Source of the DNA: a virus
IMG/VR virus record: IMGVR_UViG_3300046506_000204
Coordinates: 1-61,716 of that record
DNA length: 61,716 nucleotides
Reading direction: 5' to 3' (one strand)
Both the position numbers and the translations under genes were made by a program. The number at the start of each line of letters is the position of its first letter. The first letter of the stretch is position 1. The notes beneath the pieces were generated by a model. That model saw only the letters and a list, made by a program, of their open reading frames with translations, had not been told where the DNA came from and searched no databases. Positions 1-61,716 of this stretch are shown here, in pieces.

Positions 1-201
1 GACCCGCTGCTGGTCTACATGTCGAGTGGCCTGCCGCGCCGCTACTGCACCGCCGACAGCCCGATGCCGCACGAGGACAAGGACCACTTCCAGTGGGGCC
101 ATCCCGATGCCGAGGCGGTGCAGGCGTTCTTCAACCTGGTGATCTACACCTGCCCGCACTGTGGCCACACCTTCCACGCCGAACCGAGGAAACCAGACTG
201 A
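1..201 (+). CDS. Small zinc-ribbon protein, 5' end outside window
   Basis: The frame is open from base 1, so the ATG at 19 may be internal and the gene is treated as partial. The visible protein ends in a CPHCGH motif close to the C terminus, half of a zinc-ribbon pair. Its stop overlaps the next start (ATGA at 200-203), showing translational coupling. No family is recognised; a metal-binding or nucleic-acid-binding role is only suggested by the cysteines. Confidence 0.6.
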   Translation, partial: DPLLVYMSSGLPRRYCTADSPMPHEDKDHFQWGHPDAEAVQAFFNLVIYTCPHCGHTFHAEPRKPD

Positions 202-431
202 TGGAAACCTGGAACTACCGCACCGTCCGCTCGACCGTGATCGTCGACGGCGTCCGCTACGAGTCCTACGCGATCCACGAAGCGCACTACGACACGCCCA
301 TCGAGGCGCCGCACTCGATCACGTCCAGGGCCATGACGACCAGCTTCGACAGCCTCGACGACCTGCGCGACGGACTGACGAAGATGCTGGCCAGCCTGGA
401 CAAGCCGGTGCTGAACTACGAGGACTTCTGA
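201..431 (+). CDS. Hypothetical protein, 76 aa
   Basis: The ATG overlaps the stop of the preceding gene and the stop overlaps the next ATG, so this is the second member of a tightly coupled four-gene run. The protein is acidic and soluble with no membrane segment. It begins METWNYRTVRSTV and alternates polar and hydrophobic residues like a small beta-rich protein. I do not recognise the family. Confidence 0.65.
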   Translation: METWNYRTVRSTVIVDGVRYESYAIHEAHYDTPIEAPHSITSRAMTTSFDSLDDLRDGLTKMLASLDKPVLNYEDF

Positions 432-775
432 TGACCGACGAGGAGATCGACGACCGGGTGGAGCAGTGGCATGAGGGCGAGGGCAAGGGCTGGAGCCTGC
501 GTGAGTACCTCGGCATGACCCGACAGCAGTACAGTCGCTGGGTGCTGCGCGGCATCCTGCCCGGCTCCACCCCGACCAGCCGTAACTGGCGAGAGGGGCA
601 CTACATCGGGAGGTCTGGCGGCAAGGCGGTGCGGCGCTTCATCCCCATGCTGCCGAACCCGTCGGCGTCAGTCGCTCGGGCCTGCCATCGCGGCCAGCTC
701 GCGCGCCAGGATGCTCGGCGCCGTGGCGTCACGCTCCACGTCACCCACATGGCCGACCAGCAGGGGGCGCAATGA
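431..775 (+). CDS. Hypothetical protein, 114 aa
   Basis: Starts inside the stop of the previous gene (ATGA) and ends overlapping the next start. The N-terminal part, with GWSLREYLGMTRQQYSRWV at about residues 20-40, looks like a helix-turn-helix or phage excisionase-like helix, and the C terminus is Arg-rich and basic. This fits DNA binding, but no family is recognised. Similar small proteins with an 'LGMT..QY..W' helix occur in actinophages and other phages without known function. Confidence 0.6.
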   Translation: MTDEEIDDRVEQWHEGEGKGWSLREYLGMTRQQYSRWVLRGILPGSTPTSRNWREGHYIGRSGGKAVRRFIPMLPNPSASVARACHRGQLARQDARRRGVTLHVTHMADQQGAQ

Positions 776-963
776 GCAGCCGGAACCAGAGGGAGGGCCG
801 CTACGTCGGCAGGCTGGCGGCCAGCATCCGGCGAGATCGTCCCCGCATCCGTTCCCGCCTCGGCGTCGAGGTCGGACCGGACGGTGCCATGATCGCCCTG
901 CTGCATCGGACGGTGTCGCTGGTCAGGACGCCGACCGGACCCGGATGGCAGATGCGGCGCTGA
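772..963 (+). CDS. Hypothetical basic protein, 63 aa
   Basis: Last gene of the coupled run, starting 4 bases before the end of its neighbour. The product is strongly basic (many Arg in the first 30 residues), then a short hydrophobic stretch around DGAMIALLHRTVSLV. No recognised domain. A long imperfect hairpin follows at 970-1004 before the convergent recombinase gene. Confidence 0.55.
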   Translation: MSSRNQREGRYVGRLAASIRRDRPRIRSRLGVEVGPDGAMIALLHRTVSLVRTPTGPGWQMRR

Positions 964-969
964 CGTAGA

Positions 970-1004
970 AACGTCCCCGGCACTTAGTAAGCACCGAGGA
1001 CGTT
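970..1004. repeat. Inverted repeat between convergent genes
   Basis: AACGTCC at 970-976 pairs with GGACGTT at 998-1004 around a 21-base spacer. It lies between the end of the rightward operon and the 3' end of the leftward recombinase gene. No T-run follows on either strand, so it is a weak candidate for a bidirectional terminator or a protein-binding site such as part of a recombination site. Confidence 0.4.
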
Positions 1005-1046
1005 GGCCGCCCCCCACCAGAGTCAGCAGGGCCAGTATAGCGCCTG

Positions 1047-1613
1047 TCAGGCGTGTCCGTCGAGGTACTGGTAGAGGGTGGCCCTGCTGATCCCGTACTC
1101 CCTGGCTAGCGCGGCCTTGGAGATCGCAGGGTCGGCAGCACGCAGCCGCAGCTCCTGCACCGTCGCCCCGTTTAGCTTGGGCTTGCCGCCCTTGTAGATC
1201 CCCTTGGCCTTGGCCTTGGCGATCCCTTCGGCTTGGCGCTCGCGGATCATGGCCCGCTCGAACTGCGCCACCGCACCGAGCAGGGCCAGCAGCAGCTCGT
1301 TCATGGCGCTGGTCTCACCCGAGAAGGTCAGGTTCTGCTTGGTGAACGTCACCGTGATGCCGTCCTGGGTCAGGCGCTGGACCAGCTGGAGCAGATCCAC
1401 GAGGTTGCGGGCCAGCCTGTCCATGCTGTGCACGTACAGCGTGTCGCCGTCCCTGATGTACTCCAGCATGGCCTGCAACTGCGGGCGCCTGGTGTCCTTG
1501 CCGCTGCACTTGTCCTCGAAGGTCTTGTCCAGCTCGATGCCGTCCAGCTGGCGCTCCGTGCTCTGGTCCGACGACGACACCCGCAGGTATCCGATCCGCT
1601 TGCCCTTGCTCAT
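1047..1613 (-). CDS. Serine recombinase (resolvase/invertase family)
   Basis: A 188-residue protein of normal length for the Tn3-resolvase/Hin-type small serine recombinases. The N terminus has the catalytic Y-L-R-V-S motif, with probable nucleophile Ser13. The DRLAR(N) motif near residue 70 carries the conserved catalytic arginines, and the long helix E follows at about 100-130. The C terminus carries a Hin-like helix-turn-helix (ISKAALAREYGISRATLYQYL). The start has a strong Shine-Dalgarno (GAGGAGGG) 10 bases upstream. In a phage-plasmid the likely role is resolution of plasmid dimers; inversion of a phage segment is possible, but no inverted pair of sites was seen. The res site, if present, is probably in the 150 bp upstream, where GTGTACA and TGTAGAC half-sites occur near 1640. 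Confidence 0.93.
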   Translation of the reverse strand: MSKGKRIGYLRVSSSDQSTERQLDGIELDKTFEDKCSGKDTRRPQLQAMLEYIRDGDTLYVHSMDRLARNLVDLLQLVQRLTQDGITVTFTKQNLTFSGETSAMNELLLALLGAVAQFERAMIRERQAEGIAKAKAKGIYKGGKPKLNGATVQELRLRAADPAISKAALAREYGISRATLYQYLDGHA

Positions 1614-1761
1614 GGCCTACCCTCCTCGACGTGAATGTGTACAGTCGAAGTGTAGACCCTGCGGCAGGAGTGTCAAGGGACGCACACACCCACCCTGTCT
1701 GAACGGGCAGGGCGGGGCCTGCTGGGGCCTGTTGCTGTGTCTGGGCGGGGTACACCCCGTC
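1614..1761. other. Intergenic region with candidate recombinase site and hairpin
   Basis: Non-coding 148 bp between the recombinase start and the end of the small gene at 1762. It holds the recombinase ribosome binding site, imperfect palindromic half-sites near 1636-1658, and a perfect CGGGGT/ACCCCG inverted repeat at 1746-1759. The GGGGCCTG pair near 1715-1730 is a short direct repeat. A res site and the terminator of the terminase operon are both plausible here; neither is proven. Confidence 0.35.
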
Positions 1762-1956
1762 CTAACGCAGCAGGCCCCAGCGGCGCAGCTTGGCGAACTG
1801 CGCCCTGGCATTGCGCAGCCGAAGCGCCACCACCTCGCGCCCCACTTCCAGCTCGCTCACGCTCACGGCCACGCTCACCTCGGTGTCGCCCCGCACCATG
1901 CGGTAGTAGACCAAGTGCCCGTCCCGGTGCTTCTCGTTGCGGATCTCCATGCTCAC
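1762..1956 (-). CDS. Small protein downstream of terminase, 64 aa
   Basis: The possible GTG start at 1956 overlaps the terL stop (1953-1955), and an in-frame ATG lies two codons later at 1950. The product is short and charged, with the pattern RNEKHRDGHLVYYRMVRGDTEV. No family is recognised. Its position directly after terL makes co-transcription with the packaging genes almost certain. Confidence 0.6.
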   Translation of the reverse strand: MSMEIRNEKHRDGHLVYYRMVRGDTEVSVAVSVSELEVGREVVALRLRNARAQFAKLRRWGLLR

Positions 1957-3569
1957 ACCCCGTCGGCGTAGGTTTCAGGCTCCAGCGCGCGCTCGTCGAT
2001 GATGATCGGCGGCACCGGCGACATATCGTACAGCCTGGAGGTTGCGTCGATCAGGTCCTTCTTGCTGCTGAACGGGTAGGTCAGGTATTCCTCAAGGAAA
2101 CCTTTGTTGAGGCTGTACAGGTTCCCTTCGTGATCGCGGCGCTGCACCGGCTTGAAGATCCTGAACGCCTGCCCCTGCTCCCTGATCCTTTTCTGGTTGG
2201 CGGTCTCGCCCTGGGTCACTGCGGCCAGGTAGAAGCGGCGCGAAATGAAGTCGGGCTGGAGCCTCTGCACCCTGTCGTCCTTGGCCTGGGCACCGTCGGA
2301 GGTCCAGGCCAGCTCGGTGATCTCGAAGGCTTCCTTGTCGCGGGTCATCTGCTCCTCGAAATATTCGAGGTCGCTCTGCATCCCGTATCGCTCGTAGCCG
2401 ACCTGAACAGTCTGCACCCCAGGCTGGGCCATCCAGTAGCGGCGCAGGCCCTTCAAGGCTTCCCAGCGTTCGCGCAGGCCCATCTTGTGCCGGTATCCGT
2501 CCAGCAGGTAGCGGTTGCCGCCGCTGTCCACGCCGACCACGGCCATCGCGGTGTTGTCGCTGCCCTTCTTCTTCGAGTTCGCGGGATCCACCATGATGTA
2601 CACATTGAGCGTGGCCGGGCGAATGTCGAGGAACGAGAGCCATTCCTTCTTGAACATCGACTCGTTGCCCGCTGCCGGGTTCATGAGCTGCTGGCACGCG
2701 ATGGTCGCCGGACCCTGGGCCAGCTTCTTCGCCTCCCACGCTTCCTGCGTCAGGAATACGGGCTTGCCGTCTGGCGTGCCGTCAGCGGTCGCAGGGTACA
2801 GGCGCACCGTGAGGATGCGCCGGTCGATGATCTCCTGGTACGTGTCCATGAAGGAGTAGCGCGTCCCGACGTGCCATGCCCGGATCTTGCCGTCCTCGCC
2901 CCTCGCGCCCAGGTTGTCACTGAGTTCCCAGGCCGTGGTCGTCTTGTTGACCTGATCGGGCGTGCTGACCGACTCGCGCGTGACCACGTCGTCATACACG
3001 CGCAGCAAAAAGTGCGCGCCCGTCGGCTGGCCGTCGACCAAGCCGTGCGCCTCGACGCTGGCCTCCTTGGGGTTGCTGCGCCTTTTCACGACGATGCCCT
3101 TCTCCTCGCTCCACTTGGGGCTTTGGCCACGCGGGTCGCTGTAGAAGATGTCGGGGTAGGTCGCTTGCAGGTCGCGGTTGCTCTCCAGCTCCTGCTTGAT
3201 CTGCAACATGAATTTCCGCGCCACCGGCTTGGTATGGCTGAAAATCCCGATGGTGATCTCCGGGTTCACGATGATCTCTTGGATGATCCCGGCAAAAGTG
3301 ATGATCGTGGACTTGTAATGCTCGCGTGCCCACAGGTCCAGGTGGCCGTCAGGCTTGGCCTCCACCTCGCGGCAGCGTGCGTACAGCCAGGGGTGGATCG
3401 CGTCCAGGCGGTGCAGCAGGCGCGTCAGCAAATAGAAGCGGTCATGTTTGCCCAGCCACGCCTTGCCCTCGATGCCGTACTGGGTCTCGATCACCTCCCA
3501 CAGGTCCGCAATCGCCTCGAACGGGGCCGAGTGCAGGGTGGTGCGGATCTCGTCAGGCAGCGTCAGCAT
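1953..3569 (-). CDS. terL: Terminase large subunit
   Basis: A 538-residue DNA-packaging motor. The Walker A-like AREHYKST sits near residue 80, in the position of the R-x-H-x-K-S/T motif of podovirus-type terminases. The Walker B-like LLRVYDDVVT lies near residues 188-197, and the nuclease motif MVDPANSKKKGSDNTAM near residues 320-340 provides the first acidic residue of the RNase-H-like nuclease. Length and motif order fit TerL. The start overlaps the end of the upstream small-subunit candidate, as is usual for terS-terL pairs. The enzyme would translocate DNA into the prohead and cut concatemers during lytic growth. Confidence 0.93.
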   Translation of the reverse strand: MLTLPDEIRTTLHSAPFEAIADLWEVIETQYGIEGKAWLGKHDRFYLLTRLLHRLDAIHPWLYARCREVEAKPDGHLDLWAREHYKSTIITFAGIIQEIIVNPEITIGIFSHTKPVARKFMLQIKQELESNRDLQATYPDIFYSDPRGQSPKWSEEKGIVVKRRSNPKEASVEAHGLVDGQPTGAHFLLRVYDDVVTRESVSTPDQVNKTTTAWELSDNLGARGEDGKIRAWHVGTRYSFMDTYQEIIDRRILTVRLYPATADGTPDGKPVFLTQEAWEAKKLAQGPATIACQQLMNPAAGNESMFKKEWLSFLDIRPATLNVYIMVDPANSKKKGSDNTAMAVVGVDSGGNRYLLDGYRHKMGLRERWEALKGLRRYWMAQPGVQTVQVGYERYGMQSDLEYFEEQMTRDKEAFEITELAWTSDGAQAKDDRVQRLQPDFISRRFYLAAVTQGETANQKRIREQGQAFRIFKPVQRRDHEGNLYSLNKGFLEEYLTYPFSSKKDLIDATSRLYDMSPVPPIIIDERALEPETYADGV

Positions 3570-4098
3570 TGGTCCCTACGGGCTGTTGCAGGCGCTTCCT
3601 GAACGCGGCGCGCAGCTCGTCGAAGCCATCCGACACGGCGACCGTCACGTTGGTGCTGCTGTCCTCGGGTTCATCCAGCTCGCGGATCTTGCGGATCGTT
3701 TCGACGGCCAGCTTGTTCGCCTCAACGATGGTCTTGACGTCCTTGGGGTGATCGACGCTGTCGACCATGACCAGCAGCTTGTCCATCGCCTTGCGTGCCA
3801 CTGCGAGGCCGGTCGTCATATCCTGCACGTCCTGGGTGGCCTCGTCGATCTGCACCTGACGAATCGCCTCGTCACTCGTCAATCCGTTCGTCACCTGTTC
3901 GTCAATGGGCGAGCCTGCCATTGCTTCCCGTACAAGTTCACGCTTGACATCACTGGTCCCCTTGATCCAGCCCTGCTTCTTGGCATACCTGCGCAGGGTC
4001 GGTTCGGGGATCGCGTGCTTGGTGGCCAGGGCGTTGATGCTGTACCCGCCCGCCGCGTAGTCGATCTCCGCAGCGGCGAAATCATATTGAGTGGTCAT
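3553..4098 (-). CDS. terS: Probable terminase small subunit
   Basis: I place the start at 4098 (181 aa), where AAAGGA precedes the ATG, rather than at the upstream in-frame ATG at 4215 which would read across the operator region. The N-terminal 50 residues form a helix-turn-helix of the kind found in phage small terminases (AAAEIDYAAGGYSINALATKHAIPEPTLRRYA). A helical middle with conserved K-L/V-E-x-I positions and a charged C terminus follow. It overlaps terL by 17 bases. It would recognise the packaging site and recruit TerL. The call rests on HTH plus context. Confidence 0.8.
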   Translation of the reverse strand: MTTQYDFAAAEIDYAAGGYSINALATKHAIPEPTLRRYAKKQGWIKGTSDVKRELVREAMAGSPIDEQVTNGLTSDEAIRQVQIDEATQDVQDMTTGLAVARKAMDKLLVMVDSVDHPKDVKTIVEANKLAVETIRKIRELDEPEDSSTNVTVAVSDGFDELRAAFRKRLQQPVGTNADAA

Positions 4099-4142
4099 GA
4101 GCTGTCCTTTGTGCGCGAGGGAGCGCGTGTAATGTGTGCACC

Positions 4143-4163
4143 TATATAGCATCTTGCTATATA
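4143..4163. promoter_or_regulatory. Operator-like palindrome between divergent genes
   Basis: TATATAGCA (4143-4151) and TGCTATATA (4155-4163) form a perfect 9-bp inverted repeat around TCT. It lies in the gap between terS (leftward) and the radC operon (rightward). TATA-rich arms overlap possible -10 elements for both directions (TATACT on the plus strand at 4159-4164). A dimeric repressor binding here could switch both units; the protein is unknown. Confidence 0.6.
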
Positions 4164-4217
4164 CTGTGCATGTGGGCCTGTGCGCCCTCGTCCCCCACCA
4201 CTTGAACGGAGCCAACT

Positions 4218-4712
4218 ATGAAAGCCCAGGTAGTGCCGATCCATCCCGAGCCACGCGTGGACACACGCCGGCAGCGCGAGGACGCAACGATCCGCCGCGC
4301 CCTCTCCATCCTCTCGAACCGGATGCGCCAGCCCGGCGAGATGCTGACCAACCCCATCACGGCGCGCAACTACATGCGCCTCTACGCGGGGGAGCTGGAA
4401 CACGAGGTCTTTCTAGTCTTGTTCCTGGACGCGCAGAACCGCGTGGTGGCGCGTGAGGAAATGTTTCGGGGCGGGCTCACACAGTGCAGCGTGCAGCCGC
4501 GCGAAGTGGTGAAGGCTGCGCTGGCCCATAACGCGGCCTCGGTGATGCTGGGGCATAACCACCCAAGCGGCAAAACCCAGCCCAGCGAAGCCGACAAGGT
4601 CCTCACTGGCACGCTGAAATCGGCGCTGGCCCTGATCGATGTGCGCGTGCTGGACCACATCATCGTCACCAGCAAGTTTGCCTACTCGTTCGCCGAACAC
4701 GGCGAGATCTGA
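4218..4712 (+). CDS. radC: RadC-like JAB-domain protein
   Basis: A 164-residue protein made essentially of the RadC/MPN (JAB) domain. The metal site is visible as H-N-H-P-S-G at about residues 118-123, followed by S-E-A-D, the expected HxHPSGx(n)SxxD signature. A short basic N-terminal extension precedes it. Phage and genomic-island RadC proteins are common, but their activity is unsettled, and older DNA-repair claims for RadC have been disputed. It opens an operon of about a dozen small genes and is the only one in it with a well-known catalytic fold. Confidence 0.92.
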
Positions 4713-4727
4713 CCCAAGGAGACCGTC

Positions 4728-5648
4728 ATGCTTGAGAAACGACTTGTCGCTGCCGTGCGCGACATCATCAGCAGTTCCGACGCCAACGACGGCGACGCGC
4801 TCGCCGAAGCCATCCTGACCGCCCGCGCGCTGGTCGAGGCCCCGCCGAAACACGACACCGATCAGGCCACCATCGACAACTTCCTCGCGGCCCTGGCCGA
4901 TCTCGGCTTCGGCGACGATGACGCGCCGGTCAACGGTGGCGACTGTGTGGACTGCGTCTGCGAGTATTGGGACCGCATCGCGCCCCTGGCCTCGGAGTGG
5001 CCACTGCCGCCCGAGCTGGCGCAGTTGCGCACCGAGCTGGACGTCGGCACCCGCGTGCTGTCGGTCGAGGGAGAAACCTCCGACACCGACCACGGCGAAC
5101 GCCACACCGGCCCCAACGCGATCGGCACCATCACCGCCATCGACGACACTGTCGAGCATGGGATCTGCCTCGCGTTCGAGCCGTCCGGCGTGTCGGTGCT
5201 GCTGTCCTGCGCGGAACTGGCCGACGACCTGAAATACGAGATCGACCCGGAGCCGGTCTACATGGGCCGCAAGGAAGTGGTCGAGGAGGTCGAGCGGCAG
5301 CTGGGGCACGAAGGCTCTCACGAGCTGGCCGTGCGCGTCTACGAATACATGCGCGAGCAGGGGATGGTCGAGCACAACGGGGCGGGCTTCGTGATCGAGC
5401 GCGACACTAACGTTTTCCAGATTGCCGCCGACCTGTCCAGGGGCGATGGCCCCTACCCTGCGGATCTCGCGCGCTTCGACGGCCTGCTCAGCCCCGACGA
5501 GCTGCGCACCAAGTACGGCACCGCCAACGGCGGCGGCGAGCATCCGCGCTACCTGCGCAAGCACTGGAAGGCCGAGGTGGAGATCGACAGCACGATCCGG
5601 GGCTATTGGGATTGGGTCGCAGCCAGGATCGAACAGGACAACGACTGA
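4728..5648 (+). CDS. Hypothetical protein, 306 aa
   Basis: The start has a clean AAGGAG Shine-Dalgarno 8 bases upstream. The protein is acidic and soluble, without membrane segments or recognisable catalytic motifs. A CVDCVCEYW cysteine cluster lies near residue 70-80. The region around residues 105-160 (VLSVEGETSDTDHG, then IGTITAIDD) looks like a small beta-barrel, and the C-terminal half has a helical segment with VVEEVERQLG. It belongs to the radC operon. No function can be assigned. Confidence 0.75.
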   Translation: MLEKRLVAAVRDIISSSDANDGDALAEAILTARALVEAPPKHDTDQATIDNFLAALADLGFGDDDAPVNGGDCVDCVCEYWDRIAPLASEWPLPPELAQLRTELDVGTRVLSVEGETSDTDHGERHTGPNAIGTITAIDDTVEHGICLAFEPSGVSVLLSCAELADDLKYEIDPEPVYMGRKEVVEEVERQLGHEGSHELAVRVYEYMREQGMVEHNGAGFVIERDTNVFQIAADLSRGDGPYPADLARFDGLLSPDELRTKYGTANGGGEHPRYLRKHWKAEVEIDSTIRGYWDWVAARIEQDND

Positions 5649-5683
5649 TCCAGTGCCAGCGTCTCCCTGCGGGGGCGCTTGCG

Positions 5684-5697
5684 CGGGAATGGTCCCG
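5684..5697 (+). repeat. Intergenic hairpin, copy 1
   Basis: CGGGA at 5684-5688 and TCCCG at 5693-5697 form a 5-bp stem with an ATGG loop, about 15 bases upstream of the 5714 start and just before its Shine-Dalgarno. An almost identical hairpin occurs before the 6730 gene, inside a similar leader. It may be a post-transcriptional control element or an RNA processing site. Confidence 0.5.
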
Positions 5698-5713
5698 AAT
5701 TCAGGAGAATGTC

Positions 5714-6181
5714 ATGACGACCCAGCAAGACCTGCTTGCCAAGCTGTTGGCGCATGTGAAGCAGTACGACGACGAGGAAATCACTCAGCCGGAAAGTGCG
5801 CCGACCGGCACCGACTACAACCGCCTGTACGGGCTGGTCATGGGCTACGCCAAGTTCATCGAGCCGCTGCCGACCAAGGCCCCGGCGCACGAACCCGGCA
5901 CGCCGACCGTCTACGCCTGCGAGGAGTGCGACTGGACCGGCACCTTGAGCGAGATCAACGGCATCCATCACATTCACCACATTCATGAGCGCGTCCTGCC
6001 TGGGGAACTGGCCCCGGCAGGCTGCTGCCCGGAGTGTGGCGCGCTGATCGGCATCGACGACCGCGACGTCCCGCATTACACCCTGTACAACGTCGGCAGG
6101 ATCATGCGCGCACGAGGCTGGACCGTGGCCGCGCCCGCCGACTGCCCTTCCCTCAATACCATCAAAGGAGACGAAAAATGA
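5714..6181 (+). CDS. Zinc-finger protein, 155 aa
   Basis: The start at 5714 is chosen because it has CAGGAGA upstream. Two cysteine pairs are visible: CEEC at about residue 70 and CCPEC at about residue 103, separated by a His-rich HHIHHIHE stretch. This fits one or two zinc-binding knuckles. The stop overlaps the next ATG. The CDWTGTLSE motif recurs in the next protein as CDWTGTVLG, so the two neighbours share a zinc-ribbon module. Function unknown. Confidence 0.75.
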   Translation: MTTQQDLLAKLLAHVKQYDDEEITQPESAPTGTDYNRLYGLVMGYAKFIEPLPTKAPAHEPGTPTVYACEECDWTGTLSEINGIHHIHHIHERVLPGELAPAGCCPECGALIGIDDRDVPHYTLYNVGRIMRARGWTVAAPADCPSLNTIKGDEK

Positions 6182-6657
6182 ACAACCAGTTCGACATGGT
6201 CTGCCCCGAGTGCGGCAGCTCAGCCCATCTGGACGTGGCCGCACTGGTGTGGGTGCGCCTGACCGCCGACGGCACCGACCCGGACGAAGCGCACGACGGT
6301 GGCCACGAGTGGGACGACGACAGCCCCTGCCGCTGCGACAACTGCGACTGGACCGGCACCGTCCTGGGGGCCAGCCCCGACGAGACCGACGGCCAGGAGG
6401 TCCCCGCACAGGGCGCGACGATCCCGCTGCCGCCCGACCCCGAGGGCAAGAACGACGCGCGCGCTGAATGGGCCGACAAGGCGATCCGCGCTTTCGCCCG
6501 CGCCACCAAAATGGACACTGCCGGCGAGGACGAGGAGACCGCGCTGGGCGACCTGCTGGCGAACATGATGCACTGGTGTGACCGCAAGGGAATCAGCTTC
6601 TCCGAGGCCGTCACCCGCGCAATGGACCACTACACCGAGGAAACCGCCGCGAACTGA
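6178..6657 (+). CDS. Zinc-ribbon protein, 159 aa
   Basis: ATGA overlap with the preceding gene, with AAAGGAG upstream. It begins MNNQFDMVCPECGSS and has a second pair C-R-C-D-N-C-D-W-T-G near residue 55, giving a four-cysteine zinc ribbon. The C-terminal 65 residues are helical (WADKAIRAFARATKMD onward) and look like a small domain often seen alone in phage proteins of unknown role. It shares the CDWTG knuckle with its upstream neighbour. Confidence 0.75.
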   Translation: MNNQFDMVCPECGSSAHLDVAALVWVRLTADGTDPDEAHDGGHEWDDDSPCRCDNCDWTGTVLGASPDETDGQEVPAQGATIPLPPDPEGKNDARAEWADKAIRAFARATKMDTAGEDEETALGDLLANMMHWCDRKGISFSEAVTRAMDHYTEETAAN

Positions 6658-6697
6658 CAGCGCCAGTGTCAGCGCCTGCCATGCGCGGGTGCTGACG

Positions 6698-6711
6698 CGG
6701 GAATTGTCCCG
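6698..6711 (+). repeat. Intergenic hairpin, copy 2
   Basis: CGGGA (6698-6702) and TCCCG (6707-6711) with an ATTG loop repeat the structure at 5684-5697. Upstream, GTCAGC and GCTGAC (about 6668-6695) make an additional stem. The repeated leader precedes the 6730 gene. Confidence 0.5.
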
Positions 6712-6729
6712 GCAACCAAGGAGAAAGCG

Positions 6730-7152
6730 ATGGATCAGCACCAAACCGCGATCACGGCGGCTTTCGTGATGGAAGGGCTGCACGACGCGGGCTACGACCG
6801 CGTGGTCAAGGCGTACAGCGGACACGGCGGCGCAATCGAGCTGGTCGACGCCGTGATGGCATGGGTGCCCGCCATCGAGCGCCTGCGCGCCGCTGCCGAG
6901 GCCGTGCACGACGAGTATCCGGGCGTGTTCGAGTACGAGGTCAGCAGCGCGTTCGGCCACTGGATCGGCGAGAGCATCGTCGACGACGGCGACCTGCCCG
7001 ACCGTGCGCATGCCATGGGCATCCTGATCGACCTCGTGGAATCGTTCTTCCGCGTGCGCGACGACAAGGACCTGAGCCGGCGCATGCGCGCCAGCCTGGA
7101 CGCCGCCGCCGATGCCATCATGGCACCGCCTGCCGCCAACGCCGGAGCCTGA
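6730..7152 (+). CDS. Hypothetical helical protein, 140 aa
   Basis: AAGGAGA lies 6-8 bases upstream of the ATG. The product is mainly alpha-helical and acidic. No membrane segment or catalytic signature is visible. It follows the second structured leader of the radC operon. No family is recognised. Confidence 0.7.
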   Translation: MDQHQTAITAAFVMEGLHDAGYDRVVKAYSGHGGAIELVDAVMAWVPAIERLRAAAEAVHDEYPGVFEYEVSSAFGHWIGESIVDDGDLPDRAHAMGILIDLVESFFRVRDDKDLSRRMRASLDAAADAIMAPPAANAGA

Positions 7153-7155
7153 CCC

Positions 7156-7470
7156 ATGAGCCGCCGTGACGAAGTTCGTCAACATGTGACGAAGCGTGAC
7201 GAGCGGCTCGTCACCCGCGATCCGTGGGTGATGACCGCCGCCGAGCGCCAGTACCTGCGCGAGCGTCCCGCCAGCATGGCGATCCAGCCCGAGCGCAGCA
7301 CATGGCCGCTGGTGCTGGGCGCGCTCGCCCTGTTCCTCGCTGCCCTCGCGCTTGACGGCTACCCCGCGCTGCGCGGGGCGCTGGCCGACATCCCCTGGGC
7401 CAAGCTGTTCAACTACCAGCCTGTCTCGCCGGTTGATCCCGGCGACCGCAACGGGCTGCTGCACAAATGA
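7156..7470 (+). CDS. Small membrane protein, 104 aa
   Basis: A charged N-terminal half is followed by one clear hydrophobic segment, WPLVLGALALFLAALAL, at about residues 50-66, then a short polar tail. This suggests a single-pass inner-membrane protein with the basic, Arg-rich N terminus in the cytoplasm. Four bases separate it from the preceding stop. Function unknown. Confidence 0.65.
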   Translation: MSRRDEVRQHVTKRDERLVTRDPWVMTAAERQYLRERPASMAIQPERSTWPLVLGALALFLAALALDGYPALRGALADIPWAKLFNYQPVSPVDPGDRNGLLHK

Positions 7471-7481
7471 AAGGAAACACC

Positions 7482-7523
7482 ATGCACGACGAAATCAACC
7501 TGCCGCAAGGAGCCAGCCAGTGA
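7482..7523 (+). CDS. Possible 13-residue leader peptide
   Basis: A 13-codon frame with a good Shine-Dalgarno (AAAGGAA) and ATG start. Its TGA stop overlaps the GTG start of the next gene (GTGA at 7520-7523). It may serve to couple translation to the downstream HTH gene. It is too short for sequence-based confirmation. Confidence 0.35.
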   Translation: MHDEINLPQGASQ

Positions 7524-7711
7524 CCGGGCGTCCGTCCGCCGAAGTGGCGAAGGCCGTCGCCATGCTGCGCGAGAGCGGCGGCAGGATGACGGCCTACGCC
7601 GCCGCGCAAGCCGTCGGCATCGCGCTGTCCACCATCTACCGCTCGGCGCTCTACAAGGCGTACAAGGCCGAGCAGGAAGCCACCCCCAACCGCAAGGAGA
7701 AGAAACCATGA
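7520..7711 (+). CDS. Small HTH protein, 63 aa
   Basis: GTG start, chosen because CAAGGAG precedes it and because it overlaps the stop of the short frame upstream. Residues 15-45 (SGGRMTAYAAAQAVGIALST then IYRS) form a classic helix-turn-helix with 'AYAAAQAVGI' as the first helix and turn. The C terminus is Lys-rich. Likely a small DNA-binding regulator within the radC operon. Confidence 0.65.
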   Translation: MTGRPSAEVAKAVAMLRESGGRMTAYAAAQAVGIALSTIYRSALYKAYKAEQEATPNRKEKKP

Positions 7712-7956
7712 AGCAGGCATACGTGAAGGGCACCGACATCAGGATCGTCGGCTCCCTCGACACCATCCAGGCCAGGGCCAACATCGTTGGCTTCGAGGAC
7801 GACGGCACCCCGATCTGGGAGGGCGAAACCAAGGTGTTCTGGGACAGCCAGCAGACTGTGACGAACGAAGCCGGCCAGCCGATGTTCCTGACCTGGGACG
7901 GCGCTGAGTATTCCCTCGACCAGATCGAACTGCGCGACGAGGAGGCCGCGTCATGA
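7708..7956 (+). CDS. Hypothetical protein, 82 aa
   Basis: Starts in the stop of the HTH gene (ATGA) and ends overlapping the next start. Beta-rich sequence with regularly spaced aromatic residues (PIWEGETKVFWDSQQ). No recognised family. Position suggests co-translation with the DUF4262 protein. Confidence 0.65.
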   Translation: MKQAYVKGTDIRIVGSLDTIQARANIVGFEDDGTPIWEGETKVFWDSQQTVTNEAGQPMFLTWDGAEYSLDQIELRDEEAAS

Positions 7957-8411
7957 AAAAGAAGGACGTCAAGATCTACCAGGCCGGCATCGACGACATG
8001 ATCGCCCGCTATGGCTGGGCCGTGCAGGGCGTGTTCGGCAGCCCGACCTCGCCCGCGTTCAGCTACACCGTCGGCCTGGCCGCGAAGGGCCTGCCCGAGA
8101 TCATCGTGTTTGGCCTGCCGTCCCAGGTGGCGCACCAGTTCCTGAACGCGCTGGGCCGCCGCTTCACCGCCGACGGCGTGCCGCCGCTCGACGTCAACCT
8201 GCTCGACGTCGCCAAGGACTACCCGGCCCGGCTGCTGCCGGTGCCGCGTGAGCAGGCCGACCAGTACCTGTTCGCCGCCAAGCACCGCTACCCGGCCTAC
8301 ACGGCGGTGCAGCTGGTCTGGACCGACGAGAATAGCCGCTTCCCCTGGGATGCCGGCTTTGACCCGGCGCTGGTGTCACGCCAGCCCATCCTTCGCAACA
8401 CAACCCACTGA
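7953..8411 (+). CDS. DUF4262 domain protein
   Basis: A 152-residue protein matching the DUF4262 family: an N-terminal helix, then YGWAVQGVFGSPTSPAFSYT and the VGLAAKGLPEIIVFGLP segment, with the characteristic F-x-Y-T-V-G-L core and LP.I.VFGL strand. Such proteins are widespread as single-domain cytoplasmic proteins in bacteria and phages with no established activity. It is inside the coupled radC operon. Confidence 0.85.
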   Translation: MKKKDVKIYQAGIDDMIARYGWAVQGVFGSPTSPAFSYTVGLAAKGLPEIIVFGLPSQVAHQFLNALGRRFTADGVPPLDVNLLDVAKDYPARLLPVPREQADQYLFAAKHRYPAYTAVQLVWTDENSRFPWDAGFDPALVSRQPILRNTTH

Positions 8412-8422
8412 AAGGAACGACC

Positions 8423-8734
8423 ATGACTCTGGTAATCAAGGCATCCACCACCACGCAGGAGATCGAGGACGCGATCCCCTACGTCGACATGCGCCGCCAC
8501 GCCATCGAGCGCCGCGACGACGCCGCCGCAGTGATCGGCGAGCAGGGCGATCAGGAGGTGCTGGAGCTGCACCAGATCGACGGCGTCGACGTCCTGTACT
8601 CGCCCACCTGGGGCTACGCCTACGTCAACCAGCAGGGCAGCGGCACCGGCGACAGCATGGTGCTGGACAATGGCGAAGCGGAATCCGCCGAGCACGCCGC
8701 CCGCCTCTGGCGCGAACAGGGAGGCCAACCATGA
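8423..8734 (+). CDS. Hypothetical protein, 103 aa
   Basis: GAAAGGAA Shine-Dalgarno before the ATG. An acidic protein with a helical first half and a beta-rich second half (VLYSPTWGYAYVNQQG). The stop overlaps the next ATG. No family is recognised. Confidence 0.65.
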   Translation: MTLVIKASTTTQEIEDAIPYVDMRRHAIERRDDAAAVIGEQGDQEVLELHQIDGVDVLYSPTWGYAYVNQQGSGTGDSMVLDNGEAESAEHAARLWREQGGQP

Positions 8735-8946
8735 GCCACGATCCCGTCACCATCATCGCCACCATGGACGACGACTGCGCGTGGGAGCTGGCCCAGTTCT
8801 GCAAGCGCTCGGAGTTCCAGGACTTCTACGACCACACCGAGGCCCACCTGCCGCATGACGAGCGCACGGCCCTGGCCTACCGCATGATTCGCGGCATCGA
8901 GGCGGTGCAGGGCGCGCTGGCCAAACAGGGCTACAACCCACGCTAA
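8731..8946 (+). CDS. Hypothetical protein, 71 aa
   Basis: ATGA overlap with the upstream gene and GGGAGG upstream of the start. Small, acidic, mostly helical, with no cysteines arranged for metal binding. Function unknown. Confidence 0.6.
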   Translation: MSHDPVTIIATMDDDCAWELAQFCKRSEFQDFYDHTEAHLPHDERTALAYRMIRGIEAVQGALAKQGYNPR

Positions 8947-8955
8947 GGAGACAGC

Positions 8956-9213
8956 ATGACACCCATCGCACAGCACATCGTCGCACTGGTCCAGGAATGG
9001 GACCGGATGGACACCGAGCAGCGCCGCAACAGCGGACGCGGCAAGGGGATCCTGCACGATATCCACCTGATCGGCCAGACTGCCGCGTTCTTCGGCGACT
9101 ACGACGGCATGAAGGAACTGCACGACGCCGCCGAGGCGCTGGTCGGCCGCGACAACAGCGTCGGCTACTGGCTCAACACCATGTGGGACGGTATTGGCAG
9201 CTGGCAGAGTTGA
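8956..9213 (+). CDS. Hypothetical protein, 85 aa
   Basis: Last gene of the radC operon, with AAGGAGA before the ATG. Helical protein containing HDIHLIGQTAAFFGDYDGM and a C-terminal Trp-rich end. A strong terminator follows 20 bases after the stop. Function unknown. Confidence 0.65.
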   Translation: MTPIAQHIVALVQEWDRMDTEQRRNSGRGKGILHDIHLIGQTAAFFGDYDGMKELHDAAEALVGRDNSVGYWLNTMWDGIGSWQS

Positions 9214-9232
9214 CCGCCTCCGCGCCAGCACA

Positions 9233-9254
9233 GCCGCCTGCGGGCGGCTTTTTT
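9233..9254 (+). terminator. Rho-independent terminator of radC operon
   Basis: GCCGCC (9233-9238) pairs with GGCGGC (9243-9248) around TGCG and is followed by six T. It ends the rightward operon and its T-run abuts the stop codon of the convergent gene at 9253. Confidence 0.88.
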
Positions 9255-9576
9255 ACGTCCGTGCGCGCCCGACGCAGGGCATGTCCCACTGCGCGTGCAG
9301 GCCGTCGCCGGCATCGGCCACCACGCGCGCGACGTAGCGGCCCCCTTCGGCCAGTTCGAGCGTGTACGGCAGCGTAACGCGGTAGACGCCGTTCGAGTCG
9401 GGCAGGTAGGGCATGTCCAGGGGCCATTGCGCGCCGCCGACCGGCAGGCCGGCGCCGTCGAACAGGGCCACCGACACATGGGCGTCGCTCACGAACGCGC
9501 CGCTGTTCTCGTCGCGCAGGCCGGTCACGTCCACGATGTTGTTGTTGCCAATATAGAGAATATGGATGGTGCTCAT
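9253..9576 (-). CDS. Small beta-rich tail-associated protein, 107 aa
   Basis: Last gene of the leftward tail block; its ATG overlaps the stop of the QAQ-repeat gene. Sequence such as VDVTGLRDENSGAFVSDAHV and GVYRVTLPY is typical of small immunoglobulin-like or carbohydrate-binding-like phage structural domains. Context makes a tail or tail-fibre accessory role likely; no specific family is claimed. Confidence 0.65.
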   Translation of the reverse strand: MSTIHILYIGNNNIVDVTGLRDENSGAFVSDAHVSVALFDGAGLPVGGAQWPLDMPYLPDSNGVYRVTLPYTLELAEGGRYVARVVADAGDGLHAQWDMPCVGRART

Positions 9577-11588
9577 CGGTCGGGCCTCAGATCAACGCGC
9601 CCGCCGAGGGCGGTGCGCATGCGGGTGGGCGCCTGTAGCGCGGGTTGGGCCTGGGCCGATCCCGCCAGTGCCAGGTGCAGCCGCATGGTGGCCAGCGACA
9701 GCGCGCCGGGCTGGGCCGTGTACTGCGCCAGCGCGCCCTTCGCGTGCTGGGCGGCCTGCGCCGTGGTGACGGACACGTCGATCCCGACCAGCAGCCGGTT
9801 GCCGTCGCCAATGTGTTCGGCCTGGCCGGTCGCCAGCAGCACGTCGGACGCGACTCCGGCCAGCAACGCGGCCTGCTGGCCCTGGCGGGTGGCCGCTGGC
9901 CCATCCGAAGACAGCCCGAGCTGGCCGACCGCGTGCTGCCGCTGGCCGCTTTCAATCGTATTGACGCTCTCGCCGCGCACCTGGGCGCGTACGCGCTGGC
10001 TCTGGTAGGTGGCCGCCACGGCGTCGGCGCCGACCTCTGCGTCGGCACTGCTGCCCTGCTCCTGCGCGGTGCCGGCCTGCGTGGCGCTGGACACCTGCGC
10101 CTGCGCGTCGGCCTGCTGCTCCTGGGCGGTCGCCACGTCCAGCACATACGCGCTGTCGGCGATGGCGGCGACCTGCTGGACGCTGGCGGTCGCCACGCTG
10201 GCGTCACCGGCGGCGTCGAGCTGGCCGCTGCTGCCCTGGGCTTGCGCGAGCTGGGCGTTCGCGTCGAGGCTGAGTTCGGCGCCGGCGCCGGTCGTCTGGG
10301 CCTGCGCGGCGCTGGTGCTGGTGTCGCTGGCGAGGCCCGCCTGCGCACTGCTGGCCTGGGCCTGCGCCGTGCCGCTGCTGGCCGGCTGGAACAGGGCCGC
10401 CTGCACGCTGGCGGCTTGCGCCTGGGCGGTGCTGGCGGCGCCGTCGCACGCGAGCGTGGCGAACGCTGCCGCCTGCTGCGCCTGGGCGCTGGCGCTCTGC
10501 CCTGCTGCCGCGCTGGCAGCACTGGCCGCGCTGCTCTGGGCCTGCGCGCTGGCGACACTGACCGTGCTGGCCCCGCCGCTCAGGGCGGCGGCCGCATTGC
10601 TGGTCTGGCCCTGCTTGGTGCCGACCCTGATGCCCGGATCGGCCTCGACGATGGACACCGCCGACAGCAGGCGCCGCGAATTGACCGTGGTGCCGGTGAT
10701 GCCCACATTGGTCGCAATCTGCGCGACGCTGGTGATGAGCGTGCCGGTCCCGTAGAAATACGTGGTGCGCGGGGCGGTGAACGCCATCCCGTTGATCCAG
10801 GTCGCCGCCGTGTCGTAGCTGACGGAAACCACGGCAGCGGCGATGAAGCCCGGCCCTGCGGTATTGAACGGCCCCGCGAAGATCGAGGTGCTCGCGGTAT
10901 TCGTGACACTTTGCACCACGATGTCGAACGCCGCCGGGCCGGGCGACTGCACATGCAGTGCGGTGAGCGCGCGGCCACCGCCGGATACGTCGGCACTCCA
11001 GTTGACCGTGATGACGTTGGACGGGTGCCCGATCGCGTTCAGGCAGTAGAACCAGCGCAGGTGCGCGTAGTGGTCCGTGAACCCGATCTCGGTGGTCGCC
11101 ACATAGGTGTTGCCGGCCGTGTCGGTGACGGTCGCGCTCGCCACGACATCGTGCTGCACCGCCAGCAGGATATGGTTGCCGGCGATGACTTCCGACGCCG
11201 CCATGACATCGCTGAACCCGTCCGCGGCGGTGTAGCCGATGTTGAGTTCGGTGATATCGCGGCGCAGCAAGGCCCATGGGTTGGCGACCGTGGCGGCGGC
11301 GCTGGCGCCCTGCGCCTGGCTGCTGCTGGCCGAGACGACCCAGCTGCCCATGGCGGCGGCACTGCCGGCCTGCGCCTGGCTGGTCGCCACGCTGGTCGCG
11401 AGCGGCGCCGCCGACAGCACATGCTGGGCCTGGCTGGTGGCGACGGTGGCGTCGATTACGGCCGGACCAAGTGGCGTGAACGGCAGGCCCTCGAAGGCCA
11501 GGTCGAGCGACGTGCTTTCCGCCGGGCCGGTATCGTCGAAGGGAAGTCCCTCGAACGCGATGTCGAGCGACAGCAGATCGAGGGCCAT
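9573..11588 (-). CDS. QAQ-repeat tail-type protein, 671 aa
   Basis: The protein opens with two copies of LDIAFEGLPF / LDLAFEGLPF. About eighteen copies of a roughly 20-residue unit with the core [ST]-x-Q-A-Q follow (TSQAQ, SAQAQ, TAQAQ, TAQEQ), in Ala/Ser-rich sequence. The repeats are interrupted between about residues 100 and 330 by a normal-looking beta-rich domain (NTYVATTEIGFTDHYAHLRW, NVITVNWSADV). Regular Q-x-Q ladders suggest a beta-solenoid or fibrous structure. Neighbours are tail-type proteins, so a tail fibre or fibre-associated shaft is inferred. Repeat number could vary by recombination. Confidence 0.75.
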   Translation of the reverse strand: MALDLLSLDIAFEGLPFDDTGPAESTSLDLAFEGLPFTPLGPAVIDATVATSQAQHVLSAAPLATSVATSQAQAGSAAAMGSWVVSASSSQAQGASAAATVANPWALLRRDITELNIGYTAADGFSDVMAASEVIAGNHILLAVQHDVVASATVTDTAGNTYVATTEIGFTDHYAHLRWFYCLNAIGHPSNVITVNWSADVSGGGRALTALHVQSPGPAAFDIVVQSVTNTASTSIFAGPFNTAGPGFIAAAVVSVSYDTAATWINGMAFTAPRTTYFYGTGTLITSVAQIATNVGITGTTVNSRRLLSAVSIVEADPGIRVGTKQGQTSNAAAALSGGASTVSVASAQAQSSAASAASAAAGQSASAQAQQAAAFATLACDGAASTAQAQAASVQAALFQPASSGTAQAQASSAQAGLASDTSTSAAQAQTTGAGAELSLDANAQLAQAQGSSGQLDAAGDASVATASVQQVAAIADSAYVLDVATAQEQQADAQAQVSSATQAGTAQEQGSSADAEVGADAVAATYQSQRVRAQVRGESVNTIESGQRQHAVGQLGLSSDGPAATRQGQQAALLAGVASDVLLATGQAEHIGDGNRLLVGIDVSVTTAQAAQHAKGALAQYTAQPGALSLATMRLHLALAGSAQAQPALQAPTRMRTALGGRVDLRPDR

Positions 11589-11599
11589 GGCTGCCCCCT

Positions 11600-14290
11600 T
11601 TACACGACAGTCAGGTCGTCAAACCAGCACGAATAGGTGGTCGCGGTGGTCCAGGCCCAGCCGAACACTTGCACCACGCCGTCCTCGGTCGGCGTGATCG
11701 TGATCGAGACCTGCTCCCAGGTGTTGGCCGCTGCCGTCATCGACGCACTCACGTCCACCGCGGCGCTGCCGATCCCGCTCAGCGACCCGCCGTACACCTT
11801 GATGCCGCAATTCATGCCGGCGTTGTCACGCTGGACCCAGCAGGCAATCGTGGTGCTCACCCCAGCCAGCACCCGGCGCCGCAGCAGCGGCAGCGTGGCG
11901 TGGCGCGACGAATTGAGGTACTGGTTCGACGTGATGCTCAGCTTCCAGGCCAGGCCGGTCGCGGCGTGGCGCGTGGTCGTGTCCGAGAACACCGTACCCC
12001 ACTGGTAGTAGGAGCGGTGGTCGCTGGCATTGCGGCCGAAGTTCTGGAACCGGAGCGTGTCACCCATCGACGGCGCGCCGTACAGGACCTTGGTGGTCGA
12101 TTGGAGCAGCGCGTCGATCAGCACCGAATTCCCGTTCGGGAAGTACACGTCTGCCGTGACATTGTTGGCGAAGGTCGTGTTGTACAGCGTGACCTTGCCG
12201 GTCGGGGAGCTTGGCCAGAACCCGTAGGTGCCGCAGTTGTCGATCTGGTCGATGTAGATGCGCCCGAGGCCACCATCGTTCTGGGCACCGCTGTAGCCGT
12301 AGCCCAGCGAGCCGGTGAGGCGGCGGGCGATGATCGTCATGTCGCCGTTGGATGCGCCAGCGTTGAAGCCGTTCTGGCAGTGGACGACGTTCCCGGCATT
12401 GAGGTAGAGCGAGGTGGCGAACACGCCCGGCAGGACGTTGGCACACCCGACCACGGCCTCGAACTGCAGCCGCGCGCCGACCGTGCCCGAAGTCATGATT
12501 ACCGGGCAGGAAGTGAAATGCGCGGCGCCGATCTTCGAGACACTGACATACGTGCGGTTGCTCAGGTCCAGGAAGGCGCTGGTGCCGTGCGCGCCGCTCA
12601 GCCAGGTCACGCCGGTCTGGGTCGTGTAGCTGGCGTCCCAGCCGCCGGAAATGCTGAGCAGGTTGCCATCGGCGCCGGAGACCGGGATCAGGCGTTGGGT
12701 CGAGCTGAAAGCAGAAGCGGCATAGCCGTTGACCGCATCGAGCGGCTGCAGCCGGTACAGCGACACCGTCTCGGTGGCCCCGGTGTAGGGGCGCGGCGTG
12801 TTGGCTGCAGCGCCGGCCGAGCCTTCCGCCCAGTTGCCCAGCTCGACCGCCGTGCCGTCGATCGACTGGATCGGATACCACTCCGGTTCGCCGGCCGTGT
12901 TCTTGCCGATCAGCGACAGGTGCGTGAGCGCATCCGCGCTGGACGGCGCCTTGCAGGCGATGATGTTGTCAAGGTAGAACGTCAGCGAGCCGGGATCATT
13001 GACGGCATACACCGAGACCGAGGCGATCGCGCTTGACAGTGGACCGCCGAAATCCTTCACGATGGCACGCCAGAGGCTTCCCGACATGGAGAATTCGGTC
13101 AGCGGGATCGTGTGCACCGGCACGTCCCCCAGCGTATCGCTGCACAGGCGCAGTTCGACGGTGCCAAGCAGCGGGGCCGCACTGGCCCGGAACCAGAAAC
13201 TGATCTGCTGGTAGCTGGACAGGTCGAGCGTGGACGGCAGGGTCTTGTACGCCACCTTGCCGGTCGTGAAGGCGGTCACGATCGCCAGCGACAGGCAGCC
13301 GGTGTTGTGCTTGCGCAGGCTGGTGTTGACCGACTGGGTGACGTTGGCGCTCGCCGCGGTCCAGGTCGCGTCGCAGCTCTCGATGTTGAGGGTGCGCGCC
13401 GCGTTCATGGTCAGGAAGCGGCTGCCATTGGTCCAGGTGGCCGTGCCCATCTGGACCGGGGCGGGCGTGGCCGCCAGGCGCGCCTCGTCGCCGGCACTGC
13501 AGCGCAACGTGGTCAGGGCCGAGAAGGCGCGGAACGCGCCCTTGACGGAACGCCCGCCCGGCCCGCGCAGCAGCAGCTTGACATTGGCCCAGTTCGGGTC
13601 GTCGGTGGCGTTGGTCGGGAATTCGGCGGTGGGCACCGTGTAGCCCGCGTTGCTGGCATAGCGCGCGGTGCCGTTGGTGACGCGCAGCTCCTCGATCCAG
13701 CCAGGGAAACGGCCGACCGTGCTGCTGCTGCTGTAGTTGCCGATGGCAAACGTCGCTGCCGAGTCGAACAGGGCGGTGCCCATCGTCACCGAGGCGAGCA
13801 TCGCACCATCGGCATAAAGACGGATCACCCCGGCGGCATCGCGGTCCACCGCGACGTGATACCAGGTGTTCGTCACGAACGTCTTGCTGCCGGACAGCAG
13901 GGTCCAGGCGGTGCCGGAAGTCGAATACTGGAACTGCAGGGCGGTCTGGGCCGTGTTCAGCGACAGCGCCCACGAAGCGTTCGATACGGCGTTGGTGCCC
14001 TGGCCGACAATGACCTGGTTCGTGTTGCCGCCCGAGGTCGCCTGCGGGTTGATCCAGGCCTCGACCGTGAACTGGCCCGAGAACAGCAGGTCCGCTGCGT
14101 CCGGGGTCGTGATGACCGCGGCGGTGGCGGCGCCCGGCAGGCTGAACGAGAGCGAACCGTAGCCGAACTTCGGGTTGTCGCCGATCGAGGTGACGGTGTT
14201 ATTGACCGTCAGCGTCCGGGCGCTCGGGGACGCATCGTAGGGGAAGTCCGAGTTGGCCGTGACCGTCGGGTCGATGATGAAGACGGTCAT
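11600..14290 (-). CDS. LamG-like tail fibre/tailspike protein, 896 aa
   Basis: Residues about 30-210 show a concanavalin A/LamG-type fold: FTVEAWINPQ, then WYHVAVDRDAAGVIRLYADG and IGNYSSSSTVGRFPGWIEEL, the classic order of strands for Laminin_G_3. The middle is Gly/Ser/Thr-rich and beta-structured. The C-terminal 100 residues (WEQVSITITPTEDGVVQVF, then a final CWFDDLTVV) look like a second carbohydrate-binding jelly roll. Size and neighbours suggest a host-surface-binding fibre. No depolymerase active site can be seen. Confidence 0.78.
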   Translation of the reverse strand: MTVFIIDPTVTANSDFPYDASPSARTLTVNNTVTSIGDNPKFGYGSLSFSLPGAATAAVITTPDAADLLFSGQFTVEAWINPQATSGGNTNQVIVGQGTNAVSNASWALSLNTAQTALQFQYSTSGTAWTLLSGSKTFVTNTWYHVAVDRDAAGVIRLYADGAMLASVTMGTALFDSAATFAIGNYSSSSTVGRFPGWIEELRVTNGTARYASNAGYTVPTAEFPTNATDDPNWANVKLLLRGPGGRSVKGAFRAFSALTTLRCSAGDEARLAATPAPVQMGTATWTNGSRFLTMNAARTLNIESCDATWTAASANVTQSVNTSLRKHNTGCLSLAIVTAFTTGKVAYKTLPSTLDLSSYQQISFWFRASAAPLLGTVELRLCSDTLGDVPVHTIPLTEFSMSGSLWRAIVKDFGGPLSSAIASVSVYAVNDPGSLTFYLDNIIACKAPSSADALTHLSLIGKNTAGEPEWYPIQSIDGTAVELGNWAEGSAGAAANTPRPYTGATETVSLYRLQPLDAVNGYAASAFSSTQRLIPVSGADGNLLSISGGWDASYTTQTGVTWLSGAHGTSAFLDLSNRTYVSVSKIGAAHFTSCPVIMTSGTVGARLQFEAVVGCANVLPGVFATSLYLNAGNVVHCQNGFNAGASNGDMTIIARRLTGSLGYGYSGAQNDGGLGRIYIDQIDNCGTYGFWPSSPTGKVTLYNTTFANNVTADVYFPNGNSVLIDALLQSTTKVLYGAPSMGDTLRFQNFGRNASDHRSYYQWGTVFSDTTTRHAATGLAWKLSITSNQYLNSSRHATLPLLRRRVLAGVSTTIACWVQRDNAGMNCGIKVYGGSLSGIGSAAVDVSASMTAAANTWEQVSITITPTEDGVVQVFGWAWTTATTYSCWFDDLTVV

Positions 14291-14303
14291 GGCGCGCTAC
14301 CCC

Positions 14304-14723
14304 TTACAGGCCGGCCGAGCTGTTCAGCACGTCGTGGGTGAACGACGAGCAGGAGACGGTCTGGCCCGAGCTGATGCTGGTGGTGGCGATGATCATGTTG
14401 GCGGCGCTGGTGCCGACCGAGCCGTCCATCACGACGGTCGTGCCGTCGGATTTGAAGGCGCGGAAGAAGGTCGCGGTGCCGGTGGCGTCGGCGCTGGAGT
14501 CGGCGGTGATCGCGCTGAACGTAATCAGGCCGCCCACGGCGGCCGGGGCCGCGGTGGCCGAGAAGCGCAGTTCGGCCAGCAGGGTGTTGCCCGACAAGGC
14601 AGTGTTGGCGGTCGCTGGCTGGGTGCCGGAATAGATGCGCAGGTAGCCGTTGTTGAGCATGGCCGACAGCGCATCGGCCTGGGCGTTGACGGTGGCGTCG
14701 GACAACTGGGTATTCATTGCCAT
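14304..14723 (-). CDS. Conserved phage virion-type protein, 139 aa
   Basis: Starts with MAMNTQLSDATVNAQADALS and has the pattern GYLRIYSGTQPA then LLAELRFSATAAP, followed by SADATGTATFFRAFKSDGT. Proteins of this type sit next to tail fibre genes in many phages and are presumed structural. The AGGAGA ribosome site precedes the ATG. It is the first gene after the terminator at 14775-14798, so in this region late transcription must either start here or read through. Confidence 0.7.
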   Translation of the reverse strand: MAMNTQLSDATVNAQADALSAMLNNGYLRIYSGTQPATANTALSGNTLLAELRFSATAAPAAVGGLITFSAITADSSADATGTATFFRAFKSDGTTVVMDGSVGTSAANMIIATTSISSGQTVSCSSFTHDVLNSSAGL

Positions 14724-14774
14724 GATGGATCTCCTTGCCAGGCGCGCGGGCCAGGCAAACGGGGGGTGCAGACG

Positions 14775-14798
14775 AAAAAAAACCCGCCGGGTGGCGGG
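14775..14798 (-). terminator. Rho-independent terminator ahead of tail genes
   Basis: Read leftward: CCCGCC, loop ACCC, GGCGGG, then eight T. It lies between the 14873 gene and the tail genes, so it would stop early transcription before the late block, a natural target for an antiterminator. Confidence 0.85.
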
Positions 14799-14872
14799 CT
14801 TGCGTAAAAGGGTTGCGGGTGGCGCGGCGGGTTATGGCCTTGAGCGGCCGGCGTCGGGCACTCCCGCAGAAA

Positions 14873-15136
14873 TCAGTCGGGGGCTTCGGTGAAGGTGACG
14901 TAATACTTCTTGCCGACGACGAGCTGGTCGATGACGGCCTGATTTTGGATCGAGGCGTTGAACTCGGCGCAGGGGGTGTACTTGCCGAAGATCGCGTTTT
15001 CGCTCAGCGCCTGCTTTTCGCTCGACCCTTCCCACACGGCGCCGAACTTGACGTAGCCGCCGGCCGGGTCGCCGCTGCTGGATCGGGAAGGATTGACAGT
15101 GTGGAGTTGCAGTTTGCAGACCATGACATCGCTCAT
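14873..15136 (-). CDS. Small conserved phage protein, 87 aa
   Basis: The start at 15136 has GAGGAA upstream; the longer in-frame extension is rejected as it lacks a ribosome site. The sequence MSDVMVCKLQLHTVN, AVWEGSSEKQALSENAIFGKYTP and a C-terminal GKKYYVTFTEA match a recurrent small phage protein pattern (SxEN..F..yTP, then GK.YYVDFT.A). Its role is unknown. It is isolated between a 252-bp non-coding segment and a terminator. Confidence 0.72.
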   Translation of the reverse strand: MSDVMVCKLQLHTVNPSRSSSGDPAGGYVKFGAVWEGSSEKQALSENAIFGKYTPCAEFNASIQNQAVIDQLVVGKKYYVTFTEAPD

Positions 15137-15388
15137 GATGTGTTCCTCTCTATACGGGTTCGGGATAGAGGGGTTGGTCTTGCAGTGTTGCGCCCCTGGG
15201 AATGTGGAAACTCGGGACGAACGAAGGCCGCGAGGGTCGCCGTCCACTGCTGCACGGTGTGTCGCTGGCACCCGGATAACGCCGGGTGTTTCGCCCGAGT
15301 TATGCCAAGTCGAAAGGGCCAGAAACCATCCACAACAGCACCAATACGCTCAGCAGTGCCGTCAGGATACGGATTTAAAGGCCCGAAT
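15137..15388. other. Non-coding segment, candidate late control region
   Basis: 252 bp without a convincing gene. It contains a perfect 7-bp hairpin, CACCCGG (15269-15275) with CCGGGTG (15282-15288), and the ribosome site of the 14873 gene. It lies directly after the putative antiterminator gene and before the terminator at 14775, the arrangement seen between Q and the late genes in lambdoid phages. No promoter could be assigned with confidence. Confidence 0.35.
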
Positions 15389-15907
15389 TCAAGCCAATTT
15401 TGCTTCGACGTCCTCGCGGTCGCTGCGCAGGCGCTTTTTGGCGCGGGTGACGCCGCGCACCAGATCCATTTCCAGCTCCTCGACCATGTCGAGCACAAAG
15501 TCGCGGATCGCCGGGTTGCAGCGCAGCTCGGTCTCGCCCTTGCCCAGGCACAGCGGGCAATCCTTCTCCGACAGCACCGGCGCGCCCAGCACCTTCACCT
15601 TGCCGTGGCCGGTGCAGGCCGGGCACACGGAGTTCAGCCAGCGGCGCAGCGACAGGTAGGCCACCTTGTCGATCGGGATGTGGTCGGGCCAGTTGCGGCG
15701 CAGCGCCTTGGTCGAGACGATCCAGGTCCACTTGTCCAGCAGGCGGCGGTAGCAGCTGGCGTCATTGCCATACTTCACGCGCACCAGCAGGCCGCCGAAG
15801 GTCGACGACAGGGCCATCGCCATCAGGACGTCGGTGGTGACGTGCAGCGCGTCGTTGCGCAGGTTGCCAGACTGGGTGGCGCGGGCATAGCGTTCGGCCA
15901 GGAGCAT
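15389..15907 (-). CDS. DnaJ-type zinc-finger protein, possible late antiterminator
   Basis: 172 residues with an N-terminal helical part and a double CxxCxGxG-type motif: CPACTGHGKV at about residue 94 and CPLCLGKGET at about residue 117. These are the cysteine-rich repeats of DnaJ zinc fingers, also present in Q-type phage antiterminators. Its place as nearly the last gene of the leftward early operon, followed by a non-coding segment, a small gene and a terminator before late genes, supports a Q-like role. This is inference; the sequence alone only shows the zinc finger. Confidence 0.68.
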   Translation of the reverse strand: MLLAERYARATQSGNLRNDALHVTTDVLMAMALSSTFGGLLVRVKYGNDASCYRRLLDKWTWIVSTKALRRNWPDHIPIDKVAYLSLRRWLNSVCPACTGHGKVKVLGAPVLSEKDCPLCLGKGETELRCNPAIRDFVLDMVEELEMDLVRGVTRAKKRLRSDREDVEAKLA

Positions 15908-15914
15908 GGGTGCC

Positions 15915-16103
15915 TCAGACGAGTTTCAGGGTGGTCAAAACGTGGTCCATCGCGCGGTCGACCAGCTGCGGGGTCGGGTGGCCCTTGATGATCGGGTCGA
16001 TCAGCGCCGCGATCTCGTCCTGGGTGGCGTCACTGGCGCAGAGCATCAGGCGCACCATGCGGTAGCGCCTGGCGTCCTGCTCGTTGATTTCGAGCTGGTT
16101 CAT
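15915..16103 (-). CDS. Hypothetical protein, 62 aa
   Basis: ATG at 16103 overlaps the stop of the DUF1064 gene (16100-16102). Small helical acidic protein with MNQLEINEQDARRYRMVRLML. The frame could be extended upstream but the coupled start is preferred. Function unknown. Confidence 0.62.
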   Translation of the reverse strand: MNQLEINEQDARRYRMVRLMLCASDATQDEIAALIDPIIKGHPTPQLVDRAMDHVLTTLKLV

Positions 16104-16435
16104 GTGGTCTCCAGGATGTCGATGTTGTAGACGGCTTTCATGAGGTGGCGCTTGAGCTTGTAGACGGCGGTAAGCACGCCCTTGACGTCCTCGACGACTT
16201 CGCGGCCGTCCTGCTCGTAGACGAAGTCGGCGATGTAGCGGATGGCCGGGGTGGAGCGGCGGCTCCCTGCCAGGCGCACGCCGCGCACCAGCTCGAACGA
16301 CACCTGGCGGCGCAGCTTCGAGATCCGGCCCTCGGCGGCCAGCTGCAGCAGCGCCTTCCAGCGGCGCGCCTCGGCCTGCGAGTCGAACGCCAGGCCGTCG
16401 ACCACGGTCTTGCGGTTGAAGAACTTGCGGCCCAT
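16100..16435 (-). CDS. DUF1064 family nuclease-like protein
   Basis: 111 residues, typical DUF1064 length. The family features are visible in order: basic N terminus, V-D-G-L-A-F-D-S-Q-A-E-A-R-R-W, the EGRISKLRRQV strand, then IRYIADFVYEQDG and VEDVKG. The E (in QAEA), the D of ADF and the D/K of EDVKG match a PD-(D/E)XK-like arrangement, so a small structure-specific nuclease is likely, perhaps acting in recombination. The start overlaps the upstream stop (TAATG). Confidence 0.85.
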   Translation of the reverse strand: MGRKFFNRKTVVDGLAFDSQAEARRWKALLQLAAEGRISKLRRQVSFELVRGVRLAGSRRSTPAIRYIADFVYEQDGREVVEDVKGVLTAVYKLKRHLMKAVYNIDILETT

Positions 16436-16662
16436 TAGCGGCGCTCCTTGCGCTGGCGCGCCTGGCCGCGCCTGCCCCTGGCCACGTCCAGCAGGACCAC
16501 CGGGGCCGGCACCGGGTTCCTCGCGCGCTGCTCGCGGCGCGTGACCTCGGCCATCGCGCGCACGCGGGCCGCCGCGCGCACCTGCAGGTCGGACGACAGG
16601 GCCTCGGCGAGGTTGCTGGCCTGGCGCGCCGCGCGCCAGTGGGCAATGAGGACGACGCTCAT
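16435..16662 (-). CDS. Small Arg-rich protein, 75 aa
   Basis: ATG at 16662 overlaps the stop of the next upstream gene, and its own stop shares a base with the DUF1064 start. The protein is helical in its first half and very Arg-rich at the C terminus (RGRRGQARQRKERR), suggesting nucleic-acid contact. No family is recognised. Confidence 0.6.
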   Translation of the reverse strand: MSVVLIAHWRAARQASNLAEALSSDLQVRAAARVRAMAEVTRREQRARNPVPAPVVLLDVARGRRGQARQRKERR

Positions 16663-17069
16663 GCTTGCTCCTTGGCGAGGGTGCAGTTGCCGTAGTGGCT
16701 GGGCAGGTCGCGCAGGTCGTTGCTGCCATCGCGGCGGCCGCGCGAGGACGGGATGTTCTGGCGCGACAGGGGTTTGAACGGGGGCATCTCGCGCGGCGGC
16801 ACCTTCGGCTGCTGGCTGGGGTCGGGCGGGACCTCGATCAGGCCGAACCGTTCCAGCAGCGCATCGCTGGCCCTGATCCGCGGGCCGGCCTCGCATACCG
16901 TGTCGGCGCAGCCGCGCACGACCAGGTCGCGGTACAGCTCGGAGATCTCGGCCAGCGTCAGGCGCAGCGTGCCGTGCTGCAGCACCCCCTCCTCCGGGGT
17001 AATCTGCGCGCCGGTCAGCAGCAACTTGATGATCTTGTACAGCTTGCTGTTCGTGTTCGGCATCTTCAT
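16659..17069 (-). CDS. Hypothetical protein, 136 aa
   Basis: Start at 17069 (MKMPNTNSKLY), with GGAGAG upstream. The first 85 residues are consistent with a winged-helix fold (KLYKIIKLLLTGAQITPEEGV, then LTLAEISELYRDLVVRG). The C-terminal tail is Pro-rich and probably disordered. A DNA-binding regulator of the early operon is possible. Confidence 0.62.
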   Translation of the reverse strand: MKMPNTNSKLYKIIKLLLTGAQITPEEGVLQHGTLRLTLAEISELYRDLVVRGCADTVCEAGPRIRASDALLERFGLIEVPPDPSQQPKVPPREMPPFKPLSRQNIPSSRGRRDGSNDLRDLPSHYGNCTLAKEQA

Positions 17070-17488
17070 GCGTGCTCTCCGTCGGAATACACCGGGTCCA
17101 GGCCGTTCGCGGCCAGCCACTCGGCCAGGCGCTGGTGGTTGTTGTCAGGGGTTTGGCGGTAGCCGTGCTCGATCGCCATCGCCAGGGTCAGGATGAAGTC
17201 GCGGTCGGGGCCGGGATGGCGCAGCGGCACGCGCCACTGCGCCATGTCCTCCACCGTCCAGCCGTAGTGCTCGGCCACGTCCTCGAGCGCCCGGATCACG
17301 CGGGCCAGGCGCGGGACGTCGTCCATCGCAGCCTGGTTGATGCGGATGCGCACCTTCTCGAGTTCAATGTCGGCCAGCTCCCAGTCGTAGAACCAGGCCA
17401 GCATGTTGAAGTCGATCATGAAGTCGCGCGAGACCGCGATCTTGCGGGTCGCGGGCGCTACCGGGCGCGGAGGACGGGACATGCGCAT
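17066..17488 (-). CDS. Hypothetical protein, 140 aa
   Basis: The first of two nearby ATG codons (17488 and 17482) has the better-spaced GAGG. A helical protein with two Trp-containing helices (MLAWFYDWELADIELEKV and EHYGWTVEDMAQW). The stop overlaps the following start. No recognised domain. Confidence 0.65.
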   Translation of the reverse strand: MRMSRPPRPVAPATRKIAVSRDFMIDFNMLAWFYDWELADIELEKVRIRINQAAMDDVPRLARVIRALEDVAEHYGWTVEDMAQWRVPLRHPGPDRDFILTLAMAIEHGYRQTPDNNHQRLAEWLAANGLDPVYSDGEHA

Positions 17489-17492
17489 CCGC

Positions 17493-18065
17493 TTACGCCT
17501 CGGTGCGGATGCTGGTGGTGAACGCGCTCATGGTCGCGTAGGTGTCGGCCACGCCAGCCGCGGTGCCGGCGAAGGTGCGCAGGTACTTGGGGTCGATGCC
17601 CAGGTTCTGGCCGCCCAGCTCGGCCTTCTGGCCGCAGGCGTCGTAGCGCACGATCCAGCCGTTTTCCTGCTCGACTTCGCGGCGCAGGGCGCGGGTCTTG
17701 GCCTCGGTGAAGTCCTTGCTGGCGTTGTCGCCGTCGTCGGTGACGACGTTGACGATCACCTTGTCGGCCCAGCCCTCGGCCGTGATGCGGGCGCGCTGGC
17801 GCAGCAGGGTGCGGCAGATCGCGTCCCAGACGGCGGTGGTGCCGACCGGCTCGTAGTGCACGCTGGTGAGACTGCCCAGGTGCGCGATGTTGACGCCCTC
17901 GTACAGCAGGTCGATCTTGTCGTCGAACAGGACCAGGGTGGCGCGGGCCTGGCCCGGCACCGTCCTCTGCTCGGACAGGAAGCTGTTGTAGCCGGCGATC
18001 GTGTCGTGGCGCAGGTGGCTCATCGAGCCGCTGCGGTCCAGGATGCTGATGATCTCTACTTTCAT
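17493..18065 (-). CDS. von Willebrand factor A domain protein
   Basis: A 190-residue single vWA domain. The MIDAS motif D-R-S-G-S-M lies at residues 10-15 after the first strand (VEIISIL). The conserved Thr lies in VGTTAVWDA near residue 75 and the Asp in VVTDDGDN near residue 110. It is predicted to be a cytosolic metal-dependent protein-protein interaction module. Phages often carry such solo vWA proteins without known partners. It sits just downstream of the primase-helicase pair. Confidence 0.87.
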   Translation of the reverse strand: MKVEIISILDRSGSMSHLRHDTIAGYNSFLSEQRTVPGQARATLVLFDDKIDLLYEGVNIAHLGSLTSVHYEPVGTTAVWDAICRTLLRQRARITAEGWADKVIVNVVTDDGDNASKDFTEAKTRALRREVEQENGWIVRYDACGQKAELGGQNLGIDPKYLRTFAGTAAGVADTYATMSAFTTSIRTEA

Positions 18066-18313
18066 GTGGTCCCTTTGCTGGTTATAGGTACTGCCTGCTG
18101 TTCGATGCTCAGTGCTACCGTCTCTTCCCCAACACCTCTGATGGTGGGCAGACGTAGCCTTCCCTGACGCCTGCCTTTACGCACACCTCCGACGGAGCCG
18201 CACGACGCGCCAGCCTTACGGTTCATGGGTGCTGGCTTCGCCGCCCATCGCTCCTGTCTCAGAACCTGTCCCACAGTAGGAGCCTTCACCACGCACCGCT
18301 GCCGTCTTCCCAA
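18062..18313 (-). CDS. Possible small basic protein, 54-83 aa
   Basis: A frame with possible TTG (18313), GTG (about 18292) or ATG (18226) starts ends in an ATGA overlap with the vWA gene. The product would be very basic (GGVRKGRRQGRLRLPTIRG). GC content and codon use differ from the neighbours, and no good ribosome site is seen. It could equally be a non-coding spacer or structured RNA in the operon. Confidence 0.35.
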   Translation of the reverse strand: MGRRQRCVVKAPTVGQVLRQERWAAKPAPMNRKAGASCGSVGGVRKGRRQGRLRLPTIRGVGEETVALSIEQQAVPITSKGTT

Positions 18314-18337
18314 CCGACCAGTGCGCTGTCTTGCCGC

Positions 18338-19228
18338 TTACCGGATCACCGGGCGCGCGGCGCGCGTGAGCGCCATGCGCAGCTTTCTCGGGCCTTCATC
18401 ACCCCATTCCAGCAGCGCGTCGGCCCAGTCGGTGCCGATGATGTTTTCCGGGTACGCCATCCCGCAGCCGAGCAGTTCGGCCGCTTTCTGCGCTTTCTCC
18501 ACGCCCGGGTTGAAGCCACGGCGGGCGCAGGTCTCCCAGTCGTTGTCGCCGCACACCACGGCCAGCCCCTCGACGCGGGCGCGCTTGGCCACCGCGACCA
18601 GGTTGCCGGCGTCCAGGCAGATCTCGACCTGCGCGGTGGGCACGTTCTGGAAGATCGCCAGGCCGGTCGCAAACCCTTCCGTGAACGCATGCAGCACGGC
18701 GCCGGGGCGCTGCAGGACCAGCGACACCTCGCGCGTCGAGCAGCCGGTGTAGTTTTTCTTGGTGCCGTCGGGCCAGATGCGCTGCACGGTGGCCAGGCGC
18801 CCGTCCCTGAACAGCGGCCAGACCAGCGCCTCGCCGTCCAGGCGCAGCTTGTCGCCGCCGAACATCGACAGGCCCTTGCGCGTCAGGTACGGGTGGCCGT
18901 CGTACAGGCGCGGCAGCGACTGGTAATAGCGGACCATGCCCTGATAGGCGCGCGCGGCCCTCTCGCGCTCGCGCTGGCGGCGGATCTCGTTGTCGCGCTC
19001 GATGCGCTTTCTCTCCATCGGCGGGACCGGGGTGTCGTCGGTCCACTCGATCCACTCTTCGTCGACCGCGTAATCCTTGAAGTAGCCGCGGCGGCCGTCC
19101 ACGCGCAGCATGTAGGCGCCGTTCTTCTTCTTCGGCTTGTCGACCGTCGCACAGCGATACCACTTGCCGTTGGCGACGACCTCGCGCGGGAGAAAACCGG
19201 CGGCCAGCAGGGTGTTATGGAAATCCAT
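18338..19228 (-). CDS. Toprim DNA primase
   Basis: 296 residues. The start at 19228 overlaps the helicase stop; longer frames are rejected as read-through of helicase DNA. The C-terminal Toprim domain shows the glutamate motif T-E-G-F-A-T-G-L-A near residue 185 and the metal motif V-C-G-D-N-D near residue 228. The N-terminal region has RRGYFKDYAVDEEW, a beta element found in phage and TraC-like primases, but no zinc finger is evident. It would make primers for phage or plasmid DNA synthesis with the adjacent helicase. Confidence 0.88.
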   Translation of the reverse strand: MDFHNTLLAAGFLPREVVANGKWYRCATVDKPKKKNGAYMLRVDGRRGYFKDYAVDEEWIEWTDDTPVPPMERKRIERDNEIRRQRERERAARAYQGMVRYYQSLPRLYDGHPYLTRKGLSMFGGDKLRLDGEALVWPLFRDGRLATVQRIWPDGTKKNYTGCSTREVSLVLQRPGAVLHAFTEGFATGLAIFQNVPTAQVEICLDAGNLVAVAKRARVEGLAVVCGDNDWETCARRGFNPGVEKAQKAAELLGCGMAYPENIIGTDWADALLEWGDEGPRKLRMALTRAARPVIR

Positions 19229-20724
19229 CAGGCGCCCACTTTCTTCTTGAAACCCATCTTCTTGCCGAACGCGATGTCCAGCGACGTCAGCTTGTTGCGC
19301 ACGTACTGCTTGGCCTCGACCGGGACGACGTCGGCGAACGGGATGTTCGGGGCCAGCTGGTTGGTCAGGCGTGCGTAGCGGTTCCTGGCCCAGCTCTCCG
19401 GGTTCTCCTTCTTGCGGCGGATCGCCTCGTGCACCAGCTGCGGGTACAGGTCGTCGGCCAGCTCGGCGGGATTGCGGGCGGCCAGCAGCTCGACCAGGCT
19501 GCCCGGCTCGTGGCGCACGGCCTCCTTCGGCGGGTAGACGTGGCCGCAGGTCGGGCAGTACGGCATCGGGTGGTGCAGGCACTTGCAGGCCGGGCATTTC
19601 ACCGGCTTGACTTCGCCCTTCTCGCGGCTCTTGCCGGCGCTGGCGCGGCGGCCGCGCTCGAAGTCCAGTGCACCCTCGGCGAAGAACCGGGTCCACTTGT
19701 CCCAGAAGCGCTCGGAATTGCCCGAGTGGTCCAGCACGATGCAGGCGTCCTTGCCGTCGGCGATGCGCAGGCCCCGGCCGAACAGCTGGATGTACTCGGC
19801 GAGCGAGTTGGCCAGCGGGCGCGCCATGATGACCACGCCAATGTCCGGCACATCAAACCCTTTACTCGCGGCCGTCACGGTGATGAGGCCCCGGATCGCC
19901 GAGTCCGGGCGGCGGAACTCCTCGACCACTTCGGCGCGCTCGACGTCGTCCTCGCGGTAGGTGTAGGCGCGGGTGATGATGCCGGCGGCCAGGAACTGGC
20001 GCTCCAGCTCCTGGACGTGGGCGGTGTCGACGGCCGAGCAGATGAATTTCCTGTCCTGGCCGAGCCGCAGGTACTCGGCCACGCAGTCGCCCACGACTTT
20101 GCTGGCGCGGCGGCTGGTCTCGCCAATGTCGAATTCGCCGTTCACGATCGGCACCCCGGCCATGTCCGGCTCGCGGGCGGCGAAGATGCGGAACGGCGCC
20201 AGGAAGCCGCGGCGGATCAGGTCGTTGGTGGTGGCCACGTTGATGAGGACGTCGTACATCTTGTCCAGGCCGCGCGTAAACGGGGTGGCGGTGAGGCCGA
20301 TGAACACGGTCGAGCCGTCGTCCTCGGCCATGCGCTTTTTCACCGTCTGGCTGATCGTGTGGCACTCGTCGATCAGGACCACGACACTGGACGGCCAGGC
20401 GCGGCGCGCCAGGGTCTGGCTGGAACACACCTGCACGCGCTCCCACGGCCACGCGCGCGGGTGCTGGGCCTGCACCACGCCGTGCGCGATCCCCTCGGCA
20501 TCGAACACGCGCGAGGTCTGGTCGATCAGGTTGATGCGGTCGCAGACAAACGCGGCGCGGTTGCCCTTCCTGACCGTCTCCTTGACCATGAAGGCGCCGA
20601 TCTTGGTTTTCCCGGAGCCGGTCGGCGCGACCAGGCAGATGCGGCGGTAGCCGGCGCGGATCGCGTTGCGGATCGCCTCGATCGCGTCGATCTGGTAGTC
20701 GCGCAGGTCGCCAAAGTTTTCCAT
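19228..20724 (-). CDS. Superfamily II DNA helicase with C-terminal zinc ribbon
   Basis: 498 residues. Q-motif-like LRDYQIDAI leads into Walker A (APTGSGKT, residues 34-41), DECH box (VLIDECHTI) and motif III (GLTATP), then the second RecA domain with GFDVPDIG and the arginine-finger motif QLFGRGLR. After about residue 380, CPACKCLHHPMPYCPTC forms a zinc ribbon. The family resembles SSL2/type III restriction-like phage helicases (compare phage UvsW-like proteins). It overlaps the primase gene and forms the replication core of the leftward early operon. Confidence 0.92.
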   Translation of the reverse strand: MENFGDLRDYQIDAIEAIRNAIRAGYRRICLVAPTGSGKTKIGAFMVKETVRKGNRAAFVCDRINLIDQTSRVFDAEGIAHGVVQAQHPRAWPWERVQVCSSQTLARRAWPSSVVVLIDECHTISQTVKKRMAEDDGSTVFIGLTATPFTRGLDKMYDVLINVATTNDLIRRGFLAPFRIFAAREPDMAGVPIVNGEFDIGETSRRASKVVGDCVAEYLRLGQDRKFICSAVDTAHVQELERQFLAAGIITRAYTYREDDVERAEVVEEFRRPDSAIRGLITVTAASKGFDVPDIGVVIMARPLANSLAEYIQLFGRGLRIADGKDACIVLDHSGNSERFWDKWTRFFAEGALDFERGRRASAGKSREKGEVKPVKCPACKCLHHPMPYCPTCGHVYPPKEAVRHEPGSLVELLAARNPAELADDLYPQLVHEAIRRKKENPESWARNRYARLTNQLAPNIPFADVVPVEAKQYVRNKLTSLDIAFGKKMGFKKKVGA

Positions 20725-21053
20725 TACACGCCCCGCACCAGTTTGCGCACGCGCTCGAACAGGTCGTGCTCGCTGGGCGCTTCCACCAGGGCCACCAGGT
20801 CGGCCAGCAGCCGGCGCTGGTGCTGCAGCTGGCGTTTATGGTTGTCGCGCTCGCGGGCCAGCTCGTTGCCGCGCGCGATCTCCTGGTCGAGACGGCGCTT
20901 GATGCCGAAGCGGGCGCGGATCTCGGCCGCCAGCAGGTCGCCGCGGTGGCCGGCGGCAAGCGCGTCGAGCTGGGCGGTCAGGATCTCGACCTCCTCTCTC
21001 AAGAGGTCGATCATTTCCTCGGCCGACGGCACGTCCAGGTCGTCCTCGTTCAT
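20724..21053 (-). CDS. Coiled-coil protein, 109 aa
   Basis: ATG at 21053 overlaps the upstream stop. Most of the protein forms a long helix with heptad-like spacing (LREEVEILTAQLDALA, later RLDQEIARGNELARERDNHK). It is likely an oligomeric helper of the adjacent helicase; no family is recognised. Confidence 0.65.
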   Translation of the reverse strand: MNEDDLDVPSAEEMIDLLREEVEILTAQLDALAAGHRGDLLAAEIRARFGIKRRLDQEIARGNELARERDNHKRQLQHQRRLLADLVALVEAPSEHDLFERVRKLVRGV

Positions 21054-21481
21054 TTGCACACCTTCCAGTGGCTGCCATTACCGCGGCGCATGTCATCGAC
21101 GCTGGCGATCTCCACGGACGTGTTCAGGCTCAGGCGGTTGCGCTCGCGTCGGTAGGCCCGGCGCGCTTCGTCGACGTAGACCGACGGGCGCCGGGTGCAC
21201 ACGAACGCCTCGACCTGCGGGGCCAGCGCCAGGCGCGCGCTGTCGCCGACGGCATCGAACAGCGCGTCCGACAGCGGGCGGTTGGCGTCGGCCAGGTAGG
21301 TGCGCACCAGGTGCTTCCTGATGAACGCATGGGGGCCGGGCAGCCAGGGGTACAGCGCGTTGGCCTGGTCGAAGTCGATCCGCGGGCCGCCGTCGGCCAG
21401 CGCGGTGAGATAGGTCCGCAGCGACCAGTCCTTGACCCAGGCGACGATGAAATACTCGGCGGCTTTCTTGCGGTCCATCAT
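21050..21481 (-). CDS. Hypothetical protein, 143 aa
   Basis: Start at 21481 overlaps the stop of the Ref-like gene. A helical soluble protein with conserved-looking aromatic residues (YFIVAWVKDWSLRTYL). The C terminus is basic. No recognised domain. Tight coupling on both sides places it in the replication-recombination operon. Confidence 0.65.
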   Translation of the reverse strand: MMDRKKAAEYFIVAWVKDWSLRTYLTALADGGPRIDFDQANALYPWLPGPHAFIRKHLVRTYLADANRPLSDALFDAVGDSARLALAPQVEAFVCTRRPSVYVDEARRAYRRERNRLSLNTSVEIASVDDMRRGNGSHWKVCK

Positions 21482-21882
21482 GGCTCGATCCCCAGCTTCT
21501 CGTTGCACAGGGCGCGCAGTTCCTGCTGCGTGCCGTACAGCTGCTCGAAGCGCGCCTTGTTCGGGTGCACCGCGACCAGGCTCTGGTCGACGCCGGTGCC
21601 CTGTTGGTGGTGGCCGGCGCAGAGCGGCAAAACGTTCAGGTGGCAGCCTGGTTTCGTGCGGCCGTCGATGTGGTGGATCGAGACGTAGTCGCTGGTGGCC
21701 AGGCCGGCCACGCGGCAGGCGATGCAGCCGATCTCGCTGGCCAGGCGGTCCCAGTAGGCGTGCTCCTGCGCGCTCACGGCGCGCTGGCGGCTTTTCAGGC
21801 CGGTCTTGGAACGCGACTTGGGCTGTTTTTCACGCGCCCGGGTCGAAAACCCGCTGCGCTTGAGAATCGCGGTGCGCTTCAT
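21478..21882 (-). CDS. Ref-like RecA-dependent HNH nuclease
   Basis: 134 residues from the ATG at 21882; an Arg/Lys-rich N-terminal tail comes first, as in phage P1 Ref. The core carries C-I-A-C, VSIHHIDGRTKPGCHLN, then LPLCAGHHQQG, then HPNKARFEQLYGTQQEL. These are the zinc cysteines and the HNH metal-site histidines of the Ref family. P1 Ref makes targeted cuts guided by RecA filaments. Presence in another phage-plasmid fits a recombination or DNA-degradation role during lytic growth. Confidence 0.85.
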   Translation of the reverse strand: MKRTAILKRSGFSTRAREKQPKSRSKTGLKSRQRAVSAQEHAYWDRLASEIGCIACRVAGLATSDYVSIHHIDGRTKPGCHLNVLPLCAGHHQQGTGVDQSLVAVHPNKARFEQLYGTQQELRALCNEKLGIEP

Positions 21883-22451
21883 TTGAGGGACCCGGCCTTG
21901 ACCACGCGCAGTTCCAGCTGGCGCGCCAGGTAGACCTCGAGCTGGGCGCCCTTCGAGCGGTTCCAGCCCGGCAGCACGACCAGGGTGTCGCAATGGGTCA
22001 GCATGGCGACGATGTCATGGCGCATGTAGCCGGCCCAGGTCGTGTCCGGGGCCAGCTCGAACTCGGCCGGATTGATGACGCGGTAGCCCAGGTTGCGCAG
22101 GCGCGCGGCTTCGGCATTGAAGGCGGGACGGTTCAGGTCGACCTTGCCGGTCATCGGCCCGGAGAGATAGATCGCGTTGGTCGGCGGCGTGTGGCGGTAG
22201 GGCCGGACCTCGACCAGGTTGTAGGCCTCGTTGAGCTGTTCGCACTGGGCCACGCCTTCGCAGGCGCGCTCGATCCCGCTGCAGCGCCTGACCGGGGTGC
22301 CCTTTTTCAGCCACTGGTGCACGGCCTGCGGCGACACGCCCAGCTCGCGGGCCAGCGCACTGAACGAGCCGGCCTGGTTGGCGGCGACCTCCAGGAACCC
22401 CTGCTCGCGGTGCCGGCGGGCGGCGCGCATCCGTGCGGAAAGTTTTTTCAT
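21879..22451 (-). CDS. HTH (YdaS-like) fused to DUF4406 domain
   Basis: 190 residues. Residues about 20-60 form a YdaS/Cro-like helix-turn-helix (FSALARELGVSPQAVHQWLKKG, abbreviated). Residues about 90-185 match DUF4406, a nucleoside deoxyribosyltransferase-like Rossmann fold: AIYLSGPMTG at the first strand, VINPAEFE, then DIVAMLTHCDTLVVLPGW and SKGAQLEVYLA. It is the first gene of the leftward early operon, the position of Cro-type regulators, and its promoter overlaps the three operators. A regulator whose DNA binding is coupled to a nucleotide-binding domain is an attractive inference. Confidence 0.82.
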   Translation of the reverse strand: MKKLSARMRAARRHREQGFLEVAANQAGSFSALARELGVSPQAVHQWLKKGTPVRRCSGIERACEGVAQCEQLNEAYNLVEVRPYRHTPPTNAIYLSGPMTGKVDLNRPAFNAEAARLRNLGYRVINPAEFELAPDTTWAGYMRHDIVAMLTHCDTLVVLPGWNRSKGAQLEVYLARQLELRVVKAGSLK

Positions 22452-22465
22452 GGGATAGATTCTAC

Positions 22466-22515
22466 AAGCAACACTTTAAATATCAAGTGAAACTTTAGAG
22501 AATCAAGCGCCACTT
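22466..22515. promoter_or_regulatory. Three-site operator array (left)
   Basis: Three 11-bp sites of form AAGYnnnACTT: AAGCAACACTT (22466-22476), AAGTGAAACTT (22485-22495) and AAGCGCCACTT (22505-22515). Centre spacings are 19 and 20 bp, about two helical turns. They cover the leftward promoter and the region upstream of the repressor gene. The adjacent repressor is the obvious ligand. Confidence 0.72.
22477..22506 (-). promoter_or_regulatory. Leftward early promoter
   Basis: Read leftward: TTGATT (22506-22501) as -35, 18-bp spacer, TATTTA (22482-22477) as -10. The middle operator lies in the spacer, the right operator overlaps the -35 and the left operator abuts the -10, so repressor binding would block it. 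It would drive the 22451 gene and the operon behind it. Confidence 0.6.
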
Positions 22516-22517
22516 AT

Positions 22518-22534
22518 CATAACGCTGTGTTATG
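22518..22534. repeat. Palindrome in repressor leader
   Basis: CATAAC (22518-22523) and GTTATG (22529-22534) flank GCTGT. It lies between the operator array and the repressor start, overlapping the probable transcription start (TATCAT at 22515-22520 as a candidate -10). It could bind a second regulator, for example the Cro-like HTH protein. Confidence 0.45.
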
Positions 22535-22547
22535 TTGCGCCTTGGGA

Positions 22548-22561
22548 AAACGACACACCAC
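22548..22561 (+). promoter_or_regulatory. Lone replication iteron in repressor leader
   Basis: AAACGACACACC here is identical to the 12-bp iteron core repeated at oriV, 14 kb away. It lies 20 bases upstream of the repressor ATG, within its leader, on the same strand as the oriV copies. The replication initiator could bind here and repress or sense the lysogeny switch. Confidence 0.65.
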
Positions 22562-22580
22562 CACAAGAGGGAGTACGCCA

Positions 22581-23210
22581 ATGCCAACAATCCATGATCG
22601 GATTAAGCGCCGCAGAGAGGAGCAGGGCCTCAGTCGCGCCCAGCTTGCCAAGAAGTGTAAGGTCACACCGCAGGCCGTCTATGGGTGGGAGGAACTAGGG
22701 GCCATGCCATCGTTCAATCGGTTAAAAACTGTTGCCGAAGTCTTAAAAACAACATCGGAATACTTGTCGGGTGGAATTGATGTTAATGTTCCGTTAGCAG
22801 AAAAATACACCTTGGTAAGATTGCTAGGGACCGACAAGGAAGGAGGCATAGCAGTGCAGCACAACATCGAAGTTGGCGGACTCGCTGACGACCAATACAG
22901 CTTTGCCTATCGCAGGGATTTCCTGCAGCAGCTGGGCGTATCGCCCGAAGCCTGCCGCGTCTACATGACCACCGATGACAGCATGAACCTGGGCCAGCAG
23001 CTGCTGGTCGACACCAGCCAGAAGAACCTGCAGGACGACAAGGTGTTCCTGATCGACACCCCGGCCGGCCTGAAAGTGCGTCGCGTGTTCATCCAGATCG
23101 ACGGCCAGGTGCGCGTTTGCGCCGACCGCGCCAACGTGCCCGAGCAGCTGGTCCCGGCCTCGGCCGTCAAGCCCATAGGCCGGGTTGTTGCCCAGCAGGG
23201 GGCGCTATAG
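22581..23210 (+). CDS. S24-type phage repressor (CI-like)
   Basis: 209 residues from the ATG with AGAGGGAG upstream. Residues 5-60 are an XRE-type helix-turn-helix (GLSRAQLAKKCKVTPQAVYGW). The C-terminal half resembles the LexA/CI S24 domain, with T-D-D-S-M in the nucleophile position followed by the expected strands. Where the catalytic lysine is expected (V-K-R-L), this protein reads V-R-R-V-F, so self-cleavage may be lost. The gene is flanked by two operator arrays and ends in a strong terminator, as expected for the lysogeny regulator. Its own start region carries an oriV iteron. Confidence 0.87.
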   Translation: MPTIHDRIKRRREEQGLSRAQLAKKCKVTPQAVYGWEELGAMPSFNRLKTVAEVLKTTSEYLSGGIDVNVPLAEKYTLVRLLGTDKEGGIAVQHNIEVGGLADDQYSFAYRRDFLQQLGVSPEACRVYMTTDDSMNLGQQLLVDTSQKNLQDDKVFLIDTPAGLKVRRVFIQIDGQVRVCADRANVPEQLVPASAVKPIGRVVAQQGAL

Positions 23211-23234
23211 CGCAACAGTGCGCCGCCACCCGGA

Positions 23235-23260
23235 GCCGACCTTAGCGTCGGCTTTTTTTT
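23235..23260 (+). terminator. Rho-independent terminator after repressor
   Basis: GCCGAC (23235-23240), loop CTTAGC, GTCGGC (23247-23252), then eight T. Insulates the rightward early operon from repressor transcription. Confidence 0.9.
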
Positions 23261-23349
23261 CGTCTCAACGAGTCTCTCCGTGTCTCACAGAGGCGCGGAG
23301 GCTCGCGTTGCTTTGCGTTATCACAACAAGTTAACCTGACTGTAATCTC

Positions 23350-23403
23350 AAGTTTTATTGAAGAGTTCAAAGTTTCCCTTGTAAATTAAAGTCAAACTTT
23401 AAT
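23350..23403 (+). promoter_or_regulatory. Three-site operator array and rightward early promoter
   Basis: AAGTCAAACTT at 23389-23399 is a perfect match to the left-array consensus and is the core of a 19-bp palindrome (ATTAAAGT/ACTTTAAT, 23385-23403). AAGTTTCCCTT (23370-23380) matches with one change, AAGTTTTATTG (23350-23360) with two. Spacings are 20 and 19 bp. A promoter fits between them: TTGAAG (23358-23363), 18 bp, TAAATT (23382-23387), driving the 23445 operon. Confidence 0.65.
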
Positions 23404-23444
23404 AGACTGGTTCCTGTTTCCCATCGACAAACAGGAGCCGCCCG

Positions 23445-23858
23445 TTGGACTATACCGCCCCCTATACGCTGTTCGGACTGACGCTGGCCGTCGGTCCGCA
23501 TGAGCACGACAGCGAGCCGGCCCGCTTCGCCGGCACCGTCGTACTGGACGTCGACTTCACCTACGACAAAGGCTACCCGGCGCGCCCGGCCAGCCTGGAC
23601 GACCCGGGCGAAGAGGGCCAGCCCGAGCATTTCGACTTCAAGCGCGTGCGGGCCACGCACCCGGTGGTGGCGGCGACGGCTGACAAGACCGTGAGCGTCA
23701 TCGTCAACACCGGCGCCGACATCCACGACCGCCTGCCGTTCGCCACCCTGGCCCGGATCGAGGCGGATCTGATCGAGCGCCGCCGCCTGAGCCAGGACGA
23801 CGCCAAGGTCGACCAGGCCGTGATCGCCCGCTTCCTCGACCTCGAGGCGCTGCAATGA
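23445..23858 (+). CDS. First gene of rightward early operon, 137 aa
   Basis: TTG start at 23445 with CAGGAG 9 bases upstream; no closer ATG fits. The protein is acidic, begins with MDYTAPYTLFGLTLAVGP and has a beta-rich first half. No recognised domain. It lies directly behind the repressor-controlled promoter, so it should be made immediately on induction, a position often used for anti-host or regulatory functions. The stop overlaps the next ATG. Confidence 0.68.
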   Translation: MDYTAPYTLFGLTLAVGPHEHDSEPARFAGTVVLDVDFTYDKGYPARPASLDDPGEEGQPEHFDFKRVRATHPVVAATADKTVSVIVNTGADIHDRLPFATLARIEADLIERRRLSQDDAKVDQAVIARFLDLEALQ

Positions 23859-24391
23859 ACGCGCCCGTCATGAAAACCCACTGGAAGCAGCTGATCGACC
23901 CGCGCTTCCTCGGCGTCTACGCCCTGCCCAACGGCGAGGACATGACCGTCACCATCAAGTACGTCCAGAAAGAGACGATCACGATGATGGGCGGCAAGAA
24001 GGAAGACCACTCGCTCGCCTATATGGTCGAGACCAAGCCGCTGATCCTGAACTCGACCAACAGCAAGACGATCGAGAAACTGTATGGCCCCTACATCGAG
24101 GACTGGGCCGGGCGCCGCATCACGCTGTACGCGAGCACGACCAAACTCGGCAGCGAAATGGTCGAGTGCCTGCGCATCCGCACCAAGGTCCCGGCCGAGG
24201 TGAAGGAAGCGCTGCCGGCGGCGCGCATGGACAAGGCCCTGCAGGCGGTCAAGAAGGGCGACTTCGCGGCCGAGACCCTGCGCGTGAAGTACGCCCTGAG
24301 CGCGGAACAGGAAGCCCGCCTGGCCGAAGTCGAGGCCGAGCTGGCCGGCGACCAGCAGGCCGCAGCCGATGCCCCGCAGGAGGGTGCCTGA
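23855..24391 (+). CDS. Conserved phage early protein, 178 aa
   Basis: Beta-rich first 110 residues (HWKQLIDPRFLGVYALPNG, then ITLYASTTKLGSEMVECLRI) followed by a helical, Glu/Ala-rich C terminus. This pattern is familiar from phage proteins encoded next to exonucleases and SSB; they are thought to bind DNA or act as recombination accessories, but no activity is established. It overlaps both neighbours. Confidence 0.7.
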   Translation: MNAPVMKTHWKQLIDPRFLGVYALPNGEDMTVTIKYVQKETITMMGGKKEDHSLAYMVETKPLILNSTNSKTIEKLYGPYIEDWAGRRITLYASTTKLGSEMVECLRIRTKVPAEVKEALPAARMDKALQAVKKGDFAAETLRVKYALSAEQEARLAEVEAELAGDQQAAADAPQEGA

Positions 24392-24699
24392 TGCTCCCCG
24401 CACGCGAGCTGGGCATGCAGGTCGCCATCGCCCACGCTGGCGACGACTGGCGTGCCCAGGCGACCCGCGAATTGGTCCGGTTCGCGCGTGACCACGGCAC
24501 CGCGTTCCTGATCGAGGCGGTGCGACACGCCGCTGCGGAACGGGGCCTGGAAGCGCCGCCGAATGAAAAGGCGTGGGGCGCCGTGACCCAAGGGGCGCGC
24601 CGCGCCGGCCTGATCGAGCCAGCCGGGTATGCGCTTGGCTCCAACGGCAGCCCGAAACCGTTGTGGCTCGCCAGCCGCTGCCGCGATTGGCCACTGTAG
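24391..24699 (+). CDS. Small winged-helix-like protein, 102 aa
   Basis: TGATG junction with the previous gene; AGGAGG lies just upstream. The helical N terminus (TRELVRFARDHGTAFLIEAV) leads to AWGAVTQGARRAGLIEPAGY and a basic C terminus, resembling a small winged helix found in phage recombination operons. Function unknown, DNA binding likely. Confidence 0.62.
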   Translation: MLPARELGMQVAIAHAGDDWRAQATRELVRFARDHGTAFLIEAVRHAAAERGLEAPPNEKAWGAVTQGARRAGLIEPAGYALGSNGSPKPLWLASRCRDWPL

Positions 24700-24707
24700 G
24701 AGAGCGC

Positions 24708-25463
24708 GTGAACAATTTCCACTTCCGCTGCTCGTCGCTGCACACCCTGATGGCCGACCCCAAGTCGATCGACCCGGCCCTGCTCAACACCCCCGAGCTG
24801 GCCGCGCTCGCCGCCAAGAAGGTGAAAACCGACGAGGACAAGGCGATCCTGGCGCCGCTGTTCGACAGCACCTTATCAAGCGGCGCCAAGTCCTATATCG
24901 AGGACCTGGCGCAGGAGTACGTGTACGGCTACACGAACATCGTGTCGTCGAAGTACACCCAGAAAGGGATCATCGTCGAGGACGAGTCGATCGCGCTGTA
25001 CAACGAGCGCTTCTTCACGTCCTACAGGAAGAACAAGGAGCGCCGCACCAACGACTACATCACCGGCGAGTGCGACATCTATACCGGCGAGCGGATCATC
25101 GACATCAAGTCGAGCTGGTCGCTGGCGACCTTCCCCTCGCTCTCAAGCCAGGCGCACAAGACGGAATACGAGTGGCAGATGCGCGGCTACATGTGGCTCT
25201 GGGATTGCGACGAGGCCGAGGTGGCGTTCTGCCTGGTCGACACCCCCGAGGAGCTGATCGGCTACGAGAACCCGCTGCTGCACCAGTTCGGCGAGACCGA
25301 GCTGCGCGAGGAGCCGCTGCCGATCGAGCTGCGCATCACGACCATCACCTACCTGCGCGACCGCGCCATCGAGGAAAAGATCAAGCGCCGCGTCACGGCC
25401 GCGCGCGCCTACCTCGACACGATCGTCGCCCGCATCCACACCGAGCACGGCCTGCTCCACTGA
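24708..25463 (+). CDS. PD-(D/E)XK exonuclease-like protein
   Basis: GTG start at 24708 with AGGAGAG immediately upstream (251 aa). The nuclease core is visible as G-I-I-V-E-D-E (acidic residue on the first helix), then [20 protein letters not shown] near residues 115-135, giving the G-E-x-D...D-I-K active site. The following helix carries [11 protein letters not shown], the QxxxY motif of lambda-exonuclease/Cas4-type enzymes. It probably resects DNA ends in a phage recombination pathway with SSB and NinB. Confidence 0.82.
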
Positions 25464-25494
25464 CCACCCACCCAAACCAAAGGAATCCCTAGAC

Positions 25495-25923
25495 ATGGCA
25501 TCCGTCAATAAAGTCATCATCGTCGGCAACCTCGGCCGCGATCCCGAAATGCGCTACATGCCCAGCGGCGACCCGATCGCCAACATCGCCGTGGCGACGT
25601 CGTTCAAGAAGAAGGACGCCAAGACCGGCGAGCAGACCGAGCTGACCGAATGGCACCGCATTTCCTTCTTCGGCAAGCTGGCCGAGATCGTCGGGCAGTA
25701 CCTCAAGAAGGGATCGAGCGTCTACGTCGAGGGCCGCCTGCAGACCCGCAAGTACACCGACAAGGACGGCGTCGAGAAGTACGCCACCGACATCATCGCG
25801 GAGAACATGCAGATGCTGGGTGGCGGCGGTGGCGCGGGTGCGGGTGCAGGCGCGCCGACGCGTCCGGCCGCAGCGCCGCGCCCGGCGCAGCAGCCGGCGG
25901 ATCTGGGCGACGTGCCGTTTTGA
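25495..25923 (+). CDS. ssb: Single-stranded DNA-binding protein
   Basis: 142 residues with a full OB fold: [22 protein letters not shown] (abbreviated), then [13 protein letters not shown] and [12 protein letters not shown] Gly/Ala/Pro linker leads to the acidic C-terminal tip DVPF, the docking site for host replication and repair proteins. Length is slightly below cellular SSB. It would coat single strands during replication and recombination. Confidence 0.97.
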
Positions 25924-25939
25924 CGCCAGGGAGGCCACC

Positions 25940-26539
25940 ATGAACCGTCCCCTGACCCCCTGCGAGCAGTTCCTGTACAACCGCAGCCACGACTTTGCCA
26001 AGGCCAACCCGGACCCGATCCTGTACGGCGTGCGCCTGTCCGGCTTCTTCCACGAGCTGGCCTGCGCGGCGGCCGTCCTGCTCGGCGAGACCGCGTCGCC
26101 GCTGCAGATCAATGACTTCAACAACGTGTTCTGGGCCAAGCTGGCGCAGATCCAGCACGGCGTGTCCCATGACGTGCGACTGGCGCCATACGTCACCCAG
26201 CCAGAGCCGGTGCCGGCGCCCGAAGACATCCCGGCCTATGTCGCCAACCTGGCGCTGCCGCTCACCACGCCGCCGGCGCCGGCTGCCACCGTTGAACCGC
26301 ACCAATACCGCCGCGGCGGACTGCGCGGCCACCTCGTCGGCCCGGCCTATCTCAGCCCCGCCGAAATGAAGGCAAAGCGCAAGGCCCTCGGCTGGACGCA
26401 GGACCAGCTGGGCCTGGCCGCGGAACTGTCCGGCTCCTTCGTCGGCAACCTCGAGTGCGGCCAGGCACTGGGCCAGCTCAAACACTACAAGGCGCTGCGC
26501 CGCGCGCTCAATCTGCCCATCCCGGGAGAACCGCAATGA
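25940..26539 (+). CDS. XRE-family HTH protein with unknown N-terminal domain
   Basis: 199 residues; ATG with GGGAGG upstream. Residues about 1-90 are helical and unknown (CEQFLYNRSHDFAKANP, FHELACAAAVLLGE). A Pro-rich linker leads to a C-terminal helix-turn-helix at about 140-195 (LSPAEMKAKRKALGWTQDQL, then GSFVGNLECGQ). C-terminal placement of the XRE-type HTH is the reverse of the usual repressor layout. Probably an early regulator. Confidence 0.72.
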   Translation: MNRPLTPCEQFLYNRSHDFAKANPDPILYGVRLSGFFHELACAAAVLLGETASPLQINDFNNVFWAKLAQIQHGVSHDVRLAPYVTQPEPVPAPEDIPAYVANLALPLTTPPAPAATVEPHQYRRGGLRGHLVGPAYLSPAEMKAKRKALGWTQDQLGLAAELSGSFVGNLECGQALGQLKHYKALRRALNLPIPGEPQ

Positions 26540-26892
26540 ATGATAAAGACCACGACCACGAGCACGGCGCGGACTACGAAGCCGTGTTCCACCCCGACGG
26601 TGACGGCCTGCCGTGCTTCGGCTGCTACTTCGGCGCCGTGTTCGACGCCTTGTCCGAGGACCAGGTGGCATCGATCACGCTGACCCCGGACGACGTCGAC
26701 GACGAGGAGCCGGAAGCGGTCGACTACGCGCGCCGCGTGGGTGCCACGTTCGCCACCGTCGCCGATGCGGTCGCCAGCCTGGCGGTGCAGATCGCCGCCG
26801 ACGCCGCCCCCGAGCTGCTCGAAGCGTTCCACGAGCGCATCGACCACATGGTGCACCTCATCCTCGCCCCGGTAGCTGGCCATGCCCACTGA
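26536..26892 (+). CDS. Hypothetical protein, paralogue A, 118 aa
   Basis: Acidic protein with a His-rich start (DHDHEHGADYEAVF) and the core GDGLPCFGCYFGAVFDAL. The next gene has GVPCFACYFEAMFEAA at the equivalent place, followed by similar helices (DYARRVGATFATVADAV versus AYVVRAGATLGYLADSL), so the two are tandem paralogues. CFGCYF could bind metal. Function unknown. Confidence 0.68.
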   Translation: MNDKDHDHEHGADYEAVFHPDGDGLPCFGCYFGAVFDALSEDQVASITLTPDDVDDEEPEAVDYARRVGATFATVADAVASLAVQIAADAAPELLEAFHERIDHMVHLILAPVAGHAH

Positions 26893-27283
26893 CCCGATCC
26901 CGACCAACCCGGATTTCCACACCGGGTACTTCGTCAAGCACGAGGCCGACAAGCTCCCGCCCGAGGACCTGACGCTCATCGCGCGCGACAAGAACGGCGT
27001 GCCGTGCTTCGCCTGCTACTTCGAGGCGATGTTCGAGGCCGCGCCGATGCAGGACGTGGACCTGTCGCAGATCGACACCGACGGGCTGGAAGCCGACGTC
27101 GCCGCCTACGTGGTGCGCGCCGGCGCCACGCTCGGCTACCTGGCCGACTCGCTGGCCGATGTGATGGTGCGCGCGGTGTTCGAGCCGGCGAACCTGGTGC
27201 CGATCTTCGCCAAGCGCCTGGCCGAGGCCGTCGATCGCGCGAAGGCCGCGCAGGTCGAGGCGGGCGAGGAGCCGCTGATCTGA
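26882..27283 (+). CDS. Hypothetical protein, paralogue B, 133 aa
   Basis: Overlaps paralogue A by 11 bases. Shares the CFACYFEAMFEA core and the helical RAGATLGYLADSLADV segment with it but has a different N terminus (MPTDPIPTNPDFHTGYFVKH). The stop and the ninB ATG overlap. Function unknown. Confidence 0.68.
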   Translation: MPTDPIPTNPDFHTGYFVKHEADKLPPEDLTLIARDKNGVPCFACYFEAMFEAAPMQDVDLSQIDTDGLEADVAAYVVRAGATLGYLADSLADVMVRAVFEPANLVPIFAKRLAEAVDRAKAAQVEAGEEPLI

Positions 27284-27675
27284 TGCAGCGCCTGTTCGTC
27301 CTGCGCGAGGCGGCGCACCTGGCCAGCCTGGTCTCGTTCCTCACCGCGAACTGGCAGCAGTTCGCGGCCGAGGGCCGGTTCCTGGCGGTCACGGTGACGT
27401 TCTACAAGTCCAGGCGCTCGCTCGAACAGAACCGGCGCTACTTCGGGCCGGCCGTGCTGGGCGCGATCGTCGACCAGGCCTGGGTCGACGAGCGACAGTA
27501 CAACAAGAAGGTCTGGCACGACTACTTCGCTCGCATGTTCATCGGCGAGATCGACCTGCCGGGTGGGAAAACGATGGCGATGTCGTCGGCCGACCTGAAC
27601 GTCGAGGAGTTCAGCCAGTTCATGCAGCAAGTAGAAGCCTACGCCGCGAGCGAACTCGGCGTGCAGTTCACTTAA
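27283..27675 (+). CDS. ninB: NinB recombination protein
   Basis: 130 residues, the usual size of lambda NinB (Orf). The diagnostic segment is YKSRRSLEQNRRYFGPAVLG, the family's R-S-x-x-Q-N-x-x-Y/L-W pattern, followed by the YNKKVWHDYFARMFIG helix and a C-terminal FSQFMQQVEAYA helix. Lambda Orf is a recombination mediator that helps load recombinases on SSB-coated DNA, consistent with the nearby ssb and nuclease genes. Confidence 0.9.
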   Translation: MQRLFVLREAAHLASLVSFLTANWQQFAAEGRFLAVTVTFYKSRRSLEQNRRYFGPAVLGAIVDQAWVDERQYNKKVWHDYFARMFIGEIDLPGGKTMAMSSADLNVEEFSQFMQQVEAYAASELGVQFT

Positions 27676-27690
27676 ACCAAAGGAGGCACC

Positions 27691-27951
27691 ATGCCGCGCA
27701 AGAAACCCGACCCCAACACCCAGAACCCGAACCTGCTACTGGACAAGCTGCTCGAGGTCCTGGACTGCAAGAACGACGCCGCCATGTGCCGCGTGATGGA
27801 AATCGCGCCGCCGGTCATCAGCAAGATGCGCCATGGCCACAACGCCGTGACGGCCGCGTTCCTCATCAAGGCGCACGACGCCACCGGCCTGTCGATCAAC
27901 GACCTGCGCGCGCTGCTGTACGCGCCGCTCGCCGTCGCGCTGCCGGCATGA
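27691..27951 (+). CDS. Small HTH regulator, 86 aa
   Basis: AAAGGAGG lies before the ATG. Helix-turn-helix-like sequence NDAAMCRVMEIAPPVISKMR followed by AVTAAFLIKAHDATGLSIND, a pattern common to small XRE-like regulators of betaproteobacterial phages. It overlaps the next gene by ATGA. Confidence 0.68.
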   Translation: MPRKKPDPNTQNPNLLLDKLLEVLDCKNDAAMCRVMEIAPPVISKMRHGHNAVTAAFLIKAHDATGLSINDLRALLYAPLAVALPA

Positions 27952-28484
27952 GCCACATCAGCCCGAAGCTGGCTGCCCAGCTGAGCGCGCACCGCCAGGC
28001 CAAGGCGGCGAAGGCGCAAGTGAAAGCCGAGCGCGCGGCCAGGGCCGAGACCGCGCGCCGGGCCATCGAGAAGGCGCGGGCGTCGAGCCGTGCGGCCCGC
28101 CAGCTCGACCCCGAGCAGGTGCGCGAGGCCAAGTCCAAGGCCAGCCTCGCTACCGCTGCGGTCCGGGAGTCGCTGCGCGCGGCGCGCCGGCTGCAGGACC
28201 GCGCGAGCCGGGCGGCGCGGGACGCCGAGGCCGCGGCTGCCTACGCCAAGGCAATGGGCGACTATGCGCACGAGGCGATCGCGCGCACGGCCATCCTCAT
28301 GCAGGAAGCCGAGCAAGCGGTGCAGCACGCCGCGGACCTGGCCGATGCACAGCGCAAGCTGAAGCTGGGCGTGCGCCGCGTGACGATCGGCAAGGAAGTG
28401 CTGGAGTACCAGATCGGCAGCGGCAAGGCGGCCTGGATGGCGCACCTGCGCGCGATCCGTGCCGCCTACCGCAAGCTCGGCTGA
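27948..28484 (+). CDS. Ala/Arg-rich helical protein, 178 aa
   Basis: A long, nearly continuous alpha helix of low complexity, very rich in Ala, Arg, Lys and Gln (RAARQLDPEQVREAKSKASL), ending in a compact basic tail. It resembles histone H1-like or coiled-coil phage proteins. Last gene of the rightward early operon; a parS-like palindrome begins 5 bases after its stop. Confidence 0.65.
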   Translation: MSHISPKLAAQLSAHRQAKAAKAQVKAERAARAETARRAIEKARASSRAARQLDPEQVREAKSKASLATAAVRESLRAARRLQDRASRAARDAEAAAAYAKAMGDYAHEAIARTAILMQEAEQAVQHAADLADAQRKLKLGVRRVTIGKEVLEYQIGSGKAAWMAHLRAIRAAYRKLG

Positions 28485-28488
28485 GCCG

Positions 28489-28513
28489 AGGGGTGTTATT
28501 CAATAACACCCCT
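28489..28513. promoter_or_regulatory. parS-like palindrome, copy 1
   Basis: AGGGGTGTTATT (28489-28500), a central C, and AATAACACCCCT (28502-28513) make a perfect 25-bp palindrome. The 23-bp core recurs exactly inside parB at 30504-30526 and was not found elsewhere in the window. Proximity to parAB marks it as the likely ParB binding site. It also sits behind the early operon, where ParB spreading could silence genes. Confidence 0.75.
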
Positions 28514-28637
28514 CCCCAAAGTTCCAAATTTGCAATACTATGGTCCTTCAGGTTTGTGTTTTTGCCTCAGTGAAAACGCGACCGGCCCGCTGCGGGCAGG
28601 GCTGGCGCGACCACCGCCCCGCATGAAGGAGAGATAG
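28514..28637. other. Leader region of the 28638 gene
   Basis: 124 bp without a gene. AT-rich start (near 28520-28545, with TACTAT as a possible -10 at about 28536-28541), then a GC-rich hairpin-forming stretch (GGCCCGCTGCGGGCAGGGCTGG). It probably holds the promoter of the gene at 28638 and its AAGGAGAG ribosome site. Confidence 0.4.
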
Positions 28638-29282
28638 TTGGCAAAGCCCATCACCGCGTACGTGTCCGACGACGGCCAGGTGCATCGCAGCCAGGAGGAG
28701 GCCGAGTGGGCCGACTACGGCCTGGCGCTGCGCAAGGACGTCAAGGACTTCATGACCCAGCACGGCATCACCGATGCCGACGGCGCGATGGCCGCCCTGA
28801 TCGGGAAGTGGGACCTGTGGCGCCTGGGTGGCTACCCTGGCTGGCTGGCCAGCCTGCGTGGGGAGCAGGCGCCGCCGGCCGCCCCGCTGCAGCTCGCGCC
28901 CGTCGACGTGCCTGCGCCGCCGGTGCAGCTGGCCCCGGACCCCGCACCGGCGCCGATGCAGCGCGCGCCGGCGCCGGGTGACAAGCAGCCGCTGGCGTTC
29001 CGCCGCCGCGTGGCCGTGATCGCGCTGCCGCAGATCCATCACCGCATCATCGAAAACGAGTTCGGCAAGGAATTCAAGCTGCTGCTGCTGGATGCCGCTG
29101 ACTCGATGAAGGCGCTCGAATCGCTGCGCGCCTACCACAAGGTCATCGTCATGACCCGCCGGGCCAACGGCAAGACCGCGCAGATCCTGCGCGGGATCGG
29201 CCAGGAACCGCTGCTGGTCAACGGCGACATCGACGCCCTGCGCGATGCGCTGACGGCGATGTACCTGGCCAGCGCCGCATGA
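28638..29282 (+). CDS. Protein with DUF2325-like C-terminal domain, 214 aa
   Basis: TTG start with AAGGAGAG 7 bases upstream. The N-terminal 75 residues form one domain (MAKPITAYVSDDGQVHRSQE). A Pro/Ala linker follows. The C-terminal 95 residues form a Rossmann-like domain: RRVAVIALPQIHHRIIENEF, then YHKVIVMTRRANGKTAQ, then LLVNGDIDALRDAL. The same domain ends the 761-aa protein beside oriV and resembles DUF2325. The gene stands alone between parS and parAB, with its own terminator, suggesting a plasmid-maintenance role. Confidence 0.75.
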   Translation: MAKPITAYVSDDGQVHRSQEEAEWADYGLALRKDVKDFMTQHGITDADGAMAALIGKWDLWRLGGYPGWLASLRGEQAPPAAPLQLAPVDVPAPPVQLAPDPAPAPMQRAPAPGDKQPLAFRRRVAVIALPQIHHRIIENEFGKEFKLLLLDAADSMKALESLRAYHKVIVMTRRANGKTAQILRGIGQEPLLVNGDIDALRDALTAMYLASAA

Positions 29283-29326
29283 GGTAGACGCGAGCCGGGT
29301 CTCTGGACAAGGCCGACGCCGCACCC

Positions 29327-29357
29327 GCCCCGCTGCTTATCCAGCGGGGCTTTTTTT
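29327..29357 (+). terminator. Rho-independent terminator upstream of parA
   Basis: GCCCCGCTG (29327-29335), loop CTTATC, CAGCGGGGC (29342-29350), then seven T. A very stable 9-bp stem, separating the 28638 gene from parAB. Confidence 0.92.
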
Positions 29358-29390
29358 CGCCATGTCCAAGTGGTAATTTTCGGATGCGTG

Positions 29391-29419
29391 TGGCATACTT
29401 TCCGTTTTCCAATAACGGA
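29391..29419 (+). promoter_or_regulatory. parAB promoter and operator
   Basis: TGGCATACT at 29391-29399 fits an extended -10. Directly downstream, TCCGTT (29401-29406) and AACGGA (29414-29419) form an inverted repeat around TTCCAAT, ending 10 bases before the parA ATG. Such a site overlapping the start of par transcription is typical for ParA- or ParB-mediated autoregulation. Confidence 0.5.
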
Positions 29420-29429
29420 GCGTATCAAG

Positions 29430-30233
29430 ATGGCTAAAATCGTGGCGATCGTGAACCACAAGGGCGGGGTCAACAAGACCTTCGTCGCTACCGCCGGCGC
29501 GGACGCGCTGGCGCGCGAAGGCCTGGACGTGCTGCTGGTGGATTTCGATCCCCAGTTCAATGCGACCGCCCTGGTCTACAGTTTCGAGGAGCCGCCGGCG
29601 GTGCCGATCGAGCGTGTGCTGTCCGGCCAGGCCAGCATCGCCGAGGCGATCATCACCAATACCTCCATCCCGGGCGTGCACCTGCTCGGCTCGACCCTGA
29701 AACTGGCCAACCTCGAACGCGAGCTGATGTTCAGCAATCCGTTCAATGCCACCCGCCTGCTGGCCGACAAGCTGGCCCTGGTCGCCGACGCCTACGACGT
29801 GATCCTGATCGACTGCCCGCCGTCGCTGGGCACCCTGACCGCCAACGCGCTGGCCGCCGCCGACATGGTTGTGGTGCCGGTCGAATCCGGCGCCAAGCTG
29901 TCGCTGATCGGCGCGGATGACATCATCGCGTTCATCGCCAAGGCGCGCGCGGCCAACCCGAAGCTGGCGTTCGGCGGCGCCATCCTGACCAAGCACGACG
30001 GCCGCAAGCAGGTTTGCAAGATCGTCGCCAACCAGGTCCGCGCCTCGTTCGACAGCGTGTTCGAGACGGCCCTGCCAGAAAGCACCGACGTCAAGAAGGG
30101 CCAGCTGGTCGGCAAGACCATCCTGCAGGTCGACCACGACCACACCGTGTCGCGCGTGACGGTGCGCCTGATGCGCGAGCTGATGGCCAAGCTGGGCCTG
30201 CAGCGCAGGAAAGAGGAGGCCGTCGATGCCTAA
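29430..30233 (+). CDS. parA: ParA partition ATPase
   Basis: 267 residues. The deviant Walker A box is KGGVNKT near residue 11, with both signature lysines; the usual G before K is N, as P1 and F proteins have Y there. Walker A' follows as LLVDFDPQFNAT and Walker B as VILIDCPPSLG. There is no N-terminal HTH extension, so autoregulation is more likely by ParB or by ParA through the upstream palindrome. ParA would form a dynamic ATP-dependent gradient on the nucleoid to position the phage-plasmid. It overlaps parB. Confidence 0.95.
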   Translation: MAKIVAIVNHKGGVNKTFVATAGADALAREGLDVLLVDFDPQFNATALVYSFEEPPAVPIERVLSGQASIAEAIITNTSIPGVHLLGSTLKLANLERELMFSNPFNATRLLADKLALVADAYDVILIDCPPSLGTLTANALAAADMVVVPVESGAKLSLIGADDIIAFIAKARAANPKLAFGGAILTKHDGRKQVCKIVANQVRASFDSVFETALPESTDVKKGQLVGKTILQVDHDHTVSRVTVRLMRELMAKLGLQRRKEEAVDA

Positions 30234-31140
30234 GATCAGCGTAGCGGACATGGAAGCCGGCGCCGCCACGCGCCGCAAACCCGAGGACATCGCCGCCGAC
30301 CTCGACACCACCGTGTTCGGGAAGATGGGCCAGGACACGGCGCCGCCGCAGATGCTGCCGCTGACGGCGATCGTGGCCTCGCGCTACCAGAGCCGCGGGC
30401 GGATGGACGAGGAGTACATGGAGAACCTGGTCGAGGGCATCCGCATGGACGGCCTGCACGACCCGATCATCGTACGCCCGCTGCCACCCGAGCAATCCGA
30501 GGGGGGGTGTTATTCAATAACACCCCGCTTCGAGCTGGTTGCCGGCCACCACCGGGTCGAGGCGTTCCGCCGGCTTGGCCGCACCGAGATCCCGGCGTTC
30601 GTCCGGGCGCTATCGGACGCCGAGGCCGCCAGAGCACTGACCACCGAAAACACCAACCGCAAGAACCTCGCCCACTGGGAGCTGTACAAGCACATGCAGA
30701 TGCTGCGCGCGGCCGGCGCGATCCGGTTCAACACCGAGCTGGCCCGCCTGCTCAACATCGACCGCACCGCGATCCCCCAGCTGGATGCGTTCGGCCTGCT
30801 GCCGCAGTCCGCGCAGGATCTGCTGGACGACAAGCCGGACCTGTTCGGCTACAACCTGGCGCACAAGCTCAAGCCCTTCCTGCCGGAGCACGGCATGCTG
30901 GTGTTTGACGCCCTGGTGCTGCTATCCAAGGGCAAGCTGGCCCAGGCGGCGGTGCCGGCCTGGATCGACGAGAAGGTCAACCCACGGCCGAAGAAGCTGC
31001 GCAAGGATTTCGCGCTCGCCGGCGGCGTGCGTCTGGTCGTCACAGATGACGGCGCCCGCGTGACCGGCAACATCGACTACGACGCGCTCCACCAGCTGGT
31101 CGAGGCGCACCTTCCCCAGCTGCTCAAAGCTCACCAATAG
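30226..31140 (+). CDS. parB: ParB partition protein (contains parS)
   Basis: 304 residues with the ParB/Spo0J fold. PIIVRPLP leads to VAGHHRVEAFRRLG, and TTENTNRKNLAHWELYKHMQ matches box II; the G-E-R-R box is here G-H-H-R. The central helix-turn-helix is NTELARLLNIDRTAIPQ, and the C terminus is a dimer domain. Between PLPPEQ and FELVAGHHR lies an insert, EGGCYSITPR, whose DNA is the second parS palindrome. The protein would bind parS and connect the phage-plasmid to ParA. Confidence 0.93.
   Translation: MPKISVADMEAGAATRRKPEDIAADLDTTVFGKMGQDTAPPQMLPLTAIVASRYQSRGRMDEEYMENLVEGIRMDGLHDPIIVRPLPPEQSEGGCYSITPRFELVAGHHRVEAFRRLGRTEIPAFVRALSDAEAARALTTENTNRKNLAHWELYKHMQMLRAAGAIRFNTELARLLNIDRTAIPQLDAFGLLPQSAQDLLDDKPDLFGYNLAHKLKPFLPEHGMLVFDALVLLSKGKLAQAAVPAWIDEKVNPRPKKLRKDFALAGGVRLVVTDDGARVTGNIDYDALHQLVEAHLPQLLKAHQ
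30504..30526. promoter_or_regulatory. parS-like palindrome, copy 2, inside parB
   Basis: GGGGTGTTATT (30504-30514), C, AATAACACCCC (30516-30526): identical to the core of the copy at 28489-28513. It is translated as part of ParB (residues near GCYSITP) in a loop between conserved strands. parS within par coding sequence is known in some chromosomes and plasmids but is uncommon inside parB itself. Confidence 0.78.
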
Positions 31141-31178
31141 TCACACATTCTCACGCGATGCGCGCCAGATAAAAACAG

Positions 31179-31207
31179 TTGCCGCCGTTCATATAGTCCA
31201 ATAATAA
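31179..31207 (+). promoter_or_regulatory. Promoter before the 31240 operon
   Basis: TTGCCG (31179-31184), 17-bp spacer, TAATAA (31202-31207), followed by an AT-rich leader ending at the ATG at 31240. The spacing and AT-richness stand out in this GC-rich DNA. Confidence 0.45.
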
Positions 31208-31239
31208 TAGTGCTTGTTCCATACCGTTAATTACAGCCC

Positions 31240-31611
31240 ATGTTCAAAGTTCCAGAGCGCTTTCGCTTCACCACCGGGATGTTCGGCACCACGCCAGAGG
31301 CTGGCAACAACGGCTGCTTCCTGGTCAAGCTGGCGCGCAACCAGACCCTGAAAGTCATCGCTTCCGACAAGGAAGGATGGGAGCACGTTTCCGTGTCGCG
31401 GCAGGACCGTTGTCCGACGTGGGAGGAGATGTGCGCGGTGAAGGACCTGTTCTGGGACCACGAGGACTGCGTGATGCAGCTGCACCCGCCGAAATCCGAC
31501 TGGGTCTCGAACCACCCCTACTGTTTACATATGTGGCGCCCGATCGGCGTCGAGATCCCGCGACCGCCCGACCTGATGGTCGGCATCGCCAGCATGGGCA
31601 CCCTGAAATGA
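31240..31611 (+). CDS. Conserved phage protein, 123 aa
   Basis: A compact protein containing EHVSVSRQDRCPTWEEMCAV, WDHEDCVMQLHPPKSDWVS and LHMWRP in order. This combination recurs in proteins of many phages (DUF7694-like). The pattern of conserved His, Trp and Asp suggests an enzyme or nucleotide-binding role, but nothing is known. First gene of a long run of small genes leading to trfA. Confidence 0.75.
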   Translation: MFKVPERFRFTTGMFGTTPEAGNNGCFLVKLARNQTLKVIASDKEGWEHVSVSRQDRCPTWEEMCAVKDLFWDHEDCVMQLHPPKSDWVSNHPYCLHMWRPIGVEIPRPPDLMVGIASMGTLK

Positions 31612-31937
31612 CCGACCACCATACCCCCTTGACCCCTGAACTGGCCGACGCCCTCACGACGCTGGCCGGCCAGGTGCTCGACCTGACGCGCAAGGCGACC
31701 GAGAAGACCCCTGAACTGGCCTGGCTGCACGTTGTGGGCGCGCTGGCCGTGGCCTGCCGTGGCCTGGCCGCGACCGCGATGGCGGACGACCCGAAGCTGG
31801 ACCTCGACACGGCGCGCCAGATGATGACGCTCCAGTTCATCAACGTGATGTCGCTGCCGGTCGAGCTGGTGCGCGTGATGAAGTCCAAGCCCGGCGAGGA
31901 CCAGCAGACGGTCGTGGTGCCGGTGCGGAGGCACTGA
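31608..31937 (+). CDS. Hypothetical protein, 109 aa
   Basis: Begins in the stop of the preceding gene. Helical, hydrophobic-moment-rich sequence (ELADALTTLAGQVLDLTRKA) with AVACRGLAATAMA in the middle. No transmembrane call is made; the C terminus is charged. Its stop overlaps the next start. Confidence 0.62.
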   Translation: MTDHHTPLTPELADALTTLAGQVLDLTRKATEKTPELAWLHVVGALAVACRGLAATAMADDPKLDLDTARQMMTLQFINVMSLPVELVRVMKSKPGEDQQTVVVPVRRH

Positions 31938-32086
31938 TGATTCCCGAACCCGACATCGACTGGACCGTGCGCCTGCCGTGGCCGACCATCTGCAAGCTGG
32001 CTTGCCAGGCGCGCCTCCGCAACATCAGCCTGGAAGCGCTGGTGGTCGAGGCGCTGTCCGAGGATCTCGCAAGGAGGAACGCATGA
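31937..32086 (+). CDS. Arc-type ribbon-helix-helix protein, 49 aa
   Basis: A 49-codon gene with ATG at 31937 and stop at 32084-32086 overlapping the next gene. Residues 8-45 follow the ribbon-helix-helix pattern: a short strand (WTVRLPWPT), a helix (CKLACQARLRN) and a second helix starting with S-L-E-A-L-V-V-E-A-L. Small phage Arc/Mnt-type repressors have this size. It may be the autoregulator of this operon. Confidence 0.6.
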   Translation: MIPEPDIDWTVRLPWPTICKLACQARLRNISLEALVVEALSEDLARRNA

Positions 32087-32508
32087 CGCCGGATGAACTG
32101 GAAACCCAGCGCCGGATCGGCTACCTGTTCGGCCTGCTGGAGCCGATGATGCGCGAGCTGGACCGGATCTACCGGCCGGGCCGCTTCATCCTGTTCAAGA
32201 TGGCCGAGCACAGGAAGGGCAAGCGCCTGCTGTACCGGGCCGACGCGATCCTGGCCGAGATCGCGCGCCTGCGCGGCGAGGAGCACCGCCCGCTGCCGCC
32301 GCTCGACGCTCCCCCACTGATCGGCCACCCGCTGTTCTGGCTCGTGGTGCAGTGGCTGGTCGGGATCTGCAACGCCTACAGCCTGATCGAATACGTGGCG
32401 GCTGGTCGCTGGGGCCTGGCCGCGCTGTCCCTCGCGTGCCTGGTGGTCTGCCTGCTGTGGCGCGTCCCTCCGCTCCGCCTGGCCCGGCAGGGCAAGTGGC
32501 GCGCATAA
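32083..32508 (+). CDS. Membrane protein, 141 aa
   Basis: A soluble helical N-terminal half (RRIGYLFGLLEPMMRELD) and a C-terminal half with one or two transmembrane helices: PLFWLVVQWLVGI and LAALSLACLVVCLLWRV. AAGGAGG precedes the ATG. Topology suggests an inner-membrane protein with a cytoplasmic N-terminal domain. Function unknown. Confidence 0.65.
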   Translation: MTPDELETQRRIGYLFGLLEPMMRELDRIYRPGRFILFKMAEHRKGKRLLYRADAILAEIARLRGEEHRPLPPLDAPPLIGHPLFWLVVQWLVGICNAYSLIEYVAAGRWGLAALSLACLVVCLLWRVPPLRLARQGKWRA

Positions 32509-32526
32509 CCCCTATCGAAAGACCCT

Positions 32527-32847
32527 ATGACTGACAACAAGAAAGAACGCAACCAACACGACACCGCGCTGGCGGCGCAGAAGTTCCTGGAAGCGATCGG
32601 CACGGCCATGATCGACAACGAGATCCCGCCGAAGCTGGCCGTGAACCTGTTCGGCTTTTACGCGCGGCGCGTGGTGGCCGTCGAGGTCGAAGAGGGCGCC
32701 GACGAACCGGACATGATTCACCAGGTGTTCGACGCCTTCGCCGAAGGGCTGGGCCTGAAAACGGCCGTGGCCAAGCTGGAGGGCGAGGCCGCCGAGCAGC
32801 TGAAAGCCCAGTTCGAGCAGCAGAACAGCGACACCCCGCTGCAGTGA
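32527..32847 (+). CDS. Hypothetical protein, 106 aa
   Basis: Small helical acidic protein (KKERNQHDTALAAQKFLEAI, later VFDAFAEGLGLKTAV). No strong ribosome site and no recognised domain. Its predicted size and composition resemble the 87-aa protein at 33352, which also has a helix followed by an NLFGFYARR/HLFGQIARG motif; the two may be distant relatives. Confidence 0.62.
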   Translation: MTDNKKERNQHDTALAAQKFLEAIGTAMIDNEIPPKLAVNLFGFYARRVVAVEVEEGADEPDMIHQVFDAFAEGLGLKTAVAKLEGEAAEQLKAQFEQQNSDTPLQ

Positions 32848-32854
32848 GCATGCC

Positions 32855-33355
32855 ATGACCGATACAACGATTGTCTCCCGCATGATCCTGGGCGCCGAGT
32901 TCGACCCCGAACTGGTCAAGGTGCTGCGCGAGGCGCACGGCCTGGACGAGGACGTGCAGATCAACATGAACGTGTTCGAGACCACCGTCTCGCGCGGCAA
33001 GCGTACCGGCCAGGTGCTGTGCTGCTGGGCCGGCGGCAAGATCGACAAGGACGGCTGGCAGAACGCCAGCGACCTGCAGCTGACCCTGGCAGGGCGCGCC
33101 GCGATCGACGCCCTGATGAAGCTGCCGGCGTGCGTCGACCCGAAGCCGGGACGCACCGGCCGCATGGTGGTGCGCGAGCTGCGCATCGGCAAGACCCCGC
33201 TGCGCGACAAGGTGATCGACGCCGTGCTGGCTGCCGAGCCGGGCGACCGCATCGCCTTTGTCGGCGACCTGGCCGGCGAGCTGGACGGCAAGATGGGCGT
33301 CACGTTCAACCCGAGCGCCGAGCCGATCTACATGAACCCCGAGGACTACCTGTGA
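32855..33355 (+). CDS. Hypothetical protein, 166 aa
   Basis: Soluble protein with a beta-rich middle (TGQVLCCWAGGKIDKDGW). No recognised catalytic pattern. Its stop overlaps the GTG start of the next gene. Function unknown. Confidence 0.65.
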   Translation: MTDTTIVSRMILGAEFDPELVKVLREAHGLDEDVQINMNVFETTVSRGKRTGQVLCCWAGGKIDKDGWQNASDLQLTLAGRAAIDALMKLPACVDPKPGRTGRMVVRELRIGKTPLRDKVIDAVLAAEPGDRIAFVGDLAGELDGKMGVTFNPSAEPIYMNPEDYL

Positions 33356-33615
33356 CGAGCGACAAGATCCCGAAGAAATACGACGAGTTCGTGCGCCGCG
33401 TGGCCCTGCTGGCCAAGGAGCTGCAGATCTCGCCCAGCGAAGGCCTGCACCTGTTCGGCCAGATCGCGCGCGGTTTTGTCGAGCACGCCCATGCGCGCGG
33501 CGACGCCGAGGTCGAGGAGCTGGCGTCGGCCGCCCTGAACCGTTTTGCGACCGGCTTCGGCGGCGAGGCGTCCGAGATCACGGTCAAGGGCGTGCCGGAC
33601 GGAGGCCTGCATTGA
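33352..33615 (+). CDS. Hypothetical protein, 87 aa
   Basis: GTG start overlapping the upstream stop. Helical, with EGLHLFGQIARGFVEHA similar to the KLAVNLFGFYARRVV segment of the 32527 protein. No recognised function. Confidence 0.6.
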   Translation: MTSDKIPKKYDEFVRRVALLAKELQISPSEGLHLFGQIARGFVEHAHARGDAEVEELASAALNRFATGFGGEASEITVKGVPDGGLH

Positions 33616-33794
33616 AGCCCGTCACCGAAACCGCGCTGTTGCTGGTCGTGGTCATCGTGTTCGCCTCGCTCGGCATGGCCGCGCATTTCTGGACCGACTC
33701 GCCGTTGACCGCCCTGGCCCTGTACGGGGCGCCGATGGTGGCCGGGTTCGCCTGCGGCCGCATCACCGGGATGGTCGCCAGGGCCAGCGCATGA
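33612..33794 (+). CDS. Small membrane protein, 60 aa
   Basis: TTG start overlapping the upstream stop. Two hydrophobic helices (TALLLVVVIVFASLGMAAHF and ALALYGAPMVAGFACG) span almost the whole protein, so it should be a two-pass inner-membrane protein. Holin-like size, but it lies far from the lysis genes, so function is left open. Confidence 0.58.
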   Translation: MKPVTETALLLVVVIVFASLGMAAHFWTDSPLTALALYGAPMVAGFACGRITGMVARASA

Positions 33795-34015
33795 ATTTCT
33801 TGAGCATCTGGACCGTCTACCGCCGCCCGGACGACTTCCCCGAGCACTTCGTGGCCCGCCGCCACGAGGTGAAGGTGGGCGGCAAGCTCGTCGTGACCGA
33901 CGAGATCCTGATCGCGGACACCCTGGACGGCGTGCGTGCGCAGCTGCCGCCGGGGTTGCACCGCATCGTCCGCCAGCCGGACGACAAACCTTCGATCGTG
34001 GAGACCTGGCTATGA
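33791..34015 (+). CDS. Hypothetical protein, 74 aa
   Basis: ATGA overlaps on both sides. Contains YRRPDDFPEHFVARRHEV and a C-terminal GLHRIVRQPDDKPSIVETW, a pattern seen in small phage proteins of unknown role. Soluble. Confidence 0.65.
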   Translation: MNFLSIWTVYRRPDDFPEHFVARRHEVKVGGKLVVTDEILIADTLDGVRAQLPPGLHRIVRQPDDKPSIVETWL

Positions 34016-34332
34016 GCGACAACGTCAAGCAGCTGCAGTGCAGCATCATTGCGATGGGCGAGATCCTGGAGGACAGCGTGAACGCGCTGCGCGGCGCGCC
34101 GCCGGACGACTGCTCGTGGTCGACCCACGACACCGCCGAGCTGGTCAGGAAGGCGGCGGCGCTGGCCAACGCCTACCTGGCCGCGACCGTCCTCGGTGCC
34201 GACGAGTTCGACTTCGGGCGCCTGCGCGAAGCGGCCGACGCCTGGCGCGCGGTGCGCGCCGAGACCCTGCTGCAGGCGAACCAGATGATCGCCTGGCGCG
34301 ACAACCCCAACCTGTTTGCCTGCGAGGACTGA
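34012..34332 (+). CDS. Hypothetical protein, 106 aa
   Basis: Helical protein, acidic N terminus, with a conserved-looking DDCSWSTHDTAELVRKAAAL segment. Coupled to the upstream gene. No recognised domain. Confidence 0.62.
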   Translation: MSDNVKQLQCSIIAMGEILEDSVNALRGAPPDDCSWSTHDTAELVRKAAALANAYLAATVLGADEFDFGRLREAADAWRAVRAETLLQANQMIAWRDNPNLFACED

Positions 34333-34333
34333 C

Positions 34334-34675
34334 ATGAGCGAGATCACCCCGACCGATCCCTACACCAACGCCCTGATCGACGCCGCCGTGGAACACGCGA
34401 GCGCCTATGACGACGACGACCGCGAGTGCATCAAGACCGACGTGATGAACGGTTTCTATGCCGGCGCGGCCTGGCACGCCAGCCTCGCCCCCGATGCTGA
34501 ACTGACGGCCAGACTGGAAGCGGCGCAGCGAGAGCTGGCCGTGTTCCACGCCGAGCAGCCGCGCGTGTGGGAAACCAGCCGCGAGCATGGCGAGTTCCTG
34601 ACCACGATCCGCGAGCTGCAGGCCGCGCTGGGCACCGCTCGCGCCCGTATAGCCGAGCTGGAGCAGGCGACGTGA
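34334..34675 (+). CDS. Coiled-coil protein, 113 aa
   Basis: The C-terminal 60 residues form a long helix with heptad-like spacing (ELTARLEAAQRELAVFHAEQ, then LTTIRELQAALGTARARIAE). The N-terminal half is acidic. A GTG-start gene overlaps its stop. Function unknown. Confidence 0.62.
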   Translation: MSEITPTDPYTNALIDAAVEHASAYDDDDRECIKTDVMNGFYAGAAWHASLAPDAELTARLEAAQRELAVFHAEQPRVWETSREHGEFLTTIRELQAALGTARARIAELEQAT

Positions 34676-34920
34676 GCGCGCCGATCTGCGCCTGGTGCGA
34701 CGAACCCGTCCTGAACGACGACCGCCGCGCCCCGAACTATGTGCAGCCGACCCATTACGAGTGCGGCCTGCGCGCCGCGCTCGGCTCGGTCGGGCACCAG
34801 AAGAAGCGCTGTTTCTGCTTTGGCGGGGATGAAGAAGACCCGCCGGGCCTGACCCGCCGCCAGGCCGCCACCGCGGCCGCCCTGTATTTCCACCTTAACC
34901 CGCAACCAACAGAACCATGA
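34672..34920 (+). CDS. Zinc-binding phage protein, 82 aa
   Basis: GTG start overlapping the upstream stop. Cysteine pattern C-A-W-C at residues 6-9, then YECGLRAALGSVGHQKKRCF, then LTRRQAATAAALYFHL. This H/C...LR..LGS.GH....C order recurs in small proteins of many phages and probably forms a zinc knuckle. Role unknown. Confidence 0.7.
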   Translation: MSAPICAWCDEPVLNDDRRAPNYVQPTHYECGLRAALGSVGHQKKRCFCFGGDEEDPPGLTRRQAATAAALYFHLNPQPTEP

Positions 34921-35264
34921 CCCGTACTCCACACGCGGCCGCGCTGGCCGATGTACTCCCGCTGATCGAAGCGCTCGAACTGCCCTACCTGGAATCCCTG
35001 CAGCAGCTGCTGGCCGACCATATCGCCAAGCGCCGCATCGAGCTGATCGCCGAGGCACGCGCGAAGATCGCCCGCATCGCCTTGAACGTCGGCCTGTCGG
35101 CCGAGGAGATCCTGGCGATGAAGCCGGGACGCTTCCATGCCGGGCGCGGCGAACCGAAATACCGGAACCCGGAAACCGGCAAGACGTGGAGCGGGCTGGG
35201 CACGGTGCCAGGCTGGATCAAGGGCAAGGATAGGGCTGCGTTCCTGATCGGAGGTAACGCATGA
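34917..35264 (+). CDS. H-NS family nucleoid protein 1
   Basis: 115 residues. The N-terminal helical oligomerisation region (LPLIEALELPYLESLQQLLADH) is followed by a linker and the C-terminal H-NS DNA-binding core, YRNPETGKTWSGLGTVPGWI, with the conserved Y-R/K-x-P-x-T-G-x-T-W-x-G-x-G-x-x-P-x-W. It would bind AT-rich DNA such as oriV and the promoter regions. A second copy follows at once. Confidence 0.88.
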   Translation: MTRTPHAAALADVLPLIEALELPYLESLQQLLADHIAKRRIELIAEARAKIARIALNVGLSAEEILAMKPGRFHAGRGEPKYRNPETGKTWSGLGTVPGWIKGKDRAAFLIGGNA

Positions 35265-35758
35265 GCGACCTGCACAAGAACTGGCAGGCCTACCAGGAGC
35301 TGCAGCAGCAGATCAAGGCGCTGCAGGAGAAAGCCACCCTGCTCATGATGGAGGGCCGCAGCGCCGCCATCAACGACATCAAGGCCTTGATCGCGGCCTA
35401 CGACCTCACCGCCGAGGAACTCGGCTACGCGGTGGCCCCGCCGCCGCCCAGGCGCGAGCGCAAGCCCGAGAAGAAGCGCGACCGCAGCGTGAAGAACCCG
35501 CCCAAGTACAGGGACCCCGGCAGCGGCCTGACCTGGACCGGCAACGGCCGCGTGCCGGACTGGCTGATCGGGAAGAACTACGACGACTTCCTGATCGACA
35601 GGCCGGCGCCGCAGGAAAAGCCGGTCCTGGTGCCGCCGCACGAGTACGCCCCGGCCCCGTCGCCGGCGGTGGACGCCAGCCATGCGGTCCAGGGGATGGT
35701 GTCGGCCAGCATGCCGCAGCCGGCCGCCGCGTGGCCAGATCCGCGCCAGAACAGCTAA
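35261..35758 (+). CDS. H-NS family nucleoid protein 2
   Basis: 165 residues, overlapping the first H-NS gene by ATGA. Coiled N terminus (ELQQQIKALQEKATLLMMEG), basic linker, core YRDPGSGLTWTGNGRVPDWL, then an extra Pro/Ala-rich tail of about 55 residues absent from typical H-NS. Betaproteobacterial H-NS-like proteins (Bph3/BpH3 type) can have such layouts. Located just upstream of trfA and the AT-rich origin, it may silence or tune both. Confidence 0.87.
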   Translation: MSDLHKNWQAYQELQQQIKALQEKATLLMMEGRSAAINDIKALIAAYDLTAEELGYAVAPPPPRRERKPEKKRDRSVKNPPKYRDPGSGLTWTGNGRVPDWLIGKNYDDFLIDRPAPQEKPVLVPPHEYAPAPSPAVDASHAVQGMVSASMPQPAAAWPDPRQNS

Positions 35759-35810
35759 GCAACCCCGGGCCACGTCCTGGCCCGCCTCACAACACAACGA
35801 TAGGACAAGC

Positions 35811-36845
35811 ATGCCGGACGATTCCACTCCGCAGCAGCGCGCGCTCGACCTGAAAACGAAGGCAAGGACGATGGAGGCCGAACTGAAACGGTTCGCCCCC
35901 GTCCAGCTGCCGTACTGGCACGACGAGGTGCGCGCGATCGCCAACGAACTGACCCGCTGCGCGCTGGTCTCGACCAAGACCGGCGGCGCGCCGCGCCGCT
36001 ACTACCACAACGAGCGCCTGTTCACGCTCGGCGGCGACGACGCGGCCGTCACCATGACTGGCGAGGAGATCCGCGGCAACGACTGGAAAACGTTCCTGAC
36101 GCTGGCGCACCTGGCGCGCGAGCAGAAGGCGGGCGACCTGGTGGTCCGGGTGAAAAGCTCGACCATCTGCAAGCTCAACAACTGGGCGACCCGCCAGACC
36201 TACTACACCGAGATCTACAACTCGATGCTGCGCCTGTCGGCCGTATCCCTGATGATCTACTCGCGCCGCCTGACCAAGATGCGCGCCTACGAGAAGGCGC
36301 GCGCCGCCGTCGGCTCGGTCGAAATGCTGGCCGCCATGTACGACGAGATCCGCGCGATCGAGGAGCAGGAGCTGGCCGCCACCGACGTCTCGGGCATGCA
36401 GCTGCGCATGATCGACAGCGGCGTGCGCTTCACCGGCGGCAAGGCCCCGATCGACGACGTCCCGCAGGGCGATCTCGCGTGGGAGATCCCGATGGACCCG
36501 AACATGATCCTGCTGTTCGCCAAGGAGTGGCTGACGCTGGTCGACGAGACCGCGCAGAGCGAGATGTCGGCCGGCGCCGTCATCCTGCAGGCCTACTATT
36601 GCGGCCACAAGATCCCGAACAACGTCTACGTGAAAAATCTGGCCAGGCTGCTGCAGCTGACCTGTTCGCCCAAGGAACAGAAGCGCATCGTCAAGCAGCG
36701 CCTGCAGGAGCTGGTCGACCACAAGGTGCTGGTCAAATTCTGGTTCAGCCAGGGCAGGGACGGCGAGCTGGTGCACGTCGAGCGTGCCAAATGGGACGGC
36801 AAGGGCCAGCGCGACGGCGAAGAAACCGAGGAAAAAGCGGCGTGA
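35811..36845 (+). CDS. trfA: TrfA-type plasmid replication initiator
   Basis: 344 residues; start at 35811, after TAGGACAAG. It follows the TrfA layout: VQLPYWHDEVRAIANELTRC, then YHNERLFTLGG, MTGEEIRGNDWKTFLTLAHL and two winged-helix-like segments, the first around WATRQTYYTEIYNSMLRLSA and the second near ARLLQLTCSPKEQKRIVKQ. RK2 TrfA binds iterons and loads host DnaB at oriV. Here six iterons and three DnaA boxes follow directly, so this gene and its origin form a complete replicon for the lysogenic state. Confidence 0.9.
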   Translation: MPDDSTPQQRALDLKTKARTMEAELKRFAPVQLPYWHDEVRAIANELTRCALVSTKTGGAPRRYYHNERLFTLGGDDAAVTMTGEEIRGNDWKTFLTLAHLAREQKAGDLVVRVKSSTICKLNNWATRQTYYTEIYNSMLRLSAVSLMIYSRRLTKMRAYEKARAAVGSVEMLAAMYDEIRAIEEQELAATDVSGMQLRMIDSGVRFTGGKAPIDDVPQGDLAWEIPMDPNMILLFAKEWLTLVDETAQSEMSAGAVILQAYYCGHKIPNNVYVKNLARLLQLTCSPKEQKRIVKQRLQELVDHKVLVKFWFSQGRDGELVHVERAKWDGKGQRDGEETEEKAA

Positions 36846-36854
36846 GCAGTCATC

Positions 36855-37193
36855 TTATCCACAGAAAACGACACACCGGGCATGGAAAACGACACACCGG
36901 AGCAGGGTCCTCAATGGAAAACGACACACCGGCCAGCGCAAACGACACACCGTTTACGGCAAACGACACACCGTTTTTGGAAAACGACCCACCGGACCAT
37001 GTTGATAAGCGGCTACATATCAACAGTTTACGGCACTTATCCACACCCCCATAAACCTTCTTTTAAACCTTCTTATAAACCCAGGGGGAAACTTATCCAC
37101 AAAAGGTGCTTTTGACGATGACGTGCAGACATTGTTCGCTAAAGTCGACTTTAAGCATTGTTTAACTACGGCTTGACGCAAACGACACACCTT
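36855..37193 (+). other. Plasmid origin of replication (oriV) with iterons and DnaA boxes
   Basis: Seven iterons with core AAACGACACACC lie on the plus strand at 36866, 36887, 36919, 36940, 36961, 36982 (one change, GACCCACC) and 37180. The first six are spaced 21, 32, 21, 21 and 21 bp, i.e. two or three helical turns, so all face the same side. Three perfect DnaA boxes TTATCCACA stand at 36855-36863, 37037-37045 and 37093-37101. The AT-rich stretch at about 37050-37080, with TAAACCTTCTT repeated, is the probable melting region. A perfect palindrome AAAGTCGACTTT sits at 37141-37152. Confidence 0.9.
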
Positions 37194-37263
37194 CGTGAAC
37201 ATCCACCGACCCTGTAGGACACTGCTTACAAAAACTCACCAATATTCACAGTGTCAGAAATTA

Positions 37264-37383
37264 CCAACGCATTTAAGCACTTGATTTGAAAAACAAAACC
37301 AGAGCGGTGCCGAGTGAAAAGCGCTCACAGCAGGTAACTGAAGCATTACAGGGAAACTTAAAAAAAAATAACAAATGCGTTGG
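37264..37383. repeat. Long-spaced inverted repeat upstream of 761-aa gene
   Basis: CCAACGCATTT (37264-37274) and AAATGCGTTGG (37373-37383) are exact complements 98 bp apart, within the 247-bp non-coding region between oriV and the 37441 gene. The region is AT-rich, with runs of A at 37360-37370. The arms could bind the multi-repeat protein encoded next door, or form a stem in the leader RNA. No other gene is seen in 37194-37440. Confidence 0.5.
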
Positions 37384-37440
37384 AAACCAGGTGCGTTTTC
37401 GTTACGATGAGATTCCAAACAGAAAAAAATCGCTGATCCC

Positions 37441-39726
37441 ATGACCAAAAAGAACTGGACCGACACTGAGCTGGACTGCCTCGCATGGAATCTCCTCGAG
37501 CGCTACCCTGAACGCGGCTTCGCCTCGGTGAAGCAGCCCTATGAAATCAACCTGACCGATGCCGAGATCACGCCGGTGCTCCTTGCCTGCCTACCTGCAG
37601 AGCGGCAGGGCATGCGGCCCAAGATCAGCCGCCTCAAGCGCGACCTGGTGAAGGCCTTCGACCGGGTCGCGGTGAGGAGCGCCGGCGACCCATCCAGCAT
37701 GGAGCACACAGCGGAGCCGGGGCAGGACGGGGAGGGCGGTGGCGCGCGGATTCGCTGGGGCCAGGATGACTGGCGGTTCTGTGCGCTGGCCCTGCATACG
37801 ATGTGCCCCGAGCTGGACCTGGTCAACGCGCCGAACCTGTCGAAAGTCACACTGCACCAGCTGAACCTGGCCGCCTCCGCGATGGAGCAGGGCCGCCAGC
37901 GCAAGTTCAAGCGCCTGGCCGACGCTACCGACCGGCTGGCCCAGGTCTACAAGCAGGCCCGCGAAACCCGCGATCCGTTCTACTTTGGCCGCCCCGAGGA
38001 TGAGGAGGCTGCCGCCGAGGCCGACGAGATCCCGGCTGCCGCTCCCGAGGAGCAGTCAGCCGAAGCGCCACCGGCCGAGACCCCTGCCGAGACCCCGGCG
38101 GAAGCGCCCGTCCCCGAGAAATTCCCCGAGGCCCCGGCCCCGGTCCTGCACACGGCGCTGCGCCCCGGGATCTACTGGACCGCCGACGAGTACAAGGCGA
38201 TCGCCGCCGAACTGCAACCCACCTGGCCGCGCGTGCTCGAGGATGGCTACCTGCCGGGCCTGAACATCACCGATCTGAACCTGGCGATCCGCAAGGCGCT
38301 GCCACCGGAACGCCAGCGCCGCATGGCCAACCAGGCCCACATCCGCTCGTTCGGCAACCGCCTGCGCGATGCGCTGGCCGGCAAGCCGATCTGGACGGCC
38401 GAGCAGTTCGCCCAGCGCGAGCAGGCCGCGCCGGCCGTCCCGCCACCGGCTGCCGACGCGCAGGCGCCCGCCGAAGCACCGGCCCCGGCACTGCACGACT
38501 TCCGGTCCGCCCCGCGCGTGTTCTGGTCCGCCGAGGAATGGGACGCCCTGGTCCGCATGCTGTACGAGAAATACCCGCAGCTGCAGGCGCGCTTCCGTGA
38601 CCTGCAGCTGAGCATGCTGAACGACACGGCGCAGCGGATGGAACGGCCGCGCCGCTTCTTCTCGGTCTCGGCCACCCTCAAGCACCTGGAACCGGCCGTG
38701 GCGCGCGTGAAGCAGGCCGCCAGTGCGCCGCAGGCCGAGTCCGAAGCCGCACCCGCCCCGGCGCCCGCCCCCGAGCCGGCCCCGGCGCCAGCCGCACCGG
38801 CGACGGACAAGGCCGACAAGCTGTTCGCCAAGATCGAGTGGACCCGCCAGGAGTGGCTGCTCATCGCGGAGGAGCTGCACCGGTTGTTCCCGGCCCATAA
38901 CTACCCCTACGGCCAGAGCCTGGTCGGCCTGGATACCGGAGACCTCGCCTTTGTGCAGGAGCGCGTGCTGCCGCTGGAACGCCAGCGCCGGCACCTGAAA
39001 GTCGTGTCGTTCTCGACCCTGCGCGCGCCGCTCGAACGTGCCTTTGCCGACCTGCGCGCCGTCCTCGAAGGCAAGCCACCGGCCTGCGTCCTGGTCCCGC
39101 CGCCAGCTGCGGCGCCCACGCCGGCACCGGCCCCGGCGCCCGCCGCGCCCATTCCCGCGATCCCGGGAATCCAGCCCGGCGTGAATCCGTACGAGGCTGC
39201 CTTCGGCCCGCTGGTGGCCCTGCTGGCCGGCGAAGTCGCCCGACAGCTCGGCCCGATGCTGGGCGCCATGATCGACCAGGCCGTGGCCAGGCTGGCGCCG
39301 AGCGCGCCGGCGGTCGATGCCAAGGCGATCGCGCCGGTGGTGGCGCAGCTGCTGCCCCAGCTGGTCAAGACGCCGGCCGCGCCGAAGAACTACGGCGACG
39401 AAAAGCCGCAGGTCGAGAAGCAGAAGAAGCTCACCGTCGGCGTGCTGGTGAACCGCGTCAGCCTGTACAAGAACGAGCTGGAGAAAGCGTTCCCGATGAT
39501 CGAGATCACGATCGGCGACGTCAACATGAACAACGCGGTTGACCGCATCGTGAACTGCGACAAGGTCATCTGCATGACGAAATGGGTCGACCACGTCCCG
39601 GCCGGCCGCCTCAAGAAGCTGGCCCGCGACCGCTACATCGACTGCAACGGCGGCATCAGCGAACTGAAGCGGATCATCAGCATCTGGCTCAGGGCGCAGG
39701 GTGTCCAGCTGGACGAGGTGGCATGA
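37441..39726 (+). CDS. Five-repeat Myb/SANT-like protein with DUF2325-like domain, 761 aa
   Basis: Five modules of about 70 residues begin W-[ST]/G-x-[DE]-[DE/Q]: near residues 6 (NWTDTELDCLAWNLLERYP), 105 (WGQDDWRFCALALHTMCP), 243 (WTADEYKAIAAELQPTWP), 361 (WSAEEWDALVRMLYEKYP) and 467 (WTRQEWLLIAEELHRLFP). Pro/Ala/Glu linkers separate them. The layout recalls Myb/SANT DNA-binding repeats. The C-terminal domain (VGVLVNRVSLYKNELEKAFP, then DKVICMTKWVDHVPAGRLKK, then NGGISELKRII) is related to that of the 28638 protein and resembles DUF2325. No Shine-Dalgarno precedes the ATG. A replication, segregation or silencing role near oriV is inferred only. Confidence 0.75.
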   Translation: MTKKNWTDTELDCLAWNLLERYPERGFASVKQPYEINLTDAEITPVLLACLPAERQGMRPKISRLKRDLVKAFDRVAVRSAGDPSSMEHTAEPGQDGEGGGARIRWGQDDWRFCALALHTMCPELDLVNAPNLSKVTLHQLNLAASAMEQGRQRKFKRLADATDRLAQVYKQARETRDPFYFGRPEDEEAAAEADEIPAAAPEEQSAEAPPAETPAETPAEAPVPEKFPEAPAPVLHTALRPGIYWTADEYKAIAAELQPTWPRVLEDGYLPGLNITDLNLAIRKALPPERQRRMANQAHIRSFGNRLRDALAGKPIWTAEQFAQREQAAPAVPPPAADAQAPAEAPAPALHDFRSAPRVFWSAEEWDALVRMLYEKYPQLQARFRDLQLSMLNDTAQRMERPRRFFSVSATLKHLEPAVARVKQAASAPQAESEAAPAPAPAPEPAPAPAAPATDKADKLFAKIEWTRQEWLLIAEELHRLFPAHNYPYGQSLVGLDTGDLAFVQERVLPLERQRRHLKVVSFSTLRAPLERAFADLRAVLEGKPPACVLVPPPAAAPTPAPAPAPAAPIPAIPGIQPGVNPYEAAFGPLVALLAGEVARQLGPMLGAMIDQAVARLAPSAPAVDAKAIAPVVAQLLPQLVKTPAAPKNYGDEKPQVEKQKKLTVGVLVNRVSLYKNELEKAFPMIEITIGDVNMNNAVDRIVNCDKVICMTKWVDHVPAGRLKKLARDRYIDCNGGISELKRIISIWLRAQGVQLDEVA

Positions 39727-40100
39727 TGCACTACCTGCTCACCAAGGACCGCCAGGTCGTCGCCTGTGCCGACCTGCAGGAGTGGGCGATCGCCTGGGGC
39801 ACCGCGAGCAACCAGATCGCGCGCACCGTCCTCGGCACGGCCGTCGTCTCCACCGTGTTCCTGGGCCTGGATCACAGCTTCACCGGCGGGCCGCCGGTGC
39901 TGTTCGAGACCATGATTTTCGACAAGGGCCGGCCGCGCGCCTACCAGGTGCGCTACTGCACGATCGAGGAGGCAGAAAGCGGCCACCGGCGCGCGGTCTA
40001 CCACGTCGACCAGCTGCTGCGCAAAGCCAGCGTATCGAGGACCAGCCGCAACGCCCGGGAAGGCCGCTACCTGGTGCGTCGGGCCAAGGCCGCAGCATGA
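39723..40100 (+). CDS. Conserved phage protein, 125 aa
   Basis: ATG at 39723 overlaps the upstream stop. Contains TVFLGLDHSFTGGPPVLFET and TIEEAESGHRRAVYHVD. The G-L-D-H...P-x-L-F-E-T-M pattern recurs in small proteins of many phages with unknown function. Basic C terminus. Confidence 0.72.
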   Translation: MMHYLLTKDRQVVACADLQEWAIAWGTASNQIARTVLGTAVVSTVFLGLDHSFTGGPPVLFETMIFDKGRPRAYQVRYCTIEEAESGHRRAVYHVDQLLRKASVSRTSRNAREGRYLVRRAKAAA

Positions 40101-40333
40101 GCGCCCCGTACTATGTTGCCCTGTACGGCGGCTTTCTCGTGATCGAGAGCTATGACACGGTGGACAGCGTGCGCACCAAGGCCTATACGGTCGCGGACGT
40201 CCGCCTGGCCGAGCCGTTCGGCACGTTCGACCAGGCGGACGCCGCCGCCAAGTGGGCCGTCAACAAACTGTACCCCCCCGACCTGCGCTACTTTGCTATT
40301 CTGGCGGCCAGTTTTGGAGAAACAGATGGCTGA
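40097..40333 (+). CDS. Hypothetical protein, 78 aa
   Basis: Coupled by ATGA to the preceding gene and overlapping the YkgJ-like gene by 8 bases. Beta-rich small protein (YYVALYGGFLVIESYDTVD). Function unknown. Confidence 0.6.
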   Translation: MSAPYYVALYGGFLVIESYDTVDSVRTKAYTVADVRLAEPFGTFDQADAAAKWAVNKLYPPDLRYFAILAASFGETDG

Positions 40334-40952
40334 CCTAGAAAAGATCCGCGCAGCGGAGAACGACCCGGCCCGGCATGAGCACGCCGTGCGGGTGACGGCA
40401 GAGATCAACCGGCGCCTCGACTTGCCCGGCATGAGCGCGCTGGCCAACCAGGCCAAGGCGGCGAAGAGTCCGAAAGCCAAGGTGATCCTGCTTCAGCAGA
40501 TGGCCGACAAGCTGGGCGAGGCAGCAAGCGGCCTGGTGCCGTGCCGTAAAGGGTGCAGTCACTGCTGCCACATGGCGACCATGATCCACCTGGACGAAGC
40601 GAAGGCGATCGCCGCCGCCACCGGCGCGAAGATGGTCACGCCGAAGGCGTTCAACGTCGACCTGCAATACGTGGACAAGATCCGCGCCCGGTACGACGGG
40701 GTCGCCTGCCGCTTCCTGGTGAACGGCGCCTGCTCGATCTACGCCCAGCGCCCGCTGGCCTGCCGCCTGCACGTCATCGTCGACGTCGACAACCTGCTGT
40801 GCGAGATCGTGCCGGGCGAGAAGATCCGGCTGCCGATGCTCGACACCCGCCAGCAGGACTGGGCGATCTCGATGGCATGGGGCGGCCCGCTGGAAATGAA
40901 GTACGCCGACATCCGGGAATTCTTCCCCCCGAAACCGAACAAGACAACATGA
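40326..40952 (+). CDS. YkgJ-family cysteine cluster protein
   Basis: 208 residues. The hallmark C-x3-C-x2-C-C motif is CRKGCSHCC near residue 78; two further cysteines occur in ACRFLVNGACSIYAQRPLAC around residues 125-150. YkgJ-type proteins bind zinc or an iron-sulfur cluster, and some relatives are demethylases or maturation factors; the phage members are uncharacterised. The N-terminal 60 residues are a helical extension. Confidence 0.85.
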   Translation: MADLEKIRAAENDPARHEHAVRVTAEINRRLDLPGMSALANQAKAAKSPKAKVILLQQMADKLGEAASGLVPCRKGCSHCCHMATMIHLDEAKAIAAATGAKMVTPKAFNVDLQYVDKIRARYDGVACRFLVNGACSIYAQRPLACRLHVIVDVDNLLCEIVPGEKIRLPMLDTRQQDWAISMAWGGPLEMKYADIREFFPPKPNKTT

Positions 40953-41167
40953 TCCATACAGAAAAGAATCCCGGCAAATACGACCAGCTCTGCACCGAGG
41001 TGCGCGAGAAAGCCGAGGCGCTCGGCGCCGCTATCATCGTCCTGAGCGGCAACAAGGGGCATGGTTTTTCCGTGCAGGTCCCCCCCGAGATCCTGTTCGC
41101 GCTGCCGGGCATGCTGGAAACGATGGCGGCCGAGATCCGCCGCGACCTGAAAGGGCGCGCTTCGTGA
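40949..41167 (+). CDS. Hypothetical protein, 72 aa
   Basis: Overlaps its neighbours at both ends. Small protein with IIVLSGNKGHGFSVQVPPE then LPGMLETMAAEIRRDL, a pattern of many phage proteins of unknown function. Soluble. Confidence 0.65.
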   Translation: MIHTEKNPGKYDQLCTEVREKAEALGAAIIVLSGNKGHGFSVQVPPEILFALPGMLETMAAEIRRDLKGRAS

Positions 41168-41538
41168 AAGGTGGCTATACCGTCCGCCGCGAGAACGACT
41201 GTGTCGTGATCGAGGGCTGGATTCCCGTCACCGACCTGGTCGCCCTGACGCGCGAATGGGACCAGACCCGCGGCGACGGCGACGAGGCCTGGATCGTCGA
41301 CAGCCTGCTGTCCCAGCACCTGAAATGCAACATGGTGCTGGGCACGCCCAGGGCCTGCCTCGCGTGGCGCCAGCAGCTCGGCATCGTGGTGCCGGACCGG
41401 GCGGCAGCGCCGGCCTACCGGCTGGTGGACAAGCCATACCCCGGCATCCTCTGCTACGGCTGCGGGCGCACCAGCTACAACAGCAACGACGTGAAACACC
41501 GCTACTGCGGGAATTGCAAGATCTACCTGGACGACTAG
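41164..41538 (+). CDS. Zinc-ribbon protein, 124 aa
   Basis: GTG start overlapping the upstream stop. The C-terminal 35 residues form a four-cysteine ribbon: CYGCGRTSYNS, then YCGNCKIYLDD. The N-terminal 85 residues resemble an alpha/beta domain. Together they may bind nucleic acid. No family is recognised. Confidence 0.68.
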   Translation: MKGGYTVRRENDCVVIEGWIPVTDLVALTREWDQTRGDGDEAWIVDSLLSQHLKCNMVLGTPRACLAWRQQLGIVVPDRAAAPAYRLVDKPYPGILCYGCGRTSYNSNDVKHRYCGNCKIYLDD

Positions 41539-41539
41539 A

Positions 41540-41788
41540 GTGAACATGAGACACAGGAAGCGCGCCCTGGTGGCGCGCACGATACCCGAGCCGGCGGGCT
41601 ACACCGAGGCCTTGACCAGCGTGCGCCTAGCCCGCATTGACCTGCTGCGCAGACCCGGCGCACTGCACGACGTGCAGGACCTCATCAAGCGGATGAAGGG
41701 ACCCGCCGCGAAGGTCCTGCGCAGTATGCTGGCTGCGGATCTGGAGCTGATGCAGAAGATGGACCGCCAGCAACGGCCATGCAGCTGA
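41540..41788 (+). CDS. Hypothetical basic protein, 82 aa
   Basis: Starts at GTG 41540 or ATG 41546; neither has a strong ribosome site. Helical and basic (MRHRKRALVARTI, later LHDVQDLIKRMKGPAAKVL). Overlaps the next gene. No recognised domain. Confidence 0.52.
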   Translation: MNMRHRKRALVARTIPEPAGYTEALTSVRLARIDLLRRPGALHDVQDLIKRMKGPAAKVLRSMLAADLELMQKMDRQQRPCS

Positions 41789-41997
41789 ACGCGACCGAGA
41801 AGATGATCCTCGAAGCGGCCGAGCGGGTGGCTGGCGTGCGGGACCGCAACACGCGTGCGCATGCGTTCGTCTCGGCGCTGACTTGCCAGCTGGCCGATGC
41901 CGGCCAGGAGCAGCTGGCGCGCGAGGTCTGGGCCATCGTGTTCCGTGGCGAGACCCCGTCGCAGGACCTGACCCAAAGGCTTGCCGTCAAACCATAA
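41779..41997 (+). CDS. Hypothetical protein, 72 aa
   Basis: Helical protein (NATEKMILEAAERVAGVRD). Overlaps the preceding gene by 10 bases. Last in the cotranscribed run before a 66-bp gap. Function unknown. Confidence 0.58.
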   Translation: MQLNATEKMILEAAERVAGVRDRNTRAHAFVSALTCQLADAGQEQLAREVWAIVFRGETPSQDLTQRLAVKP

Positions 41998-42063
41998 CCG
42001 TTTCCCCAGCGCATAATTAGCATTATGTTAAATCCATTGGCACAAATCTAAAGGAGGCGAACC

Positions 42064-42612
42064 ATGACTGACGACGGAAAAGTCGAACACCTGACCCTGG
42101 CCGACCTGCCGCCCGAGATCCAGGGCCACATCACGCAGGCGCTCAAGGGCGCGCGCAAGCAGATCGTCGAGGCTGGCGAATCCGACGCCGCCATCCTGAT
42201 CTATGGCGACGAGACCGTGGTGGTCGACGCCAATGTCGCCAGCGAGCGCGACAAGAACATCCTCGCGTTCAGCGTGCGCGAGCTGGTCAAGATGAACGAC
42301 GCCCACACCGTGGTGCACATCCATGAAATGTGGACGCTGCCCGAGTCGATGCCGACCGAGCGCAAGAAAGCGCTGATGGACCAGTACGGCGCAATCTCGC
42401 GCATGCCCGAGCGGGTCGAGGGCCTGATGGTGAACGTCGAGTGCCGCGACGGCAGCGGCTGGCTGGCCAGGGCCGAGATCCGCCGCAAGGGCCGCGCCGT
42501 GACGCTCAGCGAGCCGGTCATCGACGCGCTCGGCGACCTGAATTTCGGTGGGCGCTTTGCCGGCTGGTTCGCCCCCGAGAAGCCGCTGGCCGAGACCGCC
42601 TGGAACAAGTAG
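42064..42612 (+). CDS. Hypothetical protein, 182 aa
   Basis: AAAGGAGG upstream of the ATG. Residues about 40-60 (DAAILIYGDETVVVDANVA) and 80-110 (DAHTVVHIHEMWTLPESMP) have the look of a nucleotide- or metal-binding alpha/beta protein, with a conserved HIHEMW. This pattern recurs in phage proteins, but I cannot name the family. The TAG stop shares a base with the GTG start of the SLOG gene. Confidence 0.68.
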   Translation: MTDDGKVEHLTLADLPPEIQGHITQALKGARKQIVEAGESDAAILIYGDETVVVDANVASERDKNILAFSVRELVKMNDAHTVVHIHEMWTLPESMPTERKKALMDQYGAISRMPERVEGLMVNVECRDGSGWLARAEIRRKGRAVTLSEPVIDALGDLNFGGRFAGWFAPEKPLAETAWNK

Positions 42613-43322
42613 TGCGCGTCCTCGTCACCGGCGGGCGCAAGTACCAGGACCAGGCGCGGGTCTACTCCGCGCTCGACGCCGTGCACGCGAAACACACGAT
42701 CACGCTCATCATCGAAGGCGGCGCCACCGGCGCCGACCGCTTTGCCCGCGGCTGGGCGATCGCGCGCGGCGTTCCACATGAAACCTGTGACGCCGACTGG
42801 GTCCGCTACGGCAACGCGGCTGGCGGCATCCGCAACAGCCAGATGCTGGCCGAGTACAAGCCCGAGGCCGTGGTCGCGTTCAAGGGCGGCACCGGCACCG
42901 CCGACATGGTCAAGAAGGCGGAAGCGGCCGGCGTGCCGGTCTGGCGGGTGCCCGAGCGGCGGGTGCCGATCTTCGTGTTCGGCTCGAACATGTCCGGCCG
43001 CCACGGCAAGGGCGCCGCGCTGGCCGCGCGCGTAAAGTACGGCGCGATCTACGGTCAGGCCGAGGGCCTGCAGGGCAACAGCTACGCGATCCCGACCAAG
43101 GACGTGTTCCTGCGGCCGCTGCCGCTGGCCACGATCGCGCGCAAGGTCGAGACGTTCAAGGCCTACGCCGCTTCACATCCCGAGCTGCAGTTCCAGCTGA
43201 CGCCGATCGGCTGCGGCCTGGCCGGCTACCTGCCCGGCGAGATCGCCCCGCTGTTCGCGGGCGTCACGGAAAATGTCGACCTGCCTGCGGAATTCCTGGC
43301 GGCAGCCCCATTTTGCAACTAA
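42612..43322 (+). CDS. SLOG (DUF2493/YspA) domain fused to macro-like domain
   Basis: 236 residues, GTG start. Residues 1-115 are a SLOG Rossmann domain: MRVLVTGGRKYQD, then IIEGGATGADRFARGWAIA (G-x-A-x-G-A-D motif) and VVAFKGGTGTADMVKKAEA. Residues 120-236 match the macro-like A1S_2505 family: IFVFGSNMSGRHGKGAALAA, SYAIPTKD and LTPIGCGLAGY. SLOG domains sense or process nucleotide derivatives and macro-like domains bind ADP-ribose-type ligands, so the fusion may process NAD-derived or cyclic nucleotide signals of host defence. That last step is inference. Confidence 0.87.
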   Translation: MRVLVTGGRKYQDQARVYSALDAVHAKHTITLIIEGGATGADRFARGWAIARGVPHETCDADWVRYGNAAGGIRNSQMLAEYKPEAVVAFKGGTGTADMVKKAEAAGVPVWRVPERRVPIFVFGSNMSGRHGKGAALAARVKYGAIYGQAEGLQGNSYAIPTKDVFLRPLPLATIARKVETFKAYAASHPELQFQLTPIGCGLAGYLPGEIAPLFAGVTENVDLPAEFLAAAPFCN

Positions 43323-43338
43323 CCGATATGTGAGGCAC

Positions 43339-43396
43339 GACGTCTAGCCCCTAGACGTCATCCGGTCAATACCTTCTAGCGGCTAGAAGGTATAAT
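43339..43396 (+). promoter_or_regulatory. Promoter with two CTAG operator palindromes
   Basis: GACGTCTAG/CTAGACGTC (43339-43359) and TACCTTCTAG/CTAGAAGGTA (43370-43392) are perfect palindromes with a 3-bp centre; both contain CTAGnnnCTAG. Their centres are 32 bp apart, three helical turns. The second overlaps a consensus -10 TATAAT at 43391-43396, just upstream of the 43405 gene. This is a repressible promoter controlled by an unidentified dimeric regulator. Confidence 0.72.
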
Positions 43397-43404
43397 CGCG
43401 GCCC

Positions 43405-43728
43405 ATGAACCTCGACTCCCCTGACCTGCTCGCCCAGGAGCTGGCCGCCGTACGCGCCAACTGGGAACCCTACGTCACCGACCTGCAGGTCAAGGCCGGC
43501 CGCATCTGCTGCATCCAGCGCCTGATGTACACGTATGCCCTGATCGCGGACCTGACCCCCTGGGGCCACGCCGCGGACGGCCGCTGGTGCTACTCCAGCT
43601 ACGACAAGGCCAGGGCCGCGCTGGACGCCTGGTCCGGCGAGGACGGCACCGAACCCGAGGGATTCCACCGTCACCCGAACAGCGGAAGAAGACGCGACCC
43701 GGACGGCCGCGAATACGTGATGCCGTAA
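43405..43728 (+). CDS. Hypothetical protein with dedicated promoter, 107 aa
   Basis: Single gene behind a TATAAT promoter with two operators. Contains WEPYVTDLQVKAGRICCIQR and a C-terminal Arg-rich, probably disordered tail (HPNSGRRRDPDGREYVMP). No recognised domain. Being the only gene under such tight control, and next to the lysis block, it may be a lysogenic-conversion or timing factor. Confidence 0.65.
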   Translation: MNLDSPDLLAQELAAVRANWEPYVTDLQVKAGRICCIQRLMYTYALIADLTPWGHAADGRWCYSSYDKARAALDAWSGEDGTEPEGFHRHPNSGRRRDPDGREYVMP

Positions 43729-43732
43729 ACGC

Positions 43733-43765
43733 AAAAAAGCCCGCCCACCGCGAAGGTGGACGGGC
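43733..43765 (-). terminator. Rho-independent terminator of lysis/late operon
   Basis: Read leftward: GCCCG-T-CCACC, loop TTCGC, GGTGG-G-CGGGC, then six T (43738-43733). It lies between convergent genes; the T-run is on the leftward side, so it ends the late operon. Confidence 0.87.
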
Positions 43766-43802
43766 GATTTGCGAACCGTAAAAAAGTCATAGTTGGGCGG
43801 CA

Positions 43803-44237
43803 CTACCCTCCCTCGAAGGTCTTCCTCTCCATCGCGCGCCGGATCACCAGGCCGCGCAGCTCGCGTCCGCCGCCGAAGCGCCACTTCGGGAACTCCCGCC
43901 CTGCCCCGCCCCAGTCACGGCGCCGGATCTTGCGCCTGAGCGTTGAGGCCGACAGCGCCCCCAGGCCCAGGTTGTAGGCGAACGAGGTCACGGCCGCCAG
44001 CCGCGCCGGGTACGGCGCCAGCTCCGGGCAGAGCTGCAGCACGCGCAGCATGAACCCGCCCGCTTCGCTGGCCAGCAGCATGTCGCAGTGGGTTTGCGTG
44101 GCGACATCGCCCTGCTTCACCCCGCGCGTCGATCCCCAGCAGATCGTCCAGACGCCAGCCGGGCACAGGTACGCGCGCAGCCGGCAACCCTCGAACATGC
44201 GGATCAGGCGCAGCGCCAGTTCAAGCGCAGCCGTCAC
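43803..44237 (-). CDS. Endolysin (GH24 lysozyme)
   Basis: 144 residues, T4-lysozyme type. The active-site region is EGCRLRAYLCPAGVWTI followed by CWGSTRGV: the catalytic Glu, a Cys where T4 has Asp, then the catalytic Thr, the E-8aa-C-5aa-T form seen in many phage endolysins. There is no obvious signal-anchor, so export would be through a holin. It is the last gene of the lysis cassette. It cleaves peptidoglycan glycan strands. Confidence 0.93.
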   Translation of the reverse strand: MTAALELALRLIRMFEGCRLRAYLCPAGVWTICWGSTRGVKQGDVATQTHCDMLLASEAGGFMLRVLQLCPELAPYPARLAAVTSFAYNLGLGALSASTLRRKIRRRDWGGAGREFPKWRFGGGRELRGLVIRRAMERKTFEGG

Positions 44238-44710
44238 TGCCTGGCCTTCTCGATCGTGCGGCCCACGAACCAGAACGCCAGCACCCCGGACAGGATCGCG
44301 CGGTCTTCCTCATCGTAGATCTTGAGGATCGCTTCCCAGCCGCTGGTGCCATGCGCGAGCGCGACCTGGTACATGGCCAGCTTGGCCAGGCCGTACATTG
44401 CCAGCAGGTAGTAGGTGGTCGTCGGCCTGACCGCGAAGTTCAGGGCGTCGATGAACCACATGTGGGTTAGTTGCATTTGGCCCTTGAGCGCTTCGCCCAA
44501 TGCGCTCATCTGCGCCAGGTTCATGTCGGCCTCGCCCTGCGTGCGGATCTCGTCCTGGCGCATCGCGCTGCGGGTCTGCTCCAGCGCGATCTGCTTGTCG
44601 AGCATGGCCAGCTCATGCTCGTTGTCGCCGCGCTGCTTGAGCATGGCGAACACTTCGGGCAGCAGCCGCATCAGGCCGCCTCCGAGCATGGACAACAGGG
44701 TCAAGATCAT
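44234..44710 (-). CDS. Three-TM holin-like protein
   Basis: 158 residues. Hydrophobic segments at the N terminus (MILTLLSMLGGGLMRLLPEV), near residue 95 (TTYYLLAMYGLAKLAMYQVA) and at the C terminus (AILSGVLAFWFVGRTIE), separated by an amphipathic helical linker. It resembles the GTA/3TM holin family. Coupled by ATGA to the endolysin. It would form the inner-membrane lesion that releases the endolysin. Confidence 0.75.
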   Translation of the reverse strand: MILTLLSMLGGGLMRLLPEVFAMLKQRGDNEHELAMLDKQIALEQTRSAMRQDEIRTQGEADMNLAQMSALGEALKGQMQLTHMWFIDALNFAVRPTTTYYLLAMYGLAKLAMYQVALAHGTSGWEAILKIYDEEDRAILSGVLAFWFVGRTIEKARQ

Positions 44711-45174
44711 GGCTTGTCTCCTTTGACGACTTCAAACGGTTCGCTGCGCCACGTCACCTGGTGGTTGGCGAACCTGCCCTCCACCAGCGCGCGGCCGCTG
44801 GCCTCATAGGTGCCCGGCGGGGTGCCGGGCGGAACGATGTTCAGCTGCGACAGGCCGGTGGTGCAGCCCGCTGCGATCTCGACCCACACGTCCGGCAGCA
44901 GGACGAAATTGCCGGTCGTGAGGTTGCGCAGCATGTGCGTGACCAGGTAGCCGTGGCGCACCTGGTCATCGTTGCAGCGGGCGACCAGCAACTGCACCGG
45001 CTCCCCTGCCCGCGCCGTGCGGCTGACGGCCGGGAATGGCAGGTTCGTATAGCGCAGGTAGGGCTGTTCGACGTTGATCCCGAAAAGAACGCCACCAAGC
45101 ACCAACGCCGCCAGGGACAGGGCGACAACCGCAAGCGTGTGGAACACACGCATCTGGACCCGGTGGCTGGTCAT
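44707..45174 (-). CDS. Membrane-anchored periplasmic protein of lysis cassette, 155 aa
   Basis: Start at 45174 overlaps the upstream stop. One N-terminal membrane helix (VFHTLAVVALSLAALVLGGV) is followed by about 120 residues of periplasmic, beta-rich domain (VQLLVARCNDDQVRHGYLV) with two cysteines. It could be a lysis-associated or superinfection-exclusion protein; classical Rz/Rz1 features are not seen. Confidence 0.68.
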   Translation of the reverse strand: MTSHRVQMRVFHTLAVVALSLAALVLGGVLFGINVEQPYLRYTNLPFPAVSRTARAGEPVQLLVARCNDDQVRHGYLVTHMLRNLTTGNFVLLPDVWVEIAAGCTTGLSQLNIVPPGTPPGTYEASGRALVEGRFANHQVTWRSEPFEVVKGDKP

Positions 45175-45353
45175 TTCAGATGCTCCTTGAAGTAGGTGGA
45201 AATCCAGGTGACGAGGCCGACGACGGCCGAGCCGAGCGTCATGATTCCCCATTTGAGCGCCTGGTCGCGGTCGGCGGTGAGCTTGGCGACCTTGTCCTCG
45301 AGCGCCTCGATGCGCTGCACGGCGAGCGCGTTCTGCGTTTCTTGCGATGGCAT
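45171..45353 (-). CDS. Small coiled-coil membrane protein (holin-like), 60 aa
   Basis: A short coiled coil (VQRIEALEDKVAKLTADRDQ) followed by one membrane helix (WGIMTLGSAVVGLVTWIST) and a charged end. This coil-plus-TM layout is typical of hemolysin XhlA-like/haemolysin-type phage proteins. First gene of the lysis cassette, coupled to the 44707 gene. Confidence 0.72.
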   Translation of the reverse strand: MPSQETQNALAVQRIEALEDKVAKLTADRDQALKWGIMTLGSAVVGLVTWISTYFKEHLK

Positions 45354-45387
45354 GGCTGTGATCCCTAGTTATATGATTGGATGAACA

Positions 45388-45408
45388 GCCCCGCTGCTGT
45401 GGCGGGGC
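45388..45408. repeat. Hairpin after the giant gene
   Basis: GCCCCGC (45388-45394) and GCGGGGC (45402-45408) pair around a 7-base loop, immediately after the stop codon of the giant gene. No T-run follows leftward, so it may be an attenuator or an RNA-stabilising stem rather than a full terminator. Confidence 0.45.
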
Positions 45409-45420
45409 GGCGGTACAGCA

Positions 45421-48400
45421 TCAGTCCTCCCCGTCAGCGAAATCACCGGCCTGGCGCGCATCCTTCGCGCGCATTGCCGGCAGGTACAGGCCCTGCTTGG
45501 CCTGCAGGTTGTGCTTCATGCGCGAACGTACCGAGTTCATCAGGTGCAGGCCGGCGATGACGCGGTTCGGGTGCGCCTTGTTGAACTCGCGGATCGCGGC
45601 CATCTCGTCGCTGACGTCCTCGTGCTTGACCTTCTTGCGCGCGTATTCGTCCATTAGCTGGTGGCGGCGGCGCTGCAGGGCCTGGTCGCGGTCGTAGATC
45701 GCGGCCTTGGCTTCCTGCGCTTCGCGCACGCGGCCGTTCGAGAACCCCAGCCAGGAGGCGCCGTGCTCGGCCGGCGTGATGTCGTCGGCCACCACGATGC
45801 CGTTGCGGTCCTTGGCGCCGTCCTCCTGGCCGTAGCGGATCGAGCGCCACGGCCCCCTGGCCACCGACGGCAGCGCGGTCTCGATCGCGCGGGCGCTGTC
45901 GCCGCGCCCCCACTGCTGCAGCGCCCTGGCCCAGTTGGCGCCGATGCCAACCACCGGACCCAGCAGGCCGGCGAGGAAGGCGTCGAACGAGCGCTCGCCC
46001 TGCAGGCCCTCCTGGATGTCCGGGAAGATCAGGTGATCGGCGCCGATGCGGCCGGACATGTCGAACGGGGTCGGGCGCGTGAAGCCGTGCGACAGCACCT
46101 GGCCGGCCGTCTCGCCGAACAGGTCGGCCAGCAATTTCCGCAGCGCCACCTCGGCATCCCACGGATCGTCGTCGCTGCCGCCGAGCATCGACGCGGCCGC
46201 CAGCAGCGTCGTCACCGCCGGCAGGCCGAGGATACCGGCCGCGATCGCGTGCGAGACCAGCAGGCCCGCCAGCGTCTTTTGCGCCTGCTTGTCGCCCTGG
46301 AACGACAGCTTGGCGTTGCGTGCGAACGTATAGATCAGGTTCTGGCTGTACTGCTTGAACAGGAACACGACCTGCGCCACCGGCCCCTGCATGAAGCGCG
46401 GACGGTTCGACGCGGCATAGTCGAAGTGCGAGGCCTTGGTCATTTCGACCGAGGCGCGGAACGCCTCGTCGTGGTTCATGCCGTCCTTGCGCGCCAGGCG
46501 GTAGGCCGCCAGCGCGGTGGCCTGCCGGTTGAAGCGCTCGGCGTGGTGGAACATGAAGGACGCCACCTTCATCACCTTGCGCATGTTGCCGCGCAGCTGG
46601 TTGTCGCGGCCCGAGGCCACGCCGACCAGGTCGTGCACCATCGTCAGGTCGACCAGACCGATGCGCAGCCACTCCTCCCAGGCGCGCTTTTCGTCGCCCT
46701 TGAGGATCTTGCCCATGTCGTTGTGGCCCTTCATCGCTTCCTGCGAGGCCTGGACCAGTGCCGACGTCGCCTTGGAGTAGCCGAAGCGGCCGCCCAGGAT
46801 CGGCAGCGCCACCGTCGGCGTCTGCAGCAGGTTCGTGATCGCCGAGGCCGGCGAGGCGCCCAGGAACCAGACGAAGCCGAACGAGGTCAGCTTGGTCGAC
46901 AGCGTGCTGCCCTTCGGGTTCAGGTAGTTGTCGTGGCGCTTGGTCATCTCGTCGATGACCTGCTGCGCCTTGACGTGGTCGTAGTCCGGGTCGGTCGAAC
47001 GGTCGTTGGCGTACTTCTGCATGCCTTCGAGCACCTCGGACAGCCGGTCCGAGTAGTTCAGCTTGGCCAGGTAGGACACGCCGTGGAACATGTGGTGCGC
47101 AAATGCGCGGCGCGCGTCCTGCGAATAGCCCGGCATGCCGGTGCGGTGGATGCCGCTCTTGGCCCAGGACAGGTCCGGCAGGCTGGTCAGGTACAGCTGG
47201 TTGATCGTGTCCTGCAGCGACGGGTCGTTCAGGCCCGCCTCGTCCAGCGCCGCGTACAGCTTTTTCAGGAAGCCGCGCGAGACGGAGTCCCGGGCCGCGT
47301 TGAACTCGGCGCGCTTCGTCACCGGCATGACCTGGTAGCCCTTGCTGGCCGGGTACTCGGCCAGCAGGCGCTTGCGTTCATCCTCGGCCTGGTTCAGGGT
47401 CTCGGCGAACACCACCGCTTCACGCACCACGCTTTGTCCCGGCTGCGGGTTCTTGCCGACGAAGCGCACCGTGACGACGTAGTCGCCGAAGCGGGCCAGG
47501 GGAAAATACACCCCTTTGATGCCGCGCCCGAAGAACTCGGTTTCCAGGCGCTTGAGCAGGCTCGCCCGGGTCGGGTGGGCCGTCAGCGTGCGGTCGATCC
47601 GGTCCTTCACGGCCTGGCGCACGTTCAGGTAGTGCGTCTGGTACATCTGCGCCGCTTCGTGGAAGATCTTGACCGCTTCCGGCTCGGCCTTTTTGAGGGC
47701 CTCGTAGCGTTCGTTCAGCGCTTTCCAGTGTTTATAACTGTCGCCGGTGACGTACGCCTTCGAGGGGTCGATCTCCTGGCGGGTGGCATCGTGCATCAGG
47801 CGGGCCAGCTCGTCGGCGCGCTTGAGCCTGGCCCAGCGGTCGACGATGCCGTCGGCCTTGCTGCCGCCCTCGGTCTTTTCGGCGTCCATGAACGCCGCCA
47901 GTTCGCTGTAGAACTGCATCATGTTCGGCCGGTCGCCCTGCGGGAACAGCTTGCCGTAGATCTCGGTCAGCTGCAGGCGGCCCAGGAACTGCAGGCCGAT
48001 CGAGCGGTAGTGCGACAGCGTCCGGCCGACCTTCGTCACCGTGTTCGATTTCAGGGTGTCGCCGACCTGGCGCGCCAGCTGCTGCGGGGTCGCGCGCGAC
48101 AGGCGCAGGCTGCCTGCGTCCGTCGGCGCCGGCAGCGGGCCGGTGTCCTCGATGTGGCGCGAGAACAGCGGCAGGCCGCCTTTCACCTTTTCGCGCATGG
48201 CGTCGGTGATGTCGATCGCCGGCTGGGTGCTCCAGCCTTTGTTCGGGTAGTAGTTGTTGGCGCCGAAGTCCGGGTCGCCGGTGACGCCGTGGTTCGAGTA
48301 GGCCAGCCGGCCCTCGTCGTCGACGTAGTTGGTCGTGCCGGGGCGCGGATCGTACGGTACGCTATGGATGATCTCGCCCTCGTAGACGCGCCCGCCGCCC

Positions 48401-51400
48401 AGCCCCTTGAGCAGGTTGTTGACGGCGTTGGGCACGATCTTGTCGTAGAACGTGCGCATGCCGTGCCCGCCCAGGTTCAGGTTCTCGCCCTCGAAGCGGG
48501 CGGTGCCCAGCGGATCGGTCTTCAGCTTCTCGACCACCTTGCTGGCCAGTTCCTTGCCCAGCAGGTTGACCAGGTCCTTGTCGTTCGTCGCGGCGGTCAG
48601 GTGCGGCTCGCCGTCGAGCAGCGTGACGTTGACGCTGTAGCCCGGCCCCGACACGGCGCGTTCGACCTCCACCGCCCTGACCTGCGCCGACAGCTGGAAA
48701 CGCTCGACGGCCTGCTGGCCGGTGACGAACGAGACGCGGTCGTAGCCCTTCTCGGCGGCATAGGCCAGCACGCGCTTGAGGGCCAGGTTCAGCCAGGCCT
48801 CGGTCTTTCCGACGAAAGGCGCCTGCGGCAATGCGTTGGGGTTGTCGATCAGGCCGACCAGCTCCGGGTTCTGCGCGCGCCAGACGGCCGCGCTCGTGGT
48901 CGGGTTGTCCTTCATCCACTGCGCGAAGCTGCGCTTGGCCTCGGCCACGCGCGGGTCCCTGAACCCGTCGCGCTTGCCGATTTGCCCCCAATCACTCTGC
49001 AACTCTTCCACATGTAAAATTTTCCGGCCCTCGTCATCGACGCGGTCGTTGAAGCGGACGTGCGCCAGCACGTTCTTCTCGGGCCAGTGGCTGGAGCGGA
49101 AGTTGTTTTCCCGCTCCTCTTTCATCAGGCGGTTGGTTTCCTGGTACTTGGCGTCAGCCAGCCGGTCCCACTGCTCGAACATGTCGGGGCTGGTCAGCTC
49201 GCCGATGGCGTCCATCTCGCGCTGCAGGCGTTCCAGCTCGGGCGAGGTCTCGTAGGATTTCTCGGGCAGCGTCAGCAGCAGCTCGCGGTAGTTCTCACCG
49301 CCCGGCAGGGTGTAGGCGCCGAACTTCGGCGTCAGGACGGCGTCGGACGGCAGGCGGTAGGCCTGGTCGGCCTCGATGTCGCGCTCGGCCTTGAGCCGGT
49401 CGTACTCGGTCTCGGCCGCCTGGCGCTCGGCGGCGGTCAGGTCGTAGTTCAGCATGCGGTTGGCCTGCTCGACCAGGCGCGCCTCGTACTTCTGGAACAC
49501 ACGGCCGCGCGCGGCCAGGCCCTCATCAGTCGGCGCCGGCGCTTCCTCGCGCAGCGTTTCCGTGACGCGCACGCCATTTTCGGCCAGGTAGTCCAGCAGT
49601 TCGGCTTTCGTCACCTTCGCGCCGTTCCTGCCTTCCAGGTAGTCGAGCACGCCGGACCACTGGATCTCGTCCTGCTTGACGCCCTTCTGGGCAAAGCCGC
49701 TGGCCATGATGGTCTCGGCCCACTGCAGGGCCGGGGCCGACTTCATCGGCAGGCGCTCGATCTGGCGCGCCAGCTGCGAGAACCAGGGCGACTGCATGCC
49801 GTCCGAGAACCGGGCGGCCTGCTCGTTGCCGAAGGTGCGCGCGGTTTTGCTGCCGGCAACCGCCTCCCGGGCGCGGGCCAAGAGCGCCATGGTCTCGGCC
49901 TGGGTGCGGCCTTCCATCCAGTCGGCGACCCGGTCCAGGCCCAGCTGACGCAGGGCTTGCTGCACCAGCGCGGCGAACTTCTGCCAGCCGTTGATCGTCT
50001 TGCCACTGCCGGCCAGGTCGGCCAGCGCTTCCTCGGTAGCGAGATTCAGGTCGTAGCCGAAGGTGGCGGCCTGCTCGCGCGCGGCCCTGGCCAGTTCCGG
50101 GTTGATGAGGCGCAGGCGGTTCAGTTCCTTCGTCAGCGCTTCCTTGCCCAGCAGCGCCTGCAGGCCGAGGTGGCCCAGCGCCTCGTGCGCCAGCACGAAC
50201 TGCACCTCCCCCGCGTGTCCGAGGTTGTCCGCCACCATCCAGACTTGTCCCTGGTAGGTCGCGCCGCGGGTGTCGGCGGGTGCCTTGAACGGCAGGTCGG
50301 CCACGCTTTGCACCACGGTGACTTTCGGGGCGTTCAGCCAGCCCTTCACGATCGGCGCGACCACGGCCTGCACCTCGGCGCGCTGCATGCCGACATCGGT
50401 TTGCCCGCGCGAGAACTCGGCGTCCTCCTCCTCGGCCTGGGTCTCGGCCGGCTTGCCCAGCTCGACCAGCGGCTTGTATTCCAGCAGCTTCTCGAGCAGC
50501 TTGACGCCCTGCTCGCCGGTCGGGATGAACACGCGCTCCTGCCAGTTGATGCGCTCGACGAACGCGCCGTTGTTGGTCAGCAGCTCGCGCTCGGCGCGGT
50601 TGTAGGACAGCGACTGGCCGCTGATCTCGATCCGGCTGTCGTTCGAGACGCGCACCTTCTGCAGCAGCCAGCCGTTGGCCAGGATGCCGCGCTCACCGTT
50701 CATCAGGCGCTGGATCACGGTGGCGGGTGCGACCTTCGACAGGTTCGAGCCGACCCCGAGGTTTTTCAGGGTCTGGTCCAGGTTGCGCTCGGACACCACG
50801 CGGCCCAGCAGGCGCTCTCCGTCTGCCGTCTGGGTGCGCACCACGCGCGGGTCGCCCGGCAGGCGGTCCCAGATCGGCAGCAGCATCCCGGTCAGGAGGT
50901 GCGTCTTGCTGGTGTAGGTGGTCGGGGTGGCGGCCACCTCGGCTTCCCACTCGGGGCGGGCCGCTTCCGGGGTCAGGCGCACGAACGCCGGCACCGCGCG
51001 CTCGGTCTCCTTCTGCGCCACCAGGTGCGGGCGCATCTTGTCCAGCAGGCGCATGAAGGCGTCCCGCTCCGAACCGCTTGGCCCGGCCAGGATGGTCTGC
51101 TCGACCCGTTCCAGGCCGCGCTGGACCAGCAGGTCGGCCAGGCGGTTCGAGGACACCGTTACCTGCTTGTCGTTCGCGTTGGTGAAGGTCTCGGTCAGCA
51201 CCTCGCTGGAGGGCGGCGAGTACAGCATCGGCACGACGGATTTCTTGACCGTCTTTTCGCCGCGCGCGCCCTTGAGGATCTTGTCGACCTCGTCGCCGTA
51301 GCGGTAGCCGCCGGTGGTGCGCAGCTGCGCGCCGCGCGTGACCACGTTACCCGTCTTGGCGTCGGTCGAGGTGCCGGTGCGCATCAGCGCGAACACCTTG

Positions 51401-54400
51401 CCGGTGCGCTCGTTGCGGAAGAAGCCGAGGAACTTGTCGCCCCAGCGGGCGGCCTCGGACTGGGCCTGGGCGAACGAGTTGAAGTGCGTCGGATGGGTCA
51501 GTTCCAGCTCGACATAGCGGGTGCTGGCGCCGGTGCGCTTGTCCTCGTAGACGACCTCGTCGCGCAGTTTCGTCACCTTGTCGGCGCGCAGCGTCTCCAT
51601 GCCGGCGTCGAACGTGCCGTTGGCCTTTGCCCGCTCGATGACTTCCTCCAGGCGGCGGAAGAACTCGTCGAACACGACGTCCTGGCGGTCGGTTTCGAGC
51701 GACATCAGGCGGTTCAGGAACTTCGGCACGTCCGGCAGCTTGCCGTAGATCAGCGCGCCGGTGCTCTCGTCGATCAGCCCGGTCAGGCCGAGCGCGGCGG
51801 TGGTCTCGTTGAAGTTCAGGTTCGCCGTGCCGTTGTACATGTCGACGAAGAACGCCTGCACGGCGTCCGCGGCGTGCTGGGATTCGAGGTTGTCGGTGGC
51901 CGCGAACAGGCCCTGGCCGCCGGTCTCGCGCTGCCCCTTGGTCAGCGCGCCCAGCTGGTCCAGGCGGCGCGCGATCGAGGAAATAAACCGCTTCTGCGCT
52001 TTCAGGTTCGTGGTCGGCAGCACGTAGTGCGGTTGATTCGCCTCGTTCGAGCGGTGCGTGCGTCCAAAACCCTGCACCGCGTTGTTGGCGCGCCAGCCCG
52101 GCTGTACCAGGTAGTGGATGCGGCGGCGCTGGTTCTTGACGCCCAGGTCCGACTGGAACGAATAGCCGGTGCCGCCGGCGTCGGAGAACACGAGGACCCG
52201 CTTCTTGTCCTCCATGAAGGCGTCGGCGTCGGCCGGCACGCTGGACGCCGGGCGCTTCTGCTCGACGACCTTGAAGCCGCCGGTTTTCGGGTCCTGCTCC
52301 TGCACGAAGCGGCGCGACCGGCCGGTGATCTCGGCGACGTTGTTGACGCCGAACGCGCGCAGGATCATGTCGAGCGGGTTGTCCGGCACGCGGATCTGCT
52401 CGAGGTTCCTGACCAGCGCGTCACGCTTGGCCACCATTTCCTGGTTGAACACCGGGTTGCCCTTCGAGTCGACCACCGGGCGGGTGGCCTTGTTGCCCTC
52501 GCTGTCGGTGTACTCCTCGTGCTGCTGCACCGGGAACGAGTGGCGCACATAGTTCAGCAGCGTCTCGCGCGGGGTGAAGTCGAAGTCCTCGGGGATCGCC
52601 TCGTCGTCGTTCGCCATCTTGGCGGCTTGCCGGTCCTGCTCGGCCTGGTTGGTGCTCACCAGCTGCATCACGACCGCGTGGCCGGCGTCCAGGTCGCGCT
52701 GGGCGGCCTCGATGATCGTCGGCATCTGCATGGCCGTGATGATGTGGCTGAAAAAGCGCTGGTGGTTGCCCCAGAACGCGGACAAGGCGTTGCTTTTCGC
52801 CTTCGGGTCCTTGTTCTGCAGCGTGGTTTCCAGGGCGGCGTTGATGTTCTGCAGGACACCCTGCCAGGCGCGCGCCAGCTCGTTGTAGATGTCGGTCTGC
52901 AGCGGGGTCAGCGGGTGTTCGAGGCGGTCATAGGTGACGCCATCAAAACTCAGCGAGCGCGCCAGGTACGAACCCTGGGCCTTCATGTCGCGCGAGACCA
53001 GTTCCATCGCCGCCACGCCGCCGGCCTCGATGCCGCCGACGAAGTCCGTCACCTTGGCGAACGCACTGCCCTCGCCCCACAGGCCCAGGCGGGTCGCGTA
53101 GGCCAGGTTGTGCACTTCGGTGGCGCCGGTGGCCGAGACGTAGACGATGCGGGCTTTGGGCAGCGCTTCCTGCAGCGCCACGCCGGTGAGCGCGGTGGCC
53201 GACGGTTTCGTCTTGCCGCGCTTGCCCTTGCGTTCGAGCACGTTGCCCATCTTGTGGCTCTCGTCGAACGCGATCACGCCGTCGAAATCCTTGCCCAGCC
53301 ACTCGACGATCTGGTTCAGGCGCGACTTGCTGCCGAGCTTCTTGTCGTCCTTGGCGTGCTCGATCCCGCCCCAGCCGCTCTTGCCGTTCACTTTCAGCTC
53401 GTCGAAGCGCACGGTCGTCTGCACGCCATTGGCCAGCGCGATCTTGGCCTTGTGGCCGCGCGTGTCCCACGATTCCAGCGTGCCGCTGCGGCCGCGCCAT
53501 TCGATCGGCGTGCCTTTCGGGTAGGCCGCTTTCAGCTGCTCGGCGCTCATGGTGCCGGGGCCGGCCAGGCCCGGCGCGTTGTTCTTGACGTCGCTGCCCA
53601 TGCGCAGCGTGTCGTAGGTGGTGAACAGGATGCCGCTCTTGGCGTCGATCCTGTCGCCGGCCTTGACCTTGTTGTGCGCCAGGATGTCGTCGGGGTTGCC
53701 CGAGACGCCGGCGAAGTCGCGCTTCGCATCGCGCAGCAGGCCCTGCTTGGCCGAGAGCCACACGGCTTTCTTGCGGCCTTGCCTCTGGTTGTCGAGCAGG
53801 ATGCCGGCGATCTCGCGGCCCTTGCCGACGCCGGTGTTGTGGTTGACGAAGCCTTCGGCCACGTAGTTTTCCGGTCCCGGCACGTACATGTCGTAGAAAT
53901 CGTCATGCCGCACAAACTCGACATGCGCGATCTCGCGCCAGCCGCTATGCTTGCCGCAGGAGGTGTCGAGCGATGCGCAAGCCACGGACGAGCATCCCGC
54001 CTGATGCGATTCAGGACGTCGTGCAGGCGTACCTGCAGGGGGCGCACTCGACGGCGCTGGCGCTGCGCTACGGCGTGACGGCGCCGACGATTGCGTATCA
54101 GCTGCGCAAGCATGGTGTTGCGCTGCGTGATCGCTCGACGACGAACCGGATGCGGGCGCCACTGGATGATGCGCAGCTGCGTCGCCTGAATGACGAGGGG
54201 CAGCTGTCCCAGCGCGAGATAGCGCAGCAGCTTGGCGTTTCACAGGCGACGGTGGAACGTGCACTGCGTCGGCTTGCTCTACGCTCCAGCCGTGGTCGTG
54301 GCTCGCCGCAGGAGAAGAATTACTTCTGGAAAGGCGGCCGGAAGACGGATGACGATCGCTATGTTCTGGTGAAGGCGCCAGGTCATCCGTATGCGACGAA

Positions 54401-57400
54401 AGACGGCTATGTGCGGGAACACCGGCTGGTGATGGAACGTCTGCTCGGCCGTTATCTGCGGCCAGAGGAAGAAGTGCACCACGAGGACGGGAATCGGTCC
54501 AATAATCGGCCAGGCAATCTTCGGCTTTTCGCAACGCACGAGGACCACATGCGCTACCACTGGGAGAAGGAGTGGCGGGCGCAGTATGCGCAACGGCGAG
54601 CAGGTGCCCCGGCTGCAGACCATCCCGGATCGTCGCCCAGCCCTGCGGCGTCAGGAAGCGGTGCTCGTCGGTCACGGTGATCGTGCGGCCGTCGCTCAGC
54701 GTGACGCGGTACAGCTTGGCCTGGCCCTTCTTGAACGTCATCGTGGCCAGGTGCGGCTCGAATCCGCGCTCGGTCAGCGCCAGCACCCAGTGCGGTTCGC
54801 CACGCTCGACCAGCACCTCGATCGGCGCGTGTTCGCCGGTGACGGGGTTGTAGATGCGCGTGCCGGCGGCCACGCAGCCGTCGCCGATGAAGAAGCCGCG
54901 GCGCACCTCGCCGCCCGGCAGCATCTGCTGGTGCGCCTGGCCGGCGTAGACCACCGCCTCGAGCTGGGCCAGCGACAGCAGGCCCTTGTCGATCACGGCT
55001 TTCGGCAGGTTCGGGGCGTACGACGGGCTTGGCGGCAGCACGGCCGCCATCGCGGCGGACTGGACCAGCTTGCCCGGGTGCGCCTTGGCGCCGGGGATCG
55101 ACAGGCGCTGCGGGGTGTAGGACTCGAAGATCGCGTCCGACAGCTCGCCGGTGGCGGCGGCCTGGTCGGACGATTCGACCGTGACTTCGCCCGTTACGGG
55201 CTGTTGGCCACCATCGCGTGGTACAGATTCTCGATCAGCAGTTCCGCTGCGTCCTCGGGCGTTTCCGAGGCCGCCAGTTCCTCGGCCGTCAGCACCACGT
55301 CCAGCGGGTCCTGGCTTTCCGGGTTGGTCAGAAACCTCACCGCCCGCCTCGGCTCCCACTTGTTCGCCATCGCGTCCACCTGCGCTTCCATCCTGTCGAT
55401 GTCCGGGTAGCCCGGCGCCACCGGAATCGGATTGATCCCGTTGTCCAGACCCCAGCGGATCAGCGTCAGCACCGCCGGCTCGGTCGCCAGCGGCTTCTTG
55501 CCCGGCAGGAACGCGATCGCCGCCTTGTTGAGCGGCATCTGGTTGACCAGAAGGGTTCGCGCCATCCGTATCTTGAGCTGCTTTTCGTTCATTGCGGATA
55601 CCTTCGAGCAGTGCCGGCAGTTCGGCCAGCGTTTTCACCTGGCCGGTGACGACCGTGCCCGTGGTCGGGCCGGTCTTGTCGATGACCAGGATCTGGTTGT
55701 CGAACGTCGTGCCGTACTTGGCATAGTTGCTGCCGTCGACGGTGAGGTTGACACGTACATTATAGTCCTGGCGGATCTTGGCCCACCAGCTCTTGAACGC
55801 CGGACGGTCGGCGGCCATGCCGCTGCCGACGATCGCCACCACGCGCCCGCCTTCCTGCAGGCGTTTGAGGGCCTGTTCGATGTGGGTGGCGCCGTTCATG
55901 GTGTCCCTGCTGCCCGCCATGCGCCCGGCGGTCGACGAGAACGGCGGGTTCATCAGGATCACGGACGGCTTCACGTCGCCCGGCAGGATGTTGTGCAGCT
56001 GCTCGGCGTTTTCCTGGAACAGGCGCGCCTCGGGCAGCACGGCCCTCAAGACCTCGGCACGGCGCGACGACAGCTCGTTGACGACGACGTCGGCCCCGGC
56101 CAGTTGTGCGTAGATCGCCAGAGAACCCGTCCCGGCCGACGGCTCGAGCACGACTTCGCCGGGGCGGATGTTGGCCAGCCAGGCGGCCGCGAACGCCTCG
56201 CTCGGCGGGGTCGAGAACTGCTGGTACTCGTCCATTTCCTCGGTGCGGCGGGTCTGGGTGGCCAGCTGCTGGGTCCACTTGTCCAGTTCCTCGATCTTGT
56301 GCACGGCGTCGGTCGCCGCGCCATCCGGCGTGATGCCCTGGGCCATGATGTGGCGGTTCATGCCCGCCTCCATCGCGTCGTAGGCGTCCTTGACGCTGTA
56401 CTTGCCTTCGGCCTGGGTGCCGCCGAAGGCCTTGTCGGCGTGCTCGAACAGGGTCTTGCTGCTGATCGTCTCGCCGGCGGCCAGCGACTTCTGCACCTGC
56501 TGCGCGATCTTCTCGGTCGCCGAGGCTGGTGCGGCCAGGTTGGCCGACAGCCCCTGCTCCTTGGCGAACTGGATCGCGTACGGGCGGATGCCGGGACCGA
56601 AGTGCGAGATCAGCATCTTGAACAGGTCGACCAGGGTCTTGCCGGCCGCCTGGAACGCGACCAGCGCCTTCTCGAAGTGCGGCTTCGCGGCCTTGTACGA
56701 CTCCTCGTCGAAGCCGGCCGGGAACGATTTCAGGGCATTGCCGCCAAACAGCTGGATCAGCCCCTTCATTGCCTCCTCGACGCCGGTGACGCCGAGTTTC
56801 GCGGCCTCGCCGATCAGCTGGGCGGCGCTCTTTTCCTGCTCGGCCGACAGGGTCGGCGCGGCTTTCGGGCCGTTCTTGACGATCAGTTTGGCCTGCAGCT
56901 TCGTTTTGGCCTGGTCCCAGTTGATCGCCTTGAGGAACGCTTCGCGCCCTTCCTTGATCGACACCAGCGTGTAGCCCTTGCCGGACGGGGTGCGCTGCAT
57001 CTCGCCGCCGCCGTCCCAGTGCACCTCGTACTCGGGGGTCCTGGTCTGGAACAGGCCAAAGCCCATGTGCTTGGTGGCATCGCTCGGCATGTCGTGGATG
57101 ATCGACAGGCCGCGCGACGGGTCGGCCAGCAGGAACACCTTGCCGTCGTCGACCAGTTGCAGCAGGTGCTGGTAATCCTCCTGCGTCCAGTGGTCCATCT
57201 GGGCGGCTTCGCCCGGGTCCTTCGCCTCGGGCTGCTCCTGCTGTTCCTCGGCCAGCTCGCTTTCGGCCTGGTCGAACAGCGCTTCCAGGTCGCCCTCGGA
57301 CAGCGGGCCGCTCGGCGGCTCGACCGGCTGATGCTGCTGCTTGTCCAGCTCCTCGCGCAGGCGGGCCTGCTCGGCATCGCGCTCGGCCTGCTCGTTCGCC

Positions 57401-60400
57401 TTCTGGGCGGCCAGGGCCTCGGCCTGCCTGGCGCGCTCGGCCTCGTCCTTGGCGTACTTCTGGGCCACCTTGCGCGCTTCCTTCTCGGCCAGGTGCGCGC
57501 GCACCATCGACGGGATCTGGGCCTTGAGCGACTCGTAGGCTTCCTTGAACTGGCGGTCGAGGTCCGGGAATTCCTTGTCGAAGCTGTCCTTGTCGAGGGT
57601 GACGCCCTTGCCGTCGAAGCGCAGCGCCTTCACCAGCGCGCCGATCGCATCGTTGAACAGTTTGCGTTCCTCGCCCATCGGGTACGGCGCGCCCTTGTAC
57701 TGCGGCGCCTTGACCTTGCCCTCACCGACCCATGCCGGGTTGACCAGGTAGTTCGAGGTGCCGCCCAGGGTGTCGTGGACCCAGGCCTCGGCGGCGCGCG
57801 CCAGCAGCTCCTTCGGGTTGCCCCAGTAGTCCTCGCCCATGACGTCGGCGTTCTTCTTGTAGTCGGTCGGCCGGCTGCCTTTCTGGTTGGCGTCGTAGCG
57901 CAGCACCGCCTCGGCGTTCTCGATCAGGCCGGCCTCGGTCTTGAGGTTGTGGATCGGCGTGTTGCGGCGGCCGTAGCGCATGAACGATTCGCCGCGAACG
58001 GCCAGCGGCAGCTTTTTCGCCAGCGCCTCGATGTCGCGGCTGGTCGACAGCAGCCTGACCAGGCGCTGCACGGCTTCGTGCTGGACCCAGCTGCTGCCGT
58101 GCCACTGTTCGCTCAGGGCGTGGTCGAGCGCGTGGAACCACTCGTGCGCCACGGTGCCGTCGCCCTTGGTGTTGGTGACGTTGATGACCGGCACGGTGCC
58201 GCCGTTCGGGTGCGCCTGCCTGGCCTGGAAGTGCGCGGCGTGGCGGCCGTGGCCGAGCGCCCCGATCGTGAAGTGCAGCGAGCCGCCCAGGCCGATGTGC
58301 TTGGGGTCGATCCCGAGCAGTTTGGCCAGGTCCATGAAGGCGTCATAGGCATAGTTCAGGTGGTCCTGGTCCTGCTTGGCGCCGACCCACTTGCCGAAAC
58401 CGACGTCGGCAAACCCGAACGTCTCCTTCATCTGCTGCGGCGTGACGTTCTCGCCCTTGCGGTAATCCTGCAGCGTCTCGCCCTCGCGCACGACGTGGTC
58501 GAGTTTGGGCACCATCAGCGCCTGCTTGCGGTTGCTCGGGACGTCCGGGTCGTTCTCGTTCTTGAGCAGGTCGTTGACTTCGTGATAGCCCGGCTCGAAA
58601 TAATGCGCGTGGCCGCGCATCATGCCGTCGATTTCCTTGCCGGCCTCGGTCAGGCGGGTGGTGCTCCAGACATACGCGTCCTTGTCCTTGACCATGTAGT
58701 CCTGGAAGCGCTGGGCGGCCTCATTGATGCTGGTCGCGCCGCTCATCGCCTCGGCCAGCCCCTGCAGGCGGGCGTTGTAGGTACTGGCCGCTTCCTGCAG
58801 CAGCTCGAGGCGCTCCTGCGCCGTCGCGTCCTCCATGCTGACGCGCTTGCCGTTCGTGTCGTACGTCATGGCGTAGGCGCGGCCGTCGAGGAAGCGGGCG
58901 ATCTTGAACGAGTCGCTCTCGCGGTAGCCGACCTCGCCGTACAGGGTGCGCAACGGCCCTTTGTCGAGCAGCCATTCCTGGAACGGCTTGATCTCGTCGC
59001 GGATCGCGGTGATATAGCGCCTGGTGCCGGGGGTGGCGTTGGCACCGGCGACGTTGGCGAACGCCTCCACGCGCGAAGCCTGGCCCTTGATGATGTCGTA
59101 GGACGCGGCCATGTTGTCGGCCGTGACTTCCTTGATCCTGCGCTTCGATTCGTCGAACCAGCGGCGCAGGTCGGCGCCGGTGTTTTCCAGCTTCTTGCCG
59201 CGGCGGCCGGTGAACCAGGCTTGCCCCTCGTCGGTTTTCATCCAGGCGCTGCCGGCGTCGTAGCCCTGCGCCATCATGGTCGACGGCGGCAGGGTCGACT
59301 TGGTCTTGCCCGCCAGCGCGTGGTCGAAGCCCAGCTTGAACACGCCCACGCTATCGGGCGGCAGGCCGACCAGCTGCGCCGAGCGGATCAGCTCGGCCTC
59401 ATAGACGGCCGGGTCGCGGTCCAGCTCCTTCTCGGCGCGCTTGGCCGCGCGCTTGAGGTATTTATAGAGCGAGTCGAACCATTCCTTGGGCAGCGTCACC
59501 TTCTGCCCGATGACCAGGTTGTCCAGCATCAGCTTGCGGTCGGGGTCCAGCTCGCCTGCGGCCTTCTCTTTTTCGACCCAGTCGCGCACGGCGACGGTGG
59601 CCCTGGACGAGAAGTCGGCCTGCATGCCGGCGTCGGCGGCGGCTTTCAGCATCGCCGGGTCCTTGGAAAACACGCCGTACAGCTCACGCTGGCCAGCGCG
59701 CACCAGCTTCTCGCGCTTCCTGGCGAACTCGGCCTCCTTCACGCGGCGGTTGTCCCACCAGTCGAACGCGTCCAGGCGCGCGGCTTCGACCGCCTGCTGC
59801 AGCGACAGGTTCTGCTGGAACCCGATCTGCTTGTTGCTATGCGGGTAGCTGACTTCGACGATATAGGTGTCGGCCTGGATGCGGCCGAAGCCGCCGCGGC
59901 CGGCCGGCTTGACCGCGAACGTGGCCTCGCCGAAGCGGATGTTGCCGTGGTTTTTCAGGTCGGTCTCGAACTGCTGGGGCGACATCGGGCGCGAGCCGGC
60001 CAGGGCACCGTCCTCCTTGGCCGGTGCCTGCTGGTTCTCGGCCCCGTCGAGCTGATCGGCGATCTCGTCGAGCACCTCGGCCTGCAGCTTGAACTGCTTG
60101 AACAGGCGGCCCGACGCATCGCGCAGCTGGTCCGGCACGTCGATGACGGTCTTTTCCTTGCCCAGCTCCTCGATCATGTTGCGCACAATCATGCGCGCCG
60201 ATCCTTCCCGGGTGTTGCGGTCGGCGGTGAAACCGTCCAGCACCTTCTGCAGGCGCTCGGCCACGGCGGTGCGCACGCCTTGCGGGTAGCGGCGGGTGCC
60301 CGGCGCGTCCCCCTTCGCCGGCGGCGCTTCGGGCGCGACCGACTCCGGCGTCGGTTCGGCCTTCGGTTCGGCCTTGGCGGCTTTCTCGGCGGCTTTCTTT

Positions 60401-61716
60401 TCCGCGCGCTTCTCGGCTGCGCGGACCAGTTTCTCGCGGCCGGCGATCGTCTCGTCGACGCGCTTGCGGGTCAGGTTGACGTCGTTGGGCTGCATGTCGC
60501 GGCCGACCTCTCGGATCTGGCCGGCCAGCTTCTGTGCCCCGGCGGCCTCGGCGCGCGCGGCCAGCGCGGCCGCCTTGTCGCGCAGCTCGTCCAGCAGTTT
60601 CAGCTTGGTGATCGCCGTCAGGATCGCGCCGGTGGTGCGCAGCGATTCCTTGCCGTTCGCGGCCAGGTGCTGGCGGATTGCCTCGCCGCCGGCCTCGACG
60701 GCTTCCATACGGGTAACGAAGTCCGCGGAGTCCAGCGCCGGCGGCGTGATCCCGATGCCGGTGGCGTTGCCGGTCTGGCCGCCCTGCTGGTAGCCGTACG
60801 AGAAGCCCCAGCGCCCGTTCGGCCCCTGCGCGACCTGCACCTCGAACGAGAACTGTTCCTTGCCGGTGCGCTTGTTGTCGTATTTCAGCGCGGTCTCGTG
60901 CGTCGGGAAGCGGCCGTCCTTCGGTACGTTCTCGTCGGTATAGCCCCACTTGAACTTGAGCGACGACAGTTCCTTGTTCTCGGCGCCGTGGTGGTCGGCG
61001 ATGAACTGGCGCGCGGCGTGGCGCCAGAAGTCGTCCTCCCCTTTCACGTAGTCGAGCATCAGCTGCATGTCGTCGGCCGTGATCGACTTGTCGACGACCA
61101 TCTTGGCCAGCACGTTCTCGAACGCGGCCTGGTACTCGTCACGCACGGCGGGGAACTGGTTGCCGGTCTTGACCAGATCGGCCTGCGCCACCAGCTGCGC
61201 GTTCGCGCCGAGAGCAGCTTCAACGCGCTCGCGGATCTGCGCGACACGCTTCTTCGGGTCCTCGGCCAGTGTGCCCGGGGCGGCTTCGCCCGCCTCCTCG
61301 GCCGGGGTCAGGACGTCGAGGAAACCGCTGTGGAATTCCTGCTGGCGCTCGACCTTTTCCGGGACCTCGTCGAGGTTGACGATGAAGTAGCGGTTGCTGC
61401 CGACGATCATTTCGCGCTCGACCGTGCCGATGCGGCCGGCGAAGCGGTTGGCGTCTCTCAGGGTGACGCCGAGCGCCGGGGCCTTGGCCAGGCGCTTGAT
61501 GCGCACGCGCACGCCGACTTCCAGCGGCGCCGGGTTGGCCGGCAGCGTGCCGAGGCGCTCGTGCACGGTGCGCAGGTACTCGCCCAGCTGGCCGCGCTGC
61601 TGGCCGATGAAGCCGACCGTGCCCTTGACCTCGGCGTTGGGGCCGACGAAGCCGGCCGCGCGCAGCTGCTCGGCGTAGACCTGCGCCACCGGGGCGTACA
61701 GCTGGCCGCCGGCGAT
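45421..61716 (-). CDS. Giant polyvalent protein (DarB-like), N terminus outside window
   Basis: One frame open for 5,431 codons to the window edge; the true start lies further right. Numbering from the edge: LPD1-like zincin region with HEWFH (1191-1195); coiled coil (about 1396-1458); N6-adenine methyltransferase with LEPSAGTG (1857-1864) and NPPF (1923-1926); low-complexity linker (about 2042-2174); Strawberry-notch-type helicase with split P-loop GDG/TGVGKG (2278-2280, 2628-2633), DESH (2818-2821) and QGFGRTHRS (3215-3223); second zincin motif HEALGH (3844-3849); LPD38-like C-terminal region with hydrophobic helices near 5143-5180. Methyltransferase plus Strawberry-notch helicase is the DarB layout; P1 DarB is packaged, injected and protects DNA from type I restriction. 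A similar antirestriction role, probably with more functions, is inferred. Confidence 0.9.
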   Translation of the reverse strand: MAGGQLYAPVAQVYAEQLRAAGFVGPNAEVKGTVGFIGQQRGQLGEYLRTVHERLGTLPANPAPLEVGVRVRIKRLAKAPALGVTLRDANRFAGRIGTVEREMIVGSNRYFIVNLDEVPEKVERQQEFHSGFLDVLTPAEEAGEAAPGTLAEDPKKRVAQIRERVEAALGANAQLVAQADLVKTGNQFPAVRDEYQAAFENVLAKMVVDKSITADDMQLMLDYVKGEDDFWRHAARQFIADHHGAENKELSSLKFKWGYTDENVPKDGRFPTHETALKYDNKRTGKEQFSFEVQVAQGPNGRWGFSYGYQQGGQTGNATGIGITPPALDSADFVTRMEAVEAGGEAIRQHLAANGKESLRTTGAILTAITKLKLLDELRDKAAALAARAEAAGAQKLAGQIREVGRDMQPNDVNLTRKRVDETIAGREKLVRAAEKRAEKKAAEKAAKAEPKAEPTPESVAPEAPPAKGDAPGTRRYPQGVRTAVAERLQKVLDGFTADRNTREGSARMIVRNMIEELGKEKTVIDVPDQLRDASGRLFKQFKLQAEVLDEIADQLDGAENQQAPAKEDGALAGSRPMSPQQFETDLKNHGNIRFGEATFAVKPAGRGGFGRIQADTYIVEVSYPHSNKQIGFQQNLSLQQAVEAARLDAFDWWDNRRVKEAEFARKREKLVRAGQRELYGVFSKDPAMLKAAADAGMQADFSSRATVAVRDWVEKEKAAGELDPDRKLMLDNLVIGQKVTLPKEWFDSLYKYLKRAAKRAEKELDRDPAVYEAELIRSAQLVGLPPDSVGVFKLGFDHALAGKTKSTLPPSTMMAQGYDAGSAWMKTDEGQAWFTGRRGKKLENTGADLRRWFDESKRRIKEVTADNMAASYDIIKGQASRVEAFANVAGANATPGTRRYITAIRDEIKPFQEWLLDKGPLRTLYGEVGYRESDSFKIARFLDGRAYAMTYDTNGKRVSMEDATAQERLELLQEAASTYNARLQGLAEAMSGATSINEAAQRFQDYMVKDKDAYVWSTTRLTEAGKEIDGMMRGHAHYFEPGYHEVNDLLKNENDPDVPSNRKQALMVPKLDHVVREGETLQDYRKGENVTPQQMKETFGFADVGFGKWVGAKQDQDHLNYAYDAFMDLAKLLGIDPKHIGLGGSLHFTIGALGHGRHAAHFQARQAHPNGGTVPVINVTNTKGDGTVAHEWFHALDHALSEQWHGSSWVQHEAVQRLVRLLSTSRDIEALAKKLPLAVRGESFMRYGRRNTPIHNLKTEAGLIENAEAVLRYDANQKGSRPTDYKKNADVMGEDYWGNPKELLARAAEAWVHDTLGGTSNYLVNPAWVGEGKVKAPQYKGAPYPMGEERKLFNDAIGALVKALRFDGKGVTLDKDSFDKEFPDLDRQFKEAYESLKAQIPSMVRAHLAEKEARKVAQKYAKDEAERARQAEALAAQKANEQAERDAEQARLREELDKQQHQPVEPPSGPLSEGDLEALFDQAESELAEEQQEQPEAKDPGEAAQMDHWTQEDYQHLLQLVDDGKVFLLADPSRGLSIIHDMPSDATKHMGFGLFQTRTPEYEVHWDGGGEMQRTPSGKGYTLVSIKEGREAFLKAINWDQAKTKLQAKLIVKNGPKAAPTLSAEQEKSAAQLIGEAAKLGVTGVEEAMKGLIQLFGGNALKSFPAGFDEESYKAAKPHFEKALVAFQAAGKTLVDLFKMLISHFGPGIRPYAIQFAKEQGLSANLAAPASATEKIAQQVQKSLAAGETISSKTLFEHADKAFGGTQAEGKYSVKDAYDAMEAGMNRHIMAQGITPDGAATDAVHKIEELDKWTQQLATQTRRTEEMDEYQQFSTPPSEAFAAAWLANIRPGEVVLEPSAGTGSLAIYAQLAGADVVVNELSSRRAEVLRAVLPEARLFQENAEQLHNILPGDVKPSVILMNPPFSSTAGRMAGSRDTMNGATHIEQALKRLQEGGRVVAIVGSGMAADRPAFKSWWAKIRQDYNVRVNLTVDGSNYAKYGTTFDNQILVIDKTGPTTGTVVTGQVKTLAELPALLEGIRNERKAAQDTDGANPSGQPDAAQQGGDRVPAGQEAAGDRAGGADADPLGSGQRDQSDSGGAGLPGHRQDGSAGGRDGEQVGAEAGGEVSDQPGKPGPAGRGADGRGTGGLGNARGRSGTADRESVPRDGGQQPVTGEVTVESSDQAAATGELSDAIFESYTPQRLSIPGAKAHPGKLVQSAAMAAVLPPSPSYAPNLPKAVIDKGLLSLAQLEAVVYAGQAHQQMLPGGEVRRGFFIGDGCVAAGTRIYNPVTGEHAPIEVLVERGEPHWVLALTERGFEPHLATMTFKKGQAKLYRVTLSDGRTITVTDEHRFLTPQGWATIRDGLQPGHLLAVAHTAPATPSPSGSACGPRALRKAEDCLADYWTDSRPRGALLPLAADNGRADVPSPAGVPAHSRLSSHTDDLAPSPEHSDRHPSSGRLSRSNSSPAASHDHGWSVEQADAVHVPPSPVKRQAAALSRAGTAAPRHSGDAAAHHPVAPASGSSSSDHAAQHHACAADTQSSAPSRRSAAPAPSSAPPAGTPARRPESHQAGCSSVACASLDTSCGKHSGWREIAHVEFVRHDDFYDMYVPGPENYVAEGFVNHNTGVGKGREIAGILLDNQRQGRKKAVWLSAKQGLLRDAKRDFAGVSGNPDDILAHNKVKAGDRIDAKSGILFTTYDTLRMGSDVKNNAPGLAGPGTMSAEQLKAAYPKGTPIEWRGRSGTLESWDTRGHKAKIALANGVQTTVRFDELKVNGKSGWGGIEHAKDDKKLGSKSRLNQIVEWLGKDFDGVIAFDESHKMGNVLERKGKRGKTKPSATALTGVALQEALPKARIVYVSATGATEVHNLAYATRLGLWGEGSAFAKVTDFVGGIEAGGVAAMELVSRDMKAQGSYLARSLSFDGVTYDRLEHPLTPLQTDIYNELARAWQGVLQNINAALETTLQNKDPKAKSNALSAFWGNHQRFFSHIITAMQMPTIIEAAQRDLDAGHAVVMQLVSTNQAEQDRQAAKMANDDEAIPEDFDFTPRETLLNYVRHSFPVQQHEEYTDSEGNKATRPVVDSKGNPVFNQEMVAKRDALVRNLEQIRVPDNPLDMILRAFGVNNVAEITGRSRRFVQEQDPKTGGFKVVEQKRPASSVPADADAFMEDKKRVLVFSDAGGTGYSFQSDLGVKNQRRRIHYLVQPGWRANNAVQGFGRTHRSNEANQPHYVLPTTNLKAQKRFISSIARRLDQLGALTKGQRETGGQGLFAATDNLESQHAADAVQAFFVDMYNGTANLNFNETTAALGLTGLIDESTGALIYGKLPDVPKFLNRLMSLETDRQDVVFDEFFRRLEEVIERAKANGTFDAGMETLRADKVTKLRDEVVYEDKRTGASTRYVELELTHPTHFNSFAQAQSEAARWGDKFLGFFRNERTGKVFALMRTGTSTDAKTGNVVTRGAQLRTTGGYRYGDEVDKILKGARGEKTVKKSVVPMLYSPPSSEVLTETFTNANDKQVTVSSNRLADLLVQRGLERVEQTILAGPSGSERDAFMRLLDKMRPHLVAQKETERAVPAFVRLTPEAARPEWEAEVAATPTTYTSKTHLLTGMLLPIWDRLPGDPRVVRTQTADGERLLGRVVSERNLDQTLKNLGVGSNLSKVAPATVIQRLMNGERGILANGWLLQKVRVSNDSRIEISGQSLSYNRAERELLTNNGAFVERINWQERVFIPTGEQGVKLLEKLLEYKPLVELGKPAETQAEEEDAEFSRGQTDVGMQRAEVQAVVAPIVKGWLNAPKVTVVQSVADLPFKAPADTRGATYQGQVWMVADNLGHAGEVQFVLAHEALGHLGLQALLGKEALTKELNRLRLINPELARAAREQAATFGYDLNLATEEALADLAGSGKTINGWQKFAALVQQALRQLGLDRVADWMEGRTQAETMALLARAREAVAGSKTARTFGNEQAARFSDGMQSPWFSQLARQIERLPMKSAPALQWAETIMASGFAQKGVKQDEIQWSGVLDYLEGRNGAKVTKAELLDYLAENGVRVTETLREEAPAPTDEGLAARGRVFQKYEARLVEQANRMLNYDLTAAERQAAETEYDRLKAERDIEADQAYRLPSDAVLTPKFGAYTLPGGENYRELLLTLPEKSYETSPELERLQREMDAIGELTSPDMFEQWDRLADAKYQETNRLMKEERENNFRSSHWPEKNVLAHVRFNDRVDDEGRKILHVEELQSDWGQIGKRDGFRDPRVAEAKRSFAQWMKDNPTTSAAVWRAQNPELVGLIDNPNALPQAPFVGKTEAWLNLALKRVLAYAAEKGYDRVSFVTGQQAVERFQLSAQVRAVEVERAVSGPGYSVNVTLLDGEPHLTAATNDKDLVNLLGKELASKVVEKLKTDPLGTARFEGENLNLGGHGMRTFYDKIVPNAVNNLLKGLGGGRVYEGEIIHSVPYDPRPGTTNYVDDEGRLAYSNHGVTGDPDFGANNYYPNKGWSTQPAIDITDAMREKVKGGLPLFSRHIEDTGPLPAPTDAGSLRLSRATPQQLARQVGDTLKSNTVTKVGRTLSHYRSIGLQFLGRLQLTEIYGKLFPQGDRPNMMQFYSELAAFMDAEKTEGGSKADGIVDRWARLKRADELARLMHDATRQEIDPSKAYVTGDSYKHWKALNERYEALKKAEPEAVKIFHEAAQMYQTHYLNVRQAVKDRIDRTLTAHPTRASLLKRLETEFFGRGIKGVYFPLARFGDYVVTVRFVGKNPQPGQSVVREAVVFAETLNQAEDERKRLLAEYPASKGYQVMPVTKRAEFNAARDSVSRGFLKKLYAALDEAGLNDPSLQDTINQLYLTSLPDLSWAKSGIHRTGMPGYSQDARRAFAHHMFHGVSYLAKLNYSDRLSEVLEGMQKYANDRSTDPDYDHVKAQQVIDEMTKRHDNYLNPKGSTLSTKLTSFGFVWFLGASPASAITNLLQTPTVALPILGGRFGYSKATSALVQASQEAMKGHNDMGKILKGDEKRAWEEWLRIGLVDLTMVHDLVGVASGRDNQLRGNMRKVMKVASFMFHHAERFNRQATALAAYRLARKDGMNHDEAFRASVEMTKASHFDYAASNRPRFMQGPVAQVVFLFKQYSQNLIYTFARNAKLSFQGDKQAQKTLAGLLVSHAIAAGILGLPAVTTLLAAASMLGGSDDDPWDAEVALRKLLADLFGETAGQVLSHGFTRPTPFDMSGRIGADHLIFPDIQEGLQGERSFDAFLAGLLGPVVGIGANWARALQQWGRGDSARAIETALPSVARGPWRSIRYGQEDGAKDRNGIVVADDITPAEHGASWLGFSNGRVREAQEAKAAIYDRDQALQRRRHQLMDEYARKKVKHEDVSDEMAAIREFNKAHPNRVIAGLHLMNSVRSRMKHNLQAKQGLYLPAMRAKDARQAGDFADGED
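53836..54876 (-). other. Intein in the helicase P-loop
   Basis: 347 residues inserted between GDG and TGVGKG of the Walker A motif. Block A is C-V-A-A-G-T-R-I (Cys1); block B is TVTDEHRFL (T-x-x-H); block F is YDMYVPGPENYVAEGF; block G is VNHN followed by Thr (+1). All residues needed for canonical splicing are present. Between blocks B and F, where inteins usually carry an endonuclease, the sense translation is a Ser/Pro/Ala/His-rich linker with no recognisable domain; the DNA there encodes an HNH gene on the other strand. Confidence 0.92.
53973..54680 (+). CDS. HTH-HNH homing endonuclease encoded antisense within the intein
   Basis: 235 residues on the strand opposite the giant gene, fully inside the intein. 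AGGAGGT (53958-53964) is a near-perfect Shine-Dalgarno 8 bases before the ATG. Residues about 12-50 (AIQDVVQAYLQGAHSTALAL) and 64-105 (LSQREIAQQLGVSQATVERA) are two helix-turn-helices. Residues about 135-200 are an HNH domain: EHRLVMERLLGRYL, then EEVHHEDGNRSNNRPGNLRL and a final HEDHMRYH. Its last 30 or so codons lie opposite intein block B (TDEH at 54661-54672). It may cut intein-less alleles and so spread the intein. Confidence 0.88.
   Translation: MRKPRTSIPPDAIQDVVQAYLQGAHSTALALRYGVTAPTIAYQLRKHGVALRDRSTTNRMRAPLDDAQLRRLNDEGQLSQREIAQQLGVSQATVERALRRLALRSSRGRGSPQEKNYFWKGGRKTDDDRYVLVKAPGHPYATKDGYVREHRLVMERLLGRYLRPEEEVHHEDGNRSNNRPGNLRLFATHEDHMRYHWEKEWRAQYAQRRAGAPAADHPGSSPSPAASGSGARRSR
55194..55592 (-). 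CDS. Overprinted gene inside the giant gene, 132 aa
   Basis: ATG at 55592 with CGAAGG 9-10 bases upstream, in a different frame on the same strand. The product has the balanced composition of a folded protein: helical N terminus (MNEKQLKIRMARTLLVNQM), then LTLIRWGLDNGINPIPVAPG, WEPRRAVRFLTNP, and a C-terminal acidic helix (ETPEDAAELLIENLYHAMV). Over exactly this stretch the giant frame is a Gly/Asp/Ala/Gln-rich linker between its methyltransferase and helicase domains, which is what a secondary frame would give. Function unknown; expression would follow the giant mRNA. Confidence 0.78.
   Translation of the reverse strand: MNEKQLKIRMARTLLVNQMPLNKAAIAFLPGKKPLATEPAVLTLIRWGLDNGINPIPVAPGYPDIDRMEAQVDAMANKWEPRRAVRFLTNPESQDPLDVVLTAEELAASETPEDAAELLIENLYHAMVANSP

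Follow-up and report, generated by a model that had tools for sequence, protein, structure and literature searches.

Why a perfect palindrome should lie inside the coding sequence of a partition gene, and which protein would read it there, are the questions raised by the par locus of a viral record from IMG/VR. The window analysed here, a stretch of 61,716 nucleotides, carries a parA gene adjoining a parB gene, and the marks of a putative ParABS system are present in the sequence: a deviant Walker ParA, a ParB with ParB_N and helix-turn-helix (HTH) regions, CTP motifs, and palindromes near parAB. In ParABS systems generally, ParB binds parS and spreads from it as a CTP clamp, and ParA moves the resulting complex. 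The same general action is outlined in the introduction of PMC13245405. The features of the window on which the analysis draws are as follows.

27691-27951, + strand: orf27691, 86 aa, with a weak CI-repressor HTH match; present near parAB in 11 of 11 relatives
28488-28514, no strand: 27-bp palindrome of the upstream site, sharing its 23-bp core with the embedded palindrome; proposed parS/operator
28536-28541, + strand: conserved TACTAT, -10-like by resemblance only, 21 bp past the upstream palindrome
28638-29282, + strand: orf28638, 214 aa, without a family match
29327-29350, + strand: terminator-like stem and T run, ahead of parA
29404-29416, + strand: GTTTTCCAATAAC, a 2-mismatch match to the palindrome core, directly ahead of parA
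29430-30233, + strand: parA, 267 aa, deviant Walker ATPase with KGGVNKT (Pfam AAA_31, E 3e-40; PHROG ParA-like, 1.3e-52)
30226-31140, + strand: parB, 304 aa, ParB_N plus HTH (Pfam ParB_N, E 4.2e-15; PHROG ParB-like; fold match Noc/ParB/KorB)
30481-30528, + strand: codons for hairpin-loop residues 86-101, which two strands of the N-terminal domain flank in the AlphaFold2 model
30504-30526, no strand: embedded palindrome GGGGTGTTATTCAATAACACCCC, proposed parS, codons of ParB residues 93-99
35814-36845, + strand: TrfA-like replication initiator (Pfam TrfA, E 3.5e-11)

Direct reading of positions 30504-30526 confirmed that parB contains a perfect odd palindrome, GGGGTGTTATTCAATAACACCCC, of 23 bp with arms of 11, as a preliminary description of this DNA had claimed. 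The same description placed an identical copy at 28489-28513; the copy exists, but its 23 bp occupy 28490-28512 and perfect symmetry extends over 27 bp (28488-28514), starting 3 nt past the stop codon of orf27948 and ending 123 bp ahead of the start of orf28638. The two copies begin 2014 bp apart, with orf28638 and parA between them, in keeping with the claimed distance of about 2 kb. When up to three mismatches were allowed, two matches to the palindrome were found in the window against none in each of 100 dinucleotide shuffles, and perfect odd palindromes with arms of at least 11 numbered three against 0.046 expected, the third (43369-43393) being unrelated to GGGGTGTTATTCAATAACACCCC. A looser search with the core gave three matches against 0.14 expected, a count which takes in both exact copies; the remaining one, GTTTTCCAATAAC, is perhaps a decayed site or a chance match. 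Many further copies, it had been argued, would indicate another function, and a search of the whole record found the palindrome at these two places and no others; since this is a linear record of 61,716 bases only, the genome may be incomplete and further sites are possible. An exact search of the viral contig collection with the window palindrome gave 0 matches; near relatives may be missing from that collection, and the relatives described below spell their palindromes differently.

Within ParB the embedded palindrome is translated in frame as GCYSITP (residues 93-99). An AlphaFold2 model of the protein, built from 7 sequences (mean pLDDT 73.0) and with Noc, ParB and KorB structures as its best Foldseek matches, places this peptide between strands 81-85 and 102-106, with pLDDT below 50 at residues 92-97, and thus agrees with the earlier description of a variable loop between conserved strands. 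The alignment shows GHHR at 107-110 and ENTNR at 141-145, which we take to be the CTP-binding motifs GxxR and ENxxR. At the loop position of the alignment the turn is much shorter in the ParBs of two plasmid loci (L015 and L017), and the phage ParB loop is therefore an insertion relative to those two.

Judged from the sequence, neither the choice of codons nor a need for these amino acids accounts for the palindrome. Synonymous codons were resampled by each gene's own usage with the amino acids fixed, and among 200,000 draws per gene the observed pairing was reached once for the window, 5 times each for the relatives L006 and L008, 14 times each for L003 and L009, 22 times for L013, 84 for L005, 120 for L010, 4,592 for L004 and 8,066 for L012, the weakest case. 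The seven inner codons have a third-position GC of 0.29 as against 0.91 in the remainder of the window parB, and the site uses codons which the larger GC-rich reading frames of the window seldom choose for the amino acid concerned (ATA, 2 of 462 Ile; ACA, 10 of 729 Thr; TCA, 11 of 655 Ser).

Viral scans of IMG/VR yielded 11 related loci on 10 contigs (L003-L013), with ParBs 53-75% identical to that of the window. L003 and L007 are on the same contig, and L006/L007 and L010/L011 are near copies; with L007 and L011 dropped, the non-redundant set consists of nine relatives and the window. Further viral scans using L013 and A2 as queries gave no new contigs (L031-L033 being the same contigs re-cut), and one using the ParB of the Azoarcus plasmid pAZKH found none. 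A scan of bacterial genome contigs returned only a 60-residue Treponema match, which was set aside. The preliminary description had proposed comparing the loop in related ParBs, and in 11 of 11 relatives a palindrome was found at the same place in parB, in the same loop, its reading frame being common to the nine non-redundant relatives and the window. The pattern GTGTNATNNNATNACAC was present in nine of the 11 records searched whole (window included), two or three times per par locus and not elsewhere, with five sites in G001, which has two par loci. The records of L008 and L012 carry GTGGACATNNNATGTCCAC instead, three and two times with one copy at one mismatch, again at the par locus only; a reversed control pattern gave 0 matches in the 11 records.

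The copies within a genome appear to change together. The variable base x of GTGTxAT is the same in embedded and outside copies in 10 of 10 non-redundant genomes, being T in the window, L005 and L010, G in L003, L004 and L006, A in L009, and C in L008, L012 and L013; the sole exception is one half of one L010 copy, with C for T. The three central bases of the palindrome vary freely, and in L004, L005, L010 and L012 the embedded copy has imperfect outer arms (8 or 9 of 11 pairs). While every genome has the embedded copy, the outside copies differ in place: they lie ahead of orf28638 only in the window and L006, ahead of parA only in L004, L005, L009, L012 and L013, and ahead of both in L003, L008 and L010. 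In relatives having it, the parA-proximal copy stands 70-126 bp ahead of the parA ATG; in the window the terminator-like stem at 29327-29350 occupies the place where some relatives have this copy.

Two comparisons show the change at close range. L008 and L010 agree in 157 of 163 alignment columns over the flank past the upstream site and yet differ in the palindrome; orf27691 is 99% and orf28638 90% identical, ParA only 60% and ParB 69%, the palindrome having been swapped along with ParA and ParB. Between the window and L003, 35 of 39 columns are identical just downstream of the upstream site and 20 of 25 across it, where the differences are a symmetric pair at the variable base, central bases and one edge base. 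A tree paired the window with L004 (100/99) despite their different bases (T and G), and left its deep forks without resolution. It was also observed that L008 and L010, with near-identical upstream genes but different parAB and palindromes, have seemingly exchanged the par module as a unit with its sites.

Covariation between protein and site was analysed in 10 of the 12 phage sequences, L007 and L011 being left out as near copies. Among 197 variable ParB columns outside the loop, 179 and 213 were most associated with the variable base; p values from shuffled labels, which ignore kinship and the multiplicity of 197 columns, were 0.004 for 179 and 0.005 for 213 and lie at about 0.004-0.008 each overall. 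Column 67 ranked third (p 0.012, kinship and multiplicity likewise ignored). According to the model, residue 179 would fall where the recognition helix region begins and 213 in the second helix after it. These positions presumably correspond to S172/R173 and G201/R204 of Caulobacter ParB, in an alignment made by eye and uncertain by one or two residues. In Caulobacter, S172, R173, G201 and R204 contact parS, according to PMC7383237. A shuffle-free measure over 209 columns ranked loop residue 96, which amounts to the variable base itself, first, ParB 213 second (NMI 0.85) and 179 fourth (0.73); the best ParA column (0.73) equalled ParB 179, and the best orf27691 column reached 0.63. The ParBs of the window and L004 have the same residue 179 (D) and different bases (T and G), and of the two positions only 213 differs between them. 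We rejected orf27691 as the reader of the palindrome, since it is near-identical in L008 and L010, which have different sites.

The record around this locus carries a terminase large subunit (TerL), an endolysin and a CI-like repressor together with TrfA and ParAB. This occurrence of phage genes and TrfA/ParAB on one element led us to read it as a phage-plasmid, probably a temperate phage kept as a plasmid. A TrfA homologue was present in the examined region of 11 of 11 relatives, and a homologue of orf28638 in seven (L003, L006, L007, L008, L010, L011 and L012). An end repeat was looked for in the linear window record and not found. The stretch 24001-38000 had no close DNA in common with deposited phages, and the terminase was less than 60% identical to those of all 50 phage records matched.

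The occurrence of loop palindromes in more distant ParBs was surveyed in 14 plasmid and two phage (L029, L030) loci. A loop palindrome with close copies was found in two of the 16, both plasmids (Azoarcus pAZKH and Robbsia p2), and no such loop site in the other 12 plasmid loci, or in 14 of the 16 loci overall. The loop motif was missed in four of these (L018, L019, L021 and L026), where only palindromes with arms of at least 7, or copied ones, were listed, and by reading none of those listed falls in the hairpin. The phage ParBs L029 and L030, of 954 and 772 residues, matched over the ParB_N part only, and a GC-rich loop palindrome in L029, with 2-mismatch copies only, was scored as negative. 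In pAZKH, GTCAGACTCTGAC has five exact copies in 737,589 bases, four lying no more than 8 kb from the parB start, while TGCCACAGTGTGGCA and a second copy are the only two in the 206,007 bases of Robbsia p2, and both lie in the loop. As in the window, the palindrome of these plasmids sits in the same hairpin loop and has matching copies, in 34-38% identical ParBs. Unlike those of the phages, however, the palindromes are other ones (GTCAGA.TCTGAC; GCCACA.TGTGGC), partly in other frames. Because frame and sequence differ, common descent with the phage trait cannot be claimed, and the partly different frame of the plasmid sites would allow for more than one installation.

As far as sequence comparison can tell, there is strong support for regarding the palindrome as a parS-like site of ParB which has been retained within parB: it is present at the same place in 11 relatives, its letters agree within each genome, further copies are absent, and the DNA-reading positions of ParB track the variable base. 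The explanation which we favour, with a probability of about 0.85, is that it constitutes the parS of a type Ia-like ParABS system on a TrfA-type phage-plasmid, with one copy placed in a loop of the CTPase-type domain of ParB and kept there by selection at the DNA level. The HTH of ParB would read both palindromes; by analogy with ParB CTPases, the protein, loaded with CTP as a clamp, would slide and spread over the par locus, and ParA would move the ParB complex and so segregate the plasmid prophage. The loop codons, and with them residues 93-99, would be dictated by the binding site, and a change in ParB specificity would therefore rewrite all copies, the coding one included.

The simplest use of the embedded copy would be nucleation at a place where recombination cannot easily part the site from parB. 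The preliminary description had gone further, in holding that parS cannot be separated from parB: the embedded copy is indeed the only one present in every genome, which would fit such inseparability. Its suggestion of direct autoregulation through the embedded copy found no support, a search for a promoter-like site near this copy having found none. The upstream copies are better placed for such a role, and repression at the window's upstream copy is plausible because it ends 21 bp ahead of the -10-like TACTAT.

Other explanations were weighed against this one. The palindromes could be bound as operators by some other regulator at the locus, whether orf27691, orf28638 or the phage repressor, the copy in parB being a secondary operator; the weak CI-type HTH match of orf27691, its position near parAB in 11 of 11 relatives and the TACTAT beside the upstream copy would suit this. 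However, orf27691 and orf28638 are 99% and 90% identical in L008 and L010, where the palindromes differ, the best orf27691 column (NMI 0.63) falls below ParB 213 (0.85) and 179 (0.73), orf28638 has no match in four of the 11 relatives, and tblastn found no match to either gene in the L015 and L016 regions, which have loop palindromes; on this evidence from orf27691 and orf28638 we consider another regulator improbable. A perfect palindrome can also fold upon itself, and the upstream copy follows closely on the orf27948 stop codon, as might be expected of an RNA hairpin acting as attenuator, terminator or mRNA stability element. For such a hairpin pairing would suffice, yet copies within a genome agree in their letters while genomes differ; neither copy is followed by a T run, a terminator scan gave none with either palindrome as its stem, and the three central bases vary freely, so that we consider a role in RNA very improbable.

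It is scarcely credible that the palindrome simply follows from codons for a peptide kept for the protein's sake. The loop peptide GCxSITP is indeed similar in eight of the 10 non-redundant sequences, but in L008 and L012 the peptide is another one (GHTMS), still with a palindrome matching their outside copies; the resampling and the rare codons disagree with such a coincidence, the low pLDDT of the loop (below 50) speaks against it, and the existence of outside copies contradicts it. Rather less easily dismissed, though still unlikely, is the view that the sites are true parS but that the embedded one is a dispensable decoy or roadblock which tunes parAB expression and is not a working centromere. 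A ParB clamp loaded within its own gene could hinder transcription, and the upstream copies do lie near promoter-like elements; against this, the embedded copy alone is present in all genomes, and the loop of Robbsia p2 holds the only copies of that plasmid.

Returning to the favoured reading, of a parS kept in the ParB loop by selection on the DNA, a broader proposal can be made tentatively, at a little under even odds. The hairpin loop of the CTPase-type domain may be a centromere slot in this clade of ParBs, the insertion existing to carry parS and serving as the primary and most constant nucleation site, while the sequence in it would have been replaced repeatedly (by no fewer than three unrelated palindromes, over two frames). 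Some amino acids of ParB would then be written by its own DNA specificity, a specificity switch would travel as one gene, and the centromere of Robbsia p2 would lie wholly inside parB.

The placing of parS within parB is itself a known kind of arrangement, given the precedents of B. subtilis, the Streptomyces plasmids SCP1 and SCP2, and Burkholderia cenocepacia. The parS of B. subtilis is chromosomal, of the universal kind and present in many copies. PMC4442127 places parS-359 within the parB (spo0J) gene, as proposed here; the window differs in having a phage-specific palindrome in a hairpin loop of the N-terminal domain. In Streptomyces, parB1 and parB2 of SCP1 each have an internal parS, which the authors removed by recoding both genes, and further identical copies surround the operon (PMC13245405); parT of SCP2 likewise has an internal parS (PMC12260392). 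These sites are 13-bp and 19-bp inverted repeats, with binding established by ChIP-seq and BLI (PMC13245405; PMC12260392). Each of these genes holds its own parS, as is proposed for the window, where comparison places a copy of the putative ParB site in the parB reading frame.

The parBp1 gene of a B. cenocepacia plasmid has an internal parSp1 (PMC4948915). Plasmid pBCJ2315, presumably p1 of that report, has a parB which adjoins a trfA gene by annotation and contains two perfect palindromes, near residues 46 and 181 and outside the hairpin loop, either of which may be parSp1. A trfA gene and, on our reading, an internal parS are shared with the window; judged from these two palindromes, the hairpin position is not. 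Borrelia ParZ is reported to bind within its own gene (PMC9712426); intragenic binding is what we propose here too, although ParZ is described there as a novel centromere-binding protein which takes the place of ParB. In the literature searched, no description was found of a hairpin position kept across a clade, of concerted change, or of copies confined to the loop as in Robbsia p2, and we regard the conserved hairpin position, the concerted change within genomes and the turnover of sequence as new.

These loci form a natural series: a DNA-binding protein and its sites have apparently changed in concert on several occasions, and, one site being embedded in the coding sequence of its reader, the change can be traced simultaneously in both DNA and protein. 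How ParB-parS specificity can switch without loss of partition would become open to direct testing, as would the effect of an intragenic ParB loading site on parAB transcription. As a caution, expressing or moving such parB genes moves the centromere too.

Several minor observations were made alongside. The contig G001 (117,858 bases), which carries L003 and L007, has two par loci of the same site specificity and two TrfA matches, one of which ends at the edge of the examined stretch; it is either a cointegrate or the product of an assembly that merged two related elements. Inside the parA of pAZKH lies a perfect 18-bp palindrome, AGTGCTGAATTCAGCACT (L015, 4831-4848), with no second copy in the examined region. 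Four copies of GGCCTGAACTCAGGCC lie downstream of an Azonexus plasmid parB (L017, 6219-6720) and may be the parS cluster of this ParB, which has no loop site. In the window itself, an open frame of 5,422 codons on the minus strand (45421-61689) occupies the last part of the record and by its size would encode a giant phage protein. Finally, two palindromes at 43339-43393, GACGTCTAGCCCCTAGACGTC and ATACCTTCTAGCGGCTAGAAGGTAT, have CTAG half-sites in common, stand just ahead of the gene at 43405, and look like the operator pair of another regulator.

Follow-up and report, generated by a model that had tools for sequence, protein, structure and literature searches.

Can the homing endonuclease of an intein be a separate gene on the opposite strand? 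Intein endonucleases are usually viewed as domains produced along with the intein itself. The window (the whole analysed stretch of 61,716 nucleotides) is an IMG/VR virus contig in which the two functions appear to be divided between the strands. The locus is very probably a composite mobile element that combines a minus-strand HINT intein with an antisense HNH homing gene. Its features are listed in Table 1.

Table 1. Coordinates of the host reading frame, the intein and the antisense gene in the window
Feature	Position	Strand	Length or residues	Details
Giant host ORF	45421..61689	-	5,422 aa	From the ORF list
Intein	53836..54876	-	347 aa	Cys1 to Asn347, in frame with the 5,422-aa ORF
N-terminal splicing domain	54586..54876	-	Residues 1-97	Block A CVAAGTRIYNPVT; block B TDEH 69-72
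Linker	53950..54585	-	Residues 98-309	Ser/Pro/Ala/His-rich, predicted disordered
C-terminal splicing domain	53836..53949	-	Residues 310-347	Ends VNHN, then Thr+1
Shine-Dalgarno AGGAGGT	53958..53964	+		8 nt before HNH ATG; faces intein codons 305-307
HNH endonuclease gene (presumed homing)	53973..54680	+	235 aa	Two HTH motifs, HNH_3 domain; ATG 53973, TGA 54678-54680
HNH C-terminal tail over block B codons	54606..54680	+		Predicted disordered

Near the insertion, the host ORF encodes a Strawberry-notch-type helicase (AAA_34, E=1.7e-108, followed by Helicase_C_4, E=2.2e-83). The intein junctions lie in the P-loop region of this helicase (GDG/C...HN/TGVGKG, slashes marking the junctions). A preliminary description of this DNA had placed an intein with intact splicing ends here, and its coordinates proved exact. 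The profile Intein_splicing (PF14890) matches with E=1.5e-15, and the terminal profiles score above their cut-offs (TIGR01445 for the N-terminus, 35.2 bits against 24.5; TIGR01443 for the C-terminus, 16.5 bits against 15.6). The residues of class 1 cis-splicing are present (C1, TDEH with H72, H346-N347 and Thr+1), and C1, H72, H346 and N347 are invariant across related inteins. A HINT fold was predicted for residues 1-97 together with 310-347 (pLDDT about 96), and the modelled fold resembles the NpuDnaB intein 4o1r (TM normalised by target 0.88), 2in0 and other inteins. The anatomy of a class 1 cis-splicing intein is confirmed; the splicing activity itself is inferred. Both in the window and in every complete relative the sense host ORF is continuous, which does not fit a split intein or a fractured gene. 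A mobile group I or group II intron does not fit either: over 53500-55200, no intron ribozyme family was detected with Rfam at E<=1.

The linker between the splicing domains does not look like an endonuclease. A profile search of its sense frame found no domain match, so the fused-endonuclease criterion for a canonical intein is not met, and in the predicted structure its ~200 residues have a pLDDT of about 39. This agrees with the open, Ser/Pro/Ala/His-rich linker reported earlier. Codon-position GC tracks the sense frame within both splicing domains and switches within the linker. For the window alone, 2.2 sense stops are expected and none is present (P about 0.05-0.06). As the preliminary description had cautioned, the openness of a single linker is weak evidence because the window is GC-rich; the absence of stops across the whole family, given below, answers this concern.

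On the plus strand, the same DNA carries the complete HTH-HTH-HNH gene, with its ribosome site and ATG, that had been claimed. Its product matches HNH_3 (PF13392, E=9.8e-10), the HNH endonuclease family PHROG 7545 (E=1.1e-28) and several HTH families. The predicted structure has the order HTH-HTH-HNH with a mean pLDDT of 84, and whole-protein Foldseek hits of the model are weak (best E 0.016; I-HmuI E 0.23). The catalytic-motif residues are invariant in the alignment with relatives and intact in the window. An HNH domain with conserved motif residues and a DNA-binding module meets the criterion for an HNH homing endonuclease, and the protein is presumed to be one; cleavage of the element-free allele is inferred. 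Long antisense ORFs are common in GC-rich DNA and several occur in the window, so the plus-strand ORF might be read as a chance frame. That reading is already refuted because HNH profiles match the product, and it can be set aside almost entirely: the HNH/HTH homology is specific, the fold is confident, relatives are also found in genomes richer in AT, with GC as low as 40%, and substitutions in the relatives are biased by codon position.

With its stop codon facing intein residue 66, the HNH gene runs across block B (TDEH, 69-72), an overlap already noted in the preliminary description. Less support was found for the further suggestion that both strands are constrained there. HNH residues 212-235, which form the overlapping tail, are predicted to be disordered, so strong two-strand constraint is not supported in the window and double coding is minor there.

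Alleles of the helicase that lack the intein, whose comparison had been proposed in the preliminary description, do exist. When the helicase portion that follows the intein was used as the scan query, 32 viral loci were recovered, and in all of them (32/32) the site has no intein. Two of these (L002 and L003) have 94-95% protein identity to the helicase of the window over the scanned stretch and 91% DNA identity in the flanks, and they read GDG TGVGKG uninterrupted, the exact empty site. With these two and the 30 other loci, the class 1 intein criterion (insert-free homologues joined at the splice junction) is met. A second intein-bearing allele of this helicase was not found, and the search for co-conversion around the empty site gave no clear local gradient of DNA identity.

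The antisense arrangement of the preliminary description is real, and it is not a one-off: it recurs in at least 127 distinct inteins, which form a family. The nearest HNH relatives in the phage database belong to 8 Pectobacterium/Dickeya phages, where the gene is also antisense within an intein. The host gene in these phages is the terminase large subunit and the junctions are GFG/C...HHN/TGKS. Pseudoalteromonas phage PHS3 adds a third host of an antisense-HNH intein, and cultured phages with the element include Ymer, Abuela, Setonix and PHS3. Such elements are easily missed. The Pectobacterium phage records annotate the terminase frame only; in that of PHS3 the HNH gene is annotated but the terminase is truncated.

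Single-sequence scans of IMG/VR with the HNH or the intein of the window gave no matches, and tblastn of this intein against phages found nothing; alignments were needed. IMG/VR scans with HNH alignments yielded 154 distinct loci. According to family profiles, the HNH gene lies antisense in an intein inside one continuous ORF at all of them except L081 and L119 (with a caveat that L079 was assigned from inspection of coordinates, not from profiles). A separate scan with the intein N-domain, many of whose contigs are common to the HNH scans, found 80 loci, 79 of them with an antisense HNH and the remaining one cut by the contig end. In all, these orientation-blind searches gave 127 distinct inteins with this HNH family antisense and none with it in sense. 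Every intein (127/127) has a terminal His-Asn with Ser, Thr or Cys as the next residue; 123 of the 127 begin with Cys, the other four being truncated or misplaced by the profile. Their GC content ranges from 40 to 65% (median 48%).

Most relatives reside in terminase large subunit genes. The hosts include terminases of several families, the helicase of the window and a RecD-like helicase (L082), and nearly all insertion sites are at or beside the P-loop. The HNH frame passes an intactness test in 116/127 inteins. It looks decayed in six (L225, L277, L212, L207, L267 and L172), in which every sense frame remains open; the five other failures possibly reflect start-codon choice. Inteins that persist with a decayed HNH gene, a kind of relative that the preliminary description had recommended looking for, therefore exist.

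Several HNH relatives lie outside inteins (L035, L037-L039, L081 and L119). Seven further loci (L062, L071-L075 and L078) were considered as HNH genes without an intein and rejected, since better profiles show them to be antisense in inteins. A scan of genome contigs found one clear antisense case (L281), and the rest are apparently stand-alone HNH genes. The HNH relatives in GAL1, Dulem virus 38, Jack and IME-SA4 are on the same strand as their annotated gene. Near-full-length matches to the terminase-type HNH occur in 9 of 50,697 phage records.

These relatives outside inteins raise the possibility that an independent, free-standing HNH homing gene landed by chance in a pre-existing mini-intein and forms no unit with it. 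The HNH protein of the window is remote from its relatives (about 30-40% identity), and the HNH tree resolves neither the number of origins nor its place. A chance landing may describe the original event. It is quite unlikely to explain the arrangement as found: a chance resident predicts mixed orientation, mixed phase and inteins without HNH, whereas the intein clade has an antisense HNH at 79 of 80 loci, with one fixed phase and matched divergence. The antisense codon phase is identical in 90/90 inteins checked. In 54 dissimilar HNH genes 406 sense stops were expected and 0 were observed, the expectation being obtained by shuffling synonymous codons within each gene and reading the result in the intein frame.

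The composite element is further supported by substitution patterns. Among 39 close pairs, changes in the linker follow the HNH wobble (366/263/1194 at HNH codon positions 1/2/3), whereas those in the C-extein follow the sense wobble (307/156/1668 at sense positions 1/2/3). The 8 Pectobacterium/Dickeya phages alone have the same bias. These patterns show selection on the antisense HNH gene in the relatives. In related inteins the invariant residues are confined to the splicing blocks. The preliminary description had named two outcomes that would refute it, namely an absence of HNH in the plus-strand product and a conserved sense-strand domain in the linkers of relatives. The profiles find HNH, and residue invariance, pLDDT and substitutions all speak against a linker domain. 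HNH genes of the terminase lineage reach about intein codon 9-15 and overlap the N-terminal splicing domain. Substitutions in this overlap are few (107/218/164 at sense positions 1/2/3) and neither wobble is free, which indicates constraint on both frames. The true double-coding overlap is thus found in the terminase members and not in the HNH tail of the window.

The two parts also diverged together. Distances of the HNH core and the C-terminal splicing domain, which are encoded by essentially separate DNA, correlate strongly (Mantel r=0.83, 0/5000 permutations). Inteins about 40% identical (HNH about 50%) are found in terminases without a detectable C-extein blastp match. Intein and extein identities correlate as well (0.79), suggesting that much of the recent inheritance was vertical. 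Matched divergence and the presence in terminases without a C-extein match, taken with the empty sites of close relatives and the decay of HNH genes whose inteins are intact, fit a homing cycle.

The abundance of terminase hosts could also mean that the HNH protein serves the phage, e.g. in DNA packaging, or regulates the host gene via antisense transcription, in either case without homing. HNH proteins are cited in the literature as packaging components and are known near terminases. We consider this role very unlikely. The elements of the window and of L082 are in helicases, close relatives lack the whole element, and the HNH is sometimes lost while the intein is retained.

Expression of the endonuclease independently of the host gene is inferred. 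Upstream of the HNH starts of the family, the mean best match to a sigma-70-like promoter is 8.98 versus 8.04 of 12 in shuffles (p=1e-8), and several relatives have a TTGACA-17-TATAAT-like sequence 26-31 nt before the HNH ATG. A sigma-70-like promoter was not found for the HNH gene of the window, whose Shine-Dalgarno sequence is one of the 3 strongest matches among 54 representatives. The lack of a recognised promoter, together with the occurrence of relatives with decayed HNH genes, would suit a decaying relic, the intein being now an immobile mini-intein in this phage. Such decay is possible but unlikely, as the ORF, the motif residues, the ribosome site and the predicted fold are all intact.

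A mobile composite element remains the preferred reading. On the minus strand, the P-loop region of the helicase contains a canonical HINT intein of the cis-splicing type, and protein splicing would restore the host helicase. The separate HTH-HTH-HNH gene would take the place of a fused endonuclease domain and be translated from its own start. Its protein would cut intein-free P-loop alleles, and repair would copy the intein and the endonuclease gene together (homing). The linker would be kept free of stops in the sense frame and be otherwise passive. That the intein splices, that the antisense gene is expressed and that its product cuts DNA and brings about homing is inferred from sequence.

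With more than 100 distinct related inteins built alike, this kind of mobile element looks widespread and has apparently not been described before. That they form a two-strand class of phage homing elements, with a fixed phase, double coding in terminases and insertion in the P-loops of several ATPase families, is probable, though less firmly held than the reading of the locus itself. If true, homing is uncoupled from translation of the host gene, and the endonuclease could act early and the host protein late. The family also provides many natural cases of antisense gene overlap, including a double-coded catalytic domain, and constraint on the two strands can be measured in them. The cultured carriers make homing testable.

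The preliminary description knew of no intein with an opposite-strand endonuclease. Full-text searches of a literature library for an intein with an antisense endonuclease gene found none either, and priority is not settled. Fractured genes, split inteins and free-standing endonuclease genes in phage-like sequence were reportedly described by Dassa and colleagues in 2009. In those cases the host gene and its intein are reportedly each divided into two pieces, whereas the sense ORF of the window is continuous. A 2025 preprint by Gosselin, Arsenault and Gogarten is said to deal with non-canonical intein architecture in actinobacteriophages.

Three further known systems resemble the element in part. 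I-DsqI is encoded by an antisense homing endonuclease gene in a group I intron; it is expressed and cuts the insertion site (PMC9548176). Such introns share with the window an endonuclease gene placed antisense inside a self-splicing element. They differ in RNA splicing, eukaryotic rDNA hosts and the His-Cys family, and because they splice at the RNA level their sense strand needs no open frame. In ShiLan an out-of-frame HNH is present in a phage methylase (PMC11855218), likewise a phage insertion whose HNH gene overlaps an open host frame, and the two HNH domains are 48% identical over 73 residues. The ShiLan HNH is on the host strand in an insertion without splicing domains, whereas that of the window is on the opposite strand and accompanied by an intact HINT domain, so the ShiLan-type criterion is not met. 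Canonical endonuclease inteins (LAGLIDADG or HNH) resemble the element of the window in that the HINT domain occupies a conserved catalytic site of the host protein, the endonuclease is encoded between blocks B and F, and homing is expected. In the window, in contrast, the endonuclease is a separate opposite-strand protein, which leaves the sense linker as a disordered by-product.

In several inteins of the antisense-HNH family (L225, L212, L267, L172, L277, and L207) the antisense HNH gene is broken or deleted, and despite this damage the splicing ends and the sense frame remain intact. These loci probably represent late stages of the proposed homing cycle.

Among cultured phages, one of the two overlapping genes is absent from public annotation (Pectobacterium phage Ymer and Pseudoalteromonas phage PHS3). 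Of the two, the Pectobacterium records include just the intein-bearing terminase, labeled "hypothetical protein"; for PHS3 the HNH gene is annotated, with the terminase start placed downstream of the intein. Another family member (L281) comes from a contig assigned to a bacterial genome, an uncultured actinobacterium MAG; this contig may be a prophage or phage DNA that was mis-binned.

Coordinates of family loci and of the HTH part of the window HNH gene
Source	Coordinates	Description
Uncultured actinobacterium MAG contig (L281)	2098-4380 minus	antisense HNH 3468-4232 plus
Pectobacterium phage Ymer (L034)	592-2856	intein-bearing terminase + HNH gene region
Pseudoalteromonas phage PHS3 (L036)	673-2799	intein-bearing terminase + HNH gene region
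Window, N-terminal HTH part of HNH gene	53973-54290	CRISPR-repeat-binding HTH structures matched by family profile

In the window, the helicase is enclosed in a single 5,422-aa ORF (45421-61689), which seems to encode a giant multi-domain phage protein. A low-complexity stretch rich in Gly, Asp, Gln, and Arg is found in this ORF roughly 100-240 residues N-terminal to the intein. In a sequence search with the HNH family profile, its HTH part matched structures of HTH CRISPR-repeat-binding proteins (PDB 8vd6, 2lvs).

A possible further case of an HNH gene hidden in an intein comes from Pseudomonas phages ZC03 and ZC08, for which an HNH element has been reported within an ATPase gene predicted in two pieces (PMC5418858).
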